Below are positions 1-43,650 of a stretch of 43,650 nt of DNA, in pieces. A model generated the notes under the pieces. The model searched no databases, had not been told where the DNA came from, and saw nothing but the letters and a program-made list of their open reading frames with translations. This DNA is from a virus. Both the position numbers and the translations under genes were made by a program. The stretch lies in IMG/VR virus record IMGVR_UViG_3300021963_008766, positions 1-43,650 of that record. The stretch is one strand, 5' to 3'. Positions within the stretch are counted from its first letter, which is position 1; each line of letters opens with the position of its first letter.

Positions 1-162
1 TCTTCTGGTACATCTGGAGAAAACGGACCATCAGGATCTTCTGGTACATCTGGTAATCAAGGTCCATCAGGATCTTCTGGTACATCTGGAGAAAACGGAC
101 CATCAGGATCTTCTGGTACATCTGGGGAAAATGGATCTTCTGGCACCTCCGGGGAAAATGGA
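1..162 (+). repeat. In-frame 36-bp repeats encoding collagen-like units
   Basis: Three near-identical 36-bp units (1-36, 37-72, 73-108), each encoding SSGTSGENGPSG or the variant with NQG in place of ENG, are followed by 27-bp shortened versions (109-135, 136-162). The unit continues upstream of the window. Copy number probably varies by recombination, a usual source of fibre-length variation. Confidence 0.85.
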
Positions 163-1305
163 TCATCCGGTACTTCTGGTGTATCCGGGGAAAATGGATC
201 ATCAGGTACCTCAGGGTCTTCGGGAAATGGATTCAATTGGATAGGAGGATGGATGGAATCAGGGGGTTTGAGTACTATCCCATACGGTTTAAATGATGTC
301 GTTTATTATAACGGAAGATCATACGTCTCGATAGTTTCTAATATTCCGATCGGGTCTCTTGCTCCGGATTTAAGTGGGGATTGGGATATTATGGCTTCAG
401 ATGGAGCTGCGGGAACTTCAGGATCTTCAGGATCTGGTGGTACATCAGGTACCTCTGGGGTAAGAGGTGAAAGATATAAAACAGCATCAACAGATTCATT
501 TACTTTAAATAATAGTGGCACACTTACAGTAGATACTGAATTAGGATACTCAATTGCACAGGAAATTATTATAGCAAATAATCTTTCAAATTATCAGATA
601 TCTCAAATTACATCGTATAACCCAACTACCGGAGTTATGGTGTTTGGTCCTCCAATATCTGTTGTCGGTAGTGGTACTTTTACATCTTGGACTATAAATT
701 TAAGTGGAGCTAGTGGTGGGGATGGCTCATCAGGAACCTCTGGGGTAAATGGTACATCAGGATCTTCAGGAACCTCAGGAACTAGGGGATCTTCGGGAAC
801 CTCTGGATCCTCCGGAACCTCAGGTTCTACAGGAACTTCGGGATCATCGGGATCATCAGGATCATCAGGATCCTCTGGAACTAGAGGATCTTCGGGAACC
901 TCAGGAAACACCGGTGCTTCTGGATCATCAGGTACAAGCGGAACTTCGTTTTCTTCCCCATATTCGGGAAATTTAAACGTAACCTCAGGTCAAGCATGGG
1001 TGAGCATAGACGCCAACGGTAATACAACTGCTAATACAACAGTAGATTGGAACACAGGAAATGTTCAGACATACACACTAAACGCAGCGACTACCACGTT
1101 TACTTTCAGTAATGGACAATCCGGAGGAACCTATATACTAATCATAAGACAAAATGCAGCAGGATCCCAAACAGTATCATGGCCAGCAGCAGTGACTTGG
1201 ACTGCAATTCCAACAATGACTGCAACTGCTAACCGTTATGACGTGTACACTTTCGTTTACGATGGGTCAAAATACTTTGGGGCATATGTTCAAAATTACA
1301 ATTAA
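1..1305 (+). CDS. Collagen-like tail fibre/adhesin protein (5' partial)
   Basis: The frame is open from base 1, so the protein starts upstream of the window; the ATG at 253 is internal. What is seen: a 12-residue Gly-Ser-Thr repeat (bases 1-162), then a short aromatic module at about 226-410 (a G-W-M/V start, DVVYYNGRSYVS, NIPIGSLAPD, a W-D end) that resembles CBM5/12-like carbohydrate-binding modules of phage fibres and recurs in the gene at 2795. A beta-rich stretch (about 450-710), a second collagen-like G-x-y block rich in GTSGSSG (about 715-945) and a C-terminal beta domain ending in FVYDGSKYFGAYVQNYN follow. Known: Gly-x-y repeats with such modules are typical of phage tail fibres and form trimeric stalks. 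Inferred role: receptor-binding fibre or adhesin. The LamG gene follows 3 nt after the stop, so they are probably co-expressed. Confidence 0.8.
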   Translation, partial: SSGTSGENGPSGSSGTSGNQGPSGSSGTSGENGPSGSSGTSGENGSSGTSGENGSSGTSGVSGENGSSGTSGSSGNGFNWIGGWMESGGLSTIPYGLNDVVYYNGRSYVSIVSNIPIGSLAPDLSGDWDIMASDGAAGTSGSSGSGGTSGTSGVRGERYKTASTDSFTLNNSGTLTVDTELGYSIAQEIIIANNLSNYQISQITSYNPTTGVMVFGPPISVVGSGTFTSWTINLSGASGGDGSSGTSGVNGTSGSSGTSGTRGSSGTSGSSGTSGSTGTSGSSGSSGSSGSSGTRGSSGTSGNTGASGSSGTSGTSFSSPYSGNLNVTSGQAWVSIDANGNTTANTTVDWNTGNVQTYTLNAATTTFTFSNGQSGGTYILIIRQNAAGSQTVSWPAAVTWTAIPTMTATANRYDVYTFVYDGSKYFGAYVQNYN

Positions 1306-1308
1306 AGA

Positions 1309-2751
1309 ATGATAGTATTTCCTGTTTCTTTTATGAAGGGTTCTGGCCATGTTACTTCAAACTTGGTTTTACATTATGATCCGTCTAATCCATCATCGTA
1401 TTCGGGCAGCGGAACGACGATTAATGATTTGAGCGGAAATGGGTTAAATGGCACAATGTCTAATATAACATTTGCTTCACCACATTTTTCTTATAATGGT
1501 ACAAATTCACAAATATCGGTAGCAGATAATGCATTGTTAGAACCAGGAACTGGTGATTTTACGGTAGAAGTTTGGGTTAATCAGGCAGTAGCAGGTAATG
1601 ATGTTGTTCTTGGTAAATTTAATCCAGGAGGAGTTTCATCAAGTGTTGGTTATAGTATTAGAACAACTTCAAGCACATTTTATGCACAGTATGGTTCAGG
1701 TTCAGGTTCCGGATCAACTTTATTTCAAAATAGTACAAACCACGCCGCAACGATAGGAATTTGGTATCAATTAGTTTATGTCTTTACTAATGTTGCAGCT
1801 AATACATTCGAAACATTCGTAAATGGTAGTAGCATAGGCAGTGTAAGTCATAGTTTAGCAAGTATATTAAACACGTCGACGAATCTATACATAGGCTCTT
1901 ACAATAATGGAGAATATGCACAATGGTTTGACGGAAAAATCGGTATAGTGAGAATTTATAATAAGGCATTAACGTCATCTGAGGTATTGCAAAATTATAA
2001 TGCAAACGTATCCACTTATGGCAGGGGATCTTCATCAAATCCTGGTACTTCTGCTCAAGACATTTATAATTCTGGACAGACCACGTCGGGGTGGTATTAT
2101 ATTAAAACATCTGTAATGGCACAGGCTAGACGGGTTTATTGTAATATGACAGATGAATCAGGAGGATGGATGTTAATAGGTTATACACCAAGTTTCAATA
2201 ATACAAATGGCGGGCTTGGATTAGGATTAGGATATCCCAACACCTGGGAAAATGGAGAGGGGACATTAAATAGACTTAGGGCTAGCACTATGGATCTGTG
2301 GTATCATAATGGCTCTGCGCAATGTACACAGGTTATGAAAATGGCTACAACAGCATATAATCAGGCACCATTGTTAGCTAACATGACAATAGCAAACAAA
2401 GTCGTATACAACAACCCTAGTAATCTATCACTAAGTACTGTATCAAATTACCCATCATTCGTGAATAACACTCCGATGACAGGAACATGGTCTCCGATTA
2501 AAGGACACACAACAATGAGCACATCGCTCTCAGTAAATGCCCCAGGGGATTGGATATACCAAGCTGGTGTTTGGTGGACAGTGTGTGGACCAAGTACACA
2601 ATTACAGGCTGATGGAAGATCTGGAAACGCGCAAGGTACTGGATCATGGACCAATCCTAACAGCAATGCTTTATATGGTATGGCTAACGTCGCCACCACT
2701 GCGAATTCATTAAGAACTGATGTTCAATCTTATGCAGTGTATATTAAGTAA
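1309..2751 (+). CDS. LamG-like plus fibrinogen C-like adhesin
   Basis: 480 aa. Residues about 18-230 look like a concanavalin/LamG-3 domain: LVLHYDPSNPSSY, the DLSGNGLNGT loop, FTVEVWV, the YIGSYNNG strand and IGIVRIYNKALT all match that family, which binds sugars in many phage fibres. Residues about 249-480 begin with a fibrinogen C-terminal-like signature, SAQDIYNSGQTTSGWYYIK followed by VYCNM and GGWMLIG, as in ficolin/fibrinogen-related lectin domains. The start could be 1309 (3 nt after the upstream stop) or the ATG at 1333 (MKGSGHV); neither has a Shine-Dalgarno. The domain pair suggests a sugar-binding tip or accessory adhesin of the adjacent collagen-like fibre. Fold assignment is by motif reading only. 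Confidence 0.75.
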   Translation: MIVFPVSFMKGSGHVTSNLVLHYDPSNPSSYSGSGTTINDLSGNGLNGTMSNITFASPHFSYNGTNSQISVADNALLEPGTGDFTVEVWVNQAVAGNDVVLGKFNPGGVSSSVGYSIRTTSSTFYAQYGSGSGSGSTLFQNSTNHAATIGIWYQLVYVFTNVAANTFETFVNGSSIGSVSHSLASILNTSTNLYIGSYNNGEYAQWFDGKIGIVRIYNKALTSSEVLQNYNANVSTYGRGSSSNPGTSAQDIYNSGQTTSGWYYIKTSVMAQARRVYCNMTDESGGWMLIGYTPSFNNTNGGLGLGLGYPNTWENGEGTLNRLRASTMDLWYHNGSAQCTQVMKMATTAYNQAPLLANMTIANKVVYNNPSNLSLSTVSNYPSFVNNTPMTGTWSPIKGHTTMSTSLSVNAPGDWIYQAGVWWTVCGPSTQLQADGRSGNAQGTGSWTNPNSNALYGMANVATTANSLRTDVQSYAVYIK

Positions 2752-2767
2752 CGATCTCTTGTTTTAA

Positions 2768-2778
2768 GGATATATAAA
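2768..2778 (+). promoter_or_regulatory. Putative late promoter (GGATATATAAA)
   Basis: GATATATA core, 18 nt between TATATA and the ATG at 2795. It is one of about a dozen copies of this motif at near-constant distance from starts in the window. Confidence 0.6.
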
Positions 2779-2794
2779 ATAAAAAGAATTAGAG

Positions 2795-3613
2795 ATGCCA
2801 AATACTATGACCTGGAAAGGATCCTGGGTTGGGAATGGTTCCAACCTAAGTGTCTTTGCGTATATTAAGGAAGATGCAGTTAAACATAATGGCATAGTAT
2901 ACATAAGTACTGCTAACAATATTCCCATCGGATCTCTTAGTCCAGATTTAGACATGGAAAATTGGAACGTTCTTGTTACCGATGGGGTTTCAGGGGCTTC
3001 TGGCGAAACCGGTGCTTCGGGATCTTCTGGTACCTCAGGAGAAGCAGGTATATCTGGTACCTCTGGTGAAAATGGATCGCACGGGACGTCAGGAACGTCA
3101 GGTGGTATTGGCCTACCAGGTACATCAGGTACATCAGGACAAGACGGATCTTCTGGATCTGCAGGAACAACTGGATCTTCAGGCTCAACCGGTACTTCCG
3201 GATCTGCTGGAAGTTCGGGAACTAGCGGTATGACAGGTACAAGCGGAACTTCTGGAGCTTTTACCGGAACTCTTACATTTACCCAAGGCACAGACATTCC
3301 ATCCGCATCTACAGTAAATGATTATAATATATCAGCAGGATCTCTTTTTACAATTACAGGTACCACTGCATCTAGCATAACCGGGTTTTCGAACGGGGTA
3401 ATCGGTAGATATATGCTAGTTGTAAACGGTACAGATAAAAACCAGACATTCCAACAAGAAAATTCAGGATCTTTAGCACCAAATAGACTAGTTTTAGGGG
3501 TTTCTAATAAAACTATAGGAATCAACCAGACCGCAACTTTTATTTACGTTGGGGGATTGAGTATAGGAGGGGCGCCAAATCAGGCAAGATGGATTTTAAC
3601 TGCAGTTACATAA
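2795..3613 (+). CDS. Collagen-like fibre protein with CBM-like N-terminus
   Basis: 272 aa. Residues 1-65 hold the same aromatic module as the first fibre gene (TWKGSWVGNG, DAVKHNGIVYIS, NIPIGSLSPD, NWNVLVTDG), resembling the CBM5/12-like modules of phage fibres. Residues about 67-153 are a collagen-like G-x-y block rich in GTSG, and residues 154-272 form a beta-rich tip ending QARWILTAVT. The start is well placed behind the promoter-like GGATATATAA. The near-copy of the N-terminal module shows gene duplication within the fibre cluster. The likely role is a trimeric fibre or fibre accessory in host recognition; the exact role cannot be read from sequence. Confidence 0.75.
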   Translation: MPNTMTWKGSWVGNGSNLSVFAYIKEDAVKHNGIVYISTANNIPIGSLSPDLDMENWNVLVTDGVSGASGETGASGSSGTSGEAGISGTSGENGSHGTSGTSGGIGLPGTSGTSGQDGSSGSAGTTGSSGSTGTSGSAGSSGTSGMTGTSGTSGAFTGTLTFTQGTDIPSASTVNDYNISAGSLFTITGTTASSITGFSNGVIGRYMLVVNGTDKNQTFQQENSGSLAPNRLVLGVSNKTIGINQTATFIYVGGLSIGGAPNQARWILTAVT

Positions 3614-3622
3614 AATAGTAAA

Positions 3623-3781
3623 ATGGAAGAAAAATACGCAATTGTTAAAATTAAAGACGAAAATGGTAATTATACCTACCAATTTCAGGAGATGGGATTT
3701 TCCACTAAAGAAGATGCCAGTGATGTTAGAATTCAAAAGTATAACGTTAATGATTATATTATTGTACTTTTTTGGTGTTAG
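3623..3781 (+). CDS. Small hypothetical protein, 52 aa
   Basis: An ATG at 3623 opens a 52-codon frame starting MEEKYAIVKIKDENGNYTY and ending in VLFWC. It begins 9 nt after the fibre-gene stop in the A-rich context usual here and fills an otherwise empty 256-base gap. The composition (charged start, alternating beta pattern) looks protein-like. No family is recognised. It could be a small accessory to the fibre or an early host-takeover peptide; both are guesses. Confidence 0.5.
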   Translation: MEEKYAIVKIKDENGNYTYQFQEMGFSTKEDASDVRIQKYNVNDYIIVLFWC

Positions 3782-3839
3782 TACTATTAAACGAAGATAT
3801 GCTTAATGATCGGAGATATAAGAAACCTTCGAAAAGATA

Positions 3840-3848
3840 GATATATAG
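3840..3848 (+). promoter_or_regulatory. Putative late promoter (GATATATAG)
   Basis: GATATATAG followed by an A/T-rich leader, about 21 nt before the ATG at 3870. A weaker partial copy (GAGATATAAG) lies at 3813-3822. Confidence 0.6.
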
Positions 3849-3869
3849 AATAAAAATAAATCCCTCAAA

Positions 3870-6122
3870 ATGGATAGAATTAATTTCGACGATAATCTGT
3901 CACAGATAAAAATGGAAAAGGCAAAAGCCGCTGCAGCTCTTTTAAACGAAAGCTGGGGTGGTAATACATCTTTTACCGCAGGATCTGCTGGCTCATATAC
4001 AGATGGTTTACAGCAAGAAATTGCAAACATGTCTACAGAAGACAGGAAGATGGTTAAGCCTTCTTTTTCTGTTGGTGTGTTAGAAACAGCAATGGCTTTA
4101 AATAACACATCATTTACTGAATTGCCAGAAGCTAAGGTACTGGTTGAGAAATACATCAATCATGCAGCTATTAAAGGTATTTCAGAAGCTTACCTGATTG
4201 AATCAATGATCTCAGAATTAGAAGCATTTGCTTGGGAAAAGAATGCAAAATCTGCATTAGACACCCTAAAGAAAACTTTTGAAAGCAATAGAAGGGAAAT
4301 TGAGGTAGCAAAAGCAATTGAAGAAATTAACAGATCAGCAGGTAAAGATTTATTTTCTGGTATTGTTGAATCAATGAGAAACTGGTTATCTTCAGATCAA
4401 AGAATCTCAGAGAGTCTTTTAAAGGATCTTAAAAAATGGGGATTCAATCCAACAGTTAGAAATTTAGTTGAAAAAGTATCTCATTTAGAAAATACATCAT
4501 CAAGCAGATTTAGCATTAAAGTTGCTTCTGATACTTGCAGTGTTAATCCAATTGTTGCACCAAGCTTAGTTACAGAAAATTCTTCAGTGTTTGTAACATC
4601 TGATAGATTCTTTAGAGCTACAGAAGAAGGCGTATCGGTTATGGAAAGAGCAGAAGCTTCAAAGCTTCCTGGTAAATTCTTAAATGCAGTATTAGCACTT
4701 TCTAATCCAAACGTTAAAATCAACGAAAGTGGTTTAGATCTTTACATCGGTAAAAATAAATTATCAGTTGTTTTTGAAAGCGAGACTGATACAAAAAATA
4801 TATTCTTCAACGGTAAGAGAGTAGCAGAAGATAAATTAGGATTCACACTATCTTTCGAATTAAGAAATGGATTCCAAGGATCTGCTAATGCAATTGAGCA
4901 TGCAGTTCAAGTGGTAGAAGGAGCTAATTATCTTTCTGAAATCGATTTTGGTAAGAAGATATCTTCTAAAATTTACGAAGGAGTAGAAGCTAACGTATTT
5001 AAATTTGGTGAAAAGGTTTACGTTCATAAAGTAAACCCTGCTATGAGAAAGAACGAACTTTTAGAAGGAAACGGTAATCAAGCAGTTAATATAGTAAAAG
5101 AATTCTTAGGATTTGATCTTTCAGAATCTATGACAGAAGTTTTAGAAAAAGAAGAAAGAATCTTAGCTATCATGAAAAATGATAAAGAATCTATCAAAAA
5201 GAATTTAGCTGTTGTAGAGAGCGAAATGAATAAGATTGCTAAAGCAATTGAATCAAATCCTGCTTTACAAAATTCTGATGAAATTAAAGAAGCTCAAGTG
5301 ATGCTTAGCAACGAGTCCACATCATTAAAATCTAAGTGGAATCAAATCTCAGTTGAAATTGAAAGATTTGAAAAGGGAGCTAAGAAATTAACAAAGATCA
5401 CAGAAAGCGAAGGATACGGAATTAACACTGATGTTAAAATCAACAGAAACGGAGAAAAAGGTAAAGTTGTAGGTGTAAACGGTAATTCTAAAACATACAC
5501 AGTTATGTTTGAAAACGGAAGAACTGGAGAATTTTTCTTTAACGATGTAACTGATATCTCTGATGAAATCAATAACATTCAATTACAACCAGTTAACGAT
5601 TTACAAGAAGAGGAAGAAACAAACGAATCGATGGATGCTAATCTAGCAGAAGCACCTGATGCTACTGCAGCAGGATCTTCTAAAGATATTGACGATTTAA
5701 AAGATCATAACTTAGCAGACTTAGATGTTAAAGGTGGTAAGAAATTAAAAGCTGATCCAAAGGGAACTTCAGGTAAGCACGAATTAGCAACTGCTCCAGA
5801 GCACACAGCAAAAACTGGAAAGAAATTCGTTCAAAAAGAAAAGAATGCTAATTTAGCAGATGCACCACACAGCACAGCTGCTGGATCTTCTAAGGATATC
5901 GAAGATTTAAAAGCACACAATTTAGCAATTATCGAATCTCAAAAGAATGCTAACTACGAAAAAGCACCTTCTGGAAAGAAAGAGAAAGTTAAAAAATTAG
6001 TTCTTGGTAAAAAGGGAACTTTAGCTAAAGCACCAGGTAACAGCAAGTTAAATGGTAAAGGTGACCACGAGCCTCTTAACAGAGCAACTCTATCTAAAGC
6101 ACCGTCTACAAAAAAAAAGTAA
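3870..6122 (+). CDS. Large virion-type protein with KOW-like segment and basic repeat tail
   Basis: 750 aa, family not recognised. It is mostly alpha-helical for the first 500 residues, with a predicted coiled coil near 420-510 (EKEERILAIMKND and following). Residues about 519-560 (VKINRNGEKGKVVGVNG, then TVMFENGRTGEFFF) look like a KOW/SH3-type beta barrel. The tail (about 590-750) has two copies of an ANLAEAPDATAAGSSKDI-type unit and several Lys-rich KAP segments, giving a flexible, strongly basic C-terminus that could bind DNA. A late-promoter motif precedes it. Inference: an abundant structural or DNA-associated capsid protein. The gene ends in a run of nine A then GTAA (A-AAA-AAG in the reading frame), a classic -1 slip sequence; the -1 frame stays open into the next gene. 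Confidence 0.7.
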   Translation: MDRINFDDNLSQIKMEKAKAAAALLNESWGGNTSFTAGSAGSYTDGLQQEIANMSTEDRKMVKPSFSVGVLETAMALNNTSFTELPEAKVLVEKYINHAAIKGISEAYLIESMISELEAFAWEKNAKSALDTLKKTFESNRREIEVAKAIEEINRSAGKDLFSGIVESMRNWLSSDQRISESLLKDLKKWGFNPTVRNLVEKVSHLENTSSSRFSIKVASDTCSVNPIVAPSLVTENSSVFVTSDRFFRATEEGVSVMERAEASKLPGKFLNAVLALSNPNVKINESGLDLYIGKNKLSVVFESETDTKNIFFNGKRVAEDKLGFTLSFELRNGFQGSANAIEHAVQVVEGANYLSEIDFGKKISSKIYEGVEANVFKFGEKVYVHKVNPAMRKNELLEGNGNQAVNIVKEFLGFDLSESMTEVLEKEERILAIMKNDKESIKKNLAVVESEMNKIAKAIESNPALQNSDEIKEAQVMLSNESTSLKSKWNQISVEIERFEKGAKKLTKITESEGYGINTDVKINRNGEKGKVVGVNGNSKTYTVMFENGRTGEFFFNDVTDISDEINNIQLQPVNDLQEEEETNESMDANLAEAPDATAAGSSKDIDDLKDHNLADLDVKGGKKLKADPKGTSGKHELATAPEHTAKTGKKFVQKEKNANLADAPHSTAAGSSKDIEDLKAHNLAIIESQKNANYEKAPSGKKEKVKKLVLGKKGTLAKAPGNSKLNGKGDHEPLNRATLSKAPSTKKK

Positions 6123-6144
6123 ACACAATTTCTGAACATAGAGA

Positions 6145-6187
6145 AGAGTTCGTTTCCGAAGGTATGGGGAACGAACTCTCTTTTTTT
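6145..6187 (+). terminator. Strong hairpin plus T-run; intrinsic terminator or translational control element
   Basis: A perfect 10-bp stem (6145-6154 with 6170-6179), a 15-nt loop and then C plus seven T (6181-6187). This is the form of a Rho-independent terminator for the 750-aa gene. Unusually, the ATG of the next gene (6164) sits inside the loop, so the hairpin would also hide that start. Confidence 0.6.
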
Positions 6188-6373
6188 GCGGACGATTTGA
6201 CAAAGACCATAGGTAAATTGAAAGAATTGGAAACAACTAGCCATTCTAACAGTAAAATAGGATTGAAGACCATACAAGATGCAATTAAAAAGCTTGTGGC
6301 TTTAGAGGAAGATGTAACTAGACAGATGGAAACATTAGAAGGTCATTTCTCCCAAGAAAATAATACACACTAA
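6164..6373 (+). CDS. Small coiled-coil protein, 69 aa
   Basis: The protein is nearly all helix with heptad spacing (DDLTKTIGKLKELE, IQDAIKKLVALEEDVTRQME), so it is a likely dimer/trimer or chaperone-like subunit. No family is recognised. The ATG lies in the loop of a terminator-like hairpin. The same frame is open upstream to the A-run at the end of the previous gene, and the upstream codons also look coding (SEHREEFVSEG), so either the start is different or this stretch is a -1 frameshift extension of the 750-aa protein. It ends 5 nt before the gp55-like gene. Confidence 0.55.
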   Translation: MGNELSFFADDLTKTIGKLKELETTSHSNSKIGLKTIQDAIKKLVALEEDVTRQMETLEGHFSQENNTH

Positions 6374-6378
6374 ACCTA

Positions 6379-6735
6379 ATGGAGTATGTTAAAAACAAAG
6401 AACTAAAAAGAGCGTTGTTAGAATCAAAAGAGAAGGGGAGATTAACAGCAGAAACGGTTAAAATGTTTACCCTGATAGTAAACGGTCTTTCTAAAACAAA
6501 ATCCTATAGGGACATCGAAGATAAAGAAGATTGTATCGCATTTGGTATGGAGGATTTGATTAAATATTGGGATCGATTTGATCCAAACAAATCGGATAAT
6601 CCGTTTGCATTTATTTCTCAGATTGCTAAGAATGGCATGCAAAAAGGATGGAAAAAGATCCACTCGACAAGATCTATAAAGACTATACCTTTTTCCAGAC
6701 TGACGAAAGACGATAACCAAAACTATAATGTCTAA
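6379..6735 (+). CDS. gp55: T4 gp55-like late-transcription sigma factor (short)
   Basis: 118 aa. Known: T4 gp55 is a minimal sigma factor that directs host RNA polymerase to late promoters (TATAAATA in T4). Seen here: YVKNKELKRAL near the N-terminus parallels the gp55 YVNNKELLQAI segment, and residues about 66-93 (WDRFDPNKSDNPFAFISQ, then NGMQKGWKK) match gp55 and sigma-70 region 2 core-binding helices. T4 gp55 is 185 aa; this one lacks the C-terminal part that ends in the hydrophobic sliding-clamp-binding peptide. It overlaps the gp4-like gene by 8 nt. The GATATATA motif found throughout the window is the likely target. Assignment is by motif reading and not proven. Confidence 0.78.
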   Translation: MEYVKNKELKRALLESKEKGRLTAETVKMFTLIVNGLSKTKSYRDIEDKEDCIAFGMEDLIKYWDRFDPNKSDNPFAFISQIAKNGMQKGWKKIHSTRSIKTIPFSRLTKDDNQNYNV

Positions 6736-7222
6736 AACCAATATAAAGAATGTCAAACCTAATGGCAGATATAAATCCGGAAAATTCGTTCCAAGGAACC
6801 CGGAGAAGTATATTGGTGATATCCACAACATAATTTATAGATCCTCTTGGGAGGGAAGATTTTGTATGTACTGCGACCAGAACCCAAACATCATAAAATG
6901 GGCATCGGAAGCAGTACAAATAGAATATTGGAATCCAATCGATAAAAAGACACACACGTACCATCCTGATTATTATATCAAGGTTCAAAAGAAAGATGGA
7001 ACGACAGAGGATTGGATCATCGAGATAAAGCCATCGGCCCAATACCAGTTAGATAAGAAGCCAGTATTAAAGGAGCCGATGACGGAAAAAAGAATTAGAT
7101 CACATAACGATCAAATGCAGACATGGATAGTTAACAGAGCTAAATTCGATGCTGCTATGAATTTTGCAAAGTACAACGGATATAGGTTTGGAGCGATTGA
7201 TGAAAATTTCATTTTTAGATAA
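6728..7222 (+). CDS. gp4: Head completion protein gp4-like, TnsA-type nuclease fold
   Basis: 164 aa. Close in pattern to T4 gp4 (gp50/gp4 head completion), which is needed to finish DNA-filled heads before tail joining. Seen: GKFVPRNPEKYIGD at residues 17-30, then IIYRSSWEGRFCMYCDQNP, HTYHPDYYIKV and WIIEIKPSAQ; the E...D...E-x-K residues are those of the TnsA/PD-(D/E)xK-like fold in this family. Length fits the family (about 150 aa). It overlaps gp55 and shares TAATG with the next gene, so the three genes are translationally coupled. Placement just before the portal fits a head-assembly block. Confidence 0.85.
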   Translation: MSKTNIKNVKPNGRYKSGKFVPRNPEKYIGDIHNIIYRSSWEGRFCMYCDQNPNIIKWASEAVQIEYWNPIDKKTHTYHPDYYIKVQKKDGTTEDWIIEIKPSAQYQLDKKPVLKEPMTEKRIRSHNDQMQTWIVNRAKFDAAMNFAKYNGYRFGAIDENFIFR

Positions 7223-7794
7223 TGGACTTCAAGATAGAGATAAGAAATGCCATAGAGAGTGCTGGATCCCCTGCAAAACTTGCGGAGGAGAGCTTTTTGC
7301 ATTACAGCAAAAATTACTCAGTTCTTAAGTCTTCCGATCCTATAAAAAGCTTAATACAAGGAAGAATCTACGCATTTTATTATGATTCCGAACTAAAAGC
7401 TGAAAAAGGATTTATAAACAGAAGACCTATAGTATTTTTAGAATCAAGGGAGATAACTCCAACTAAAAGCATAATTAGGGGGATAGATCTTATTCTTTTA
7501 ACCCCCAGAGACAGAACAAACTTTTTCATTAGATTGCATGCTATTTACGGAAAAATCATGGATCAGAACGAAAAAAAGGATAGATCTGCGCAGATGCCTT
7601 TAAAATTTGATTCAGAGATGTTAGAAACTTTAATGGGTGGTATCAAGTATAATCATGCATACACTGGCTATAAGATGGAAAAAATTAAGGGACTAAAAGA
7701 AATTGAGAGAGAAGAATGGAAGCATTTAGTTTACCTAAACACCAAATCTATAGAGGGGGCTGCTTTGAACGATATATATAACAAATATCAATAA
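7222..7794 (+). CDS. Conserved T4-like phage protein of unknown role
   Basis: 190 aa, not firmly recognised. It has a GRIYAFYYDSEL segment (about residues 48-59), then a short hydrophobic strand RPIVFLES and GIDLILL, a pattern I associate with small conserved proteins next to gp4/portal in marine T4-like phages. Its place between gp4 and gp20 suggests a head-completion, neck or baseplate protein. It shares the A of TAATG with genes on both sides, so it is part of the same coupled message. T4 gp53 or gp2 were considered by position, but no motif supports either. Confidence 0.6.
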   Translation: MDFKIEIRNAIESAGSPAKLAEESFLHYSKNYSVLKSSDPIKSLIQGRIYAFYYDSELKAEKGFINRRPIVFLESREITPTKSIIRGIDLILLTPRDRTNFFIRLHAIYGKIMDQNEKKDRSAQMPLKFDSEMLETLMGGIKYNHAYTGYKMEKIKGLKEIEREEWKHLVYLNTKSIEGAALNDIYNKYQ

Positions 7795-9413
7795 TGGCGG
7801 GATTTTTAGGCGATAATAGGAATAATCCATTTTTTAGCAACGTGCTAAACAACCTTAGAAAAATAGGGTCTTTCGGCATGAACTATGGAGATATGGTTGT
7901 GAAAAATTCCCAAGCAGTTGGTACAACTGAGGCAATGTTTCTTGCAAAGGGTGGGGTACAAGACGAGAATTTCCTATACTCCCTAAGAAAAGCAGATACA
8001 ACAGCCAAGCAGTACATAGCTTATTTTGATAGGGATTATATCAATAAAAAGACTTATCTTAGAAATTTTGCACTAAATCCGGAAATTGAATTCATTTTAG
8101 ATACTGTTTGTGACGAGGCAATCGTTTATGATGATAAGAATTTTTTCTCATATTTTGTTTCGACAGACATAAAAGGTGTTGGCGAGGAGATAGAAAATAA
8201 GATTCAAGACAGATATAAAGAAATTTACAATCTATTCGGGTTCAACGAGGGTATTTCAGCATGGCACTTTTTCAGAAACTTCCTAATAGACGGTATTTTA
8301 GCTTTTGAGATCATATTTGATTCAAGAGGTAAAAACGTGATTGGGTTTAAAGAATTAGATCCTGCTTCATTATTACCTTCGGTTGAAAAACAACTTGATG
8401 GTAATTTCGTTGAGTGTTGGATTCAGTATCCAGACAATCCTGCTTTATCTAGAAAATTGTACGATTCACAGATTATCTACATTTCTTATGCTAAGGGTAA
8501 CACAACAACGAGAATAAGCTATTCAGAAAGATTGATAAGATCTTTCAATCTTTTAAGAATCATGGAGCACACCAGAGTAATCTGGAACGTGATGAACTCT
8601 TCATTTAGAATGACGATGACGGTTCCTGTTGGAACTAAATCACCACAGAAAGCAAGACAATCTCTTGCTGAATTGATGAGTATCTACAAGGAAGATATCA
8701 GATTAGATCAAGACAGCGGAGAATTATTCGTTAACGGAAGACCTAATATACAATTCTTTAAGAATTATTTAATGCCTTCCACACCAAACGGAACCCCTGA
8801 TATAACACCATTAGCAGGAAGCGGGGACGCAACACCTTTTAGTGACTTGAAAGCATTGGCTTATTTTGCTGATAAACTTAAATTAGATTCTAAAATACCT
8901 TATTCAAGATTTGATAGGGAGGACAGGGGAACACAAGGAACATTCAGTGGCAACGCAGAAGGTCTGGATCAGGAAGAAATTAGATTCTTCAAGTTCATCA
9001 CAAGATTAAGATCCATATACCAAGACATTCTATTAAAACCATTATGGATTCAATTCTGTCTGGATTATCCAGAATACAAAAAAGACTTCATGGTTAAAAG
9101 CCAATTTGGTTTAGACTATGTTAAGGATAACTCTTTTGCAGAAATAAAATACATGGAGATTTTAAATGCAAGAAAAGATCAGGTAACTAAAATTGCAGGA
9201 TTATTAGATGCAGATGGCAAACCATACTTCTCTTTAAAATATGTTTTAGACAAGTATCTTGGTATGACTGATGATGATAAGATAGCTAATGAAAAAGCTA
9301 AAGCTGCTGCAGAGAAGAAGAAAAAAGAAGCTGCTGAAGCTGCTGCTGAAGCTGGCGGGGAAGAAGGAGCTGCTGGTGCAGAAGGAGATGCTGAAGAAGA
9401 ATTTAAACTTTAA
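7794..9413 (+). CDS. gp20: Portal protein gp20, copy A
   Basis: 539 aa, close to T4 gp20 (524 aa). The portal is the 12-subunit ring at the head vertex through which DNA is packaged and the tail joins. Seen: NPEIEFILDTVCDEAIVYDD (about 97-116), VIGFKELDPASLLPSVEK, LYDSQIIYISYAKGN, LIRSFNLLRIMEHTRVIWNV and the clip/stem region PVGTKSPQKARQSL, all in the order of the T4-like portal family. The end (about 500-539) is a low-complexity Ala/Glu/Lys tail not present in T4. The next gene is a second, colinear portal. TAATG overlap with the upstream gene. Confidence 0.93.
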   Translation: MAGFLGDNRNNPFFSNVLNNLRKIGSFGMNYGDMVVKNSQAVGTTEAMFLAKGGVQDENFLYSLRKADTTAKQYIAYFDRDYINKKTYLRNFALNPEIEFILDTVCDEAIVYDDKNFFSYFVSTDIKGVGEEIENKIQDRYKEIYNLFGFNEGISAWHFFRNFLIDGILAFEIIFDSRGKNVIGFKELDPASLLPSVEKQLDGNFVECWIQYPDNPALSRKLYDSQIIYISYAKGNTTTRISYSERLIRSFNLLRIMEHTRVIWNVMNSSFRMTMTVPVGTKSPQKARQSLAELMSIYKEDIRLDQDSGELFVNGRPNIQFFKNYLMPSTPNGTPDITPLAGSGDATPFSDLKALAYFADKLKLDSKIPYSRFDREDRGTQGTFSGNAEGLDQEEIRFFKFITRLRSIYQDILLKPLWIQFCLDYPEYKKDFMVKSQFGLDYVKDNSFAEIKYMEILNARKDQVTKIAGLLDADGKPYFSLKYVLDKYLGMTDDDKIANEKAKAAAEKKKKEAAEAAAEAGGEEGAAGAEGDAEEEFKL

Positions 9414-9416
9414 TAA

Positions 9417-11138
9417 ATGGCAGGATTCATAGACAATTTTTCACAGAACAACCCTAACATGGGGCGTATACTTCGTGCTGTGAGCAAAATCGGAAGCTTC
9501 GGAATGGAGTATAAGGATCTTGTTGTGAAGAATTCTCAAGCTATTGGTGTATCTGAAGCTATGATGAGACAAAGATTATCTTTAACAGATTCAGATGAGG
9601 ATTTCGTTTTTAGTTTAGCAGCAGCAGATACAACAAGTAGAAAGTATATTGCTTATTTTGATAAGGACTATCCATATAAAAGAGATTTCTTAAGAAGCTT
9701 TGCTCTTAATGCAGAGATTGAATGGATTCTTGATATACTTGCTGATGAAGCTATTGTTTATGATGACAGAAATTTCTGTTGCTCTCTTTCCTTAGTTAAT
9801 ATGGATCTAAAAGATGAAGTAGCAGACGCATTAAGAGAAAACTTCAGAAAGATCTACGTTTCACACGGATTCAATAATGGCATCTCAGCATGGCAGTATT
9901 TTAGACAATTCTTAATCGATGGATTTTTATCTTTTGAGATAGTTTATTCGGATGACGGAAAACAAATAGTTGGATTTAAAGAATTAGATCCAGTTTCTTT
10001 AACCCCTTCAGTTGAAAGAACACCAGGCGGGAAAACGGTTCAAATTTGGTATCAATATTATAATGATAGCGTAAGAGAAAGAAAATTATACGATTCGCAA
10101 GTGATCTATGTTTCTTTTGCTAACGGTAACAGCACAAGCAGAACAAGTTATGTTGAAAGATTAATCAGATCACATAATTTATTGAAGATCATGGAGCATA
10201 CCAGAATTATCTGGAATGTTATGAATGCTTCATTCCGTTTGAAGATGACAATACCAGTAGGATCAAGATCACCACAGAAGGCTAAAGAGACTTTAGGTGA
10301 ATTGATGACTATGTACAAAGAGGACATCAAGCTTAACACCGATTCTGGTGAATTGAGTATTAACGGTAGACCAAACTTACAATTCTACAAAAACTATCTT
10401 TTCCCAGTTCAGGGCGGGGAATCACCTAAGGTAGAAACAATTAATAATGCAGGACCAAATCTAAATGTGATAGATGCTGTTGTTTATTTCTTTAATAAAT
10501 TAAAAGCAGATTCTAAAATTCCATTTAACAGATTTGCTGCAAGATCCGGTGGTACAGTAGGTACTTATAAGATTGGTGCAGAATCTGCAGAAAGAGACGA
10601 GATCAGGTACAACAAGTTTATCAATAGAATCAGATCAATCTATCAAGAAATTCTTTTGAAGCCTTTATGGATTCAAATGACACTGGATTATCCAGAGCTT
10701 GATAGCGATCCTGTTTTTAGAACTCAGCTTGGACTTAAATTTAATTCTGACAATCAATTTGGTGAATCAAAAGAGATTGAACAATTAATTAAAAAGATTG
10801 ACTTTATAGCTGGACTTTCTGAGATCAAAGAAAAGAAAGGCGAAGAAGAATTACCTTACTTTAGTCAAGACTTCCTTATCGATAAATTCCTTGGATTAAC
10901 CAATGAAGATAGAAGGGTTAACAACATCTATAAAAAGAAGGAAGAGGAAGAAGGTAAAGAAGCTGCAAAAATGGAAGCATCAGCAGCTCCTGCTTCCGGA
11001 GGTGGCGAATCAGCTGCACCTGCCGCAGAAGCCGGCGCAGAGGAAGCAGCACCAGCAGCAGAAACTGAAGCAGCACCAGCAGAGCCAGCAGCTACCCCAG
11101 AACCTGCCCCAGCAGCGGAAGAGGCACCAGCCCCTTAA
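9417..11138 (+). CDS. gp20: Portal protein gp20, copy B (tandem paralogue)
   Basis: 573 aa and colinear with copy A along the whole core: both start MAGF, both have IGSFGM, VVKNSQA, DEAIVYDD, GFKELDP, LYDSQ, ERLIRS, IMEHTR, SPQKA and LLKPLWIQ. Differences cluster near residues 50-62, around the insertion-like loop at 335-355 and in the tails. Copy B ends in a long Ala/Pro/Glu tail (PAAEAGAEEAAPAAETE type) while copy A has a Lys/Ala/Glu tail. No frameshift is visible in either, so both look functional. Starting 3 nt after the copy A stop, it is surely co-expressed. Either a mixed ring or a specialised second ring is possible. Confidence 0.9.
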   Translation: MAGFIDNFSQNNPNMGRILRAVSKIGSFGMEYKDLVVKNSQAIGVSEAMMRQRLSLTDSDEDFVFSLAAADTTSRKYIAYFDKDYPYKRDFLRSFALNAEIEWILDILADEAIVYDDRNFCCSLSLVNMDLKDEVADALRENFRKIYVSHGFNNGISAWQYFRQFLIDGFLSFEIVYSDDGKQIVGFKELDPVSLTPSVERTPGGKTVQIWYQYYNDSVRERKLYDSQVIYVSFANGNSTSRTSYVERLIRSHNLLKIMEHTRIIWNVMNASFRLKMTIPVGSRSPQKAKETLGELMTMYKEDIKLNTDSGELSINGRPNLQFYKNYLFPVQGGESPKVETINNAGPNLNVIDAVVYFFNKLKADSKIPFNRFAARSGGTVGTYKIGAESAERDEIRYNKFINRIRSIYQEILLKPLWIQMTLDYPELDSDPVFRTQLGLKFNSDNQFGESKEIEQLIKKIDFIAGLSEIKEKKGEEELPYFSQDFLIDKFLGLTNEDRRVNNIYKKKEEEEGKEAAKMEASAAPASGGGESAAPAAEAGAEEAAPAAETEAAPAEPAATPEPAPAAEEAPAP

Positions 11139-11166
11139 TCCCGAAACATTTTTTATAACTGAGTTT

Positions 11167-11193
11167 TTTATTTACATTTGACCTGTAAATAAA
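11167..11193 (+). promoter_or_regulatory. 10-bp inverted repeat overlapping a TAnnTTTG promoter box
   Basis: TTTATTTACA (11167-11176) and TGTAAATAAA (11184-11193) are perfect inverted repeats around a 7-nt centre, ending 5 nt before the ligase ATG. TACATTTG at 11173-11180 fits the Bacteroidota -7 box TAnnTTTG. The layout suggests a host-polymerase (early/middle) promoter with an overlapping operator for the replication operon. It lacks GC and a T-run, so it is not a good terminator. Confidence 0.5.
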
Positions 11194-11198
11194 TAAAC

Positions 11199-12524
11199 AT
11201 GCATAAAGAATTAGAGCTATTACTAGAAATTGAAGGATCCACAGGAGAGGGATCTCAGAAGAGAAAACAGGAGTTAATCTCCTCTAATCTAACCCCAGAA
11301 CTGGAGTACATCCTTTCCATTTGTTTTGACCCCTTTGTTACGACAAAGCTTCACAAACTAAATTATAGTGAAGCATCGGGTTCTTCAGAAAATCAGAATC
11401 TATTTACCGAATTTGTTAGTTTGTGTGAGGAGCTTAAGAAAGCACCAGCTATAAACGACAATTTAAGGACCAAGGCTGAACGTTTAGTCGAATCCACTGG
11501 TTATCATACGGAATTAAATAAAGTACTCGCTAAAGTGCTTACAAAGCGAATGAACATAGGGGTGGGTGCTAAGCTCATCAATAAAGCAGTCGGAAAGGAA
11601 TTAATTCCTGATCCTAGCCTAATGCTAGCTGAAGACGATCACAAGGCAATTGACAAATGGAATTCGATTGTATGCGAAGAAAAATACGACGGAGTTCGTG
11701 TTATCTGTGCTATTGAGAGTGGTAAACCAAAGTTTTATACAAGAGCATTCAACGAACTAGATGTTAAATACTTAAGCAAGATAGCAGAACAGCTTCTCCA
11801 TTTAGGTAGAGACCTTGGTGATATCTTCTTTGATGGTGAATTAACTGATAAAGACAGAAAAAGTGTAAGTGGAAAGGTTAATCAGATCTTAAAAGGTTCT
11901 CCTAAAGAATCCATTGGGGATGACCTACTTTTCAATGTTTTTGATGTCGACGGAATGTCATCCATCAGAACTGGTAAAGGCGAAGCACCATATACAATCA
12001 GAAGACAAACATTAGAAACGGTTTTCAAAAATGGCGGTGAAACCTCTAATGTTACCATGGCAAGAAAATGGGAGGCAAAAACCAAAGAAGAATTAATGCC
12101 AATATATGAAGAGATTGTAGCTAACGGAGGTGAAGGAGTTATTATGAAAGATCCTTCCCATGTATACGAATGCAAAAGATCTAAGTCTTGGATCAAATTC
12201 AAAGAGGTTGAAGATTGCGATTTGGAGGTTACCGGATGGTATCCAGGAGAGGGAAAAAGAGAAGGATTCATAGGAGGGTTTAACTGCAAGGATGCATCAG
12301 GTGAATATCAGGTAAAAGTTGGTTCTGGATTCACCGAAGCAGATCTTATATCGCTATCGAAAGATCCAGATTCTTTGATCGGTAGAATTGTAACATTACA
12401 ATATAATGTCCCTATAGAAGATAAGAACGGTAATAAATCTTTATTCTTACCGAGATTTATAGAGGTTAGAAGCGACAAAACAGAGCCAGAGAACTTAGTA
12501 ACAAGATTTAACAAAAAGAAATAA
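11199..12524 (+). CDS. gp30: ATP-dependent DNA ligase (T4 gp30 class)
   Basis: 441 aa (T4 gp30 is 487). Joins nicks on lagging-strand DNA using ATP. Motif I is EEKYDGVR with the adenylated lysine at K162; motif III is FFDGELTDK, motif IV is GGEGVIMKDP, and motif V is SWIKFKEVEDCDLEVTGW, followed by an OB-fold end (about 345-441). The N-terminal helical part (1-140) resembles the T4 ligase DNA-binding region. It opens the replication operon behind an inverted repeat, and its stop shares an A with the clamp loader start (TAATG). Confidence 0.93.
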   Translation: MHKELELLLEIEGSTGEGSQKRKQELISSNLTPELEYILSICFDPFVTTKLHKLNYSEASGSSENQNLFTEFVSLCEELKKAPAINDNLRTKAERLVESTGYHTELNKVLAKVLTKRMNIGVGAKLINKAVGKELIPDPSLMLAEDDHKAIDKWNSIVCEEKYDGVRVICAIESGKPKFYTRAFNELDVKYLSKIAEQLLHLGRDLGDIFFDGELTDKDRKSVSGKVNQILKGSPKESIGDDLLFNVFDVDGMSSIRTGKGEAPYTIRRQTLETVFKNGGETSNVTMARKWEAKTKEELMPIYEEIVANGGEGVIMKDPSHVYECKRSKSWIKFKEVEDCDLEVTGWYPGEGKREGFIGGFNCKDASGEYQVKVGSGFTEADLISLSKDPDSLIGRIVTLQYNVPIEDKNGNKSLFLPRFIEVRSDKTEPENLVTRFNKKK

Positions 12525-13468
12525 TGATCAATACACTATTAACTGAGAAATTAAGACCAAAGGAATTAAAGCACATGATTCTTCCTCAAAGAATCAAGGA
12601 TGCTTTTCAGAACGGATTGCAGCAGAATGTTTTACTGACAGGATCACCAGGTTCTGGAAAAACATCATTGGCTAAAATTCTTTCAGAAGATTCACCTAGA
12701 CTTTTTATCAACGTTTCAGATGAGAGCTCAGTCGATACTGTTAGAGAAAAAATAGTAGGATTCTGTTCTACTATCTCTATCATGAACGAAGAGAATGCCA
12801 TGAAGGTGGTGGTCCTGGATGAGTTTGATGGTGCATCAGATCAATTCTATAAAGCACTTAGAGGTACAATAGAAAAATTTGCAAAAACAACAAGATTTGT
12901 TGCTACGTGTAACTGGATCAATAAAGTTCCTGCACCTATGCAAAGTCGATTTGAGGTTTTTATATTTGATCCGGTTAACAAGGAGGAAGAAGCAGATTTA
13001 AGGGATCAGTGGAAATCTAGAATTAAACTTATTCTAACTAAGATGAGCATTTCAATCGACGATAATGCTCTAAATTCTTTTGTTAAGAAATATTATCCGG
13101 ATATGAGATCTGGATTGAACTGTATTCAAAGATGGCAAATACAGGGTCTTGATTCAATCACAGAAGAAAAAGTATCAGAATCTTCTTGGGATTATGAAGA
13201 ATTATATGAAATGATCTTCCAGAAATTAGATCCGGTTAAGAGCTACCAAACAATCGTTGGACAATATTCCAATTCTGTTGGAGAAATAATGGAATCTTTA
13301 GGTCGTGAATTTATTGATTGGGTTAAAGAAAAGAAATCTGAAAAAGTACAGATCATTCCAGCAGCTATGATCTTAATAGCACAACACCAAGCTCAAAGAA
13401 CCCAGGTGATTGATCCAGTAGTTAGTCTATTATCTCTGTTTTATTCATTACAAAAATTAACTCAATAA
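12524..13468 (+). CDS. gp44: Clamp loader large subunit gp44 (AAA+ ATPase)
   Basis: 314 aa (T4 gp44 is 319). Loads the sliding clamp onto primer-template ends. Seen: box II-like LTEKLRPKEL at 6-15, Walker A GSPGSGKTS at 40-48, Walker B VVVLDEFD at 95-102, sensor 1 FVATCNW, an SRF arginine-finger segment (MQSRFEVFIFDP) and sensor 2 near DMRSGLNCIQRWQ. These are the standard features of phage and bacterial clamp loader ATPases. Stop and start are fused (TAATG) on both sides. In T4, gp62 follows directly; here a kinase and a nuclease are inserted first. Confidence 0.95.
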   Translation: MINTLLTEKLRPKELKHMILPQRIKDAFQNGLQQNVLLTGSPGSGKTSLAKILSEDSPRLFINVSDESSVDTVREKIVGFCSTISIMNEENAMKVVVLDEFDGASDQFYKALRGTIEKFAKTTRFVATCNWINKVPAPMQSRFEVFIFDPVNKEEEADLRDQWKSRIKLILTKMSISIDDNALNSFVKKYYPDMRSGLNCIQRWQIQGLDSITEEKVSESSWDYEELYEMIFQKLDPVKSYQTIVGQYSNSVGEIMESLGREFIDWVKEKKSEKVQIIPAAMILIAQHQAQRTQVIDPVVSLLSLFYSLQKLTQ

Positions 13469-13938
13469 TGATCAATAAAATAGTAATAGTTGGTAGGGGT
13501 GGATCAGGTAAAGATTTTTTACGTAAAAAGTTTGAAGCAAGAGGATTTAGGTATTGTGTTTCCCATACAAGTAGACCTATCAGGGAAGGAGAAGTTGAGG
13601 GAAAAGATTATAAATTCACGGATGTTCAATTTTTCTCTGACAATCTTCCCGAATTCTATGAAATAGACGAATTCAACGGATGGAAATATGGAACCCTGGT
13701 AAAAGATTTCCAGGATTCTAATTTGTTTATTATGACTCCAAGAGGTGTCAACCACATTAAACCAGAGGATAGAAAAAATTGCTTTGTGATTTTTATAGAC
13801 CCTGATAAAGACACCATCAGAAAAAGATTACTTGAAAGGAGAGATGCTGATTCTGCTGATCGTAGGATAGAAGCAGACGACAAGGATTTTTTCGAGTTTT
13901 CCAACTATGATATGAGAGTAACAAATCACGATTTTTAA
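13468..13938 (+). CDS. Guanylate-kinase-like nucleotide kinase
   Basis: 156 aa. P-loop GRGGSGKD at residues 9-16 and the guanylate kinase GMP-binding signature SHTSRPIREGEVEGKDYKF at 33-51 (family form: TTRxPRxGExxGxDYxF). The LID/arginine stretch RKRLLERRDADSADRR at 113-128 also fits. It is short for Gmk (about 200 aa) because the C-terminal part is trimmed. Likely role: phosphorylate GMP/dGMP or another nucleotide for phage DNA synthesis; a modified nucleotide is possible because it sits inside the replication operon. The substrate cannot be told from sequence. Confidence 0.78.
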   Translation: MINKIVIVGRGGSGKDFLRKKFEARGFRYCVSHTSRPIREGEVEGKDYKFTDVQFFSDNLPEFYEIDEFNGWKYGTLVKDFQDSNLFIMTPRGVNHIKPEDRKNCFVIFIDPDKDTIRKRLLERRDADSADRRIEADDKDFFEFSNYDMRVTNHDF

Positions 13939-13939
13939 T

Positions 13940-15070
13940 ATGGTTAGTGTAATTATAGACGGCAATTATCTTTTTCATAAGACCTTTGCTATATTTTCAG
14001 ATTTTGGTTCTAAACAGCCAGGAGAAGTACTCTCACAAGATGCTGACCAGGGAATGTTTATGAGAAAGATAATGACGGATCTTTGTTATTCTTTGAATCA
14101 ACTTCCAGTAAATGGGCATGTTATATTTTGTAAAGATTCAAGATCCTGGAGAAAGGACTTAAAGATAGAAAGAGCAGATTATAAGGGATCAAGGGTAAAA
14201 GACGAAAAAGTAGATTGGGGTTCATTCTTTGATCTTATGGATGAATTCGGAAAATTCCTAGAATTGAATGGATACATTTATTCCAAATCCAATGGTGCAG
14301 AAGGCGACGATCTTTTATGGTTTTGGAACCAAAAGCTAAGGGATCTTGGTCATAACGTTGTTGTGTATTCAGGGGATAAAGACAGTCATCAATTAGTTGG
14401 ATGCGAAGACACCTGGACAATTTGTTGGAACGCTAATTCCAAGAATAATAAAATCTATTGTGCTAATAATTGGAAGGAAGATTATCTAGACAAAGAAAGA
14501 GAAACATCAATCTTTAATCTTGATTTTGCAGCAGACACAGAAAAAGACAAAATGATTCACTTATCATCATCAGGAACATTAGAGTTTACAGATCCTGTTA
14601 GATTAACATTTGAAAAGATCTTAACTGGTGATAAGGGTGATGATGTTCCTAGTGTATTCTCGTATGAGAAAACTCCTGGTAAAATATTCAAGCTAACAAA
14701 GGCTAAAGCTGAATCCATTTATGAAAGCTTCAAGCAGTCTGGCTGGGGCAATTCTAAATTAGAAGATGTTTGGAAAAATGATGAATTCAAGGATTGGATT
14801 TCAGGGTATGTTCTAAGATCTTTAAATTACACAGATAACGCAACAAATAGAAAGGAGGTTGCAAACAATTATAACGAGAACGCACAGCTTGTTTGGCTTT
14901 CCGACCAGGTGATACCGGAAAAGGTTTTAGCAGATATGGAATTTTCATATTCCACAACAGATATTGAAGTAAAACCAGTATTGACGGACAAAAAGAATTT
15001 AATAGGAAGATCCAGATGGGATCAATATGAAGCTCCTTCAGCATTTAACCCTTTTAAGAGTTTTAAATAA
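13940..15070 (+). CDS. rnh: T4 RNase H-like 5'-3' exonuclease (FEN family)
   Basis: 376 aa (T4 Rnh is 305). Removes RNA primers and 5' flaps during lagging-strand synthesis. Metal-site motifs: SVIIDGNYLFHKT at residues 3-15, then a helical-arch Arg/Lys patch (SRSWRKDLKIERADYKGSR), GAEGDDLLWFW (119-129) and VYSGDKDSHQL (138-148), and the helix-3-turn-helix region LTGDKGDDVPSVF (about 231-243). The C-terminus extends beyond the T4 protein by roughly 60 residues and ends in SAFNPFKSFK, which could be a clamp- or SSB-binding tail (inference). It follows the kinase by 1 nt and is coupled by TAATG to the next gene. Confidence 0.9.
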   Translation: MVSVIIDGNYLFHKTFAIFSDFGSKQPGEVLSQDADQGMFMRKIMTDLCYSLNQLPVNGHVIFCKDSRSWRKDLKIERADYKGSRVKDEKVDWGSFFDLMDEFGKFLELNGYIYSKSNGAEGDDLLWFWNQKLRDLGHNVVVYSGDKDSHQLVGCEDTWTICWNANSKNNKIYCANNWKEDYLDKERETSIFNLDFAADTEKDKMIHLSSSGTLEFTDPVRLTFEKILTGDKGDDVPSVFSYEKTPGKIFKLTKAKAESIYESFKQSGWGNSKLEDVWKNDEFKDWISGYVLRSLNYTDNATNRKEVANNYNENAQLVWLSDQVIPEKVLADMEFSYSTTDIEVKPVLTDKKNLIGRSRWDQYEAPSAFNPFKSFK

Positions 15071-15468
15071 TGGAATTATTCGATATTTTAAAAGCATTCT
15101 TCAACAAGAAGAATTGGGAAGACGTTTCCAAACATGATAAGGCTAGAAATTTTTTTATGATCAATCGAATCATGTCAATTTCGTTTCCCTTACAAGCTAA
15201 TGCTCTTAATAACACTAAGATCGATCCGGTGTCTGTTATAGATTACTGGAAAGAAACACTAAACACCAAATATAAAGCAGCTCCTGGGTGGTTCTATACT
15301 GCCACAAAAAAGAAAGAAAAATCCTTGGATTTTGTTCCTGACGAGGAGGTCATAGAATTCATAAAGTCCAAGTATGAAATATCTAACAGGGAGGTAAAGG
15401 AGCTGGGTAAATATTTTCCTAAGGAATTTAAAGAATTTTCCAAATCAATTAAAGATCTATTAGGTTAG
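15070..15468 (+). CDS. Possible clamp loader small subunit (gp62-like)
   Basis: 132 aa. The assignment is mostly by context: last gene of an operon holding gp44, ligase and RNase H, where T4-like phages carry gp62. Seen: a short helical N-terminus (ELFDILKAFFNKKNWEDV), NFFMINRIMSISFPLQANAL at 27-46, then DYWKETLNTKYKAAPGWFYT; no metal or P-loop motif. T4 gp62 is 187 aa and I cannot line it up confidently. If not gp62, it is an unknown replication accessory. The late-promoter motif for the next fibre gene begins 17 nt after the stop, so the operon ends here. Confidence 0.4.
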   Translation: MELFDILKAFFNKKNWEDVSKHDKARNFFMINRIMSISFPLQANALNNTKIDPVSVIDYWKETLNTKYKAAPGWFYTATKKKEKSLDFVPDEEVIEFIKSKYEISNREVKELGKYFPKEFKEFSKSIKDLLG

Positions 15469-15485
15469 ACCTGCTTATTTCTTGC

Positions 15486-15496
15486 GGATATATAAG
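15486..15496 (+). promoter_or_regulatory. Putative late promoter (GGATATATAAG)
   Basis: Marks the switch from the replication operon back to structural genes. TATATA ends 19 nt before the ATG at 15514. Confidence 0.6.
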
Positions 15497-15513
15497 TAAA
15501 GTATCCACCAGAA

Positions 15514-17574
15514 ATGACAGAACTAACCGATTTAAACCTTCAATCCGTACTAAATTCACCGGATTATAGACTAACAACAGAATCTAATTTTCAACAGATT
15601 CAGCAGGCGATAGATTTATTGCAGACTGCTTTTGGGATCGAATTCGATCCTAACCCAACTATCAATTCGCAAAATGCGACATTTACACTTGACATATTAA
15701 AATCTAATAGTGTTAAGTTACCTGCTATTGGAGCAACAAAAATCAGCTTAGATGGAACAAATGGTGGCATTATAGGATCTTCCATAAACGTTTCTAAAAA
15801 TGCATTTATCGGTGGGGATCTTTTACTTTACAATGAAACCGGAAGCGATGGTAGAATCAAATTCAGCGTGGATAAGGTTAACGATCAAATTAAAACTCCG
15901 GAGGTAGGACAAATAAGATTCACAGGTAGTGCTTTTCAAGGATATGCTTTTCAGGACGAGGTTTCTTCTAAATTTTCATTTACTATAGGATCAACAGGAT
16001 CTGGAAATTTTACACTATCATACAACGGATCTTCTATTATAACTATACCTTGGCAAGGAACTGCATATCTAACAGCTAATAGAATAGTCTCTGCTGTAGC
16101 AGACATTTCAGATATAACCAATATATCAGGGCCAGCAATAAAAGCGTCATCTTCAATAGGCACGGTAACAATAGAATCATTACCAGGATTTGCTGATGCT
16201 ATGAACGGAGTTGCAGTTTCAATATCTGCATCAGGCATGACAATTACTCCATCATCTGGTAATATGTCTGATGGTATAGATGGAACAGCAAGATGGGTTA
16301 ATTTCTTTACTGGAGAATCAGGATCTACTGGAACTAGTGGATCCTCAGGATCATCTGGGGAAGAAGGACCATCAGGATCTTCAGGAACATCAGGGGGTAA
16401 CGGAACATCAGGAACATCAGGAACAAGAGGATCGTCAGGAACCTCCGGAGAATCTATACCAGGAACTTCTGGATCTGCTGGAACATCGGGATCCACGGGA
16501 ACTTCCGGATCTGCAGGAACCTCTGGACAAACCGGGACATCAGGTACATCTGGGACATCCAGTGATCAACCAGCGGGAATCTATTCAGCAATATCAACAA
16601 CTGTTTTATTTGTAGCTAACGGAAACAGAAGCATAATAACTACGCCAAATCTTCCATGGGTTGGTGGGGAAACCATAACACTTGTTGCTAAAGAAGACCC
16701 TTCCGCTACAATGACAGGAACTATCGCATCTTACACACAATCTAATGGATTGATGAATTTTCTTGCAACGTCCTCTACCGGAAGCGGAACATACGGGACT
16801 TGGTACATTGATATGTTACCGCTCGGGTCTAAAGGAATTTTAGTTGGATCAACATCGGATATATTGGCAACACCCTCTCCGGTTCCTGGAATGCTTGGAT
16901 ATTCTAGTACAGATAATGTAATGGCATTTTATAATGGAACAAATTGGATAAAGATCGCAGAGAATGGCATATTAACATCGCCATCTCCTACACCGACACC
17001 AACACCTGCTCCGACACCAGCGCCAACACCTGCTCCGACACCAGCACCACCAACACCGGAGCCACCAACACCTGCTCCGACACCAGCGCCAACACCTGCT
17101 CCGACACCAGCGCCAACACCTGCTCCGACACCTACACTTAGCGGTGCCCCTGGAGCTGTTTATACGGGGGATTGGTATTTCTATACAAGTGAAGGTGCAG
17201 TAACCCCTCCATTTACACCAGATAATGTTGGAGATATTATCTTTGCAATAGACCAAGGGGCAACATACGCAGCGACATATAACCCGAGCTTTTTCCAAAA
17301 CACTGAGGTGTATTTTAATATTGCTGATAGTTATGGCATGGATAAAACCACGGAATTAACTGGATTGAAAAATAATGGAGGATATTTATACTTATCCCAA
17401 CAAAATCAATACAGCAAATATCAATTTGATATTAACGATCTTAACATTTCAGGATCAACAGCTAGTTTCACGGTAAACAGCGGGTCAGCTAACGATGCAA
17501 CGATTGTTTTACAAACTGGAATCAGCTATAACAACTATGAACCGGTATTGATTTTTATAGAGGTTAATCCATAG
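15514..17574 (+). CDS. Collagen-like and proline-rich tail fibre protein
   Basis: 686 aa. An N-terminal helical/attachment region (1-60) is followed by beta-rich repeats (60-270). A collagen-like block (about 270-348, bases near 16320-16560) is rich in GTSGSSG triplets. A middle beta domain (about 350-485) precedes a proline hinge of PTPAP repeats (about 490-540), and a C-terminal beta domain begins [17 protein letters not shown]. The order attachment region, stalk, hinge and tip is typical of a phage fibre. The Ser/Thr density of the stalk and the Thr-Pro hinge resemble O-glycosylated mucin-like segments. Its own late promoter lies upstream. It is the third collagen-like fibre gene in the window. 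Confidence 0.75.
16981..17133 (+). repeat. Thr-Pro-Ala-Pro coding repeat (hinge)
   Basis: Tandem imperfect 12- and 24-bp units (acacctgctccgacaccagc type) encode PTPAPTPAP with one PPTPEPPTP interruption. The repeat is in frame and inside the fibre gene, so it is protein-coding, not a CRISPR or origin repeat. Confidence 0.85.
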
Positions 17575-17606
17575 GTATAATAATTTTAAATAAATACCCA
17601 TATAAT

Positions 17607-18137
17607 ATGTCCAAAATAACAGAGGTAGATAAAAAACTTATAGACGGAATCATATCATCTATTGACTGGGATCAGATAGTTAAATTCTATAAGATACTGG
17701 ACAGAAGAATTGGATACGAACAGGTTAAAATAAAGGGCATAGAAAGAAGTTCTAAAATAACAATAGACTCTGCAAAAGAGGAATTGTATAAGGTTTTAGA
17801 ATATGTCATAGAAAGCGATCTTCCCGAAATGTCTTATGGACCTTGGACCATTCTTTGGGTCAACGGGGAATGGGAAATCATAGAAAGCATCCAGGTGAGT
17901 GAAGATGAGCCAGCAGAGGAAATTCAAATTCCAATTATGGAATCTAAACTTCAAGTCCATTTTATACCTCAAAGTGTAACGATGAGGGAAGAACTTGATA
18001 TACCACAGGATTTCTTTGAAATGGATGACACTATCATATTAGAAGGAAGACTTAAAGAATGCGTTGAGCAGGAGGATTACATCTTAGCTGGAAAAATCAG
18101 AGATGTCTTGGAAGAACTTAATAAAAGAAAGAAATGA
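17607..18137 (+). CDS. Hypothetical protein with UVR-like C-terminal motif
   Basis: 176 aa. Residues about 142-175 (TIILEGRLKECVEQEDYILA, then GKIRDVLEEL) match the UVR/UvrB-UvrC interaction motif: a helical hairpin with a Q-E-D-Y/F core and a charged second helix. The same motif also occurs in McsA/Clp adaptors. The rest (1-120) is not recognised; it contains an acidic helix and a W-rich strand (PWTILWVNGEWEII). Possible role: an adaptor binding a repair or proteolysis partner. No clear promoter is seen upstream; a T/A-rich leader precedes the ATG. The next gene overlaps its end by 4 nt (ATGA). Confidence 0.6.
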   Translation: MSKITEVDKKLIDGIISSIDWDQIVKFYKILDRRIGYEQVKIKGIERSSKITIDSAKEELYKVLEYVIESDLPEMSYGPWTILWVNGEWEIIESIQVSEDEPAEEIQIPIMESKLQVHFIPQSVTMREELDIPQDFFEMDDTIILEGRLKECVEQEDYILAGKIRDVLEELNKRKK

Positions 18138-19051
18138 AAATTAAAAAACTAAATGAGCAATTTGCTCAGTCTTTTTCCGGAGACGGATTTAATAGCTCTA
18201 ACGGGGTTTTTAAAGTTAAGTATAAACCTTTTGATGATTTATCGCAGGCTAAAGGAAGAGAGATACATCCATACGATCATATTAAGGGAGAAGAATATCA
18301 AATAGGTGATATAGTTTTAGTTAGACTTAATACCAAAAAGAAAAAAATAAGAGCGGAGGTTCTGGCATCAACAAGAACAGACGACGGAAAAGGAACTAGA
18401 TTCAAGGTGAGAAGCTTACAATCTAAAAAGATCTATACCGTTCCTTCCTATGCTTTAGAATTTTATGACGATAGAGGGCATCTGGACAAATCAAAGCAAG
18501 GTACATCAGCTATGAGCAACAAGGAAAAATTTATAACATCATTGAAGTACAATAATGGTAATTTTATTTGGGGATCAATGGAATCTAAGAATAATGATAT
18601 GAGAACAGATATGCTATTAAAAGAAGGTGATTCTATCTTAGAAAGACCTAGTATTATAGATCCTTCCATTAAAGTTGTTTTAATAGATAATAATCATCCA
18701 GATTACAGCCTTCATATAGACAATTTTAAAAAACTTGGGGGTATTTACACAGTTCCAGAAAACAAAAGTATTTACATCCATAAGGAAGATCCTAGTTTTT
18801 CAAAGTTCAACGATAGCCACTTGATTGCAATTGAAGCAGTGGAAATAGCAAAGATGTTATCAAAAGATTCTTCAGTTGATGAAAAATACAGTGATGTTCT
18901 TGCAGCTCAAATTCTTAGAAACAAAGGGCACAGAGAATCATATAAAATGATAGCTTCTAATTTTTTAAAGAAGCATGGGGTTTCTTATGGAGAGGCAGCA
19001 GACGAATTTGTTCCTTCTATGAAACAACACTTACCAGAAAGAGAAATGTAA
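18134..19051 (+). CDS. Hypothetical protein with KOW/Tudor-like segment
   Basis: 305 aa, family not recognised. Residues about 52-112 (EYQIGDIVLVRLNTKKKKI, then RFKVRSLQSKKIYTVPSYAL) look like a small KOW/Tudor-type barrel. The C-terminal half has SHLIAIEAVEIAKML at about 230-244, in the place where gluzincin metallopeptidases carry HExxH, followed by a D-x-x-AA-helix pattern (KYSDVLAAQILRNKGH). The zinc ligands are absent, so if related it is a pseudoenzyme; this link is weak. It overlaps the previous gene (ATGA) and joins the next by TAATG, so it is mid-operon. Confidence 0.6.
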   Translation: MKIKKLNEQFAQSFSGDGFNSSNGVFKVKYKPFDDLSQAKGREIHPYDHIKGEEYQIGDIVLVRLNTKKKKIRAEVLASTRTDDGKGTRFKVRSLQSKKIYTVPSYALEFYDDRGHLDKSKQGTSAMSNKEKFITSLKYNNGNFIWGSMESKNNDMRTDMLLKEGDSILERPSIIDPSIKVVLIDNNHPDYSLHIDNFKKLGGIYTVPENKSIYIHKEDPSFSKFNDSHLIAIEAVEIAKMLSKDSSVDEKYSDVLAAQILRNKGHRESYKMIASNFLKKHGVSYGEAADEFVPSMKQHLPEREM

Positions 19052-19752
19052 TGTCCATTAATAGAATAAGGAGAATTCCGTTTCCTGAGAACATTAAAAA
19101 TGAAAGTCAGAAAATGGTTGAACCCGAAAATTTTAGAAAGAGAGATATCGGAGAATATCAGAAATTCATCAATAAGCACCCGGACGAATCTTTCGTTGTT
19201 TGTGCATGTGGTGTTTCCCTTAACGATTACACGAATTTTGATAATCACGTAACCATTGGGGTAAATGATGCAGGCAAACAGGTTTGGTGTAAGTACCTGG
19301 TTGTTGTTAACGAACCTAGTACTTTTAAATTTAAAAGATGGCCAGACGTTCAAAGCAATAATTCAGAATTTGTCTTCACACATTTAAGCAATCTGCCAAT
19401 AGATAATCCAGAAAGAAGAATAGTTGTTAATCTCGGAAAGTACGAAGGGATTGATCTAGATAATTATGGATTCATAGATTACACCACAAATTCTCCATAC
19501 ATGGCTATTGTTATAGCATATCAAATGGGAGCTAAAAAAATAGCTTTGGTTGGAGTGGATTTCACAGAGAACCATTTCTTTGGCGAAACAGGAAGACACC
19601 AAATCATGAGAGAAATAGAAAGAATAAAAGAGCAATACTCCAATTTGGGAAAGGCATTGACGGAGAAAGGAATTAAAATTGCTAACCTTTCAAAAACGAG
19701 TCTTATTGAGTCCTGGCCCAAAATGACACTGGAAGAATTCGAAACTATCTAG
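19051..19752 (+). CDS. DUF115/MptE-like Rossmann protein (possible glycosyltransferase-like)
   Basis: 233 aa. Residues about 47-72 (SFVVCACGVSLNDY, then HVTIGVND) and 147-173 (NSPYMAIVIAYQMGAKKIAL, then VGVDF) match the pattern of DUF115/MptE-like and CST-type sialyltransferase-like Rossmann proteins: a G-x-x-SL loop, an I-x-VN strand, and an A-x-x-MGAKKI-x-L-x-G-x-D end. Known members transfer sugars (Maf/PseE) or make pterin pyrophosphate. Substrate and reaction are unknown here. The glycosyltransferase bank at the window end makes a sugar-transfer role plausible. TAATG coupling to the upstream gene. Confidence 0.6.
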   Translation: MSINRIRRIPFPENIKNESQKMVEPENFRKRDIGEYQKFINKHPDESFVVCACGVSLNDYTNFDNHVTIGVNDAGKQVWCKYLVVVNEPSTFKFKRWPDVQSNNSEFVFTHLSNLPIDNPERRIVVNLGKYEGIDLDNYGFIDYTTNSPYMAIVIAYQMGAKKIALVGVDFTENHFFGETGRHQIMREIERIKEQYSNLGKALTEKGIKIANLSKTSLIESWPKMTLEEFETI

Positions 19753-19773
19753 TCTTTAAAAATTATAATAGTC

Positions 19774-20541
19774 ATGAGCGACCAAAAGACGGGGTTATTA
19801 ATAAGATTTCCTCTTAGCCCTAAAAAGGGTAAGAAATCAACATACACAGTTTCTTTCTATGAATTTCTGGAAAGAAAAATAGCAGAGGGAATTAATCTCG
19901 GATACAAGTGCTTTATCTTTGAAGTATCCGATGATGATTTTGATGTTCTAGATTTTGAAGTGCATGGTGATGTGAGACAATCTATAAATTCACACATACA
20001 GAAAGGTATCAGACTAGCAATCTATATAAAGGGTAAAAAATACCTAACGTCGGATTCACCAGATGAAATAAATGCTGCACACAGTCAAATAGTAACCTGC
20101 CTAAATTTTGTCAAAAGCTTTACTGTCCTCGAGTATCAAGAATTCCCTGTTATCCTACATATAGGAGGGGCAAAGGGTGATAGAAGAGGAACCATGGAAG
20201 ACTTCTGTAGAAAGATAGAAAAATTATTTACCTCAGAGGATGTAGCAAGATTGGCGGTAGTGAATGACGAAAAGCCAAGCCTGTTTTCAGTTAAAGATCT
20301 TTTACCTGGGGTTTTCTACAAAATCAGAATCCCTATAGTTTTCAGATCAACATCGTACCCAACAAATCAGGGTAACCTTACCCTCAACGAATCTCTATTC
20401 CTAGCAGCATCCACCTGGAAAAGAACTGTTAATCCTATTTTTATCTACCTGCCGGGTAACACACAGATCAACGGAGATCAAACTAAACCATTCGGTTTGG
20501 AACTTGATTTTGTCTTCGATAACAGACTCCCAGAGCCATAA
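19774..20541 (+). CDS. UvsE/UVDE-like TIM-barrel protein, probably lacking metal ligands
   Basis: 255 aa. Similar in pattern to UV damage endonuclease (UvsE): VILHIGGAKGDRRGTMEDF (127-144), RLAVVNDEKPSLFSVKDLL (159-177; family form RLxLENDD...dLL), IPIVFR (187-191 region) and the late TW at 214-215. UvsE uses a cluster of His/Glu/Asp to hold metal ions; here the expected fD-x-HH segment reads VFRSTSY, and END is VND. H129 is kept. Either an inactive relative, a different TIM-barrel enzyme, or a family with other ligands. The adjoining Fpg/Nei gene supports a base-damage or modified-base context. Confidence 0.55.
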   Translation: MSDQKTGLLIRFPLSPKKGKKSTYTVSFYEFLERKIAEGINLGYKCFIFEVSDDDFDVLDFEVHGDVRQSINSHIQKGIRLAIYIKGKKYLTSDSPDEINAAHSQIVTCLNFVKSFTVLEYQEFPVILHIGGAKGDRRGTMEDFCRKIEKLFTSEDVARLAVVNDEKPSLFSVKDLLPGVFYKIRIPIVFRSTSYPTNQGNLTLNESLFLAASTWKRTVNPIFIYLPGNTQINGDQTKPFGLELDFVFDNRLPEP

Positions 20542-20548
20542 CATTTTA

Positions 20549-20575
20549 TTGTATCGAGGATTTCTTCTATATTTG
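20549..20575 (+). promoter_or_regulatory. Possible TAnnTTTG-type host promoter
   Basis: TATATTTG at 20568-20575 with an upstream TTG at 20549-20551, 18 nt before the glycosylase ATG. The spacing is shorter than the usual Bacteroidota -33/-7 distance, so support is modest. Confidence 0.35.
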
Positions 20576-20592
20576 TAAAAACAAATGGGAAT

Positions 20593-21414
20593 ATGCCAGA
20601 AATCAGCGAAGTGAGAATTATGTCGGAGTTTATCAACAGTGTTGCATCTGACGTTGATTATTTTGTTGGCATATCTAAAAATCCAGAACACAAAAGCAAA
20701 ACAAGTCTAGTTATTCCCTTCGATCATTTTCAGCTTAAAGCTTATTCCCGCGGAAAGGAGCTAATGCTTAGGTTTATAAACTTGGATTATTCATATTCTG
20801 ATATAACAGATATTAAGCCCCTGGTTTTTACCATGGGAATGAGCGGTAATTGGAATTATTCGAAGAACATGTTTGAAATACCCAAGCACACTCACCTTAT
20901 GATTATGGGTTGTGATGGCAGCGTATTAGGAATGAATGATGTTAGAAGATTTGCCCGCTGGGATTGGAGGGGATGGAATGAAAAGAGAGGAAATGATCCG
21001 GTTCAGGAAACAGAGCTTTTTAAAAAAAACATATTGGAAAATTTGGCTAAGGATAGGATGTTTGAAAAACCTATCTTTGAGGTCATGATGAATCAGAAAT
21101 ATTTTAACGGGGTTGGAAATTATCTAAGAGCTGAGATTTTGGGTAGAATAGATTTGGATCCAAGATTATCCGCCAGAGATTATATCACCAGCTCTGGTGA
21201 AAAATTTTTTAATATAACTGAAAAAATAATTGTTGAATCATATGAACTCGGGGGTGGGCAATTCAAAGACTGGTATAATCAAGCAGATTTAGAAAAAAAG
21301 AAAAGCAAAGAATTTCAAGCATGGATGCAATTCTATTTTAACAAAGAAAATTGCGTACCTATTAAAGATAAACAAGATCGTAATTTTTGGATCGACAAAA
21401 AATGGCTAATATGA
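20593..21414 (+). CDS. Formamidopyrimidine/endonuclease VIII-type DNA glycosylase
   Basis: 273 aa. Starts MPEISEV with the catalytic P2 (Schiff-base) and E3 of Fpg/Nei. K in YSRGKELMLRF (about residue 56) fits the conserved lysine. The H2TH signature is at about 165-190 (MNQKYFNGVGNYLRAEIL, then DPRLS). The C-terminus carries CVPIK and RNFWIDKKWL, where Fpg has a four-cysteine zinc finger; only one Cys is left, so it has a zincless or reduced finger. Such phage glycosylases excise oxidised or modified bases. A TAnnTTTG-type box lies upstream. Its stop overlaps the following exonuclease (ATGA). Confidence 0.9.
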   Translation: MPEISEVRIMSEFINSVASDVDYFVGISKNPEHKSKTSLVIPFDHFQLKAYSRGKELMLRFINLDYSYSDITDIKPLVFTMGMSGNWNYSKNMFEIPKHTHLMIMGCDGSVLGMNDVRRFARWDWRGWNEKRGNDPVQETELFKKNILENLAKDRMFEKPIFEVMMNQKYFNGVGNYLRAEILGRIDLDPRLSARDYITSSGEKFFNITEKIIVESYELGGGQFKDWYNQADLEKKKSKEFQAWMQFYFNKENCVPIKDKQDRNFWIDKKWLI

Positions 21415-22106
21415 TAAGTAAAGACACGCTTAAGAAGATTCTATATTTTGACATAGAAACTGCAGGTATACAAGAGACATTTTCTGATCTAGTATCAGCC
21501 GATCCTAGACTTGCAAAGATCTGGGAAAAAAGATGTGTGTGGCTCAGAAAGAATTCAGGGGATGAATACAAGGATTCTACACCGGATCAGTTATGGTTAG
21601 ACAAATCTTCTTTACATCCAGAATTTGCTAAAATAGTTTGTATTAGCTTCGGAGCATACAGTGGTGATGATATTAAGATTCAATCCCTAATAGGAGAAGA
21701 AAGTGAGATTCTTTCCAATGCTAATAAGATTTTCAATAATGCAGTAACCAAGGGATGGAAGCTAGGTGGACACACTATCAAGAATTTCGACATCCCGTTT
21801 GTTGGTAAAAGAATGATTATCAACAAGATAGATCCTTCTCCCCTTATTGGCCAACTAAATAGAAAACCCTGGGATTCACCAGTAATTGATATTTCTGAGG
21901 TTTTTGCCTTTGGCGGGTATGGACAAACTCATTCATCTTTGGATCTGATGTGTTCTGTCTTTGGACACGAATCTCCCAAAGACGAAATGGACGGATCCAT
22001 GGTTCATCCCTATTTTTATCAGGGTAGAATAGAAGAGATCAAGAAATACTGCGAAATGGACGTAAAGTACCTTATAAAGTGCTACGAATCCTTCTCTTTC
22101 GAATAG
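21411..22106 (+). CDS. DnaQ/PolB-type 3'-5' exonuclease
   Basis: 231 aa from the ATG at 21411. Exo I is YFDIETAG (D14, E16), Exo II is GHTIKNFDIPF (about 126-136), and Exo III is KKYCEMDVKYL (about 214-224), giving the DEDD set of DnaQ-fold exonucleases and closest in pattern to the predicted PolB-related 3'-5' exonuclease family. The start at 21411 is preferred because ATGA overlaps the previous stop as elsewhere in the window; ATG 21402 is possible and TTG 21387 is unlikely. It probably trims 3' ends in repair together with the upstream Fpg/Nei gene. Confidence 0.82.
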   Translation: MISKDTLKKILYFDIETAGIQETFSDLVSADPRLAKIWEKRCVWLRKNSGDEYKDSTPDQLWLDKSSLHPEFAKIVCISFGAYSGDDIKIQSLIGEESEILSNANKIFNNAVTKGWKLGGHTIKNFDIPFVGKRMIINKIDPSPLIGQLNRKPWDSPVIDISEVFAFGGYGQTHSSLDLMCSVFGHESPKDEMDGSMVHPYFYQGRIEEIKKYCEMDVKYLIKCYESFSFE

Positions 22107-22119
22107 CGTAAATACCTTT

Positions 22120-22145
22120 CCGGATATATACAATAAAATATCCGG
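22120..22145 (+). promoter_or_regulatory. Late promoter motif inside an 8-bp inverted repeat
   Basis: CCGGATAT (22120-22127) pairs exactly with ATATCCGG (22138-22145) around a 10-nt loop. GGATATATA lies in the left arm, and the GTG start follows directly at 22146. It could be promoter, operator or RNA hairpin hiding the start. Confidence 0.5.
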
Positions 22146-22892
22146 GTGGCTAGTCGTATCAAGAATTTTAAACAGTGGATTTTAAATGAGGGTGAATTCT
22201 ATCAGAATGAACTTAATAACCTTTTTTGGTCCAACTCTCAGTTCGACCCATCCATCAGAGAGAAGCTACTTCAGATAGCAAACGAGTTTTATCAGATCTT
22301 CAAATTGGAGATACCGATCTCCGATATCCAATTAACAGGATCTTTAGCAAACTATAACTGGACACCTAAATCAGATTTAGATGTTCATATCTTAATAGAT
22401 TTTTCTAAGATTAACCCAGATGTTGCACTAGTTAAGAAGGGAATAGACGGGCAGAGATTCATCTGGAATCTAAGACATAACATAGTTCTTAGAGGGCATG
22501 ACGTTGAGTTATACCTTCAAGACGTAAATGAACCGCACGTGGCATCTGGGTTATTTTCCCTTCTAAACAATGAATGGATCAGGGTTCCACAATATAATCC
22601 ACCTCAAATAGACGAGATGGATGTGCAAAAAAAGTTTGAAGGAATAGTAAATGATATAAATCAATTAGAATCTAAGCTTCAAAACAAAGACCCAGAAATA
22701 TCACCAAGAGAGCTTTACGAACATGCAGAAAAGGTTAAATCCAGAATCATGAAAATGAGAAAAGATGGCCTTGCAGAGAGGGGGGAATTCTCCGTCGAAA
22801 ACTTAGTGTTTAAAAAGCTCAGAAATGAAGGATATATACAGAATCTCATAGATCTTATATCAAGAGCCTACGAAGAAATTTATAACGAATAA
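22146..22892 (+). CDS. Pol-beta-type nucleotidyltransferase with CTS-like N-terminus
   Basis: 248 aa. GTG start: upstream in-frame TAA at 22134 and the next ATG is far inside, so GTG 22146 is the only fit. Residues about 61-82 (LTGSLANYNWTPKSDLDVHI) are the GS...D-x-D signature of Pol-beta-superfamily nucleotidyltransferases, which move NMP onto proteins, RNA or small molecules. The N-terminus KNFKQWILNE resembles the T4 capsid-targeting sequence that ends in a glutamate cut by gp21, so the enzyme may be packaged and injected. It heads the head-protein module. Target and activity are unknown. Confidence 0.8.
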   Translation: MASRIKNFKQWILNEGEFYQNELNNLFWSNSQFDPSIREKLLQIANEFYQIFKLEIPISDIQLTGSLANYNWTPKSDLDVHILIDFSKINPDVALVKKGIDGQRFIWNLRHNIVLRGHDVELYLQDVNEPHVASGLFSLLNNEWIRVPQYNPPQIDEMDVQKKFEGIVNDINQLESKLQNKDPEISPRELYEHAEKVKSRIMKMRKDGLAERGEFSVENLVFKKLRNEGYIQNLIDLISRAYEEIYNE

Positions 22893-22904
22893 AAAAACCT
22901 AAAA

Positions 22905-25484
22905 ATGTCAGGAATTTACAAAGGATACAATCCTATTTTCGAATCAATGAAGCAAGAGCTTTTTGAGGCAGAGACTAAAATAGACATAGATGCACTAGTT
23001 AGAGCAGTTTATGACACATTCGTCAACCTAATAGTTAATGGAACAGACGAGGCAGTTAAAACACCTGACGGATTTAAGGCATACATGGAAAAAGCTTTGC
23101 AAGCTAGCTCTCTTGATGGTATCAAGGCAGAATTTGCAAAAAGAATAGACTTAATGGCGGCGACTGATAAAAATCAAGCAGCTGCTTTAACTCAATCTAA
23201 ATCATATTTGGATCAATTATTTGCAACTTTAAAAACTGCAGTAGGCGAAGACGCTAAGGGATTACAAAAGGTTGTTGATAAAATGACAGCTTTAATGGGA
23301 TCTACAATAGCTAGTTTTCAGTCAGTTGAGGTTGAACTTCAAAAGAATGAAAGTTTGGTTAGCAGATATCTAACAGAGGACAACGAGAAGTTAACTGGTG
23401 AAGAAGGAGATTCTGAAGATGGTTTAGCAGACAAATGGTACACACAATTATCTAAGAATCTTTTAGATAGCGCAACTTCGTTCAAGGGAGAAACTGCTTC
23501 TGCCATGGCAAGTAAAAATCTAGCAGGAAATTCAGAGGTTCAGAACTTCTCTCAATTATCCCAGCAATATCTAGAGCAAGCAAAAGATCTAGCAATTTCT
23601 AGCGGTAGAAGAGGATTATTCCAAATGGGAAAATTACAAACTGCTTCTGGTCCGATGAAAGCAAAAGATTATAGAGTTAAGGCACAAAATCTTGTTAATG
23701 AAATAATCAGACAAAGAGAAGAATTTAGAAAATTAAACTATAAGTTATCAAATATTCCGGCACCGACAAATGCACCAGTTATTTGTCCTCCTAATATGTC
23801 ATTTGACACAGCAAAAAATGCCTGTGTGTTTAATAACGTTCCAGTGGTTAATACTAATACCAACACTAATACCGGAGGCGGAGGCGGGGGAGGAATGACT
23901 CCAACACCAACACCACCAAAACCGACAAAGAATTGTACATTCCCTGTTGCTATAGGAGCATCTAAATGCTCTGAGGTAGCTACTTTACAAGGTAAATTAA
24001 TAAGCATGGGAGGATGTATTGCTGATATACTTAATAGAGCAGGTGGTGCAGACGGAAGATACGGAAAGGTAACTGCTAAACTAGCAAACATAGCATATGC
24101 ATATATGACTAAGTCATCTGCTTTTAATCCTTCTGGAGAATTAACACAGGATATTTATAATACTATAATGGCGGGGGGTGTGATTCAACAAACATTCCAA
24201 GCCCCAGATGCAGTAAAAGATTCATTAGAGATTAAAGCTGATTCTAAAATAGTAGAAAATAAAATATTTGAAAGAGAGCACAAAACGGGTATGCCTGTTT
24301 TATCGTTCTCCGATTTCTCTGAGGTTTTATCAGAAGCAGGGTATTCAATCGAAGAGGATGTACAAGCTGCAGGAAGTAAATCCCTAGCAGATTGTATCTG
24401 TGGAACTTATTCTTCTGGACAAATAGATCAAGCATGTTTAAATAGCGTAGTTCCTTTACCGAATCCTACTGGAGGAACAGGTGCTACTGGTGCTACCGGT
24501 GCTACTGGAGGTGAAGAACCAATACCTACCAGAGAAGAATGGAAAGGACTTAAATATGTTAATACAGGATCCTATCCAATATCTTTCGACGAAAGCTTAT
24601 TAAGTTTTTGGTCTAAAGAAATAGTAATAACAGCATTAAGCTTTGCTATACCTGGATCTGGATACTTATTAAAAGCTGGATCTTCCGGACTTAGATCCCT
24701 TGGAGCAGGAGCAGCATCAAAAGTAGGAGCAAAAAAACTTGCTGCAAAAATTGCCGGTAATGCAGCAGTAACTAGAGCGGCAGCAACGATTGGGACTAGA
24801 AAAACTGCTTCATCACAATTAGCAGGACTTACTAGAATGTTTTTTGTAAAATACAAAAAAATACCAATTCCAAAAAGAACAGCAGCTGGTCTTTTAGGCG
24901 GAACAGTAGGATCTGCAGCTCTTGACTTTTTATCAGGAAGAGATACTTTCGTGGTAACAACAGTAGAGGGATACATCGAAAGAAATGTAATAATGGGAAT
25001 AGCAAAAGGCTTTGTTAATACATTAGACGGATATGTTAGCGACGACGATTGGGCATCAATCACACAGCTTCTTGCTATAATTAAAGGGGCTTGGACAGTA
25101 GATGATTCAGATAAACCACTTTCAGCATGGGCAGAATTAAAAAGATTCTACGAAGAATCAGAGGGAGAAGATCTAGTAGCAGACATCAATAGCGTAAGTG
25201 CTAAAATGGGAGATGTAGAGGGTTACCCTAACGTAAAAGCACTTTCCCCACTAGGAAGTCTTTCTGATGTTGACTGGGATTTAGCAAAAGCTGAAACATT
25301 AAGATTCGTAGAAGCATTAGAGAGAAACGAAACAAACCTTTCAGATAATATTTCTAAATTGCCTCAATCATATGTACAAGCTCATGTAGAAGGTAGTTAT
25401 GCAGAAATAGATGAGGATGGAGAAGTAGTAGGAGAGGAAGGCGAAGCCGATTCTAAGCCTGCTTCAATAAACAAACCTCAGTAA
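22905..25484 (+). CDS. Large internal/virion protein with peptidoglycan-binding-like domain
   Basis: 859 aa. The N-terminus NPIFESMKQELFEAE is shared in style with the 761-aa protein at 31433. Residues 20-290 are helical. A Pro/Gly/Asn linker (about 285-345) leads to a region (about 345-405) with CSEVATLQGKLISMGG and ADGRYGKVTAKLA, a PG_binding_1-like pattern. A GATGATGATGG stretch (about 525) and then an Ala/Gly-rich hydrophobic region (about 563-700: VITALSFAIPGSGYLLKAGS) could enter membranes. The C-terminus is acidic. Likely a capsid-internal or ejected protein acting on the cell envelope (inference). No GATATATA motif precedes it, so it is probably co-transcribed with the nucleotidyltransferase. 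Confidence 0.65.
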   Translation: MSGIYKGYNPIFESMKQELFEAETKIDIDALVRAVYDTFVNLIVNGTDEAVKTPDGFKAYMEKALQASSLDGIKAEFAKRIDLMAATDKNQAAALTQSKSYLDQLFATLKTAVGEDAKGLQKVVDKMTALMGSTIASFQSVEVELQKNESLVSRYLTEDNEKLTGEEGDSEDGLADKWYTQLSKNLLDSATSFKGETASAMASKNLAGNSEVQNFSQLSQQYLEQAKDLAISSGRRGLFQMGKLQTASGPMKAKDYRVKAQNLVNEIIRQREEFRKLNYKLSNIPAPTNAPVICPPNMSFDTAKNACVFNNVPVVNTNTNTNTGGGGGGGMTPTPTPPKPTKNCTFPVAIGASKCSEVATLQGKLISMGGCIADILNRAGGADGRYGKVTAKLANIAYAYMTKSSAFNPSGELTQDIYNTIMAGGVIQQTFQAPDAVKDSLEIKADSKIVENKIFEREHKTGMPVLSFSDFSEVLSEAGYSIEEDVQAAGSKSLADCICGTYSSGQIDQACLNSVVPLPNPTGGTGATGATGATGGEEPIPTREEWKGLKYVNTGSYPISFDESLLSFWSKEIVITALSFAIPGSGYLLKAGSSGLRSLGAGAASKVGAKKLAAKIAGNAAVTRAAATIGTRKTASSQLAGLTRMFFVKYKKIPIPKRTAAGLLGGTVGSAALDFLSGRDTFVVTTVEGYIERNVIMGIAKGFVNTLDGYVSDDDWASITQLLAIIKGAWTVDDSDKPLSAWAELKRFYEESEGEDLVADINSVSAKMGDVEGYPNVKALSPLGSLSDVDWDLAKAETLRFVEALERNETNLSDNISKLPQSYVQAHVEGSYAEIDEDGEVVGEEGEADSKPASINKPQ

Positions 25485-25488
25485 TAGA

Positions 25489-25497
25489 GATATATAG
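25489..25497 (+). promoter_or_regulatory. Putative late promoter (GATATATAG)
   Basis: 19 nt between TATATA and the ATG at 25516, start of the protease-scaffold and capsid genes. Confidence 0.6.
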
Positions 25498-25515
25498 TAA
25501 AATAAATAAAATAGA

Positions 25516-27597
25516 ATGAGTCTTAATCCTGAATTCGTTTTAGTCTTGGAAAAATCTTCACACAACCTGAAGACCGAGAAGAATGGTAACGAATATTATC
25601 TTGAAGGTATAGCAGCAGTATTTGGAAAGGAGAACTCCAACCAAAGAATATATGAGGAAAGAGAATATCTTCCACATCTACAATACCTTAAAGAAAAGAT
25701 CGAACAAAAAAGATTAGTAGGTGAATTAGATCACCCTAAAGAGTTTGATGTTTCTTTAAAGAATATTTCACACCTAGTTGAAGAGCTTGCTTACAGTCAA
25801 GACGATAGAACCCTTAGAATTAAGGTTAGACTTTTAGACACACCAGCTGGTAAAATAGCTAAGTCTTTAGTTGATGCTGGTATTCCAGTTTCTATCTCAT
25901 CAAGAGCAGCAGGTAACGTAATGGAGAACAAAAAAGTGCAAATCAAGAAGATTTTCACATATGATCTAGTTGCTGATCCTGGATTTGAAAATGCCCAACT
26001 TGAAAGAGTGTATGAAAGCTTAGGTTATAACCTAGAAGAAAAGAGCATGGCAGAGTCTATTTTAAAGGGGCTTCCTTTAATGAACGAAAGCTTAGGATTA
26101 GAAAATGATTCAAATTTTAAGATATATAGAATCAAAGATCAAGATAAGATACAAAAGCTTCTAGATAAGGAGCCAAATAAGAGTTTAATCATGGAAAATA
26201 ATTTCGTTACAGCGGAAGAAATGAATGGATATTCTAAACTAATCAAAAAGGAAATGGACACTATTAAAGGGTCTATTGAATCATTGAAAGGGGTTAAAGA
26301 ATCTTCCAAAATAACAGAATCATCTTCTCTTGAGGAAAGAGTTGGTAAATTAGAAAAGTATGCTGATTATTTAGCAGAAAACCTAGAGGCATCTATCAAA
26401 TATGGTGAATACTTAGCTGAGAATCTAGAAGATTCAGTTTCCTATTCTAAGTATCTTGCAGAGAACCTAGACAAATCTATTTCTTATGCAAAATATCTTG
26501 CTGAGCACTTAGACCACAACATCTCTTATTCTGAATATATTGCAGAAAACGTTGACCACAATGTTACAGCAGTTAAAGGATTAACAGAGAAAGTTGATCA
26601 ATCTATCGCTTATGCAGAATATGTAGCTGAGAACGTAGACAAAAACATTAAGTATAGCGAATACCTTGCTGAGAACTTAGATAAGAACATTTCTTATTCT
26701 GAGTATCTTGCTGAGAACGTAGATAAGAACATTTCTTACTCTGAATACTTAGCAGAAAACCTAGACAAAGGTTTAGCTTATAGCGAATACTTAGCTGAGA
26801 AATTAGATAAGAACATTTCTTACTCTGAATACTTAGCAGAAAACCTAGACAAAGGTTTAGCTTATTCTGATTATCTTGGTGAGAACCTAGATAAGACAGT
26901 TCATTACAGCGAATACATTGCTGAAAAATTAGCTAACAACATTAGCTATGCAGAATACATCGCTGAATCTGTAAATGCAGCTTCTGGAACTGGAGAGGTA
27001 AAAGAAGCAATAACAAAAGCAATTTCTGAAAACACAAGAACTTCAGGATATGCAGGAGATTACACAGAGATCTCTTCTAAAATTGACAATTTATTGAACA
27101 CTGTCGGTAAACAAAAGACAGAAGAAATAGCAGAAAATAAGAACTATCCTTTCTTAAAGCTTATGGGCGAACAAGGACAAAGAGAATTCTTATCACTGCA
27201 TGAAGGCCAAAAACAAAAGGTCGCTAAATCCTTAAATGAAAGCAATTACTCATCCGAAAAAGAGGTAATTGAAATTATGGGTAAAGCTTTGGTTGAACAA
27301 AATCAATCCGGAGAAAAATTCCTAGATTTAATGCCAGAAAAATACAAAACTTCTTGGGAGAATATGAACGAGTCTCAAAAGGCTTCTATATTAGCTCAAA
27401 GCAAGTTTCATAAATTGGATACTCCTTACCAAATCCAGAATTTCTGGGCTACTAGAGGTATCGCAGTTACCAAGGCAAATATCGAAAGAATAGACGAATC
27501 CCAAAACCAAATAATCGCAGCTCCTCAGCCAAAGGCGGTTTCTAGAGAATATCTAGATAATCTTTCTGAAGCTTTAGAAGCTAGATTTAAAAAATAA
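25516..27597 (+). CDS. gp21: Prohead protease fused to scaffold (gp21-gp22-like)
   Basis: 693 aa. Residues about 1-170 match the T4 gp21/U9-type prohead serine protease: GIAAVFGKENSNQR, then LVGELDHP (catalytic-type H73), the next conserved stretch KISHL-like (NISHLVEEL) and GIPVSISSRAAGN (serine in the ISSR segment). T4 makes gp21 and the gp22 core scaffold from separate genes. Here the rest is a scaffold: a 14-residue repeat (about 281-487) and a C-terminal helical part with a short tail. Known role: cuts head proteins after an (L/I)-x-E-type site during maturation. The capsid gene follows 14 nt later. Confidence 0.85.
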   Translation: MSLNPEFVLVLEKSSHNLKTEKNGNEYYLEGIAAVFGKENSNQRIYEEREYLPHLQYLKEKIEQKRLVGELDHPKEFDVSLKNISHLVEELAYSQDDRTLRIKVRLLDTPAGKIAKSLVDAGIPVSISSRAAGNVMENKKVQIKKIFTYDLVADPGFENAQLERVYESLGYNLEEKSMAESILKGLPLMNESLGLENDSNFKIYRIKDQDKIQKLLDKEPNKSLIMENNFVTAEEMNGYSKLIKKEMDTIKGSIESLKGVKESSKITESSSLEERVGKLEKYADYLAENLEASIKYGEYLAENLEDSVSYSKYLAENLDKSISYAKYLAEHLDHNISYSEYIAENVDHNVTAVKGLTEKVDQSIAYAEYVAENVDKNIKYSEYLAENLDKNISYSEYLAENVDKNISYSEYLAENLDKGLAYSEYLAEKLDKNISYSEYLAENLDKGLAYSDYLGENLDKTVHYSEYIAEKLANNISYAEYIAESVNAASGTGEVKEAITKAISENTRTSGYAGDYTEISSKIDNLLNTVGKQKTEEIAENKNYPFLKLMGEQGQREFLSLHEGQKQKVAKSLNESNYSSEKEVIEIMGKALVEQNQSGEKFLDLMPEKYKTSWENMNESQKASILAQSKFHKLDTPYQIQNFWATRGIAVTKANIERIDESQNQIIAAPQPKAVSREYLDNLSEALEARFKK
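26356..26976 (+). repeat. 42-bp repeat encoding 14-residue coiled-coil units
   Basis: Fourteen full units and one partial follow the consensus SYSEYLAENLDKNI. Unit 6 (TAVKGLTEKVDQSI) is degenerate. Fourteen residues equal two heptads, so the repeat should form a long coiled coil; its length could set the scaffold or capsid size. Confidence 0.85.
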
Positions 27598-27611
27598 CAT
27601 TTTTTATAAAA

Positions 27612-29369
27612 ATGCAACTTATCAATCAACATGAAATCTATGATACCTGGGCACCAATCTTGGAAAGCAAAACAGGTATTCAAGAGAGAGGTAAATTAGA
27701 CTGGTTAACTAAATACTGTCATTACCACTCATTAAACGAATCTGCCGGAGCGTATAACTCTTTAGGCGTATTAAACGGTATGGGCCAAGTATCTCCTGCT
27801 TCTAACGTAGGTTTATCTGGCGGTCCTGCTGGTTTCTATGCAGGTGGATCTTATGCAGGAACTGGTCTTGGTTCTGGCGATAAATTCCCTTCTCTTTTAC
27901 CTTTAGCTATTCAAGTAGCTGCTAAAACAGTAGGTTTTGATATCGTTCCAGTTATCCCAATGAGCGGTCCTACAGGCGTATTATCATACTTAGACTATGT
28001 TTACGCTGGCGGTAAATTATCTGGTACTGACTCTGTATCTCCATACACAGCAAACACTCCAGACTTAATTAAAGTTCCAACAACAACAGCTTCTCCTGTT
28101 ACTAACTTAACAGTAGGAACAACTTACCTTTTAGGTGCTTCTGGTCTTTCTTCAACAAAAGACTTAGACTCTGCAGGTGTAGGTGCATTAGTAGCTGGTA
28201 AATTCGTTGGTAACTCAAGAATTGACGGTTTCCCTATTTTCCAAGTAGTAGCAGTAACTACAGGTTTCTCTATTGCTAACGCAATCGATGCAGACGCAGT
28301 TATCTACTCTGGTTCATTAAATACAGGAACAAACGTTTACACAATCTCTGCAACAGTAGGTTATGCAAACGGTGCTGCTCAATTAGTTAAAACTTTAGAA
28401 GATCACGTACAAGGATTCACTGGTTCTGGCGTTGCTAACGACGGTACTTGGTCTGGTCCTTATGTAGACGGAACTAAAGCTTACGATCCAATGTCAAGAG
28501 GAACTGCAGAAAGCACTTACTTCAAGTCATTAGGTCTTTCTACATTCACTAAGTTTGTAGAGGCTGGTACATTCCAAGTTGCTGCTTCTGTTACAACTGA
28601 GCAAATCCAAGACTTAAACAAGCAATTCGGTATCGACGTAGTTTCTATGATCGAGAACGCACTTGTTAATGAGGTTTCTCAAGCGATCAACAAGCACATC
28701 TTATCTAGAGCATTTGCTTTAGGATGGTCTAACCACTCTGAGTTTGCTAACACAGAATTAGGTGGTGCATCTGCTGCATCTTTAAACATCAACTTAAAGA
28801 TCGGATCTGGCGGTGCTTCTACTGCATCTTACATTGGTAAAGATAATGCATCTTTAACAATCTACACACCAGGCGATATCGCTACAGGTGGATACGAGAA
28901 CCAATCAACTGTACAAAGAAGATTATTCTCAAGAATCTTGGCTGCTGCTAACGTAGTAGCAAACAGAGGAAGAAGAGGACCTGCTAACTTCATCGTTACT
29001 AACTCTCAAGTAGCTTCTGCTTTACAAGATATCTCTCAATTCACATTTGCTCCTTTCACAAACACGTTAACTCAAAATAACGGTACTTTATATCCAGTTG
29101 GTTCAATCGCTGGTATGACCGTTTATGTTGACCAAAACATGTCTTTCGGCGATACGAGAGTATTAGTTGGAAGAAAAGGTGCTGATGACGAACCAGGTAT
29201 GAAGTTTATGCCTTACATGATGGCTGAATCAATTCAGACTATCTCTGAAGGTACAATGTCACCTAAAATTGCAGTTAAATCTAGATACGCTCTAGTAGAG
29301 GCTGGACACCATCCTCAAACAATGTACTTAACTTTAAAAGTTACTGTACCTGCAACTGGTATCGCTTAA
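27612..29369 (+). CDS. gp23: Major capsid protein gp23
   Basis: 585 aa (T4 gp23 is 521). The HK97-fold shell protein of T4-like heads. Seen: an N-terminal helical targeting region (1-50), LPLAIQVAAKTVGFDIVPVIPMSGPTG (about 97-123), the E-loop/insertion region, then NEVSQAINKHILSRAFALGW and RGRRGPANFIVTNSQVASAL (about 452-471). Codon use is more regular than in neighbours (many GCT/TCT/GTT/GGT), as expected for the most-made protein. Immediate neighbours are the protease-scaffold and a strong intrinsic terminator. A probable cleavage is after Glu in HSLNESAG (about residue 44), to be proven. Confidence 0.95.
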   Translation: MQLINQHEIYDTWAPILESKTGIQERGKLDWLTKYCHYHSLNESAGAYNSLGVLNGMGQVSPASNVGLSGGPAGFYAGGSYAGTGLGSGDKFPSLLPLAIQVAAKTVGFDIVPVIPMSGPTGVLSYLDYVYAGGKLSGTDSVSPYTANTPDLIKVPTTTASPVTNLTVGTTYLLGASGLSSTKDLDSAGVGALVAGKFVGNSRIDGFPIFQVVAVTTGFSIANAIDADAVIYSGSLNTGTNVYTISATVGYANGAAQLVKTLEDHVQGFTGSGVANDGTWSGPYVDGTKAYDPMSRGTAESTYFKSLGLSTFTKFVEAGTFQVAASVTTEQIQDLNKQFGIDVVSMIENALVNEVSQAINKHILSRAFALGWSNHSEFANTELGGASAASLNINLKIGSGGASTASYIGKDNASLTIYTPGDIATGGYENQSTVQRRLFSRILAAANVVANRGRRGPANFIVTNSQVASALQDISQFTFAPFTNTLTQNNGTLYPVGSIAGMTVYVDQNMSFGDTRVLVGRKGADDEPGMKFMPYMMAESIQTISEGTMSPKIAVKSRYALVEAGHHPQTMYLTLKVTVPATGIA

Positions 29370-29392
29370 TCTTAATTAAGTTAACCTTTAAT

Positions 29393-29424
29393 AAAAAGCC
29401 TCTGAGAGATCAGGGGCTTTTTTT
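29393..29424 (+). terminator. Intrinsic terminator after the capsid gene
   Basis: AAAAAGCCTCTGA pairs with TCAGGGGCTTTTT (one G-T wobble) around a GAGA loop, then T-run to 29424. It isolates the abundant capsid message. Confidence 0.85.
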
Positions 29425-29447
29425 ATTGTCTTTCATATTGATTATGG

Positions 29448-29457
29448 GATATATAAA
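29448..29457 (+). promoter_or_regulatory. Putative late promoter (GATATATAAA)
   Basis: Comes right after the capsid terminator; 16 nt between TATATA and the ATG at 29472. Confidence 0.65.
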
Positions 29458-29471
29458 GAAAAAGTTGACAC

Positions 29472-30593
29472 ATGAAGCTTGTTGAAAATTTCAGATCATA
29501 TAGTGATTGCAAAGAAGCATTAATAGAATCTTATGGAGATATTGATATTGCAAAAACAAAATTAATTCAAAAAGGATATTCCGAGCAGGACGTTGAGGAT
29601 TTGGATGAAAGTTTAAATGCTATCAAAGAATCACTAGGTGATAAGATTATCAACTTTTTTTCTAAAAATTTAGGAGGAGGTATTTCAAAGATAGACAAAC
29701 TTCTAAGAGATTTAAAAAATGAAGAAATTAAATTTATTAACGACGAACACGAAGCAGAATCTAAGTTCTATAAATTAAGCACTGCTCTTAGCCAATTAAA
29801 AAAAGATAAGGCAGATAAATCAGAAACAGATCAATACGTTGTTAAATTAAACAAGATTGAAAAATTAATCAGAGATTTAGTTTCTTCCCACAGTTCGATC
29901 ATGGACAGCTTGGAAAAACAGGTTGACGTTTTAACAAACAAAAATAAAAGAAGAAGTGAGTATTACAATCTTAAAAGAGCACAAGACGCGGTAGAGACAA
30001 AAAGATTAAGAGCTGATTTTAAAAAGAAACTTGTCACACAAGAAGATGATGCTGAATACTTAAAGGATATTCAAAAGATTCTTGGTACTCCAAAGGATGC
30101 AGAGAAAGATCTTGAAAAAGCAAAAGAGAATTTAACAAAGGAAAAAGGAGAAATTGGTGCGAGCGACGAATTATCTAGCATGTCTCCAAATAAGATAGAA
30201 AATATTCTTGAAGAATATCACAGAGAGATAATGGCATCATTAAAAGATGTTAAGGACTACACTGAAAAATCTTTAGACCGAATCCAAGAGCTTTCCCATA
30301 ACAAAGAGATGAACAAGGGTGCTTATAATGCTATGAAAAACACGTTTGAATCTAAGGTAAGCAAGATCTCTAAATATGTTGAAGAAGCGAAAAGTAAAAT
30401 ATCACAGATATCAACATCTGACGAAGAAAAAGGAAAAGAAACTAATCAAGCAATTGCTTATCTTTTAAATTTAGAAAAAGCAGTTACAAACATTAAATAC
30501 TATACCTGGCCTTCCGAAGATCTTTCCAAGGAGAAAAAAGAAATTGAATCTGCTTTAGAAGTAGTAGAGGATGAAATACAAAAAGCAGCCTAA
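29472..30593 (+). CDS. Coiled-coil head-module protein, paralogue A
   Basis: 373 aa, no family recognised. The N-terminus (KLVENFRSYSDCKEALIES) is of the CTS-like type. From about residue 55 it is nearly all helix with long Lys/Glu heptads: GGGISKIDKLLRDLKNEEIKF, then further helices to the end. The segment SKIDKLLRDLKNEE-IKFIN parallels ISKMKDAEKEFIN in the next gene, so the two are probably old duplicates. Its place between the capsid gene and the PG-binding-like protein suggests an internal head or core protein. TAATG coupling to the next gene. Confidence 0.65.
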   Translation: MKLVENFRSYSDCKEALIESYGDIDIAKTKLIQKGYSEQDVEDLDESLNAIKESLGDKIINFFSKNLGGGISKIDKLLRDLKNEEIKFINDEHEAESKFYKLSTALSQLKKDKADKSETDQYVVKLNKIEKLIRDLVSSHSSIMDSLEKQVDVLTNKNKRRSEYYNLKRAQDAVETKRLRADFKKKLVTQEDDAEYLKDIQKILGTPKDAEKDLEKAKENLTKEKGEIGASDELSSMSPNKIENILEEYHREIMASLKDVKDYTEKSLDRIQELSHNKEMNKGAYNAMKNTFESKVSKISKYVEEAKSKISQISTSDEEKGKETNQAIAYLLNLEKAVTNIKYYTWPSEDLSKEKKEIESALEVVEDEIQKAA

Positions 30594-31420
30594 TGAAGAA
30601 GTATTCTGACTTCATATCTGATAATTCTCTAAACGAGGGATTTCTAAAGAACATCTTTGGAAAAATAGGGTCATTCCTAAAAGGAAGTAAAAGAGCTATT
30701 CTGGATAAGATCTCTAAGATGAAAGATGCAGAAAAAGAGTTTATCAATAAATCAGATGAATTAAACTATAATATATTCTCAGCAGAATCTGGAAAAGCAC
30801 AAGATGTAGGTTCTAAACAAAGGGCATTAATGAATAAAAGGGCTCTTGAGGCTTTAAGATTAGCTAAGAATGGTGAGATCAATTTCATCATGAAAGAAGT
30901 TAATGAAATATGCGGATCGGATCCTTCACTTGCTAATTTTTACAACCAGCAAAAGATGCTAGCTGACACAGAACTTGCCCAATATGCATATGAGAAAGCC
31001 AAAAAATTCAAAGACAGTGATTATGAGAGGGACTTTTATAATCAATGGAAAACATTAGATTCGGAGGTTCAGAGAGTTAAATTTGATGATTCTAATGACG
31101 AGGATGACACTGTAAGTAATCTAGGAATGTTTGATCTTCCTTTGAAAGAATTTGTTAGTCAAATCCAGGGATTACCTAAATCAGATATAGCTCAGCTTTT
31201 AAGCGATGCTAACGATCTAAAATGGAAATTAGCTGATGATTATAGAAAAAAATCTATGAGCATTAGAGAATTAAAAAACAGGGCATACAGATCAGGAGAT
31301 ATTCCAACTTTTAACTTTTCTAGGGAGAAGTTCGAAGAAATGAAAAATATATATAGGAAGGCTAACGTCTCTATAGACAATAAGATGTCGATGTTAAAAA
31401 ACAGATTAAAAAACATATAA
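30593..31420 (+). CDS. Helical head-module protein, paralogue B
   Basis: 275 aa, family unknown. It starts MKKYSDFISDNSLNE, close in form to T4 internal-protein capsid-targeting sequences (MKTYQEFIAE); an E at residue 15 would be a natural prohead-protease site. After NIFGKIGSFLKGSK (a basic, amphipathic region) it is helical with a conserved-looking NRQK-type middle; the end is Lys/Arg-rich (NKMSMLKNRLKNI). Likely packaged or core-associated. It follows its paralogue by TAATG and precedes the 761-aa protein by 12 nt. Confidence 0.65.
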   Translation: MKKYSDFISDNSLNEGFLKNIFGKIGSFLKGSKRAILDKISKMKDAEKEFINKSDELNYNIFSAESGKAQDVGSKQRALMNKRALEALRLAKNGEINFIMKEVNEICGSDPSLANFYNQQKMLADTELAQYAYEKAKKFKDSDYERDFYNQWKTLDSEVQRVKFDDSNDEDDTVSNLGMFDLPLKEFVSQIQGLPKSDIAQLLSDANDLKWKLADDYRKKSMSIRELKNRAYRSGDIPTFNFSREKFEEMKNIYRKANVSIDNKMSMLKNRLKNI

Positions 31421-31432
31421 TATAAAAGAAAG

Positions 31433-33718
31433 ATGAAAAATAACATCTATAACCCGCTTTTTGAAAGCTTGCTTAAAAAAGTGAATGACTACGAAAATCC
31501 ACAAGGCATCTCCGAGCAGGACGGTGCGGTGAAGGGAACTATTTTCAGTGACTACATGAAGGCTATGTCCCAGTTAGGAACTAAGCTCGTTGCTCAATAT
31601 GCAAATGCTATTCAAACTTATCCAAAAACACCGGTTAAGACAGAATACATGAAAACCTTTACTGACAAGCTAAAGACCATTGAGAATTCCATCGACATCA
31701 CGAAAACACCAGGTATTCAATTGGAAGCTCTATTTAACACAGTTAAAGCAGAAGCAACAGCATTCTTTGGATTGGGTGCTAAGGAAGATAAAAGACTTGT
31801 TAAGCATTTAGAGTCTTGGAGAGATTCTTTTAGAACTGGATTTCAGTTATACACACAAGCTTTTAAAAGCTTAAATGAATATGTTAAAAAACAAGAGGAG
31901 AGTGGACAAGCTAAGATCAGTGAAACAGAAAAGGCAATGATGAAAGCAGCGATTGGTAAATTCGTTGCATCACTTACTGCATCTTTCGAAAAGAACAAGA
32001 CAATCACAGATACTAAATGGGGTGAGCCGGTTGTAAAAGAAGGATTGGCTAATAATTCGGTTGTAGAGAGATTAATTCAAAATAAAATCTGTGTTGACTT
32101 TAACACATTTAATACAGTTATTAACGAAGCCAAAGAAGATAGAATTGCAAGAAGAGCAGCTAGAGCGGCGAGACCTAAGATAGAAGCACTACAGGCAAAT
32201 CTTTCAAACGTCTTAAATCAAATAGGAGGAAGACTTGGAGATCCAGCTAAAGCTAATTTTAAATCATTAGCAATGGCTGAGGAATTTAACAAGATAGCAA
32301 ACACGTTGGTTTCTATACAAGATGAATTATCGGTTGATAAAGCAGAATTAAAGAATGTACAATTTGATGATTTAAATAAGCAGATTGATAATTTAGTAGA
32401 TCTATTCGATGCTAAGAAAAAATCATATGATGAAACTTATGCTGAAGAGGAAAAATCATTAAGAACATCCAAAACTTTAGAAGTTGCAACTCCAGAGGTT
32501 GCTAAGTTTATCACAGATGGTGATTCACAGTTTGCTGCATTGTCAGACTTAGCTCAAAAAGGAGCTAATCTTTTCTCTGCAGATATCGAAAAAGAAAGAT
32601 CAGATAAAGCACAGGCTGATAAGGTAAAAGGAGAATCACAACCAAAAAATCCAGGAAAGAAAGACGGGGAGATCCAAAAGGGTCAGGACGGATTAGATTA
32701 TAAATGGGACGCTAAAACAAAAACTTGGAGTAGAGTAGAAGTTGAAGAAACCGTAACCTCTGATATTAAGATTGAAGCTCCGATTAAGAAAGGAACTAAA
32801 AGTGATCAAGTTAAACCGGTTCAGGAGTTAATCATTAAGAAGATGAAGGGCAAATTAGCTAACGATCCAATATATAAGAAATTTGCTAAATTTGGTGCAG
32901 ATGGTAAATTTGGTAATTCTACAGCAGAATTAATAATTAAACTGAAGGGTGGATTTGGATTAACAGATAAATCTTCAGATATTACACAGGAGCTGGTAAA
33001 TGAATTATCAGCGGTTAAGGAATCATTCGTTTTCGAAGGAGAGTTTAACATGGACGCTTATAATAAAGCAGGATCTGGTGAAGGCGGTGGAGGAAAATCC
33101 GGGCCAAGAAAGGTAACAAAAGAGGATATTAGCAAAAGTAAGGAAGCATTAAAAAGCGCATCTAAAGAGATAACAAAAGAAACACCTAAGTTACCTAGAG
33201 AAGAGGTTCAAAAACAAATCGACGATGCAATAAGTAAAGCAAAGGAGGAATGGAACAAGGAATCGGCTATAAAGGAATTAAAAACCTTAGGAGCTGTCCC
33301 TAACCCAAATTATGGAAAAAATGGACAGATGGCGATAGCAACAGTTACTGGAATGAGATTTTATTCTAACGGACTAGCTTTAAGACAATTCGATTCTATG
33401 ATGGGATCCTATGATGTTGCAAAAGACGAATTTATAGGAGATGACGGCAGCAAGGATAAAATAACATCTTTGATGAAAACCGGAATTCCTTTTAAGTTTT
33501 CGAAGGCATTTTCCCAGTTTCAATTTAATCCAGAAAAAGCGTGTAAGGATTATAAAGGATGGAGCGAAGGCACAATAGCTATCTTAAATAAAGCTTTTCA
33601 AATCACCTATAAGACAAGCCTAGATAAGCACTTAGCCAATAAGCTTTCTTCCTGGTACGGATCAGTAAACACTGATATCGATACATTTAGAAAGAAATTT
33701 GCATCAGTTCTTTCATAA
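31433..33718 (+). CDS. Large internal/virion protein with peptidoglycan-binding-like domain (second)
   Basis: 761 aa. The N-terminus NPLFESLLKKVNDYENPQGI parallels NPIFESMKQELFEAE of the 859-aa protein at 22905. A long helical part with an Ala/Arg-rich stretch (RRAARAARPKIEAL) leads to a PG_binding_1-like region at about 452-520: SDQVKPVQELIIKKMKG, then FGADGKFGNSTAELIIKL. The C-terminal quarter (about 620-761, VPNPNYGKNGQMAIATVTG onward) is a separate fold not recognised. Related to the 859-aa protein in plan, it probably also acts at the cell envelope or inside the head. A weak A/T-rich leader is present but no clear GATATATA. Confidence 0.65.
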   Translation: MKNNIYNPLFESLLKKVNDYENPQGISEQDGAVKGTIFSDYMKAMSQLGTKLVAQYANAIQTYPKTPVKTEYMKTFTDKLKTIENSIDITKTPGIQLEALFNTVKAEATAFFGLGAKEDKRLVKHLESWRDSFRTGFQLYTQAFKSLNEYVKKQEESGQAKISETEKAMMKAAIGKFVASLTASFEKNKTITDTKWGEPVVKEGLANNSVVERLIQNKICVDFNTFNTVINEAKEDRIARRAARAARPKIEALQANLSNVLNQIGGRLGDPAKANFKSLAMAEEFNKIANTLVSIQDELSVDKAELKNVQFDDLNKQIDNLVDLFDAKKKSYDETYAEEEKSLRTSKTLEVATPEVAKFITDGDSQFAALSDLAQKGANLFSADIEKERSDKAQADKVKGESQPKNPGKKDGEIQKGQDGLDYKWDAKTKTWSRVEVEETVTSDIKIEAPIKKGTKSDQVKPVQELIIKKMKGKLANDPIYKKFAKFGADGKFGNSTAELIIKLKGGFGLTDKSSDITQELVNELSAVKESFVFEGEFNMDAYNKAGSGEGGGGKSGPRKVTKEDISKSKEALKSASKEITKETPKLPREEVQKQIDDAISKAKEEWNKESAIKELKTLGAVPNPNYGKNGQMAIATVTGMRFYSNGLALRQFDSMMGSYDVAKDEFIGDDGSKDKITSLMKTGIPFKFSKAFSQFQFNPEKACKDYKGWSEGTIAILNKAFQITYKTSLDKHLANKLSSWYGSVNTDIDTFRKKFASVLS

Positions 33719-33747
33719 CATTTACTAGAAACTTTAGTACATTTGGG

Positions 33748-33756
33748 GATATAAAA
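33748..33756 (+). promoter_or_regulatory. Putative late promoter variant (GATATAAAA)
   Basis: GGGGATATAAAA lies just before the ATG at 33767; the core is GATATAAA rather than GATATATA, closer to T4 TATAAATA. Confidence 0.45.
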
Positions 33757-33766
33757 TATAAATTTT

Positions 33767-34306
33767 ATGTCCCTTTTTGTTATAGAAGGAGCCAGAAAGT
33801 CGGGAAAAACATTTTTTATTAATTCCCAAAACTGGATCCCAGTATTCAAGTTCGATTTTAATGGACTGTACACTTCTTTAGATCTTCCCGCAGAAGGTGA
33901 GAAGACACACCACCTAGGATTGGGTAAAGAACTAATGGTTCAACAATTGAACAGAGATGGGTTTCTCCCTCATCTTATAATGGATAGAGGGGTTATAACC
34001 AATTCCGTATGGGGAGTATTAAATAACAGGGTAAAATTAAGATCAGTACTAGACGAGCTCGATTACATGCTAGAGAAAGATCTTTTTAGAAATACTATAT
34101 TCTTTCATATTAAGGGTACTTCCCCAGAGAAAAGAGAAAAGGATGTGTGGGATTACATGGACGAAAAAATACCACAGGAGACAGAGCTATTCGAACAGCT
34201 ATTTGATTACATCGAAAATGGCGGGGTTAAGATCTTTAGAATAGAGAATAAATTTGATGCTGAATCTCTAGCATCATTTCAAACTATAATTAAGAATTTA
34301 AAATAA
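33767..34306 (+). CDS. P-loop nucleotide/deoxynucleotide kinase-like protein
   Basis: 179 aa. P-loop GARKSGKT at residues 8-15 and a DRGVITNSVWG segment at about 73-83, which resembles the DRx motif of thymidylate/deoxynucleoside kinases. A charged lid region follows (KGTSPEKREKDVWDY), as in that fold. The phosphate acceptor cannot be told: thymidylate, another deoxynucleotide, or a small molecule. It is coupled by TAATG to the AsnB-like gene, so it may supply that pathway. Confidence 0.65.
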   Translation: MSLFVIEGARKSGKTFFINSQNWIPVFKFDFNGLYTSLDLPAEGEKTHHLGLGKELMVQQLNRDGFLPHLIMDRGVITNSVWGVLNNRVKLRSVLDELDYMLEKDLFRNTIFFHIKGTSPEKREKDVWDYMDEKIPQETELFEQLFDYIENGGVKIFRIENKFDAESLASFQTIIKNLK

Positions 34307-35739
34307 TGTGTGGAATCCTAATTGCTCATAATCCTTCACAAGCAAGGATTAATTCTATTGCTCACAGAGGGATAGAATTTTCTACCCACTCTGATGCTTC
34401 TGGTTTAACCCTATGCCACCACAGGCTACCTATCCAAACAGCGGTTGGCGATGGATGGATTCAGCCGGTTGAAATAGCAAAGGATAAGTATCTTTTATTC
34501 AACGGGGAAATTTTTAATTATCCCACAGAATTATATGACTCTGATACGGCATATCTAGCTAGTCTTTTTTCAACTTGCCTAGACTTTTCATCGGTTGAAA
34601 TGTTTAGCGCTTTGTATGAGCCACATATTAAGAGCTGGGACGGTTTTTGGGCTATTTGTCTGGTTGACATGAAAGCTAAGAGTGTTATTTGCTTCACTGA
34701 TCCATTAGGAAAGAAATGCCTATATTATAACGACCTAGGTGAAATCTGCTCAGAAATGAAGGGTCTTATCAATGGAAACTCATTTTTGGATTCATCCTTT
34801 ATGGGAGGTGTGAGAAAATGGGGATATGTTCCCAATGAATCCACACCATTTGAGAATATCCAAAAGATCAAACCAAATTACTTTTATCAATGGAATTTTG
34901 CTGCTCCTGATTTTAAGAAAACGTACGGCCCTTATTTCTCATTTAAACCACCCAAATTTGAGTTTAATTCTGAAGATGAGTTACTAGATTGGACATGGAA
35001 TAAAATTGAAGCAGCGACAAAGAATAGGCTGTTAAGCTTAGACTATCCGATATCCATACTACTCTCTGGCGGATTGGACTCCTCTATCATAGGGGGATTA
35101 CTCCTTAAGCTGGGTGCAGATGTCAGCTGGTATACCATAAACAATGGACCGGACAATGATTACGTTAGGGAATGTGAGAAGTACTGGGACGTCAAGGTAA
35201 ATCAGTTGGAATACACAATGGATGAAAGTAGCATGAATCTGGATGAGCTATATTTCAAATGGAATGAATCTCCCATTGATTTAGGAAGCGTGGTACCACA
35301 ATACCTTTTATTTGATGCTATCAAGAAAGGCACAGATACCCGCATAGTTTTATCCGGGGATGGTGCAGACGAAATGTTCGGGGGTTATAGAAGAATAGAC
35401 GAGTACGATTCTCAGGGATCTGATGTTTTCCACGAATTAACATACTATCATTTACCAAGACTTGATAAAATGAGTATGGCTCACACATTAGAACTTAGAA
35501 ATCCTTTTTTAAATCTGGAATTACTACAGATGGCTTTAAATCTTCCAATGGAATTAAGAAAGCATAAAACAATTCTCAAAAAGACCTTTAGAGGATTAGT
35601 ACCAGATTCTGTTATAGATCGTAAAAAACACCCACTTAAAAATGAAAAAATAGTGAAAGATCCAATGGAATATAGGATTGAAGCTATTGAAAGATTTAAA
35701 AAGGGATACGTAGAATTTTTAGAAAAAGGAAGCTATTAA
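34306..35739 (+). CDS. asnB: Asparagine synthetase B-like glutamine amidotransferase
   Basis: 477 aa. N-terminal nucleophile Cys2 (MCGILIAHN), HHRLPIQ and NGEIFNYPTEL match class II glutamine amidotransferases; the PP-loop SGGLDSS (254-260) and SGDGADEMFGGYRR match the AsnB synthetase half. Bacterial AsnB is about 550 aa, so this is shorter but complete in its key sites. The reaction would be ATP-dependent transfer of ammonia to a carboxylate (asparagine, or a different acid, as in peptide- or sugar-modifying relatives). It meets the minus-strand ATP-grasp gene tail to tail with 4 nt overlap and no terminator. Confidence 0.92.
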   Translation: MCGILIAHNPSQARINSIAHRGIEFSTHSDASGLTLCHHRLPIQTAVGDGWIQPVEIAKDKYLLFNGEIFNYPTELYDSDTAYLASLFSTCLDFSSVEMFSALYEPHIKSWDGFWAICLVDMKAKSVICFTDPLGKKCLYYNDLGEICSEMKGLINGNSFLDSSFMGGVRKWGYVPNESTPFENIQKIKPNYFYQWNFAAPDFKKTYGPYFSFKPPKFEFNSEDELLDWTWNKIEAATKNRLLSLDYPISILLSGGLDSSIIGGLLLKLGADVSWYTINNGPDNDYVRECEKYWDVKVNQLEYTMDESSMNLDELYFKWNESPIDLGSVVPQYLLFDAIKKGTDTRIVLSGDGADEMFGGYRRIDEYDSQGSDVFHELTYYHLPRLDKMSMAHTLELRNPFLNLELLQMALNLPMELRKHKTILKKTFRGLVPDSVIDRKKHPLKNEKIVKDPMEYRIEAIERFKKGYVEFLEKGSY

Positions 35740-37226
35740 TAAAGCTCTATTCCAGCTAGGGGTTCACCCTTAGCATTAAGTGGAGAATAATCTTCAGGCT
35801 CATCAGTTAATAGGAAGGTTTTACTTGCGTCTACCACTAAACCAGCTATTTCCATAAATCCTCTATTGATAAGCATTGGTGTGCTTTTGTTTGTTCTATC
35901 AACAACAGAGAATTTCACTTTTTTATAAACCATCTTCCCAAATTCTATGTCTAGTAGAATAACTGGTCTTTTATCGGTTTGATCTCCAACTTCTGCGTGA
36001 GAATATTCCATTATTCGATTACTGAATGATTTACCACCAACTGTCCAGTTTAAAAATCCATCCGAAGATTCTTCAGAAGAATCTGCATGAAGAGAACATG
36101 CAATAGCACCATTTCCAGTATCCAATTTTCCAATGAATTTACCGATGCCTTTGACGTCAAAGATTTCTCTGAATCCTACCATTTTTCTAGGATAGTTCCA
36201 GTTCTTTTTGTTTAAAATGAATTCTAGAATGATTCCGGTCACATCCAGTCCTGTTGCTTGTTCGATACCATCTGTTCCTGGTGATGCATTCACCTCTAGA
36301 ACGTACGGTACGCCACTATTTTTACCTATGATAATATCTACACCACACCAAGAGCATTCAGTCGCTTTAGCAGCTCCTATTGCGATTTTTTCTATTTCTT
36401 TTGGAATTTCCACTGCTTCTGCTATTCCCCCCAATGAAACGTTGGTTCTGAAGTCATTCTCTACTCTGTTTCTTTTCATGGAAGCTATGATAGTGTAATT
36501 ATCACCATCGCCAGTGGAGTTTCTGCTTCCAACAACATGTATTCTTAAATCGTAATCAGCTTCTATCTTCTCTTGAACTATTAATTCAGTTTCTGGAGAA
36601 AGCTTCCACATTGTTTGAAGTGTGGATATAAGGGATTCTTTAGAATCTATCTGAAATACGCCGATACCTTTGGTTCCGCTTAGTGTCTTAACAACAACTG
36701 GATATTTGCCGCCAACTTTATTGATAGCGTTTTCTATATCATCCTCTGAAGATATTAAAGCAGTCTTAGGGGTTGGTATTCCTTTTTCCTGAAGCTTTTG
36801 GACTGTGTCCAGTTTATCCTCGCAAAGAAGAACTGCTTTAGGGGAATTAACAGACACGAATCCCAGGGATTCTAATTTCTCAAAGAATTTTACTGCTGCA
36901 GTGGAATTTATAGAAGACCTTCTAGCAAGGACAACTGCATTTTTAATGTCAATCTCATGCTTTATTTGACTTCCCTTGTTTCTAATAAAGAAGCTTCCGG
37001 ACTCTGTTTTTTCTATTTCACCTTGGGAGGTGTTGATGATTATACATTTAAATCCCAGAGAACTAGATTTCTCCATCATTTTTTTAACAGTCGGTGCAAG
37101 TGTATTTTTCTTGGACTCCAACTTGGTTGTTAAAATAATAAGGGAAATTGGCTTTTTAAATCCAGCCTTTGGTTTTCCAGCCCCCTGAAAAACAAAATCC
37201 TCTTGTTCGGTCAATAAATTATCCAT
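35736..37226 (-). CDS. RimK-type ATP-grasp ligase fused to retropepsin-like protease domain
   Basis: 496 aa. Residues about 25-345 are a RimK-like ATP-grasp: the VVKTLSGTKGIGV ATP-binding loop (about 178-190), KIEADYDLRIHVVG, and the metal site YVLEVNASPG (308-317). Known relatives add glutamates to protein ends. Residues about 350-496 match the RimB/DUF785 retropepsin-like domain: FIGKLDTGNGAIACSLHA (DTGN at 369-372, where DTGA is usual), then ADRP-like PVILLDIEFG and MLINRGFMEI. In bacteria RimK and RimB are usually two proteins. Fusion here gives ligase and trimmer in one chain. A GGGGATATATAG motif precedes the start. Confidence 0.88.
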   Translation of the reverse strand: MDNLLTEQEDFVFQGAGKPKAGFKKPISLIILTTKLESKKNTLAPTVKKMMEKSSSLGFKCIIINTSQGEIEKTESGSFFIRNKGSQIKHEIDIKNAVVLARRSSINSTAAVKFFEKLESLGFVSVNSPKAVLLCEDKLDTVQKLQEKGIPTPKTALISSEDDIENAINKVGGKYPVVVKTLSGTKGIGVFQIDSKESLISTLQTMWKLSPETELIVQEKIEADYDLRIHVVGSRNSTGDGDNYTIIASMKRNRVENDFRTNVSLGGIAEAVEIPKEIEKIAIGAAKATECSWCGVDIIIGKNSGVPYVLEVNASPGTDGIEQATGLDVTGIILEFILNKKNWNYPRKMVGFREIFDVKGIGKFIGKLDTGNGAIACSLHADSSEESSDGFLNWTVGGKSFSNRIMEYSHAEVGDQTDKRPVILLDIEFGKMVYKKVKFSVVDRTNKSTPMLINRGFMEIAGLVVDASKTFLLTDEPEDYSPLNAKGEPLAGIELY

Positions 37227-37242
37227 CTAAAACTTAGTTGAT

Positions 37243-37254
37243 CTATATATCCCC
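37243..37254 (-). promoter_or_regulatory. Putative late promoter (minus strand)
   Basis: GGGGATATATAG on the minus strand, 17 nt before the ATP-grasp start at 37226. Confidence 0.55.
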
Positions 37255-37263
37255 AATAAATAA

Positions 37264-37291
37264 AAAAGGAGATCTTATGGGATCTCCTTTT
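37264..37291 (-). terminator. Intrinsic terminator after the Glu-rich gene
   Basis: AAAAGGAGATC pairs exactly with GATCTCCTTTT around a 6-nt loop. Read on the minus strand it is followed by TTTTTTATT. It separates the Glu-rich gene from the ATP-grasp gene, which then has its own promoter. Confidence 0.75.
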
Positions 37292-37315
37292 GGATATTTT
37301 CTTTGAAATTAATGA

Positions 37316-37903
37316 TTAATTAAAAAATCTGTTAAAAGCAGGGTTTAGGATCTCTTCTGATTCTTCTTCCTCGTGATCTTCCTCAGTCATTTCGTCCTCT
37401 TCGTGTTCTTCTTCATGACCACCCATATCTTCGTCTTCGTCATCTTCTTCGTTAACGCCTTCTTCATCTTCAAGATCTTCTTCTTGATTATACTCGTCTA
37501 GGTCGATTTCTTCCTCTTCCATATCTTCCTCTTCGTCAACTTCTTCTTCATTGTATTCAGAATCTTCTTCGTCCATGGCTTCTTCGTCATCTTCCTCGTT
37601 AACGTTTTCTTCCATGTCTTCTTCATATTCTTCTTCCTCTTCTTCTTCCTCTTCCATATCATCTTCGGCTTCAACTTCTGAATCGTCTTCCATGTCAAAT
37701 GATGAATCCATACCGTCAGTTTCTTCGTTTTCGTCTTCCATTTCTTCGTCAGCAGGGATAGAGTCTGCACCTCCGTCGGTTTCAGTCTCCTCTTGGTCTA
37801 CAGTATCTGCAGTGTCCATATCCATTTCTGTATTGTCTTGTCCAAGTGTTCCTTCAGCGTATTGTTTAGAAAACTCCTCAAAACTTAAGATCTTTTTTTC
37901 CAT
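37316..37903 (-). CDS. Extremely acidic (Glu/Asp-rich) protein
   Basis: 195 aa, more than half acidic in the middle. Residues 1-18 (MEKKILSFEEFSKQYAEG) form a CTS-like N-terminus. The rest is low-complexity Glu/Asp with Met, and the last ten residues are LNPAFNRFFN. No domain is recognised. Such proteins may mimic DNA, bind basic proteins, or act as a packaged filler. Its place just upstream of a RimK-type glutamate ligase on the same strand suggests it could be the substrate, since the ligase adds glutamate to protein ends; this is a guess. Own promoter (37921-37930) and terminator. Confidence 0.65.
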   Translation of the reverse strand: MEKKILSFEEFSKQYAEGTLGQDNTEMDMDTADTVDQEETETDGGADSIPADEEMEDENEETDGMDSSFDMEDDSEVEAEDDMEEEEEEEEEYEEDMEENVNEEDDEEAMDEEDSEYNEEEVDEEEDMEEEEIDLDEYNQEEDLEDEEGVNEEDDEDEDMGGHEEEHEEDEMTEEDHEEEESEEILNPAFNRFFN

Positions 37904-37920
37904 TTTTGAATTATTTATAT

Positions 37921-37930
37921 GTATATATCT
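37921..37930 (-). promoter_or_regulatory. Putative late promoter (minus strand)
   Basis: AGATATATAC, 18 nt before the Glu-rich gene start at 37903. Confidence 0.6.
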
Positions 37931-37949
37931 TTTTTTGCGAACACAACCT

Positions 37950-38216
37950 TTACTCCCCTGGTGCTGCAGGATGCTCTCCCATGTTAGCAGCTCTTCCGGA
38001 TTCGGTTGCTCCGTATCCTGGGTAATCTATTTTAGATTGGTGTTTAAACACCGAATCCCCATATCCAACATACTCATAAGGCTTCTCAAGCTTAATCTCA
38101 TGAAATGGGGATCTATCCTCTTTACTTAAGTTCTTTGGATTCCAAGGATCTGCTATAACCTTTAAGAAGTCTTTAAACTCTAAGATTTCTCTCTTTTTTA
38201 CGTTTTTTTGATGCAT
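37950..38216 (-). CDS. Small hypothetical protein, 88 aa
   Basis: Starts MHQKNVKKREILEFKDFLK, with an LEFKDFL stretch of the CTS-like type, then a Pro/Tyr/Gly-rich end (YGDSVFKHQSKIDYPGYGA, EHPAAPGE). No family is recognised. It follows the 230-aa gene by 15 nt with no GATATATA of its own, so it is probably the second gene of that message. Confidence 0.5.
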   Translation of the reverse strand: MHQKNVKKREILEFKDFLKVIADPWNPKNLSKEDRSPFHEIKLEKPYEYVGYGDSVFKHQSKIDYPGYGATESGRAANMGEHPAAPGE

Positions 38217-38231
38217 CTTTTCTTTTTTTTA

Positions 38232-38924
38232 TTATCCTAGTCCTAAAAGACTTAATATTCCACCTCCTGTACCACCTTCGGTTCCTGTTTCTGAGGACTT
38301 AGCTGCTTTAGCTAGATCCTTCTCTGAAAATTTTCCTCCTCCAAATATATCTTTAAATGAGGTACCTTCTCCGCAAACTACTCCTTCTAGTTTACCTTCT
38401 AGCATATTTATAAAGTCTGTTGAGTTGATATAATTAGTTAAAGCCTCTCTTGTTGAAGCAACGAATGTTCCTCCTAGTCCAGACTCAAAGTTGATGTTAA
38501 TGCCCAATCCTCTAGAAAGAATTGCCGAAATAGCTTTTTCTTCTAGGGTTTCAAGTAATCCCTTTGATATTGCATCTGTCCAATATTTACAAGATCCTGC
38601 CCCGAAATAGCTTCCTATTTGAGTGAATGAAATGTTTTCCACTATGTTTTTAGCAAATTCACTCATAAATCCACCATCATTAGGTAAACCTAGTTTATCT
38701 AATAGCCATCCTGCAGCATAGTTTTTTAATCTATCTTCGAATCCACCAAGTAGTTTAACCCCTAATCCGCTAATTAAATCTGAAATACCTTCGTTTATTT
38801 GATCTTTAGATTCACCTTTCTGTAACATGTCATTATAGTGTGCCTCTAAGCCCTCCACTATTCTGAAGTATTCTTCGTCAGTGATTTTAACCTTGCTGAA
38901 TTCTGAATATTTGATGACTTTCAT
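38232..38924 (-). CDS. Glycine-rich hypothetical protein with CTS-like N-terminus
   Basis: 230 aa from the ATG at 38924. The longer frame (start 39083) is rejected because a late-promoter motif (38941-38950) lies inside it and the N-terminus MKVIKYSEFSKVKI then fits the CTS-like set. The body is Gly/Leu-rich with amphipathic helices (ISDLISGLGVKLLGGFEDRL, KNYAAGWLLDKLGL) and a Gly-rich end (GTGGGILSLLGLG). The helices could be membrane-active, or it may be a packaged internal protein; neither is shown. Family unknown. Confidence 0.6.
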   Translation of the reverse strand: MKVIKYSEFSKVKITDEEYFRIVEGLEAHYNDMLQKGESKDQINEGISDLISGLGVKLLGGFEDRLKNYAAGWLLDKLGLPNDGGFMSEFAKNIVENISFTQIGSYFGAGSCKYWTDAISKGLLETLEEKAISAILSRGLGININFESGLGGTFVASTREALTNYINSTDFINMLEGKLEGVVCGEGTSFKDIFGGGKFSEKDLAKAAKSSETGTEGGTGGGILSLLGLG

Positions 38925-38940
38925 TTCTACTTTATTTTTA

Positions 38941-38950
38941 TTATATATCT
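38941..38950 (-). promoter_or_regulatory. Putative late promoter (minus strand)
   Basis: AGATATATAA, 17 nt before the ATG at 38924. It decides the start choice. Back-to-back with the plus-strand copy at 38973. Confidence 0.6.
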
Positions 38951-38972
38951 CACCCGTAATAATAAAACCAAA

Positions 38973-38981
38973 GATATATAA
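38973..38981 (+). promoter_or_regulatory. Putative late promoter (plus strand)
   Basis: GATATATAA, 21 nt before the TTG start at 39002. With the minus copy it forms a compact divergent late-promoter pair about 30 bp apart. Confidence 0.6.
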
Positions 38982-39001
38982 CTCCATAAACAAGTCATCA
39001 A

Positions 39002-39568
39002 TTGAAACATCTCCTAACTTATCGCGGTTTATTTGAAAGCACCTCTGCAGGATCTCAGGACAGGGGGTCTTCCGATGTTCCACCTTTTAAGTTTGCTATC
39101 AACTTCGACCCGAGACTGGGATACACAAAACATGATTTTACCCACGATCTAACAGAAATTTATAAGGAATACACAGGAAGAGAGCGTAAGGAATTAATGG
39201 ATGTTGTTTTTAAAAGCTGTGGGATTTTTAGAATCTCTGATATATTAGATTTGTCACAGGATAGAGTGGATGGACTAATAAAAGATGTTGAAAGATACAT
39301 GGAGAGTAAATCCGAGTACAAACTAGAGATATTTCCCGATGGATTTATTCTTTGCTTTGAAGGACTTAAACATAGAGGAAGAACCTGCGATGTCTATTAT
39401 TCCCCGTCGGAAGCTAAAGTTAAAATATCCTATACAGATTTATATCCCGAAAACGAAGAGATCGTTATTGGAATTGACGGATTTTCCCCAGTATCTGTTG
39501 GGATTAAGCCCGATGATTTTTTAGCAACAGTTGAAAAGTGTGATAACTATTCAAGAAAAATCTCATAG
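39002..39568 (+). CDS. Hypothetical protein, 188 aa (TTG start)
   Basis: Start is TTG at 39002 (MKHLLTYRGLFES), chosen because it sits behind a late-promoter motif and the N-terminus again ends in LFES, the segment seen in NPIFES and NPLFES of the large head-module proteins. The middle is mixed alpha/beta (FKFAINFDPRLGYTKHDFTH). It includes a positive RGRT loop. No family is recognised. It meets the minus-strand 104-aa gene tail to tail with 6 nt overlap. Confidence 0.55.
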   Translation: MKHLLTYRGLFESTSAGSQDRGSSDVPPFKFAINFDPRLGYTKHDFTHDLTEIYKEYTGRERKELMDVVFKSCGIFRISDILDLSQDRVDGLIKDVERYMESKSEYKLEIFPDGFILCFEGLKHRGRTCDVYYSPSEAKVKISYTDLYPENEEIVIGIDGFSPVSVGIKPDDFLATVEKCDNYSRKIS

Positions 39569-39877
39569 CATAGAAAGGTAGTCCCTATAGTTATTCACTA
39601 TAAATTCGATGGATTTTTCCTTGATCAAATCAAAAGAGATTTCATCCTCCCCTTTACTTTTTTCCAGGTCCACTATAATAAAGCAGTCTGTGTATTTGGA
39701 GAAATTTTTGATTTCCTTTTCAAAGAACCCGTATATCTTCCTGTCCGACTTTGTGTAATTTGGTAAAGGATCCATTAGTTCACTTAGTAATAAACCCACC
39801 TGCTCTGTTTCATCCACTTTTATAATGGAAAACAGCCAGGAGTAAATCCTCATCTTTTTATTTTTGTTGTTCCTCAT
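39563..39877 (-). CDS. Small hypothetical protein, 104 aa
   Basis: Family unknown. Basic N-terminus (MRNNKNKKMRIYSWLFSIIK), then acidic helices and a KSIEFIVNNYRDYLSML end. It shares the A of TAATG with the 137-aa gene upstream, so both are on one message. Likely partner or small accessory of that protein. Confidence 0.5.
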   Translation of the reverse strand: MRNNKNKKMRIYSWLFSIIKVDETEQVGLLLSELMDPLPNYTKSDRKIYGFFEKEIKNFSKYTDCFIIVDLEKSKGEDEISFDLIKEKSIEFIVNNYRDYLSML

Positions 39878-40290
39878 TACAACATATCCCCTGTCCTTGG
39901 AAAAAAACTTTTCGTTGTGATTTTAAATTCTAGGGATTTCTCTATTTCTTCTAAGTATGGATTTATTTTTTGCATGAAGTTTTCCAATACCTCTAGGGTT
40001 CCGTCTAGAATTAGCTCTATTTCATCATTCCCGTCTACCAGTGTAATTAATTCATGAGCCTTCTCTATTTCATCGTTGGTCATGTTTTTAACTGTTCTAT
40101 CACTTAGCTTATTAAATTTTTGGAAATTCTTAATGTCATTATAAACACGGGTAATCTTTTGGATTTGTTCAGAATACTTCTTCTCACCCAGATCTGTTTC
40201 AACAGATTGCAAAAAGTCCATTAGAATATAATACTTATGCTCTGCGTCAATAGGATCCTGTAAAAACCAATATGGTTGTAAATTTTTCAT
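39877..40290 (-). CDS. Hypothetical protein, 137 aa
   Basis: Starts MKNLQPYWFLQDPIDAEHKY; helical through the middle (LMDFLQSVETDLG, VYNDIKNFQKF) and ends in KSFFPRTGDML. The N-terminal PYWFLQDPID part looks conserved-like for a phage protein, but I cannot name it. It leads a two-gene message behind an AT-rich GGGTTATATATT motif. Confidence 0.5.
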   Translation of the reverse strand: MKNLQPYWFLQDPIDAEHKYYILMDFLQSVETDLGEKKYSEQIQKITRVYNDIKNFQKFNKLSDRTVKNMTNDEIEKAHELITLVDGNDEIELILDGTLEVLENFMQKINPYLEEIEKSLEFKITTKSFFPRTGDML

Positions 40291-40303
40291 TGCTTACTAC
40301 TAT

Positions 40304-40315
40304 AATATATAACCC
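40304..40315 (-). promoter_or_regulatory. Possible late promoter variant (minus strand)
   Basis: GGGTTATATATT on the minus strand, about 14 nt before the start at 40290. The G-A-T of the core is replaced by G-T-T, so it is weaker than the others. The remaining gap to 40436 holds no gene or clear element. Confidence 0.35.
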
Positions 40316-40436
40316 AAAAACGGCTTGATTCCTCCATTTAAAAAAATATTTCTGATTTTTGGAAACTTTCCGCTAAAACACAACTAAGATTGTTATCTAT
40401 TAACATCCTGGGTTATGAATATATCTATAGTCTCTT

Positions 40437-41021
40437 ATGAGCCCCTTTCTAGTAATAGCTTACTACACCTTAGGAAACCAATACGAATCTCTCTCGGAAA
40501 ATCTTAAAAAATCTTGCAAGGATTTTAATCTCCCCTTGTTTTTAAAGCCTATAGAAAATCTAGGTTCTTGGTCTAAGAACACACACTATAAAGCAAACTT
40601 TATTCAGGAGTGTCTTAGAAGATTTTCACAAAACTTAGTTTATGTTGATGTTGATGCAGTCTTTAGAAGCTATCCAAGTCTTTTCGAAGATCTAGAATGC
40701 GATATAGCATATAGGACAGAAAACTTCAAGTGGAGATCCAACGAGGCATTAAGTGGTACTATCTTTCTTAATAATAACGACAAGATAAAAGCTTTCGTTC
40801 AAACTTGGATAGAGATGAACGATAAAACTCCAGCAGTTAAGCTTAAGCCAGAAACCTGGGAACAAGCTAACATGCAAAGAGCATTATCTGAAAGCAAGGA
40901 ATTGGAGTATTATAATCTACCGCCAGAGTACACTTACATATTTGATCATACTAAAAGACTGTATCCTGATATACCCCCAGTTATAGAGCATTTTCAGGCT
41001 TCTAGAAAGGCTGATATATAA
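40437..41021 (+). CDS. GT-A-type glycosyltransferase-like protein, paralogue A
   Basis: 194 aa. The DxD motif (NLVYVDVDAVFRSYPSLFED, about residues 66-85) and the EALSGTIFLNN segment resemble nucleotide-diphospho-sugar transferases (the family including PF03407-type proteins). GSWSKNTHYKANFI parallels the second gene. Length is close to a bare catalytic domain. Starts at ATG 40437 with no SD. A GATATATA promoter for the next gene overlaps its stop. Substrate and acceptor unknown. Confidence 0.7.
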   Translation: MSPFLVIAYYTLGNQYESLSENLKKSCKDFNLPLFLKPIENLGSWSKNTHYKANFIQECLRRFSQNLVYVDVDAVFRSYPSLFEDLECDIAYRTENFKWRSNEALSGTIFLNNNDKIKAFVQTWIEMNDKTPAVKLKPETWEQANMQRALSESKELEYYNLPPEYTYIFDHTKRLYPDIPPVIEHFQASRKADI

Positions 41022-41023
41022 AA
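41013..41023 (+). promoter_or_regulatory. Putative late promoter overlapping a stop codon
   Basis: GATATATAAAA; the last codons of the previous gene (GAT-ATA-TAA) form the motif. About 22 nt before the ATG at 41043. Confidence 0.5.
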
Positions 41024-41042
41024 AACAAAGAACCTTAATGTT

Positions 41043-42188
41043 ATGTCGTTGAAAAAAATAAGGAGATTGAGAAATCCATTTAACACTGTCTTTGGAAATA
41101 TCCCAGAAGTTCCTCAAAAAGAAGATAGTGAATATATGAAAAATCCACCTAAACCGCCCTCAAATGATTCTGATCTTCTGGATGAAATGCTTCCCCTAAT
41201 AGTTAGCTTCTATGCTGATTTTGAGAATAATAAATACTATGAAGGATTTGCAAAGGATCTTATTAAAAAATGTAGAGAGTTTGGGGTTTCATATGATATC
41301 TCTGAGGCCGAATCTAGAGGAAGTTATTCTGCAAATTGCTTAATGAAGCCAGAGTTTATCCTGGATAAATTGAAGGAGCACAAAAGACCCATACTCTGGA
41401 TGGACTGCGACACCCAGTTTAGGCTACCATTCAGTGATTTTAATAATGTGGAATCCGATATAGGAATGGCTACACACAGCGGTAACATGGAGGGTATAAA
41501 AGCATCACCTTTATACTTTAACTACACAGAGGGTGCATTCAGAATTATAAGAGAATGGGTAGTTCATTGCAGGGCTTGCTATACTAAAGGAATTATTGAA
41601 CTCGATCATGATGCTCTTAAGCATTATGTACTTAGGGTTTTATCTGGAAATTATAGTGCTTTTTTACTTAGTGAAAATTGGAACGACTTTGTTCAGGGTA
41701 AGTATATTAACAACGGAAATTCAAGGGTAACCGGAAAACAACAGGTACATCGCCAAGTAGGTGTAGATGATTCTATCAGGGAGAAATACAGTCAGGATGT
41801 CAAAAGATATAAATTATTCTTTGAAGACAATTCTGAAAGTTCATTTGAATCTGCTTTACAATTTCTGGGTACATTCTCGGGATACTCCAGGGTGGAGTTT
41901 ATATTCGATGTGTCTTTGGAAAAAATGGCTAAAACACCGGCGTTTGAAAAATTAAATATAGAAAGTGGCGGTTCGGTGTATTTCTCTAATCAAGACTTTG
42001 ATTCAACTTTCACTAGTCCCAATAGGATATCTCTAGGAATAGAGGGGGTTAATGGGATTGAAAAAGACTGGGATCTAAAAATAGAGAAAGAAATTGAATC
42101 CGGAAATAATCCATTACATTCCCTAAATTTCTATGATAGTGGCTTAGGAAAGATAAGAATAAAAACAAAAGGAAAAATATGGATTTAA
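41043..42188 (+). CDS. GT-A-type glycosyltransferase-like protein, paralogue B with extra C-terminal domain
   Basis: 381 aa. After a basic N-terminus, residues about 95-180 carry RGSYSANCLMKPEFI and PILWMDCDTQFRLPFSDF, the DxD-type site that lines up with paralogue A (YVDVDAVFRSYP). About residues 250-381 add a domain of unknown type with beta pattern (RVEFIFDVSLEKMAKTP, GGSVYFSNQDF). It probably makes or caps a glycan with its neighbours. It overlaps the fucosyltransferase-like gene by 10 nt. Confidence 0.68.
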   Translation: MSLKKIRRLRNPFNTVFGNIPEVPQKEDSEYMKNPPKPPSNDSDLLDEMLPLIVSFYADFENNKYYEGFAKDLIKKCREFGVSYDISEAESRGSYSANCLMKPEFILDKLKEHKRPILWMDCDTQFRLPFSDFNNVESDIGMATHSGNMEGIKASPLYFNYTEGAFRIIREWVVHCRACYTKGIIELDHDALKHYVLRVLSGNYSAFLLSENWNDFVQGKYINNGNSRVTGKQQVHRQVGVDDSIREKYSQDVKRYKLFFEDNSESSFESALQFLGTFSGYSRVEFIFDVSLEKMAKTPAFEKLNIESGGSVYFSNQDFDSTFTSPNRISLGIEGVNGIEKDWDLKIEKEIESGNNPLHSLNFYDSGLGKIRIKTKGKIWI

Positions 42189-43033
42189 TTAAGGGCATGG
42201 GATTACCATTCCCACCAGAGTTTTCTTCGTGTTCTAATCTTTCCCCTAAGTTGTTTAACTGGACGACAGAAGACGCAGAAGCTATTATTTATATAGATGA
42301 CAAAATATTAGACGGATTACAGACCCCAAGAAACGATTTTAAGTTTGGATGGCTTTGTGAGTCTAGAGAAATATCCATTAATATATTCGATACCATATCT
42401 CAAAACCCACAAAGGTTTAAAAACAAATATGCTGGAATATTTACCTGCGACTACGAGCTATTAAACTCCGATGATTTTTTTATTTATGCACCTCCTGGAT
42501 CAAATCTTCCCTGGACAAAACCCGAAGAGATGGGAATCTATGAAAAAAGTAAAATATGTTCTATGATTTCATCTGCCAAATCTAGAACATATGGACATCA
42601 TAAAAGATTAGAGGTTGCTGGTTTATTAAAGGATAGAATAGATTTATTTGGGGGTGCACACGGATCTCCTAAAATAGGTGAAGGATCCGGACCAAATCAA
42701 GATTGGTGGAGATCCAAACTGCCAGCAATAAAAGATTATATGTTTTCTATAACTTTTGAGAATGCAGTGTATGACAAGTATTACACCGAAAAGATAACAG
42801 ACTGTTTCGCAACAGGAACTATCCCGGTTTATTGGGGAACTAAAAAAGTGATTGAAGATTTTAATCAGGACGGAATAATATTCTTTGACGATATTAAAAA
42901 TGATATTGGAATATTATCAGAGGATTTATACAAATCAAAAATGTCTGCAATCCTGGATAATCTAAACAGAGTTAAGGTGTTAGAATCTGCAGATGACATC
43001 ATTTACAAAAAAATTAAATCATGCACAAAATAA
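42179..43033 (+). CDS. GT10 fucosyltransferase-like protein
   Basis: 284 aa. The GT10 signature runs at about 188-220: MFSITFENAVYDKYYTEK then DCFATGTIPVYWG, matching the family form (FxLxFENs...YvTEK...GtvPVyxG). Upstream, KICSMISSAKSRTYGH and RLEVAGLLKDRIDLFGGA match the donor-site pattern. Known GT10 enzymes add fucose with alpha-1,3/1,4 linkage from GDP-fucose; the sugar may differ here. Fused to its neighbours by overlaps on both sides. Confidence 0.8.
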   Translation: MDLIKGMGLPFPPEFSSCSNLSPKLFNWTTEDAEAIIYIDDKILDGLQTPRNDFKFGWLCESREISINIFDTISQNPQRFKNKYAGIFTCDYELLNSDDFFIYAPPGSNLPWTKPEEMGIYEKSKICSMISSAKSRTYGHHKRLEVAGLLKDRIDLFGGAHGSPKIGEGSGPNQDWWRSKLPAIKDYMFSITFENAVYDKYYTEKITDCFATGTIPVYWGTKKVIEDFNQDGIIFFDDIKNDIGILSEDLYKSKMSAILDNLNRVKVLESADDIIYKKIKSCTK

Positions 43034-43650
43034 CACTAGGAGCAGCCTCTAGAAACAGACCAGATAGAATGTCCGGTGTTATTAATAGCTGGATCTCTAG
43101 ATCTGTAAATAGAGAAAGAATAGAAATAATAATATCGATAGACGAAGATGATCCCACAATTGAGTCGTATAAATCTATAATAGAAAAAGATTCAAATAAT
43201 CTAGGAATTGATATAAAACTTTTAATCAATCAAAATTCCAATACTGTTCAAGCAATTAACCGAATAAAGGATTCTTTTACCGGTGATATTATAGTTATAT
43301 TTTCTGATGACACCGACTGTTTTCCTGGATGGGATGATGCTATTGATTCAGTCTATTCCAAAATGCCAGGAAGCTATATCATTAAAACGAGCGATGGTGT
43401 TGGAAAGTATCTAATAACTATGCCCATATTCACAAAGAGTTATTTAGATCACAAGCAGTGGATCTACTATCCAGCTTATGCACACATGTTCTGCGACACC
43501 GAATTAACCTGTGTTGCTTACATGGAGGAAAAAGTTATAGATGCATCTGATTTGGAATTCGCACATCTTCATTACACTCAGGGACATTCTGAAAAGGACT
43601 ATGTCGACGTAAAAAATCAAGATACTTTTTACGATGGGTTTAATATATTC
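43021..43650 (+). CDS. GT2-like glycosyltransferase (3' partial)
   Basis: 210 codons seen; no stop before the window end. Overlaps the GT10-like gene by 13 nt. MHKITLGAASRNRPDRMSGV at the start, IEIIISIDEDDP and GDIIVIFSDDTDCFPGWDDA (DxD-type metal site) are the GT2/GT-A pattern. The middle (AHMFCDTELTCVAYMEE) looks like the acceptor-side part of GT2. Likely the next enzyme in the same glycan pathway. Confidence 0.75.
   Translation, partial: MHKITLGAASRNRPDRMSGVINSWISRSVNRERIEIIISIDEDDPTIESYKSIIEKDSNNLGIDIKLLINQNSNTVQAINRIKDSFTGDIIVIFSDDTDCFPGWDDAIDSVYSKMPGSYIIKTSDGVGKYLITMPIFTKSYLDHKQWIYYPAYAHMFCDTELTCVAYMEEKVIDASDLEFAHLHYTQGHSEKDYVDVKNQDTFYDGFNIF

What the first reader, a model, noticed from the sequence alone, without database searches (positions are those of the whole stretch)
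33767..37903. Ligase-protease, amidotransferase, kinase and poly-Glu protein: a possible protein-modification module
Side by side are a P-loop kinase-like protein, an AsnB-like amidotransferase, a RimK-type ATP-grasp fused to a RimB-like retropepsin domain, and a protein that is mostly Glu/Asp. RimK relatives add glutamate to protein ends and RimB-type domains trim it, so a poly-Glu protein next door is a natural substrate or guide. The AsnB-like enzyme could amidate the product. Grouping these in a phage head module would be new as far as I know. The link between them is inference.
Basis: partly seen in the sequence, partly recalled or inferred. Interest (0 to 1): 0.8.

Follow-up and report, generated by a model that had tools for sequence, protein, structure and literature searches.

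The report
Phage glutamate-adding and glutamate-trimming fusion enzyme
A large phage carries a two-headed enzyme that should add glutamates to proteins and cut them off again; most of its relatives carry a signal for being packed into the phage head, so this family may ride inside the virus and rewrite a host protein at infection, but the idea that all four neighbouring genes form one machine does not hold.

Summary
All four genes are real and conserved in about 20 related phage contigs. The fusion (35736-37226, minus strand) is a RimK-family alpha-L-glutamate ligase (above NCBI's cut-off) with a C-terminal RimB-like retropepsin domain. Catalytic motifs of both domains are invariant in 33 relatives.

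Four results change the interpretation. (1) RimK-DUF785 fusions in phages were reported in 2008. (2) Outside the window's clade, 23 of 30 distinct fusions start with a T4-type capsid-targeting peptide (0.5% of internal windows do), and virion proteomics of phage YerA41 lists a protein that is, by gene order, its homologue. I read the family as packed, injected modifiers, like T4 Alt; the target is untested and ribosomal protein S6 is the default guess. (3) The four genes are two units: kinase-AsnB, and fusion plus acidic protein. In a sister phage the two units lie far apart. (4) The acidic protein is conserved in acidity and end motifs, not in Glu runs, so 'poly-Glu substrate' is weak. A small neighbour (37950-38216) keeps a C-terminal Glu in 16 of 18 members and is another candidate acceptor.

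The window's own fusion lacks the canonical targeting peptide, so packaging here is inferred.

The parts
35736..37226 (-). RimK-type ATP-grasp ligase fused to a C-terminal RimB-like retropepsin (496 aa)
   Evidence: TIGR00768 171 bits against cut-off 143; PDB profile RimK 1e-52, retropepsin-like 9g59 8e-12; AF2 model with RimK as top Foldseek hits
36207..37139 (-). ATP-grasp (RimK) part, residues about 30-340; K138, K180, D297, E311, N313 invariant in 33 sequences
35802..36194 (-). retropepsin part, residues about 345-475; D369-T370-G371-N372 (36111-36122) invariant in 33 sequences
37316..37903 (-). acidic protein, 195 aa, 54% Asp+Glu; conserved ends LSFEEFSK...FNRFFN
37950..38216 (-). small conserved protein (88 aa) with FxxF near the N-terminus and a C-terminal Glu in 16 of 18 clade members; candidate ligase acceptor
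38232..38924 (-). conserved protein with a capsid-targeting-like start (MKVIKYSEFS); the listed ORF begins at 39083 but relatives start here
37264..37291 (-). terminator-like hairpin between the acidic gene and the fusion gene (found on both strands)
33767..34306 (+). P-loop protein (Walker A GARKSGKT, DRG, KDxWD motifs), weakly thymidylate-kinase-like; paired with AsnB, a separate unit
34306..35739 (+). AsnB-type amidotransferase (Cys2, NGE, SGGLDSS, GDGADE invariant in 6 sequences); paired with the P-loop gene

Best explanation
The fusion belongs to a widespread phage family of RimK ligases with a RimB-like trimming domain. Shown: both domains, their invariant catalytic motifs, and a T4-type capsid-targeting peptide on most relatives outside the window's clade. 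Inferred: the enzyme is built into the prohead, packed and injected, and then adds glutamates to the C-terminus of a host protein, the retropepsin domain resetting tail length; S6 is the default target by homology. In the window's clade the gene sits next to head genes, lacks the canonical peptide and stays beside an acidic protein with targeting-like motifs at both ends. That protein is probably an internal head protein that could carry the enzyme in (inferred). Kinase-AsnB is a separate unit that happens to sit next to it.
For: RimK subfamily score above cut-off; PDB profile and structure matches for both domains; catalytic motifs invariant in 33 sequences. Capsid-targeting motif in the first 25 residues: strict form 15 of 39 distinct family members (15 of 30 outside the window's clade), loose form 23 of 39 (23 of 30), against 0.13% and 0.5% of internal windows of the same proteins. 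In T4 IPIII residues 4 and 7 target and 8 and 10 govern processing (PMC9026906). In clade 2 the gene is usually three genes after the major capsid gene; in cyanophage S-RIM32 a RimK gene lies four genes after gp23. YerA41: 'Ribosomal protein modification protein' g112 is listed as particle-associated by LC-MS/MS (PMC7354516); by gene order after the ribonucleotide reductase genes it is the fusion's homologue, deposited as 'structural protein'. Acidic protein goes with the fusion: 17 loci both present, 19 both absent, none discordant at the kinase-AsnB locus. A S77-type prohead protease is encoded in the window.
Against: The window's own fusion and its clade lack the canonical targeting peptide. 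YerA41's homologue lacks it too, and its presence in particles could be contamination. S6 as target rests on homology only. The retropepsin match is below Pfam's own cut-off for the single sequence. The 17/19 co-occurrence reflects few evolutionary events and counts the locus, not the genome: L184's phage has the fusion elsewhere. Other ORFs in these phages carry the motif too (strict 81 of 841, loose 126 of 841), though some of those are themselves likely head proteins.
Confidence: 0.42

Rival explanations
1. The fusion is made after infection and modifies the host ribosome from inside the cell, without being packaged; its place near head genes has no functional meaning.
For: Monier et al. 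2008 proposed translation takeover for phage RimK (PMC2530865). In Mosig, Melnitz, L049-L056 and L063-L082 the gene lies among replication-type or unassigned genes, not head genes. YerA41 g112 is a middle gene.
Against: Targeting peptides on most relatives, also on many of those among replication genes; YerA41 particle proteomics.
Confidence: 0.25
2. The enzyme acts on phage head proteins during assembly: the retropepsin part cuts the acidic core protein at its Glu runs, or the ligase part extends the C-terminal Glu of the small protein 37950-38216.
For: RimB cuts internal runs of Glu: an 8-Glu linker is cut, and tails need 6 or more contiguous Glu, or 5 if the first is the encoded terminal Glu (PMC11957791). 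The window's acidic protein has a run of 9. The small protein ends in Glu in 16 of 18 members with the fusion at the locus against 2 of 14 without it, despite tail indels. All three neighbouring protein families carry FxxF starts.
Against: Glu runs are not enriched over composition and some members have none above 4. In L184's phage the fusion exists and the small protein does not end in Glu. The C-terminal Glu pattern is one clade, so not independent.
Confidence: 0.17
3. One reading: kinase, AsnB, fusion and acidic protein form one protein-modification pathway in which the product is glutamylated, trimmed and amidated.
For: Conserved side by side in about 20 contigs of one clade.
Against: Convergent strands and a terminator-like hairpin; kinase-AsnB alone at the same locus in a sister lineage and in other settings; the two units far apart on one contig in L051's phage; AsnB not detected in 14 of 15 other records with the fusion, though some are fragments.
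Confidence: 0.08

Closest known systems
Phage RimK with C-terminal DUF785/PF05618 (Monier, Claverie and Ogata 2008, PMC2530865)
   Same: Same domain order, phage contigs with T4-like genes
   Different: Targeting peptides, the acidic partner and virion proteomics were not mentioned in the passages I read (only search passages were read)
Bacterial RimABK and RimBK (Pseudomonas; Desulfotalea RimBK, PMC11957791)
   Same: Glutamate ligase plus retropepsin trimming domain, once in a single chain
   Different: RimBK has the protease at the N-terminus; here it is C-terminal, as in Halobacteria according to PMC2530865; RimA not looked for
T4 Alt and internal proteins IPI-IPIII
   Same: Capsid-targeting propeptide cut by the prohead protease, matched by most relatives; Alt is an injected protein-modifying enzyme
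   Different: Different chemistry and no sequence kinship claimed; canonical peptide missing in the window's clade
N-acetylglutaminylglutamine amide genes (NCBIfam TIGR03103/TIGR03104)
   Same: An ATP-grasp enzyme and an AsnB-type amidotransferase
   Different: Scores far below both cut-offs, no GNAT domain found, and here the two genes are separable

Membership tests
RimK family alpha-L-glutamate ligase | Family score above NCBI's curated cut-off (TIGR00768) | tested here: met
   171.3 bits against 143.4
RimK family alpha-L-glutamate ligase | ATP-grasp ATP/metal residues conserved | tested here: met
   K138, K180, D297, E311, N313 invariant in 33 sequences; roles assigned by position from knowledge of ATP-grasp enzymes
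RimK family alpha-L-glutamate ligase | Adds Glu to the C-terminus of S6 | not testable with these tools
   the S6-ligase equivalog model (NF007764) is not reached: 129 against 331 bits
RimB-like retropepsin | Retropepsin / PF05618 fold | tested here: met
   Family profile hits 9g59, 9g58, 2pma over the whole domain; phage zinc-protease models at 1.7-1.8 A
RimB-like retropepsin | Catalytic Asp in D-T-G | tested here: met
   D369-T-G invariant in 33 sequences; followed by N
RimB-like retropepsin | Cuts runs of Glu | not testable with these tools
   needs an enzyme assay
T4-type packaged internal protein | Capsid-targeting peptide FxxF[IL]xE at the N-terminus | tested here: not met
   Not in the window's fusion or its clade (0 of 9); met in 23 of 30 other distinct relatives with the loose form
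T4-type packaged internal protein | Present in virions | tested here: inconclusive
   A homologue (by gene order) is in YerA41 particles; nothing known for this phage
Asparagine synthase (glutamine-hydrolysing) | Equivalog score TIGR01536 | tested here: not met
   215 against 267 bits; Pfam domains met, so AsnB-like, substrate unknown
P-loop nucleotide kinase | Match to a kinase family | tested here: inconclusive
   Weak thymidylate-kinase matches in 4 of 18 relatives; model too poor

The most novel reading that the evidence does not exclude
Phages of several lineages pack a glutamate ligase-protease into the head and inject it. In the window's clade the enzyme has given up its own targeting peptide and is carried by a highly acidic protein with targeting motifs at both ends, which may also be its protease substrate, while a small head protein keeps a C-terminal Glu as ligase acceptor.
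Probability: 0.2. Interest if true: 0.78.

Novelty: new variant of a known kind. Interest (0 to 1): 0.55.

Why it matters
If the family is packaged, protein glutamylation would join ADP-ribosylation (T4 Alt) as a chemistry that phages bring into the cell ready-made, acting before any phage gene is read. It would explain why RimK genes recur in distantly related large phages and sit near head genes in several. It also gives a direct test in cultured phages (YerA41, Mosig, Melnitz), where virions and infected ribosomes can be examined by mass spectrometry.

Tried and rejected
Single four-gene operon: rejected on strand, terminator-like hairpin and scattered loci. Glu runs as selected RimB sites: shuffling each acidic protein gives the same number of runs of 6 or more (12 observed, 12.9 expected); only the window and its closest kin show longer runs than chance (P about 0.01, not independent). 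Fusion order as phage-specific: rejected, because PMC2530865 reports C-terminal DUF785 in Halobacteria. C-terminal Glu of the small protein as proof of a ligase acceptor: not upheld, because L184's phage has the fusion elsewhere and its small protein ends differently. Kinase identity: Pfam, NCBIfam, PDB profile and AF2 gave nothing firm. AsnB and kinase against 50,697 annotated phages: no match. Cyanophage RimK starts (S-RIM8, S-RIM32): no targeting peptide and too short for a retropepsin domain. Iyer et al. 2009 on amidoligases (PMC3268129) could not be read here.

Full report
The window comes from a large myovirus-like phage of the huge-phage kind: its major capsid protein is closest to a 462 kb uncultured phage and the Lak phages (44% and 40%), and it carries a S77-type prohead protease. 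The host is unknown; the Prevotella, Tenacibaculum and Chryseobacterium phages among the capsid relatives suggest Bacteroidota (inference).

The four reported ORFs are real. They are conserved at roughly 37-94% identity in about 20 IMG/VR contigs. In this clade the order is capsid gene, several head-region genes, P-loop gene, AsnB, then on the other strand fusion, acidic protein, 88-aa protein, 38232 protein. In L005 and L007 the last three are inverted as a block while the fusion stays.

The fusion. NCBIfam places it in the RimK family above the curated cut-off. A profile of 33 sequences hits RimK structures at 1e-52 and, with its C-terminal part, retropepsin-like 'ATP-dependent zinc protease' structures at 8e-12. 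AlphaFold2 gives a mostly confident two-domain model whose low-confidence first 23 residues precede the RimK core, with RimK as top PDB match. The ATP-grasp residues and D-T-G are invariant, so both activities are likely kept. Such fusions in phage contigs were described in 2008 (PMC2530865); bacterial RimBK has the reverse order, and its protease is active on glutamylated S6 (PMC11957791).

Packaging. Start peptides of the relatives look like T4 capsid-targeting sequences, e.g. MKPVKFNEYITEE, MKNRLAYFNEFVINEA, MMNLKYFSDFVNEA. The strict motif occurs in 15 of 39 distinct family members and the loose one in 23, against 0.13% and 0.5% of internal windows of the same proteins; with the strict motif the AsnB, P-loop, clamp-loader and exonuclease families score none. 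All positives lie outside the window's clade (23 of 30 there; 0 of 9 inside). On a tree the peptide is present in deep branches and missing from the window's clade, which is monophyletic; loss there is the simpler reading. YerA41 lists a 'ribosomal protein modification protein' among particle proteins, and its position after the ribonucleotide reductase genes fits the fusion's homologue; I did not see the supplementary table. That homologue has no canonical peptide.

Two units, not one. P-loop and AsnB genes are adjacent in the loci where both are found, including lineages where the fusion is not at that locus. In the phage of L051 the head module reads P-loop, AsnB, 38232-like, 37950-like without the fusion. 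There the fusion and an acidic protein lie about 96 kb away on the linear contig (17 kb if circular), in a region that seems to hold replication genes. The acidic protein there ends in RVMRFEDF, resembling the RVIRFDNF of the window's clade. So fusion plus acidic protein looks like the older association, and its meeting with P-loop and AsnB in the window's clade is probably secondary.

The acidic protein. Across the clade Asp+Glu ranges from 43 to 81%, while the two ends are kept (LSFEEFSK at the start; RFDNFF or NPAFNRFFN at the end). All but one of 19 have the FxxF half of a targeting motif near the start; the exception is probably L020, which looks like a shortened copy. It fits an internal head protein. 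RimB cuts contiguous Glu runs, and the window's protein has one of nine, but runs are not enriched family-wide, so a role as protease substrate is possible, not indicated.

The 88-aa protein keeps a C-terminal Glu in 16 of 18 members in the window's clade, despite insertions and deletions in the tail, against 2 of 14 in loci without the fusion and 7.8% background. This is a lead for a ligase acceptor, weakened by common descent and by L184.

Verdict: the enzyme is a real member of a known phage family; its likely packaging is the new point, supported by relatives and not by the window's own sequence; the larger module idea is not supported.

Noticed in passing
33745-33774 (+): A 13-pair hairpin followed by T's overlaps the start codon of the P-loop gene; it could be a terminator or a start-masking hairpin.
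   Followed up: no
L102-L115, L049-L056, window 37316-37345: A C-terminal motif like RFDNF, RFEDFI or RLEDF ends both the acidic proteins and the 37950-like proteins of sister phages, resembling the N-terminal capsid-targeting motif placed at the other end.
   Followed up: partly
25516-27597: The prohead protease is followed in the same ORF by a long repeat region (YSEYLAENLDKNI...).
   Followed up: no
7794-9413 and 9417-11138: Two adjacent portal-like ORFs with similar starts.
   Followed up: no
253-1305, 2795-3613, 15514-17574: Three proteins with long GTSGSSG-type repeats.
   Followed up: no
6728-7222: A TnsA-like endonuclease (PF08722, 1e-15) just upstream of the portal genes, present also in a 462 kb phage at 41%.
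   Followed up: no
L036, L042, L052: Two RimK-type genes in tandem, the second without a DTG motif.
   Followed up: no
40437-43033: Three glycosyltransferase-like genes in a row (PF03407 hit, no Pfam hit, PF00852 hit).
   Followed up: no

Follow-up and report, generated by a model that had tools for sequence, protein, structure and literature searches.

A conserved fucose-glycan cassette between the head and tail genes of a T4-like huge-phage lineage, with a virion protein as tentative acceptor

A bank of glycosyltransferase (GT) genes at the end of a T4-like phage sequence forms part of a larger glycan cassette that is well conserved in its lineage, and we hold with high confidence that this cassette exists and includes a route to GDP-fucose. 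The best explanation overall, which falls somewhat short of even probability, is that the cassette makes a glycan for which a virion protein is the most likely acceptor.

Results

Lineage of the window

The window, that is the whole 43.65-kb virus record analysed (IMGVR_UViG_3300021963_008766, 43,650 nucleotides), carries a major capsid protein (MCP) gene at 27612 (PF07068) and a guanylate-kinase-like gene at 13468. From our reading of the sequences it presumably also encodes two portal-like genes, a prohead protease, a DNA ligase and a clamp loader. The nearest capsid relatives in GenBank belong to the 462-kb LR756500 (44% identity) and to Lak phages (39-40%). Since the window is collinear with the relative G001 (244,850 bp; MCP 96%, portal 95% identical) and likewise with G020 (219,355 bp), it is taken as a piece of a huge-phage genome. 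An Rfam search of the window and four relatives gave no RNA families. The features discussed are collected in Table 1.

Table 1. Positions of the fibre genes, the bank and associated elements in the window.
Feature	Positions	Strand	Basis
Collagen-like fibre, Ser+Thr 35%, truncated at window start; candidate acceptor	1..1305	+	Sequence
Collagen-like fibre, Ser+Thr 29%; candidate acceptor	2795..3613	+	Sequence
Fibre with collagen-like and TPAP repeats	15514..17574	+	G001 orthologue without collagen/TPAP part
DUF115/sialyltransferase-like protein, weak assignment	19051..19752	+	Conserved in relatives
Divergent intergenic region ahead of bank	40291..40436	.	Kept in relatives
Bank gene 1, GT-A type glycosyltransferase 1, PF03407-like	40437..41021	+	Invariant DVD motif; first gene kept in relatives
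Promoter-like motif ...TGATATATAAAA	41000..41030 (approximate)	+	19 nt upstream of 41043; PWM score 14.8
Bank gene 2, GT-A type glycosyltransferase 2, paralogue of gene 1 with extra C-terminal domain	41043..42188	+	Paralogy, Asp-x-Asp, model
GT10 (alpha1,3-fucosyltransferase-like), motif FEN...YYTEK..D.F..G..P	42179..43033	+	PF00852, H. pylori FucT match, motif
GT2-like glycosyltransferase, truncated at window end	43021..43650	+	PHROG and weak PF00535; full relative of 257 aa in L003

The glycosyltransferase bank

A first-pass annotation of this DNA had described four overlapping GT-like genes at 40437-43650, namely two GT-A paralogues, a GT10-like and a GT2-like gene. All four reading frames are present, each with GT evidence, and the class assignments held up; two of the three junctions overlap, whereas the genes at 40437 and 41043 are separated by a 21-bp gap. 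The product of gene 1 matches PF03407 with an E-value of 1.6e-4, barely above the cut-off, and a Pfam search with that of gene 2 returned no match. The two share 26% identity (E 5e-10), indicating that they are paralogues, and the Asp-x-Asp motif is invariant in both (D121/D123 in gene 2, compared across 18 homologues). The GT-A fold was checked on the gene 2 product, whose AlphaFold model (pLDDT 86) adopts it.

By Z-score, the best structural match to this model was A064R of chlorovirus PBCV-1 (2p72; Z 14.5, rmsd 3.4, 169 residues), followed by GT6-type enzymes at Z 12.9 and below, and a Foldseek search placed pneumococcal GlyE at the top. GlyE is a GT of serine-rich-repeat proteins. A064R is a virus-encoded GT of the capsid glycan (PMC5408694). 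Likeness of fold to either enzyme says nothing in itself about the acceptor. A search of the viral_contigs set with gene 2 alone gave no confirmed relative, yet homologues adjoin the matches to gene 1.

The third product matches PF00852, Pfam's C-terminal domain of GT10 enzymes, in an alignment limited to positions 11-100 of the 182-position profile (E 3.5e-9; 37 bits against a curated cut-off of 23.9). Its nearest solved structure is the H. pylori alpha1,3-FucT (E 1.4e-9), with which the conserved motif region aligns. Residues E194, N195, Y201, T203, E204, K205, D208, F210, G213, P216 and G220 are invariant across 13 phage sequences, an alignment that takes in cyanophages and other huge phages. 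Judged from its sequence, the enzyme plausibly transfers fucose from GDP-fucose, a donor made plausible by the genes for GDP-mannose 4,6-dehydratase (GMD) and GDP-L-fucose synthase (GFS) in the same cassette. The fourth product matches a PHROG glycosyltransferase family (E 1e-11) and, below the cut-off, PF00535. An NCBIfam search named none of the GTs in the window, and the DNA of the bank gave only short matches to GenBank phages, all inside the GT10 gene. The bank as a product of chance or misassembly was considered and rejected, as it is syntenic across many independent contigs.

The cassette beyond the window

The window stops inside the cassette, which in full comprises about 9-12 genes. 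Another record, G007, has its start inside 43021-43650, and the final 157 bp of the window align to it at 99.4% identity. It comes from the population of the window or from one very near to it, and the join is inferred from this match. Beyond the overlap G007 encodes, in turn, a pyruvyl transferase, a pair of methyltransferases, one unassigned protein, GFS and GMD. G001, G020 and other relatives share the 5' genes seen in the window and, at the 3' end, the GFS/GMD pair, around a middle that varies (DUF5672, GT2, GT1-like, GT17, FkbM methyltransferases, a hexapeptide acyltransferase and a further epimerase). Hence the ends of the cassette are constant and the middle is swapped among close relatives.

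The first-pass annotation had read the GT genes as a glycan-building bank and proposed a genome search for GDP-fucose genes, and the outcome bears this reading out. GMD and GFS match solved enzymes at E 4e-121 and 2.5e-89, respectively. The pair sits outside the window itself, in the overlapping G007 and in G001, G002, G004, G005, G009, G012 and G020. In the window-lineage records where no contig end interrupts the bank, these two genes come last, at its 3' end.

Moreover, the bank and the structural genes differ in their divergence. Among the window, G001 and G020 the MCP and portal are 87-96% identical, as against 69-72% for GT10 and 48-55% for gene 2. The pattern is reversed in comparison with G003, where MCP, portal and protease show 38-45% identity and GT10 and GT2 show 62-65% and 62-67%. 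These contrasts indicate that the bank has followed its own course of exchange or diversification, apart from the structural genes.

Genomic location and a promoter-like motif

In genomes of the window lineage, the bank has head genes (portal, protease, MCP) on one side and tail genes on the other. In G003, a rearranged genome with an MCP only 39% identical, it is found directly between MCP/protease and baseplate-region genes, on the strand opposite to the structural genes and with the GDP-fucose pair about 75 kb off. The banks of cyanophages S-SM2 and S-T4 are located near nucleotide-metabolism genes.

A 16-bp motif, TTGGGGATATATAAAG, is present upstream of many operons of these phages, in 38% of intergenic regions compared with 3.4% of shuffled ones, the motif having been fitted on the same data. 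Refitted with the bank left out, it scored 14-15 upstream of gene 2 and its G001 and G020 homologues and 12-14 in two further banks (background above score 9, 0.4-0.6%), and in L009 it can be recognised by eye. The motif precedes the second bank gene in all six related banks checked. Portal, protease, fibre and tail genes have it upstream as well, and it is enriched in, without being confined to, the structural half (19/116 vs 7/120 genes, p 0.012). Bank gene 1 lacks the motif, its own upstream region being conserved but different. The T4-type late promoter TATAAATA gave no matches on the plus strand of the window. On this analysis the class or timing of the promoter cannot decide the acceptor, and the argument was given less weight because the chlorovirus capsid GTs are expressed early (PMC5408694).

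Virion protein as the favoured acceptor

Hydropathy over 19 residues reached a maximum of 1.47 among the bank proteins of nine loci and G020, with no membrane segment (31/248 G001 ORFs exceed 1.6). The bank contains no flippase, polymerase, Gtr-type membrane enzyme or lipid-carrier enzyme, and so differs from Gtr/O-antigen serotype conversion. With no membrane segment in its proteins, assembly looks cytoplasmic with no lipid-carrier step encoded, which fits a virion protein or DNA as acceptor and still allows lipid-linked precursors of the host.

We tentatively favour, by a narrow margin over modification of the host surface, a fucosylated glycan that the phage makes and attaches to one of its virion proteins. 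In such a scheme GDP-mannose of the host would be converted to GDP-L-fucose, and soluble cytoplasmic enzymes would assemble a short fucose-containing oligosaccharide. The variable middle genes would extend and cap it differently in each phage, and it would be placed on a capsid, tail or fibre protein during assembly, as in chloroviruses and some mycobacteriophages. This acceptor is favoured because head and tail genes flank the bank, in G003 as well, because its second gene has the motif seen at virion operons, and because it is free of membrane enzymes. The nearest folds to gene 2, A064R and GlyE, together with the chlorovirus precedent, argue in the same direction. The case is weakened by the opposite strand of the G003 bank and the surroundings of the S-SM2 and S-T4 banks, by the motif also occurring outside the structural half and collagen-like fibres not strictly accompanying GT10 banks, and by published work that takes the cassettes of cyanophages to modify the O-antigen (PMC7824862, PMC9602691).

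Remodelling of the host surface, with fucose and caps added to LPS or capsule precursors so as to alter the receptor and exclude competing phages, is a possible reading of only slightly lower probability. It is how comparable cyanophage and pelagimyophage cassettes have been interpreted (PMC7824862, PMC9602691, PMC7029224), and the constant ends with an exchanged middle resemble a serotype locus. Furthermore, a Snodgrassella homologue of gene 1 resides in an envelope-type cluster (GT25 (LPS), GT2, GT1, ABC transporter), and soluble GTs are able to act on lipid-linked host precursors. Against it stand the missing membrane GT, flippase, polymerase and lipid-carrier enzyme, and the head/tail placement and virion-operon motif, which one would not expect of a function in early exclusion.

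DNA as acceptor

The first-pass annotation had named glycosylated DNA bases as its alternative, and a predicted hydroxymethylase does occur in the lineage. G001, G002 and G020 encode a thymidylate synthase (TS)-family enzyme nearest to CMP 5-hydroxymethylase (E 4e-4 in G001), with Asp in place of Asn at the base-recognition position of the G001 and G002 copies; its phage relatives are annotated as thymidylate synthase or pyrimidine hydroxymethylase. The lineage is accordingly predicted to encode a pyrimidine hydroxymethylase, seen in these three genomes, in a region to which the window fragment does not extend. A dCMP-hydroxymethylase-like enzyme is present in G003 (T4 gp42, E 4e-14) and a similar one in LR756500, both with Asp. 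Viral GTs that place oligosaccharides on 5hmC were reportedly described by Pyle in 2024 (cited in PMC12619734). Single GTs of this lineage could still act on DNA.

On the other hand, the four GT10-cassette cyanophages gave no TS-family matches, and LR756501 and LR756504, which also have GT10 cassettes, carry a TS of the Asn form. With six GT10-cassette phages lacking the predicted hydroxymethylase, the bank does not need hydroxymethylated bases. In addition, some 70 kb separate the enzyme from the bank, its gene in G001 falls outside the set sharing the promoter-like motif, and a T4 gp1-type dNMP kinase was not found in the relatives searched. An HMUDK_hel search of the relatives gave no match, its positive control being likewise silent. 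DNA as acceptor is thereby weakened, and a glycan on hydroxymethylated pyrimidines, protecting phage DNA from host nucleases, appears improbable.

Collagen-like fibres as acceptor

The original proposal was that the glycan decorates three fibres packed with GTSGSSG and TPAP repeats. GTSG/GSSG repeats were found in all three (1-1305, 2795 and 15514), but TPAP is confined to the fibre at 15514, with nine copies. Their Ser+Thr content is 26-35%, compared with 14.6% over all window proteins. Collagen matches are numerous in G001, G007 and G020, the 15514 fibre of G020 (838 aa) retains a collagen-like part, and the promoter-like motif of gene 2 recurs upstream of the fibre genes at 2795 and 15514. 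In contrast, S-SM2, S-T4, S-SSM7 and LR756504 have GT10 cassettes and no collagen match above the cut-off, and in G001 the 15514 fibre is shortened to 308 aa and has lost its Ser/Thr-rich collagen/TPAP part, while the whole bank is kept. Collagen-like repeats are, besides, common in phage fibres without any GT10-type bank. A glycan specifically on these fibres, a special case within the virion-protein reading, is therefore rather unlikely. Any acceptor other than virion protein, host surface or DNA takes up the remainder.

The annotation had added a DUF115-like protein at 19051. Its match to PF01973 is below threshold (18.8 bits vs a cut-off of 34.6), and PHROG points to an alpha-2,3-sialyltransferase (E 3e-10). 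The model of this product (pLDDT 52) was too poor for a structure search, and a sequence-profile search against the PDB gave no matches.

Discussion

For years, annotations have labelled the glycan cassettes of phages as LPS genes, mostly without a test of the acceptor. In the present lineage the genes form a small, conserved group that encodes the whole GDP-fucose route with soluble enzymes throughout, keeps its position between the head and tail genes and varies in its middle by exchange, which opens the question of virion, envelope or DNA as acceptor to direct testing. If the virion is the acceptor, these phages would have glycan serotypes. A more specific picture, in which the collagen-like fibres (or the capsid) of this huge-phage lineage carry a capped fucose oligosaccharide made by the phage itself, its structure switched among close relatives by exchange of the middle genes, is doubtful; if true, it would give virion glycan serotypes comparable to those of chlorovirus capsids.

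This kind of cassette is already known from cyanophages, and the huge-phage cassette described here is an additional member. As in the cyanophage type, nucleotide-sugar enzymes are clustered with several GTs and a homologous GT10. The cassette of cyanophage S-SCSM1 includes GMD, GDP-fucose synthase and fucosyltransferases (PMC9602691), and the large T4-like cyanophages S-SSM7, S-SM2, S-SCSM2R and S-T4 have a GT10 homologous to that of the window (36-45% identity). In both groups GT10 is clustered with epimerases, methyltransferases and several GTs that vary among relatives. Cyanophage cassettes have been read as O-antigen modification (PMC7824862), and pelagimyophage GTs likewise (PMC7029224). 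Unlike in the cyanophages, the cassette here belongs to a huge-phage lineage resembling the Lak phages and is flanked by head genes and tail genes, and its two GT-A genes were not found by sequence in the cyanophage cassettes.

Chlorovirus PBCV-1 glycosylates its capsid by means of its own GMD/GMER and soluble GTs (PMC5408694). The window lineage shares with it a virus-coded GDP-fucose route, soluble GTs and a predicted methyltransferase domain, in addition to A064R as the nearest fold to gene 2 by Z. The PBCV-1 GT genes, however, are scattered and their acceptor is proven, and the likeness seen is one of fold and pathway.

Some mycobacteriophage virions are reportedly glycosylated by phage-coded GTs (Freeman, 2023, cited in PMC12619734), and we know of no GDP-fucose cassette in those phages. 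They provide a precedent by function for phage-coded GTs acting on virion proteins. DNA hyperglycosylation is known from T-even phages and metaviromes; the present lineage has the predicted pyrimidine hydroxymethylase, but that enzyme is unlinked to the bank and GT10 banks occur without one. Finally, the moraphages, with four core GT groups of unknown acceptor (PMC12619734), resemble the present lineage in being large aquatic phages with several core GTs.

Possible DNA modification and cassette variation in relatives

The predicted pyrimidine hydroxymethylase encoded by G001, a collinear relative of the window, carries aspartate in place of asparagine at its base-recognition position, and suggests that the DNA is modified in the window lineage. 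The locus in LR756500, a 462-kb phage, is a different version of the glycosyltransferase cassette, in which an 836-aa protein that includes a domain like that of the first bank gene (40437) is encoded close to a pyruvyl transferase homologue, and in which no GT10 gene was found. The asparagine synthase-like and RimK-like ATP-grasp genes adjoin the bank in relatives, with 76–93% conservation. The ORF preceding the bank is broken by a frameshift, for which a recent mutation or a homopolymer error is the probable cause; its counterpart in relatives such as G001 is unbroken (242 aa).

Locations of the features discussed
Feature	Location	Strand	Remark
Predicted pyrimidine hydroxymethylase	G001:103166-103945 (L047:3166-3945)		Thymidylate synthase family
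Homologues of the above	G020:72104-72880; G002		
dCMP-hydroxymethylase-like	G003:59810-60703 (L036:1468-2361)		More distant relative
dCMP-hydroxymethylase-like	LR756500:151723-152298	-	More distant relative
836-aa protein	L040:21208-23718 (LR756500)		
Asparagine synthase-like	Window 34306-35739	+	
RimK-like ATP-grasp	Window 35736-37226	-	
Broken ORF	Window 39563-40290	-	137 aa + 104 aa
Portal-like (gp20) paralogues	Window 7794-9413; 9417-11138		Side by side
Lectin-like protein	Window 1309-2751		Laminin_G_3 + fibrinogen C-like
TTGGGGATATATAAAG (examples)	Upstream of 2795, 3870, 15514, 29472, 33767, 35736(-), 37316(-), 39002, 41043		

Candidate promoter, structural genes and possible host

The motif TTGGGGATATATAAAG, common to several window genes and lying 13–20 nt ahead of their start codons, may act as a late promoter in these related phages. 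The two portal-like paralogues share about 52% identity and are both kept in G001 and G020. The lectin-like protein, whose gene is flanked on both sides by collagen-like fibre genes, is a candidate host-binding tip. A 30.6-kb contig (L114) binned in a Bacteroidetes MAG has the opening gene pair of a bank (67–77% against loci L005 and L006), a weak hint of a Bacteroidota host, or else of mis-binning.
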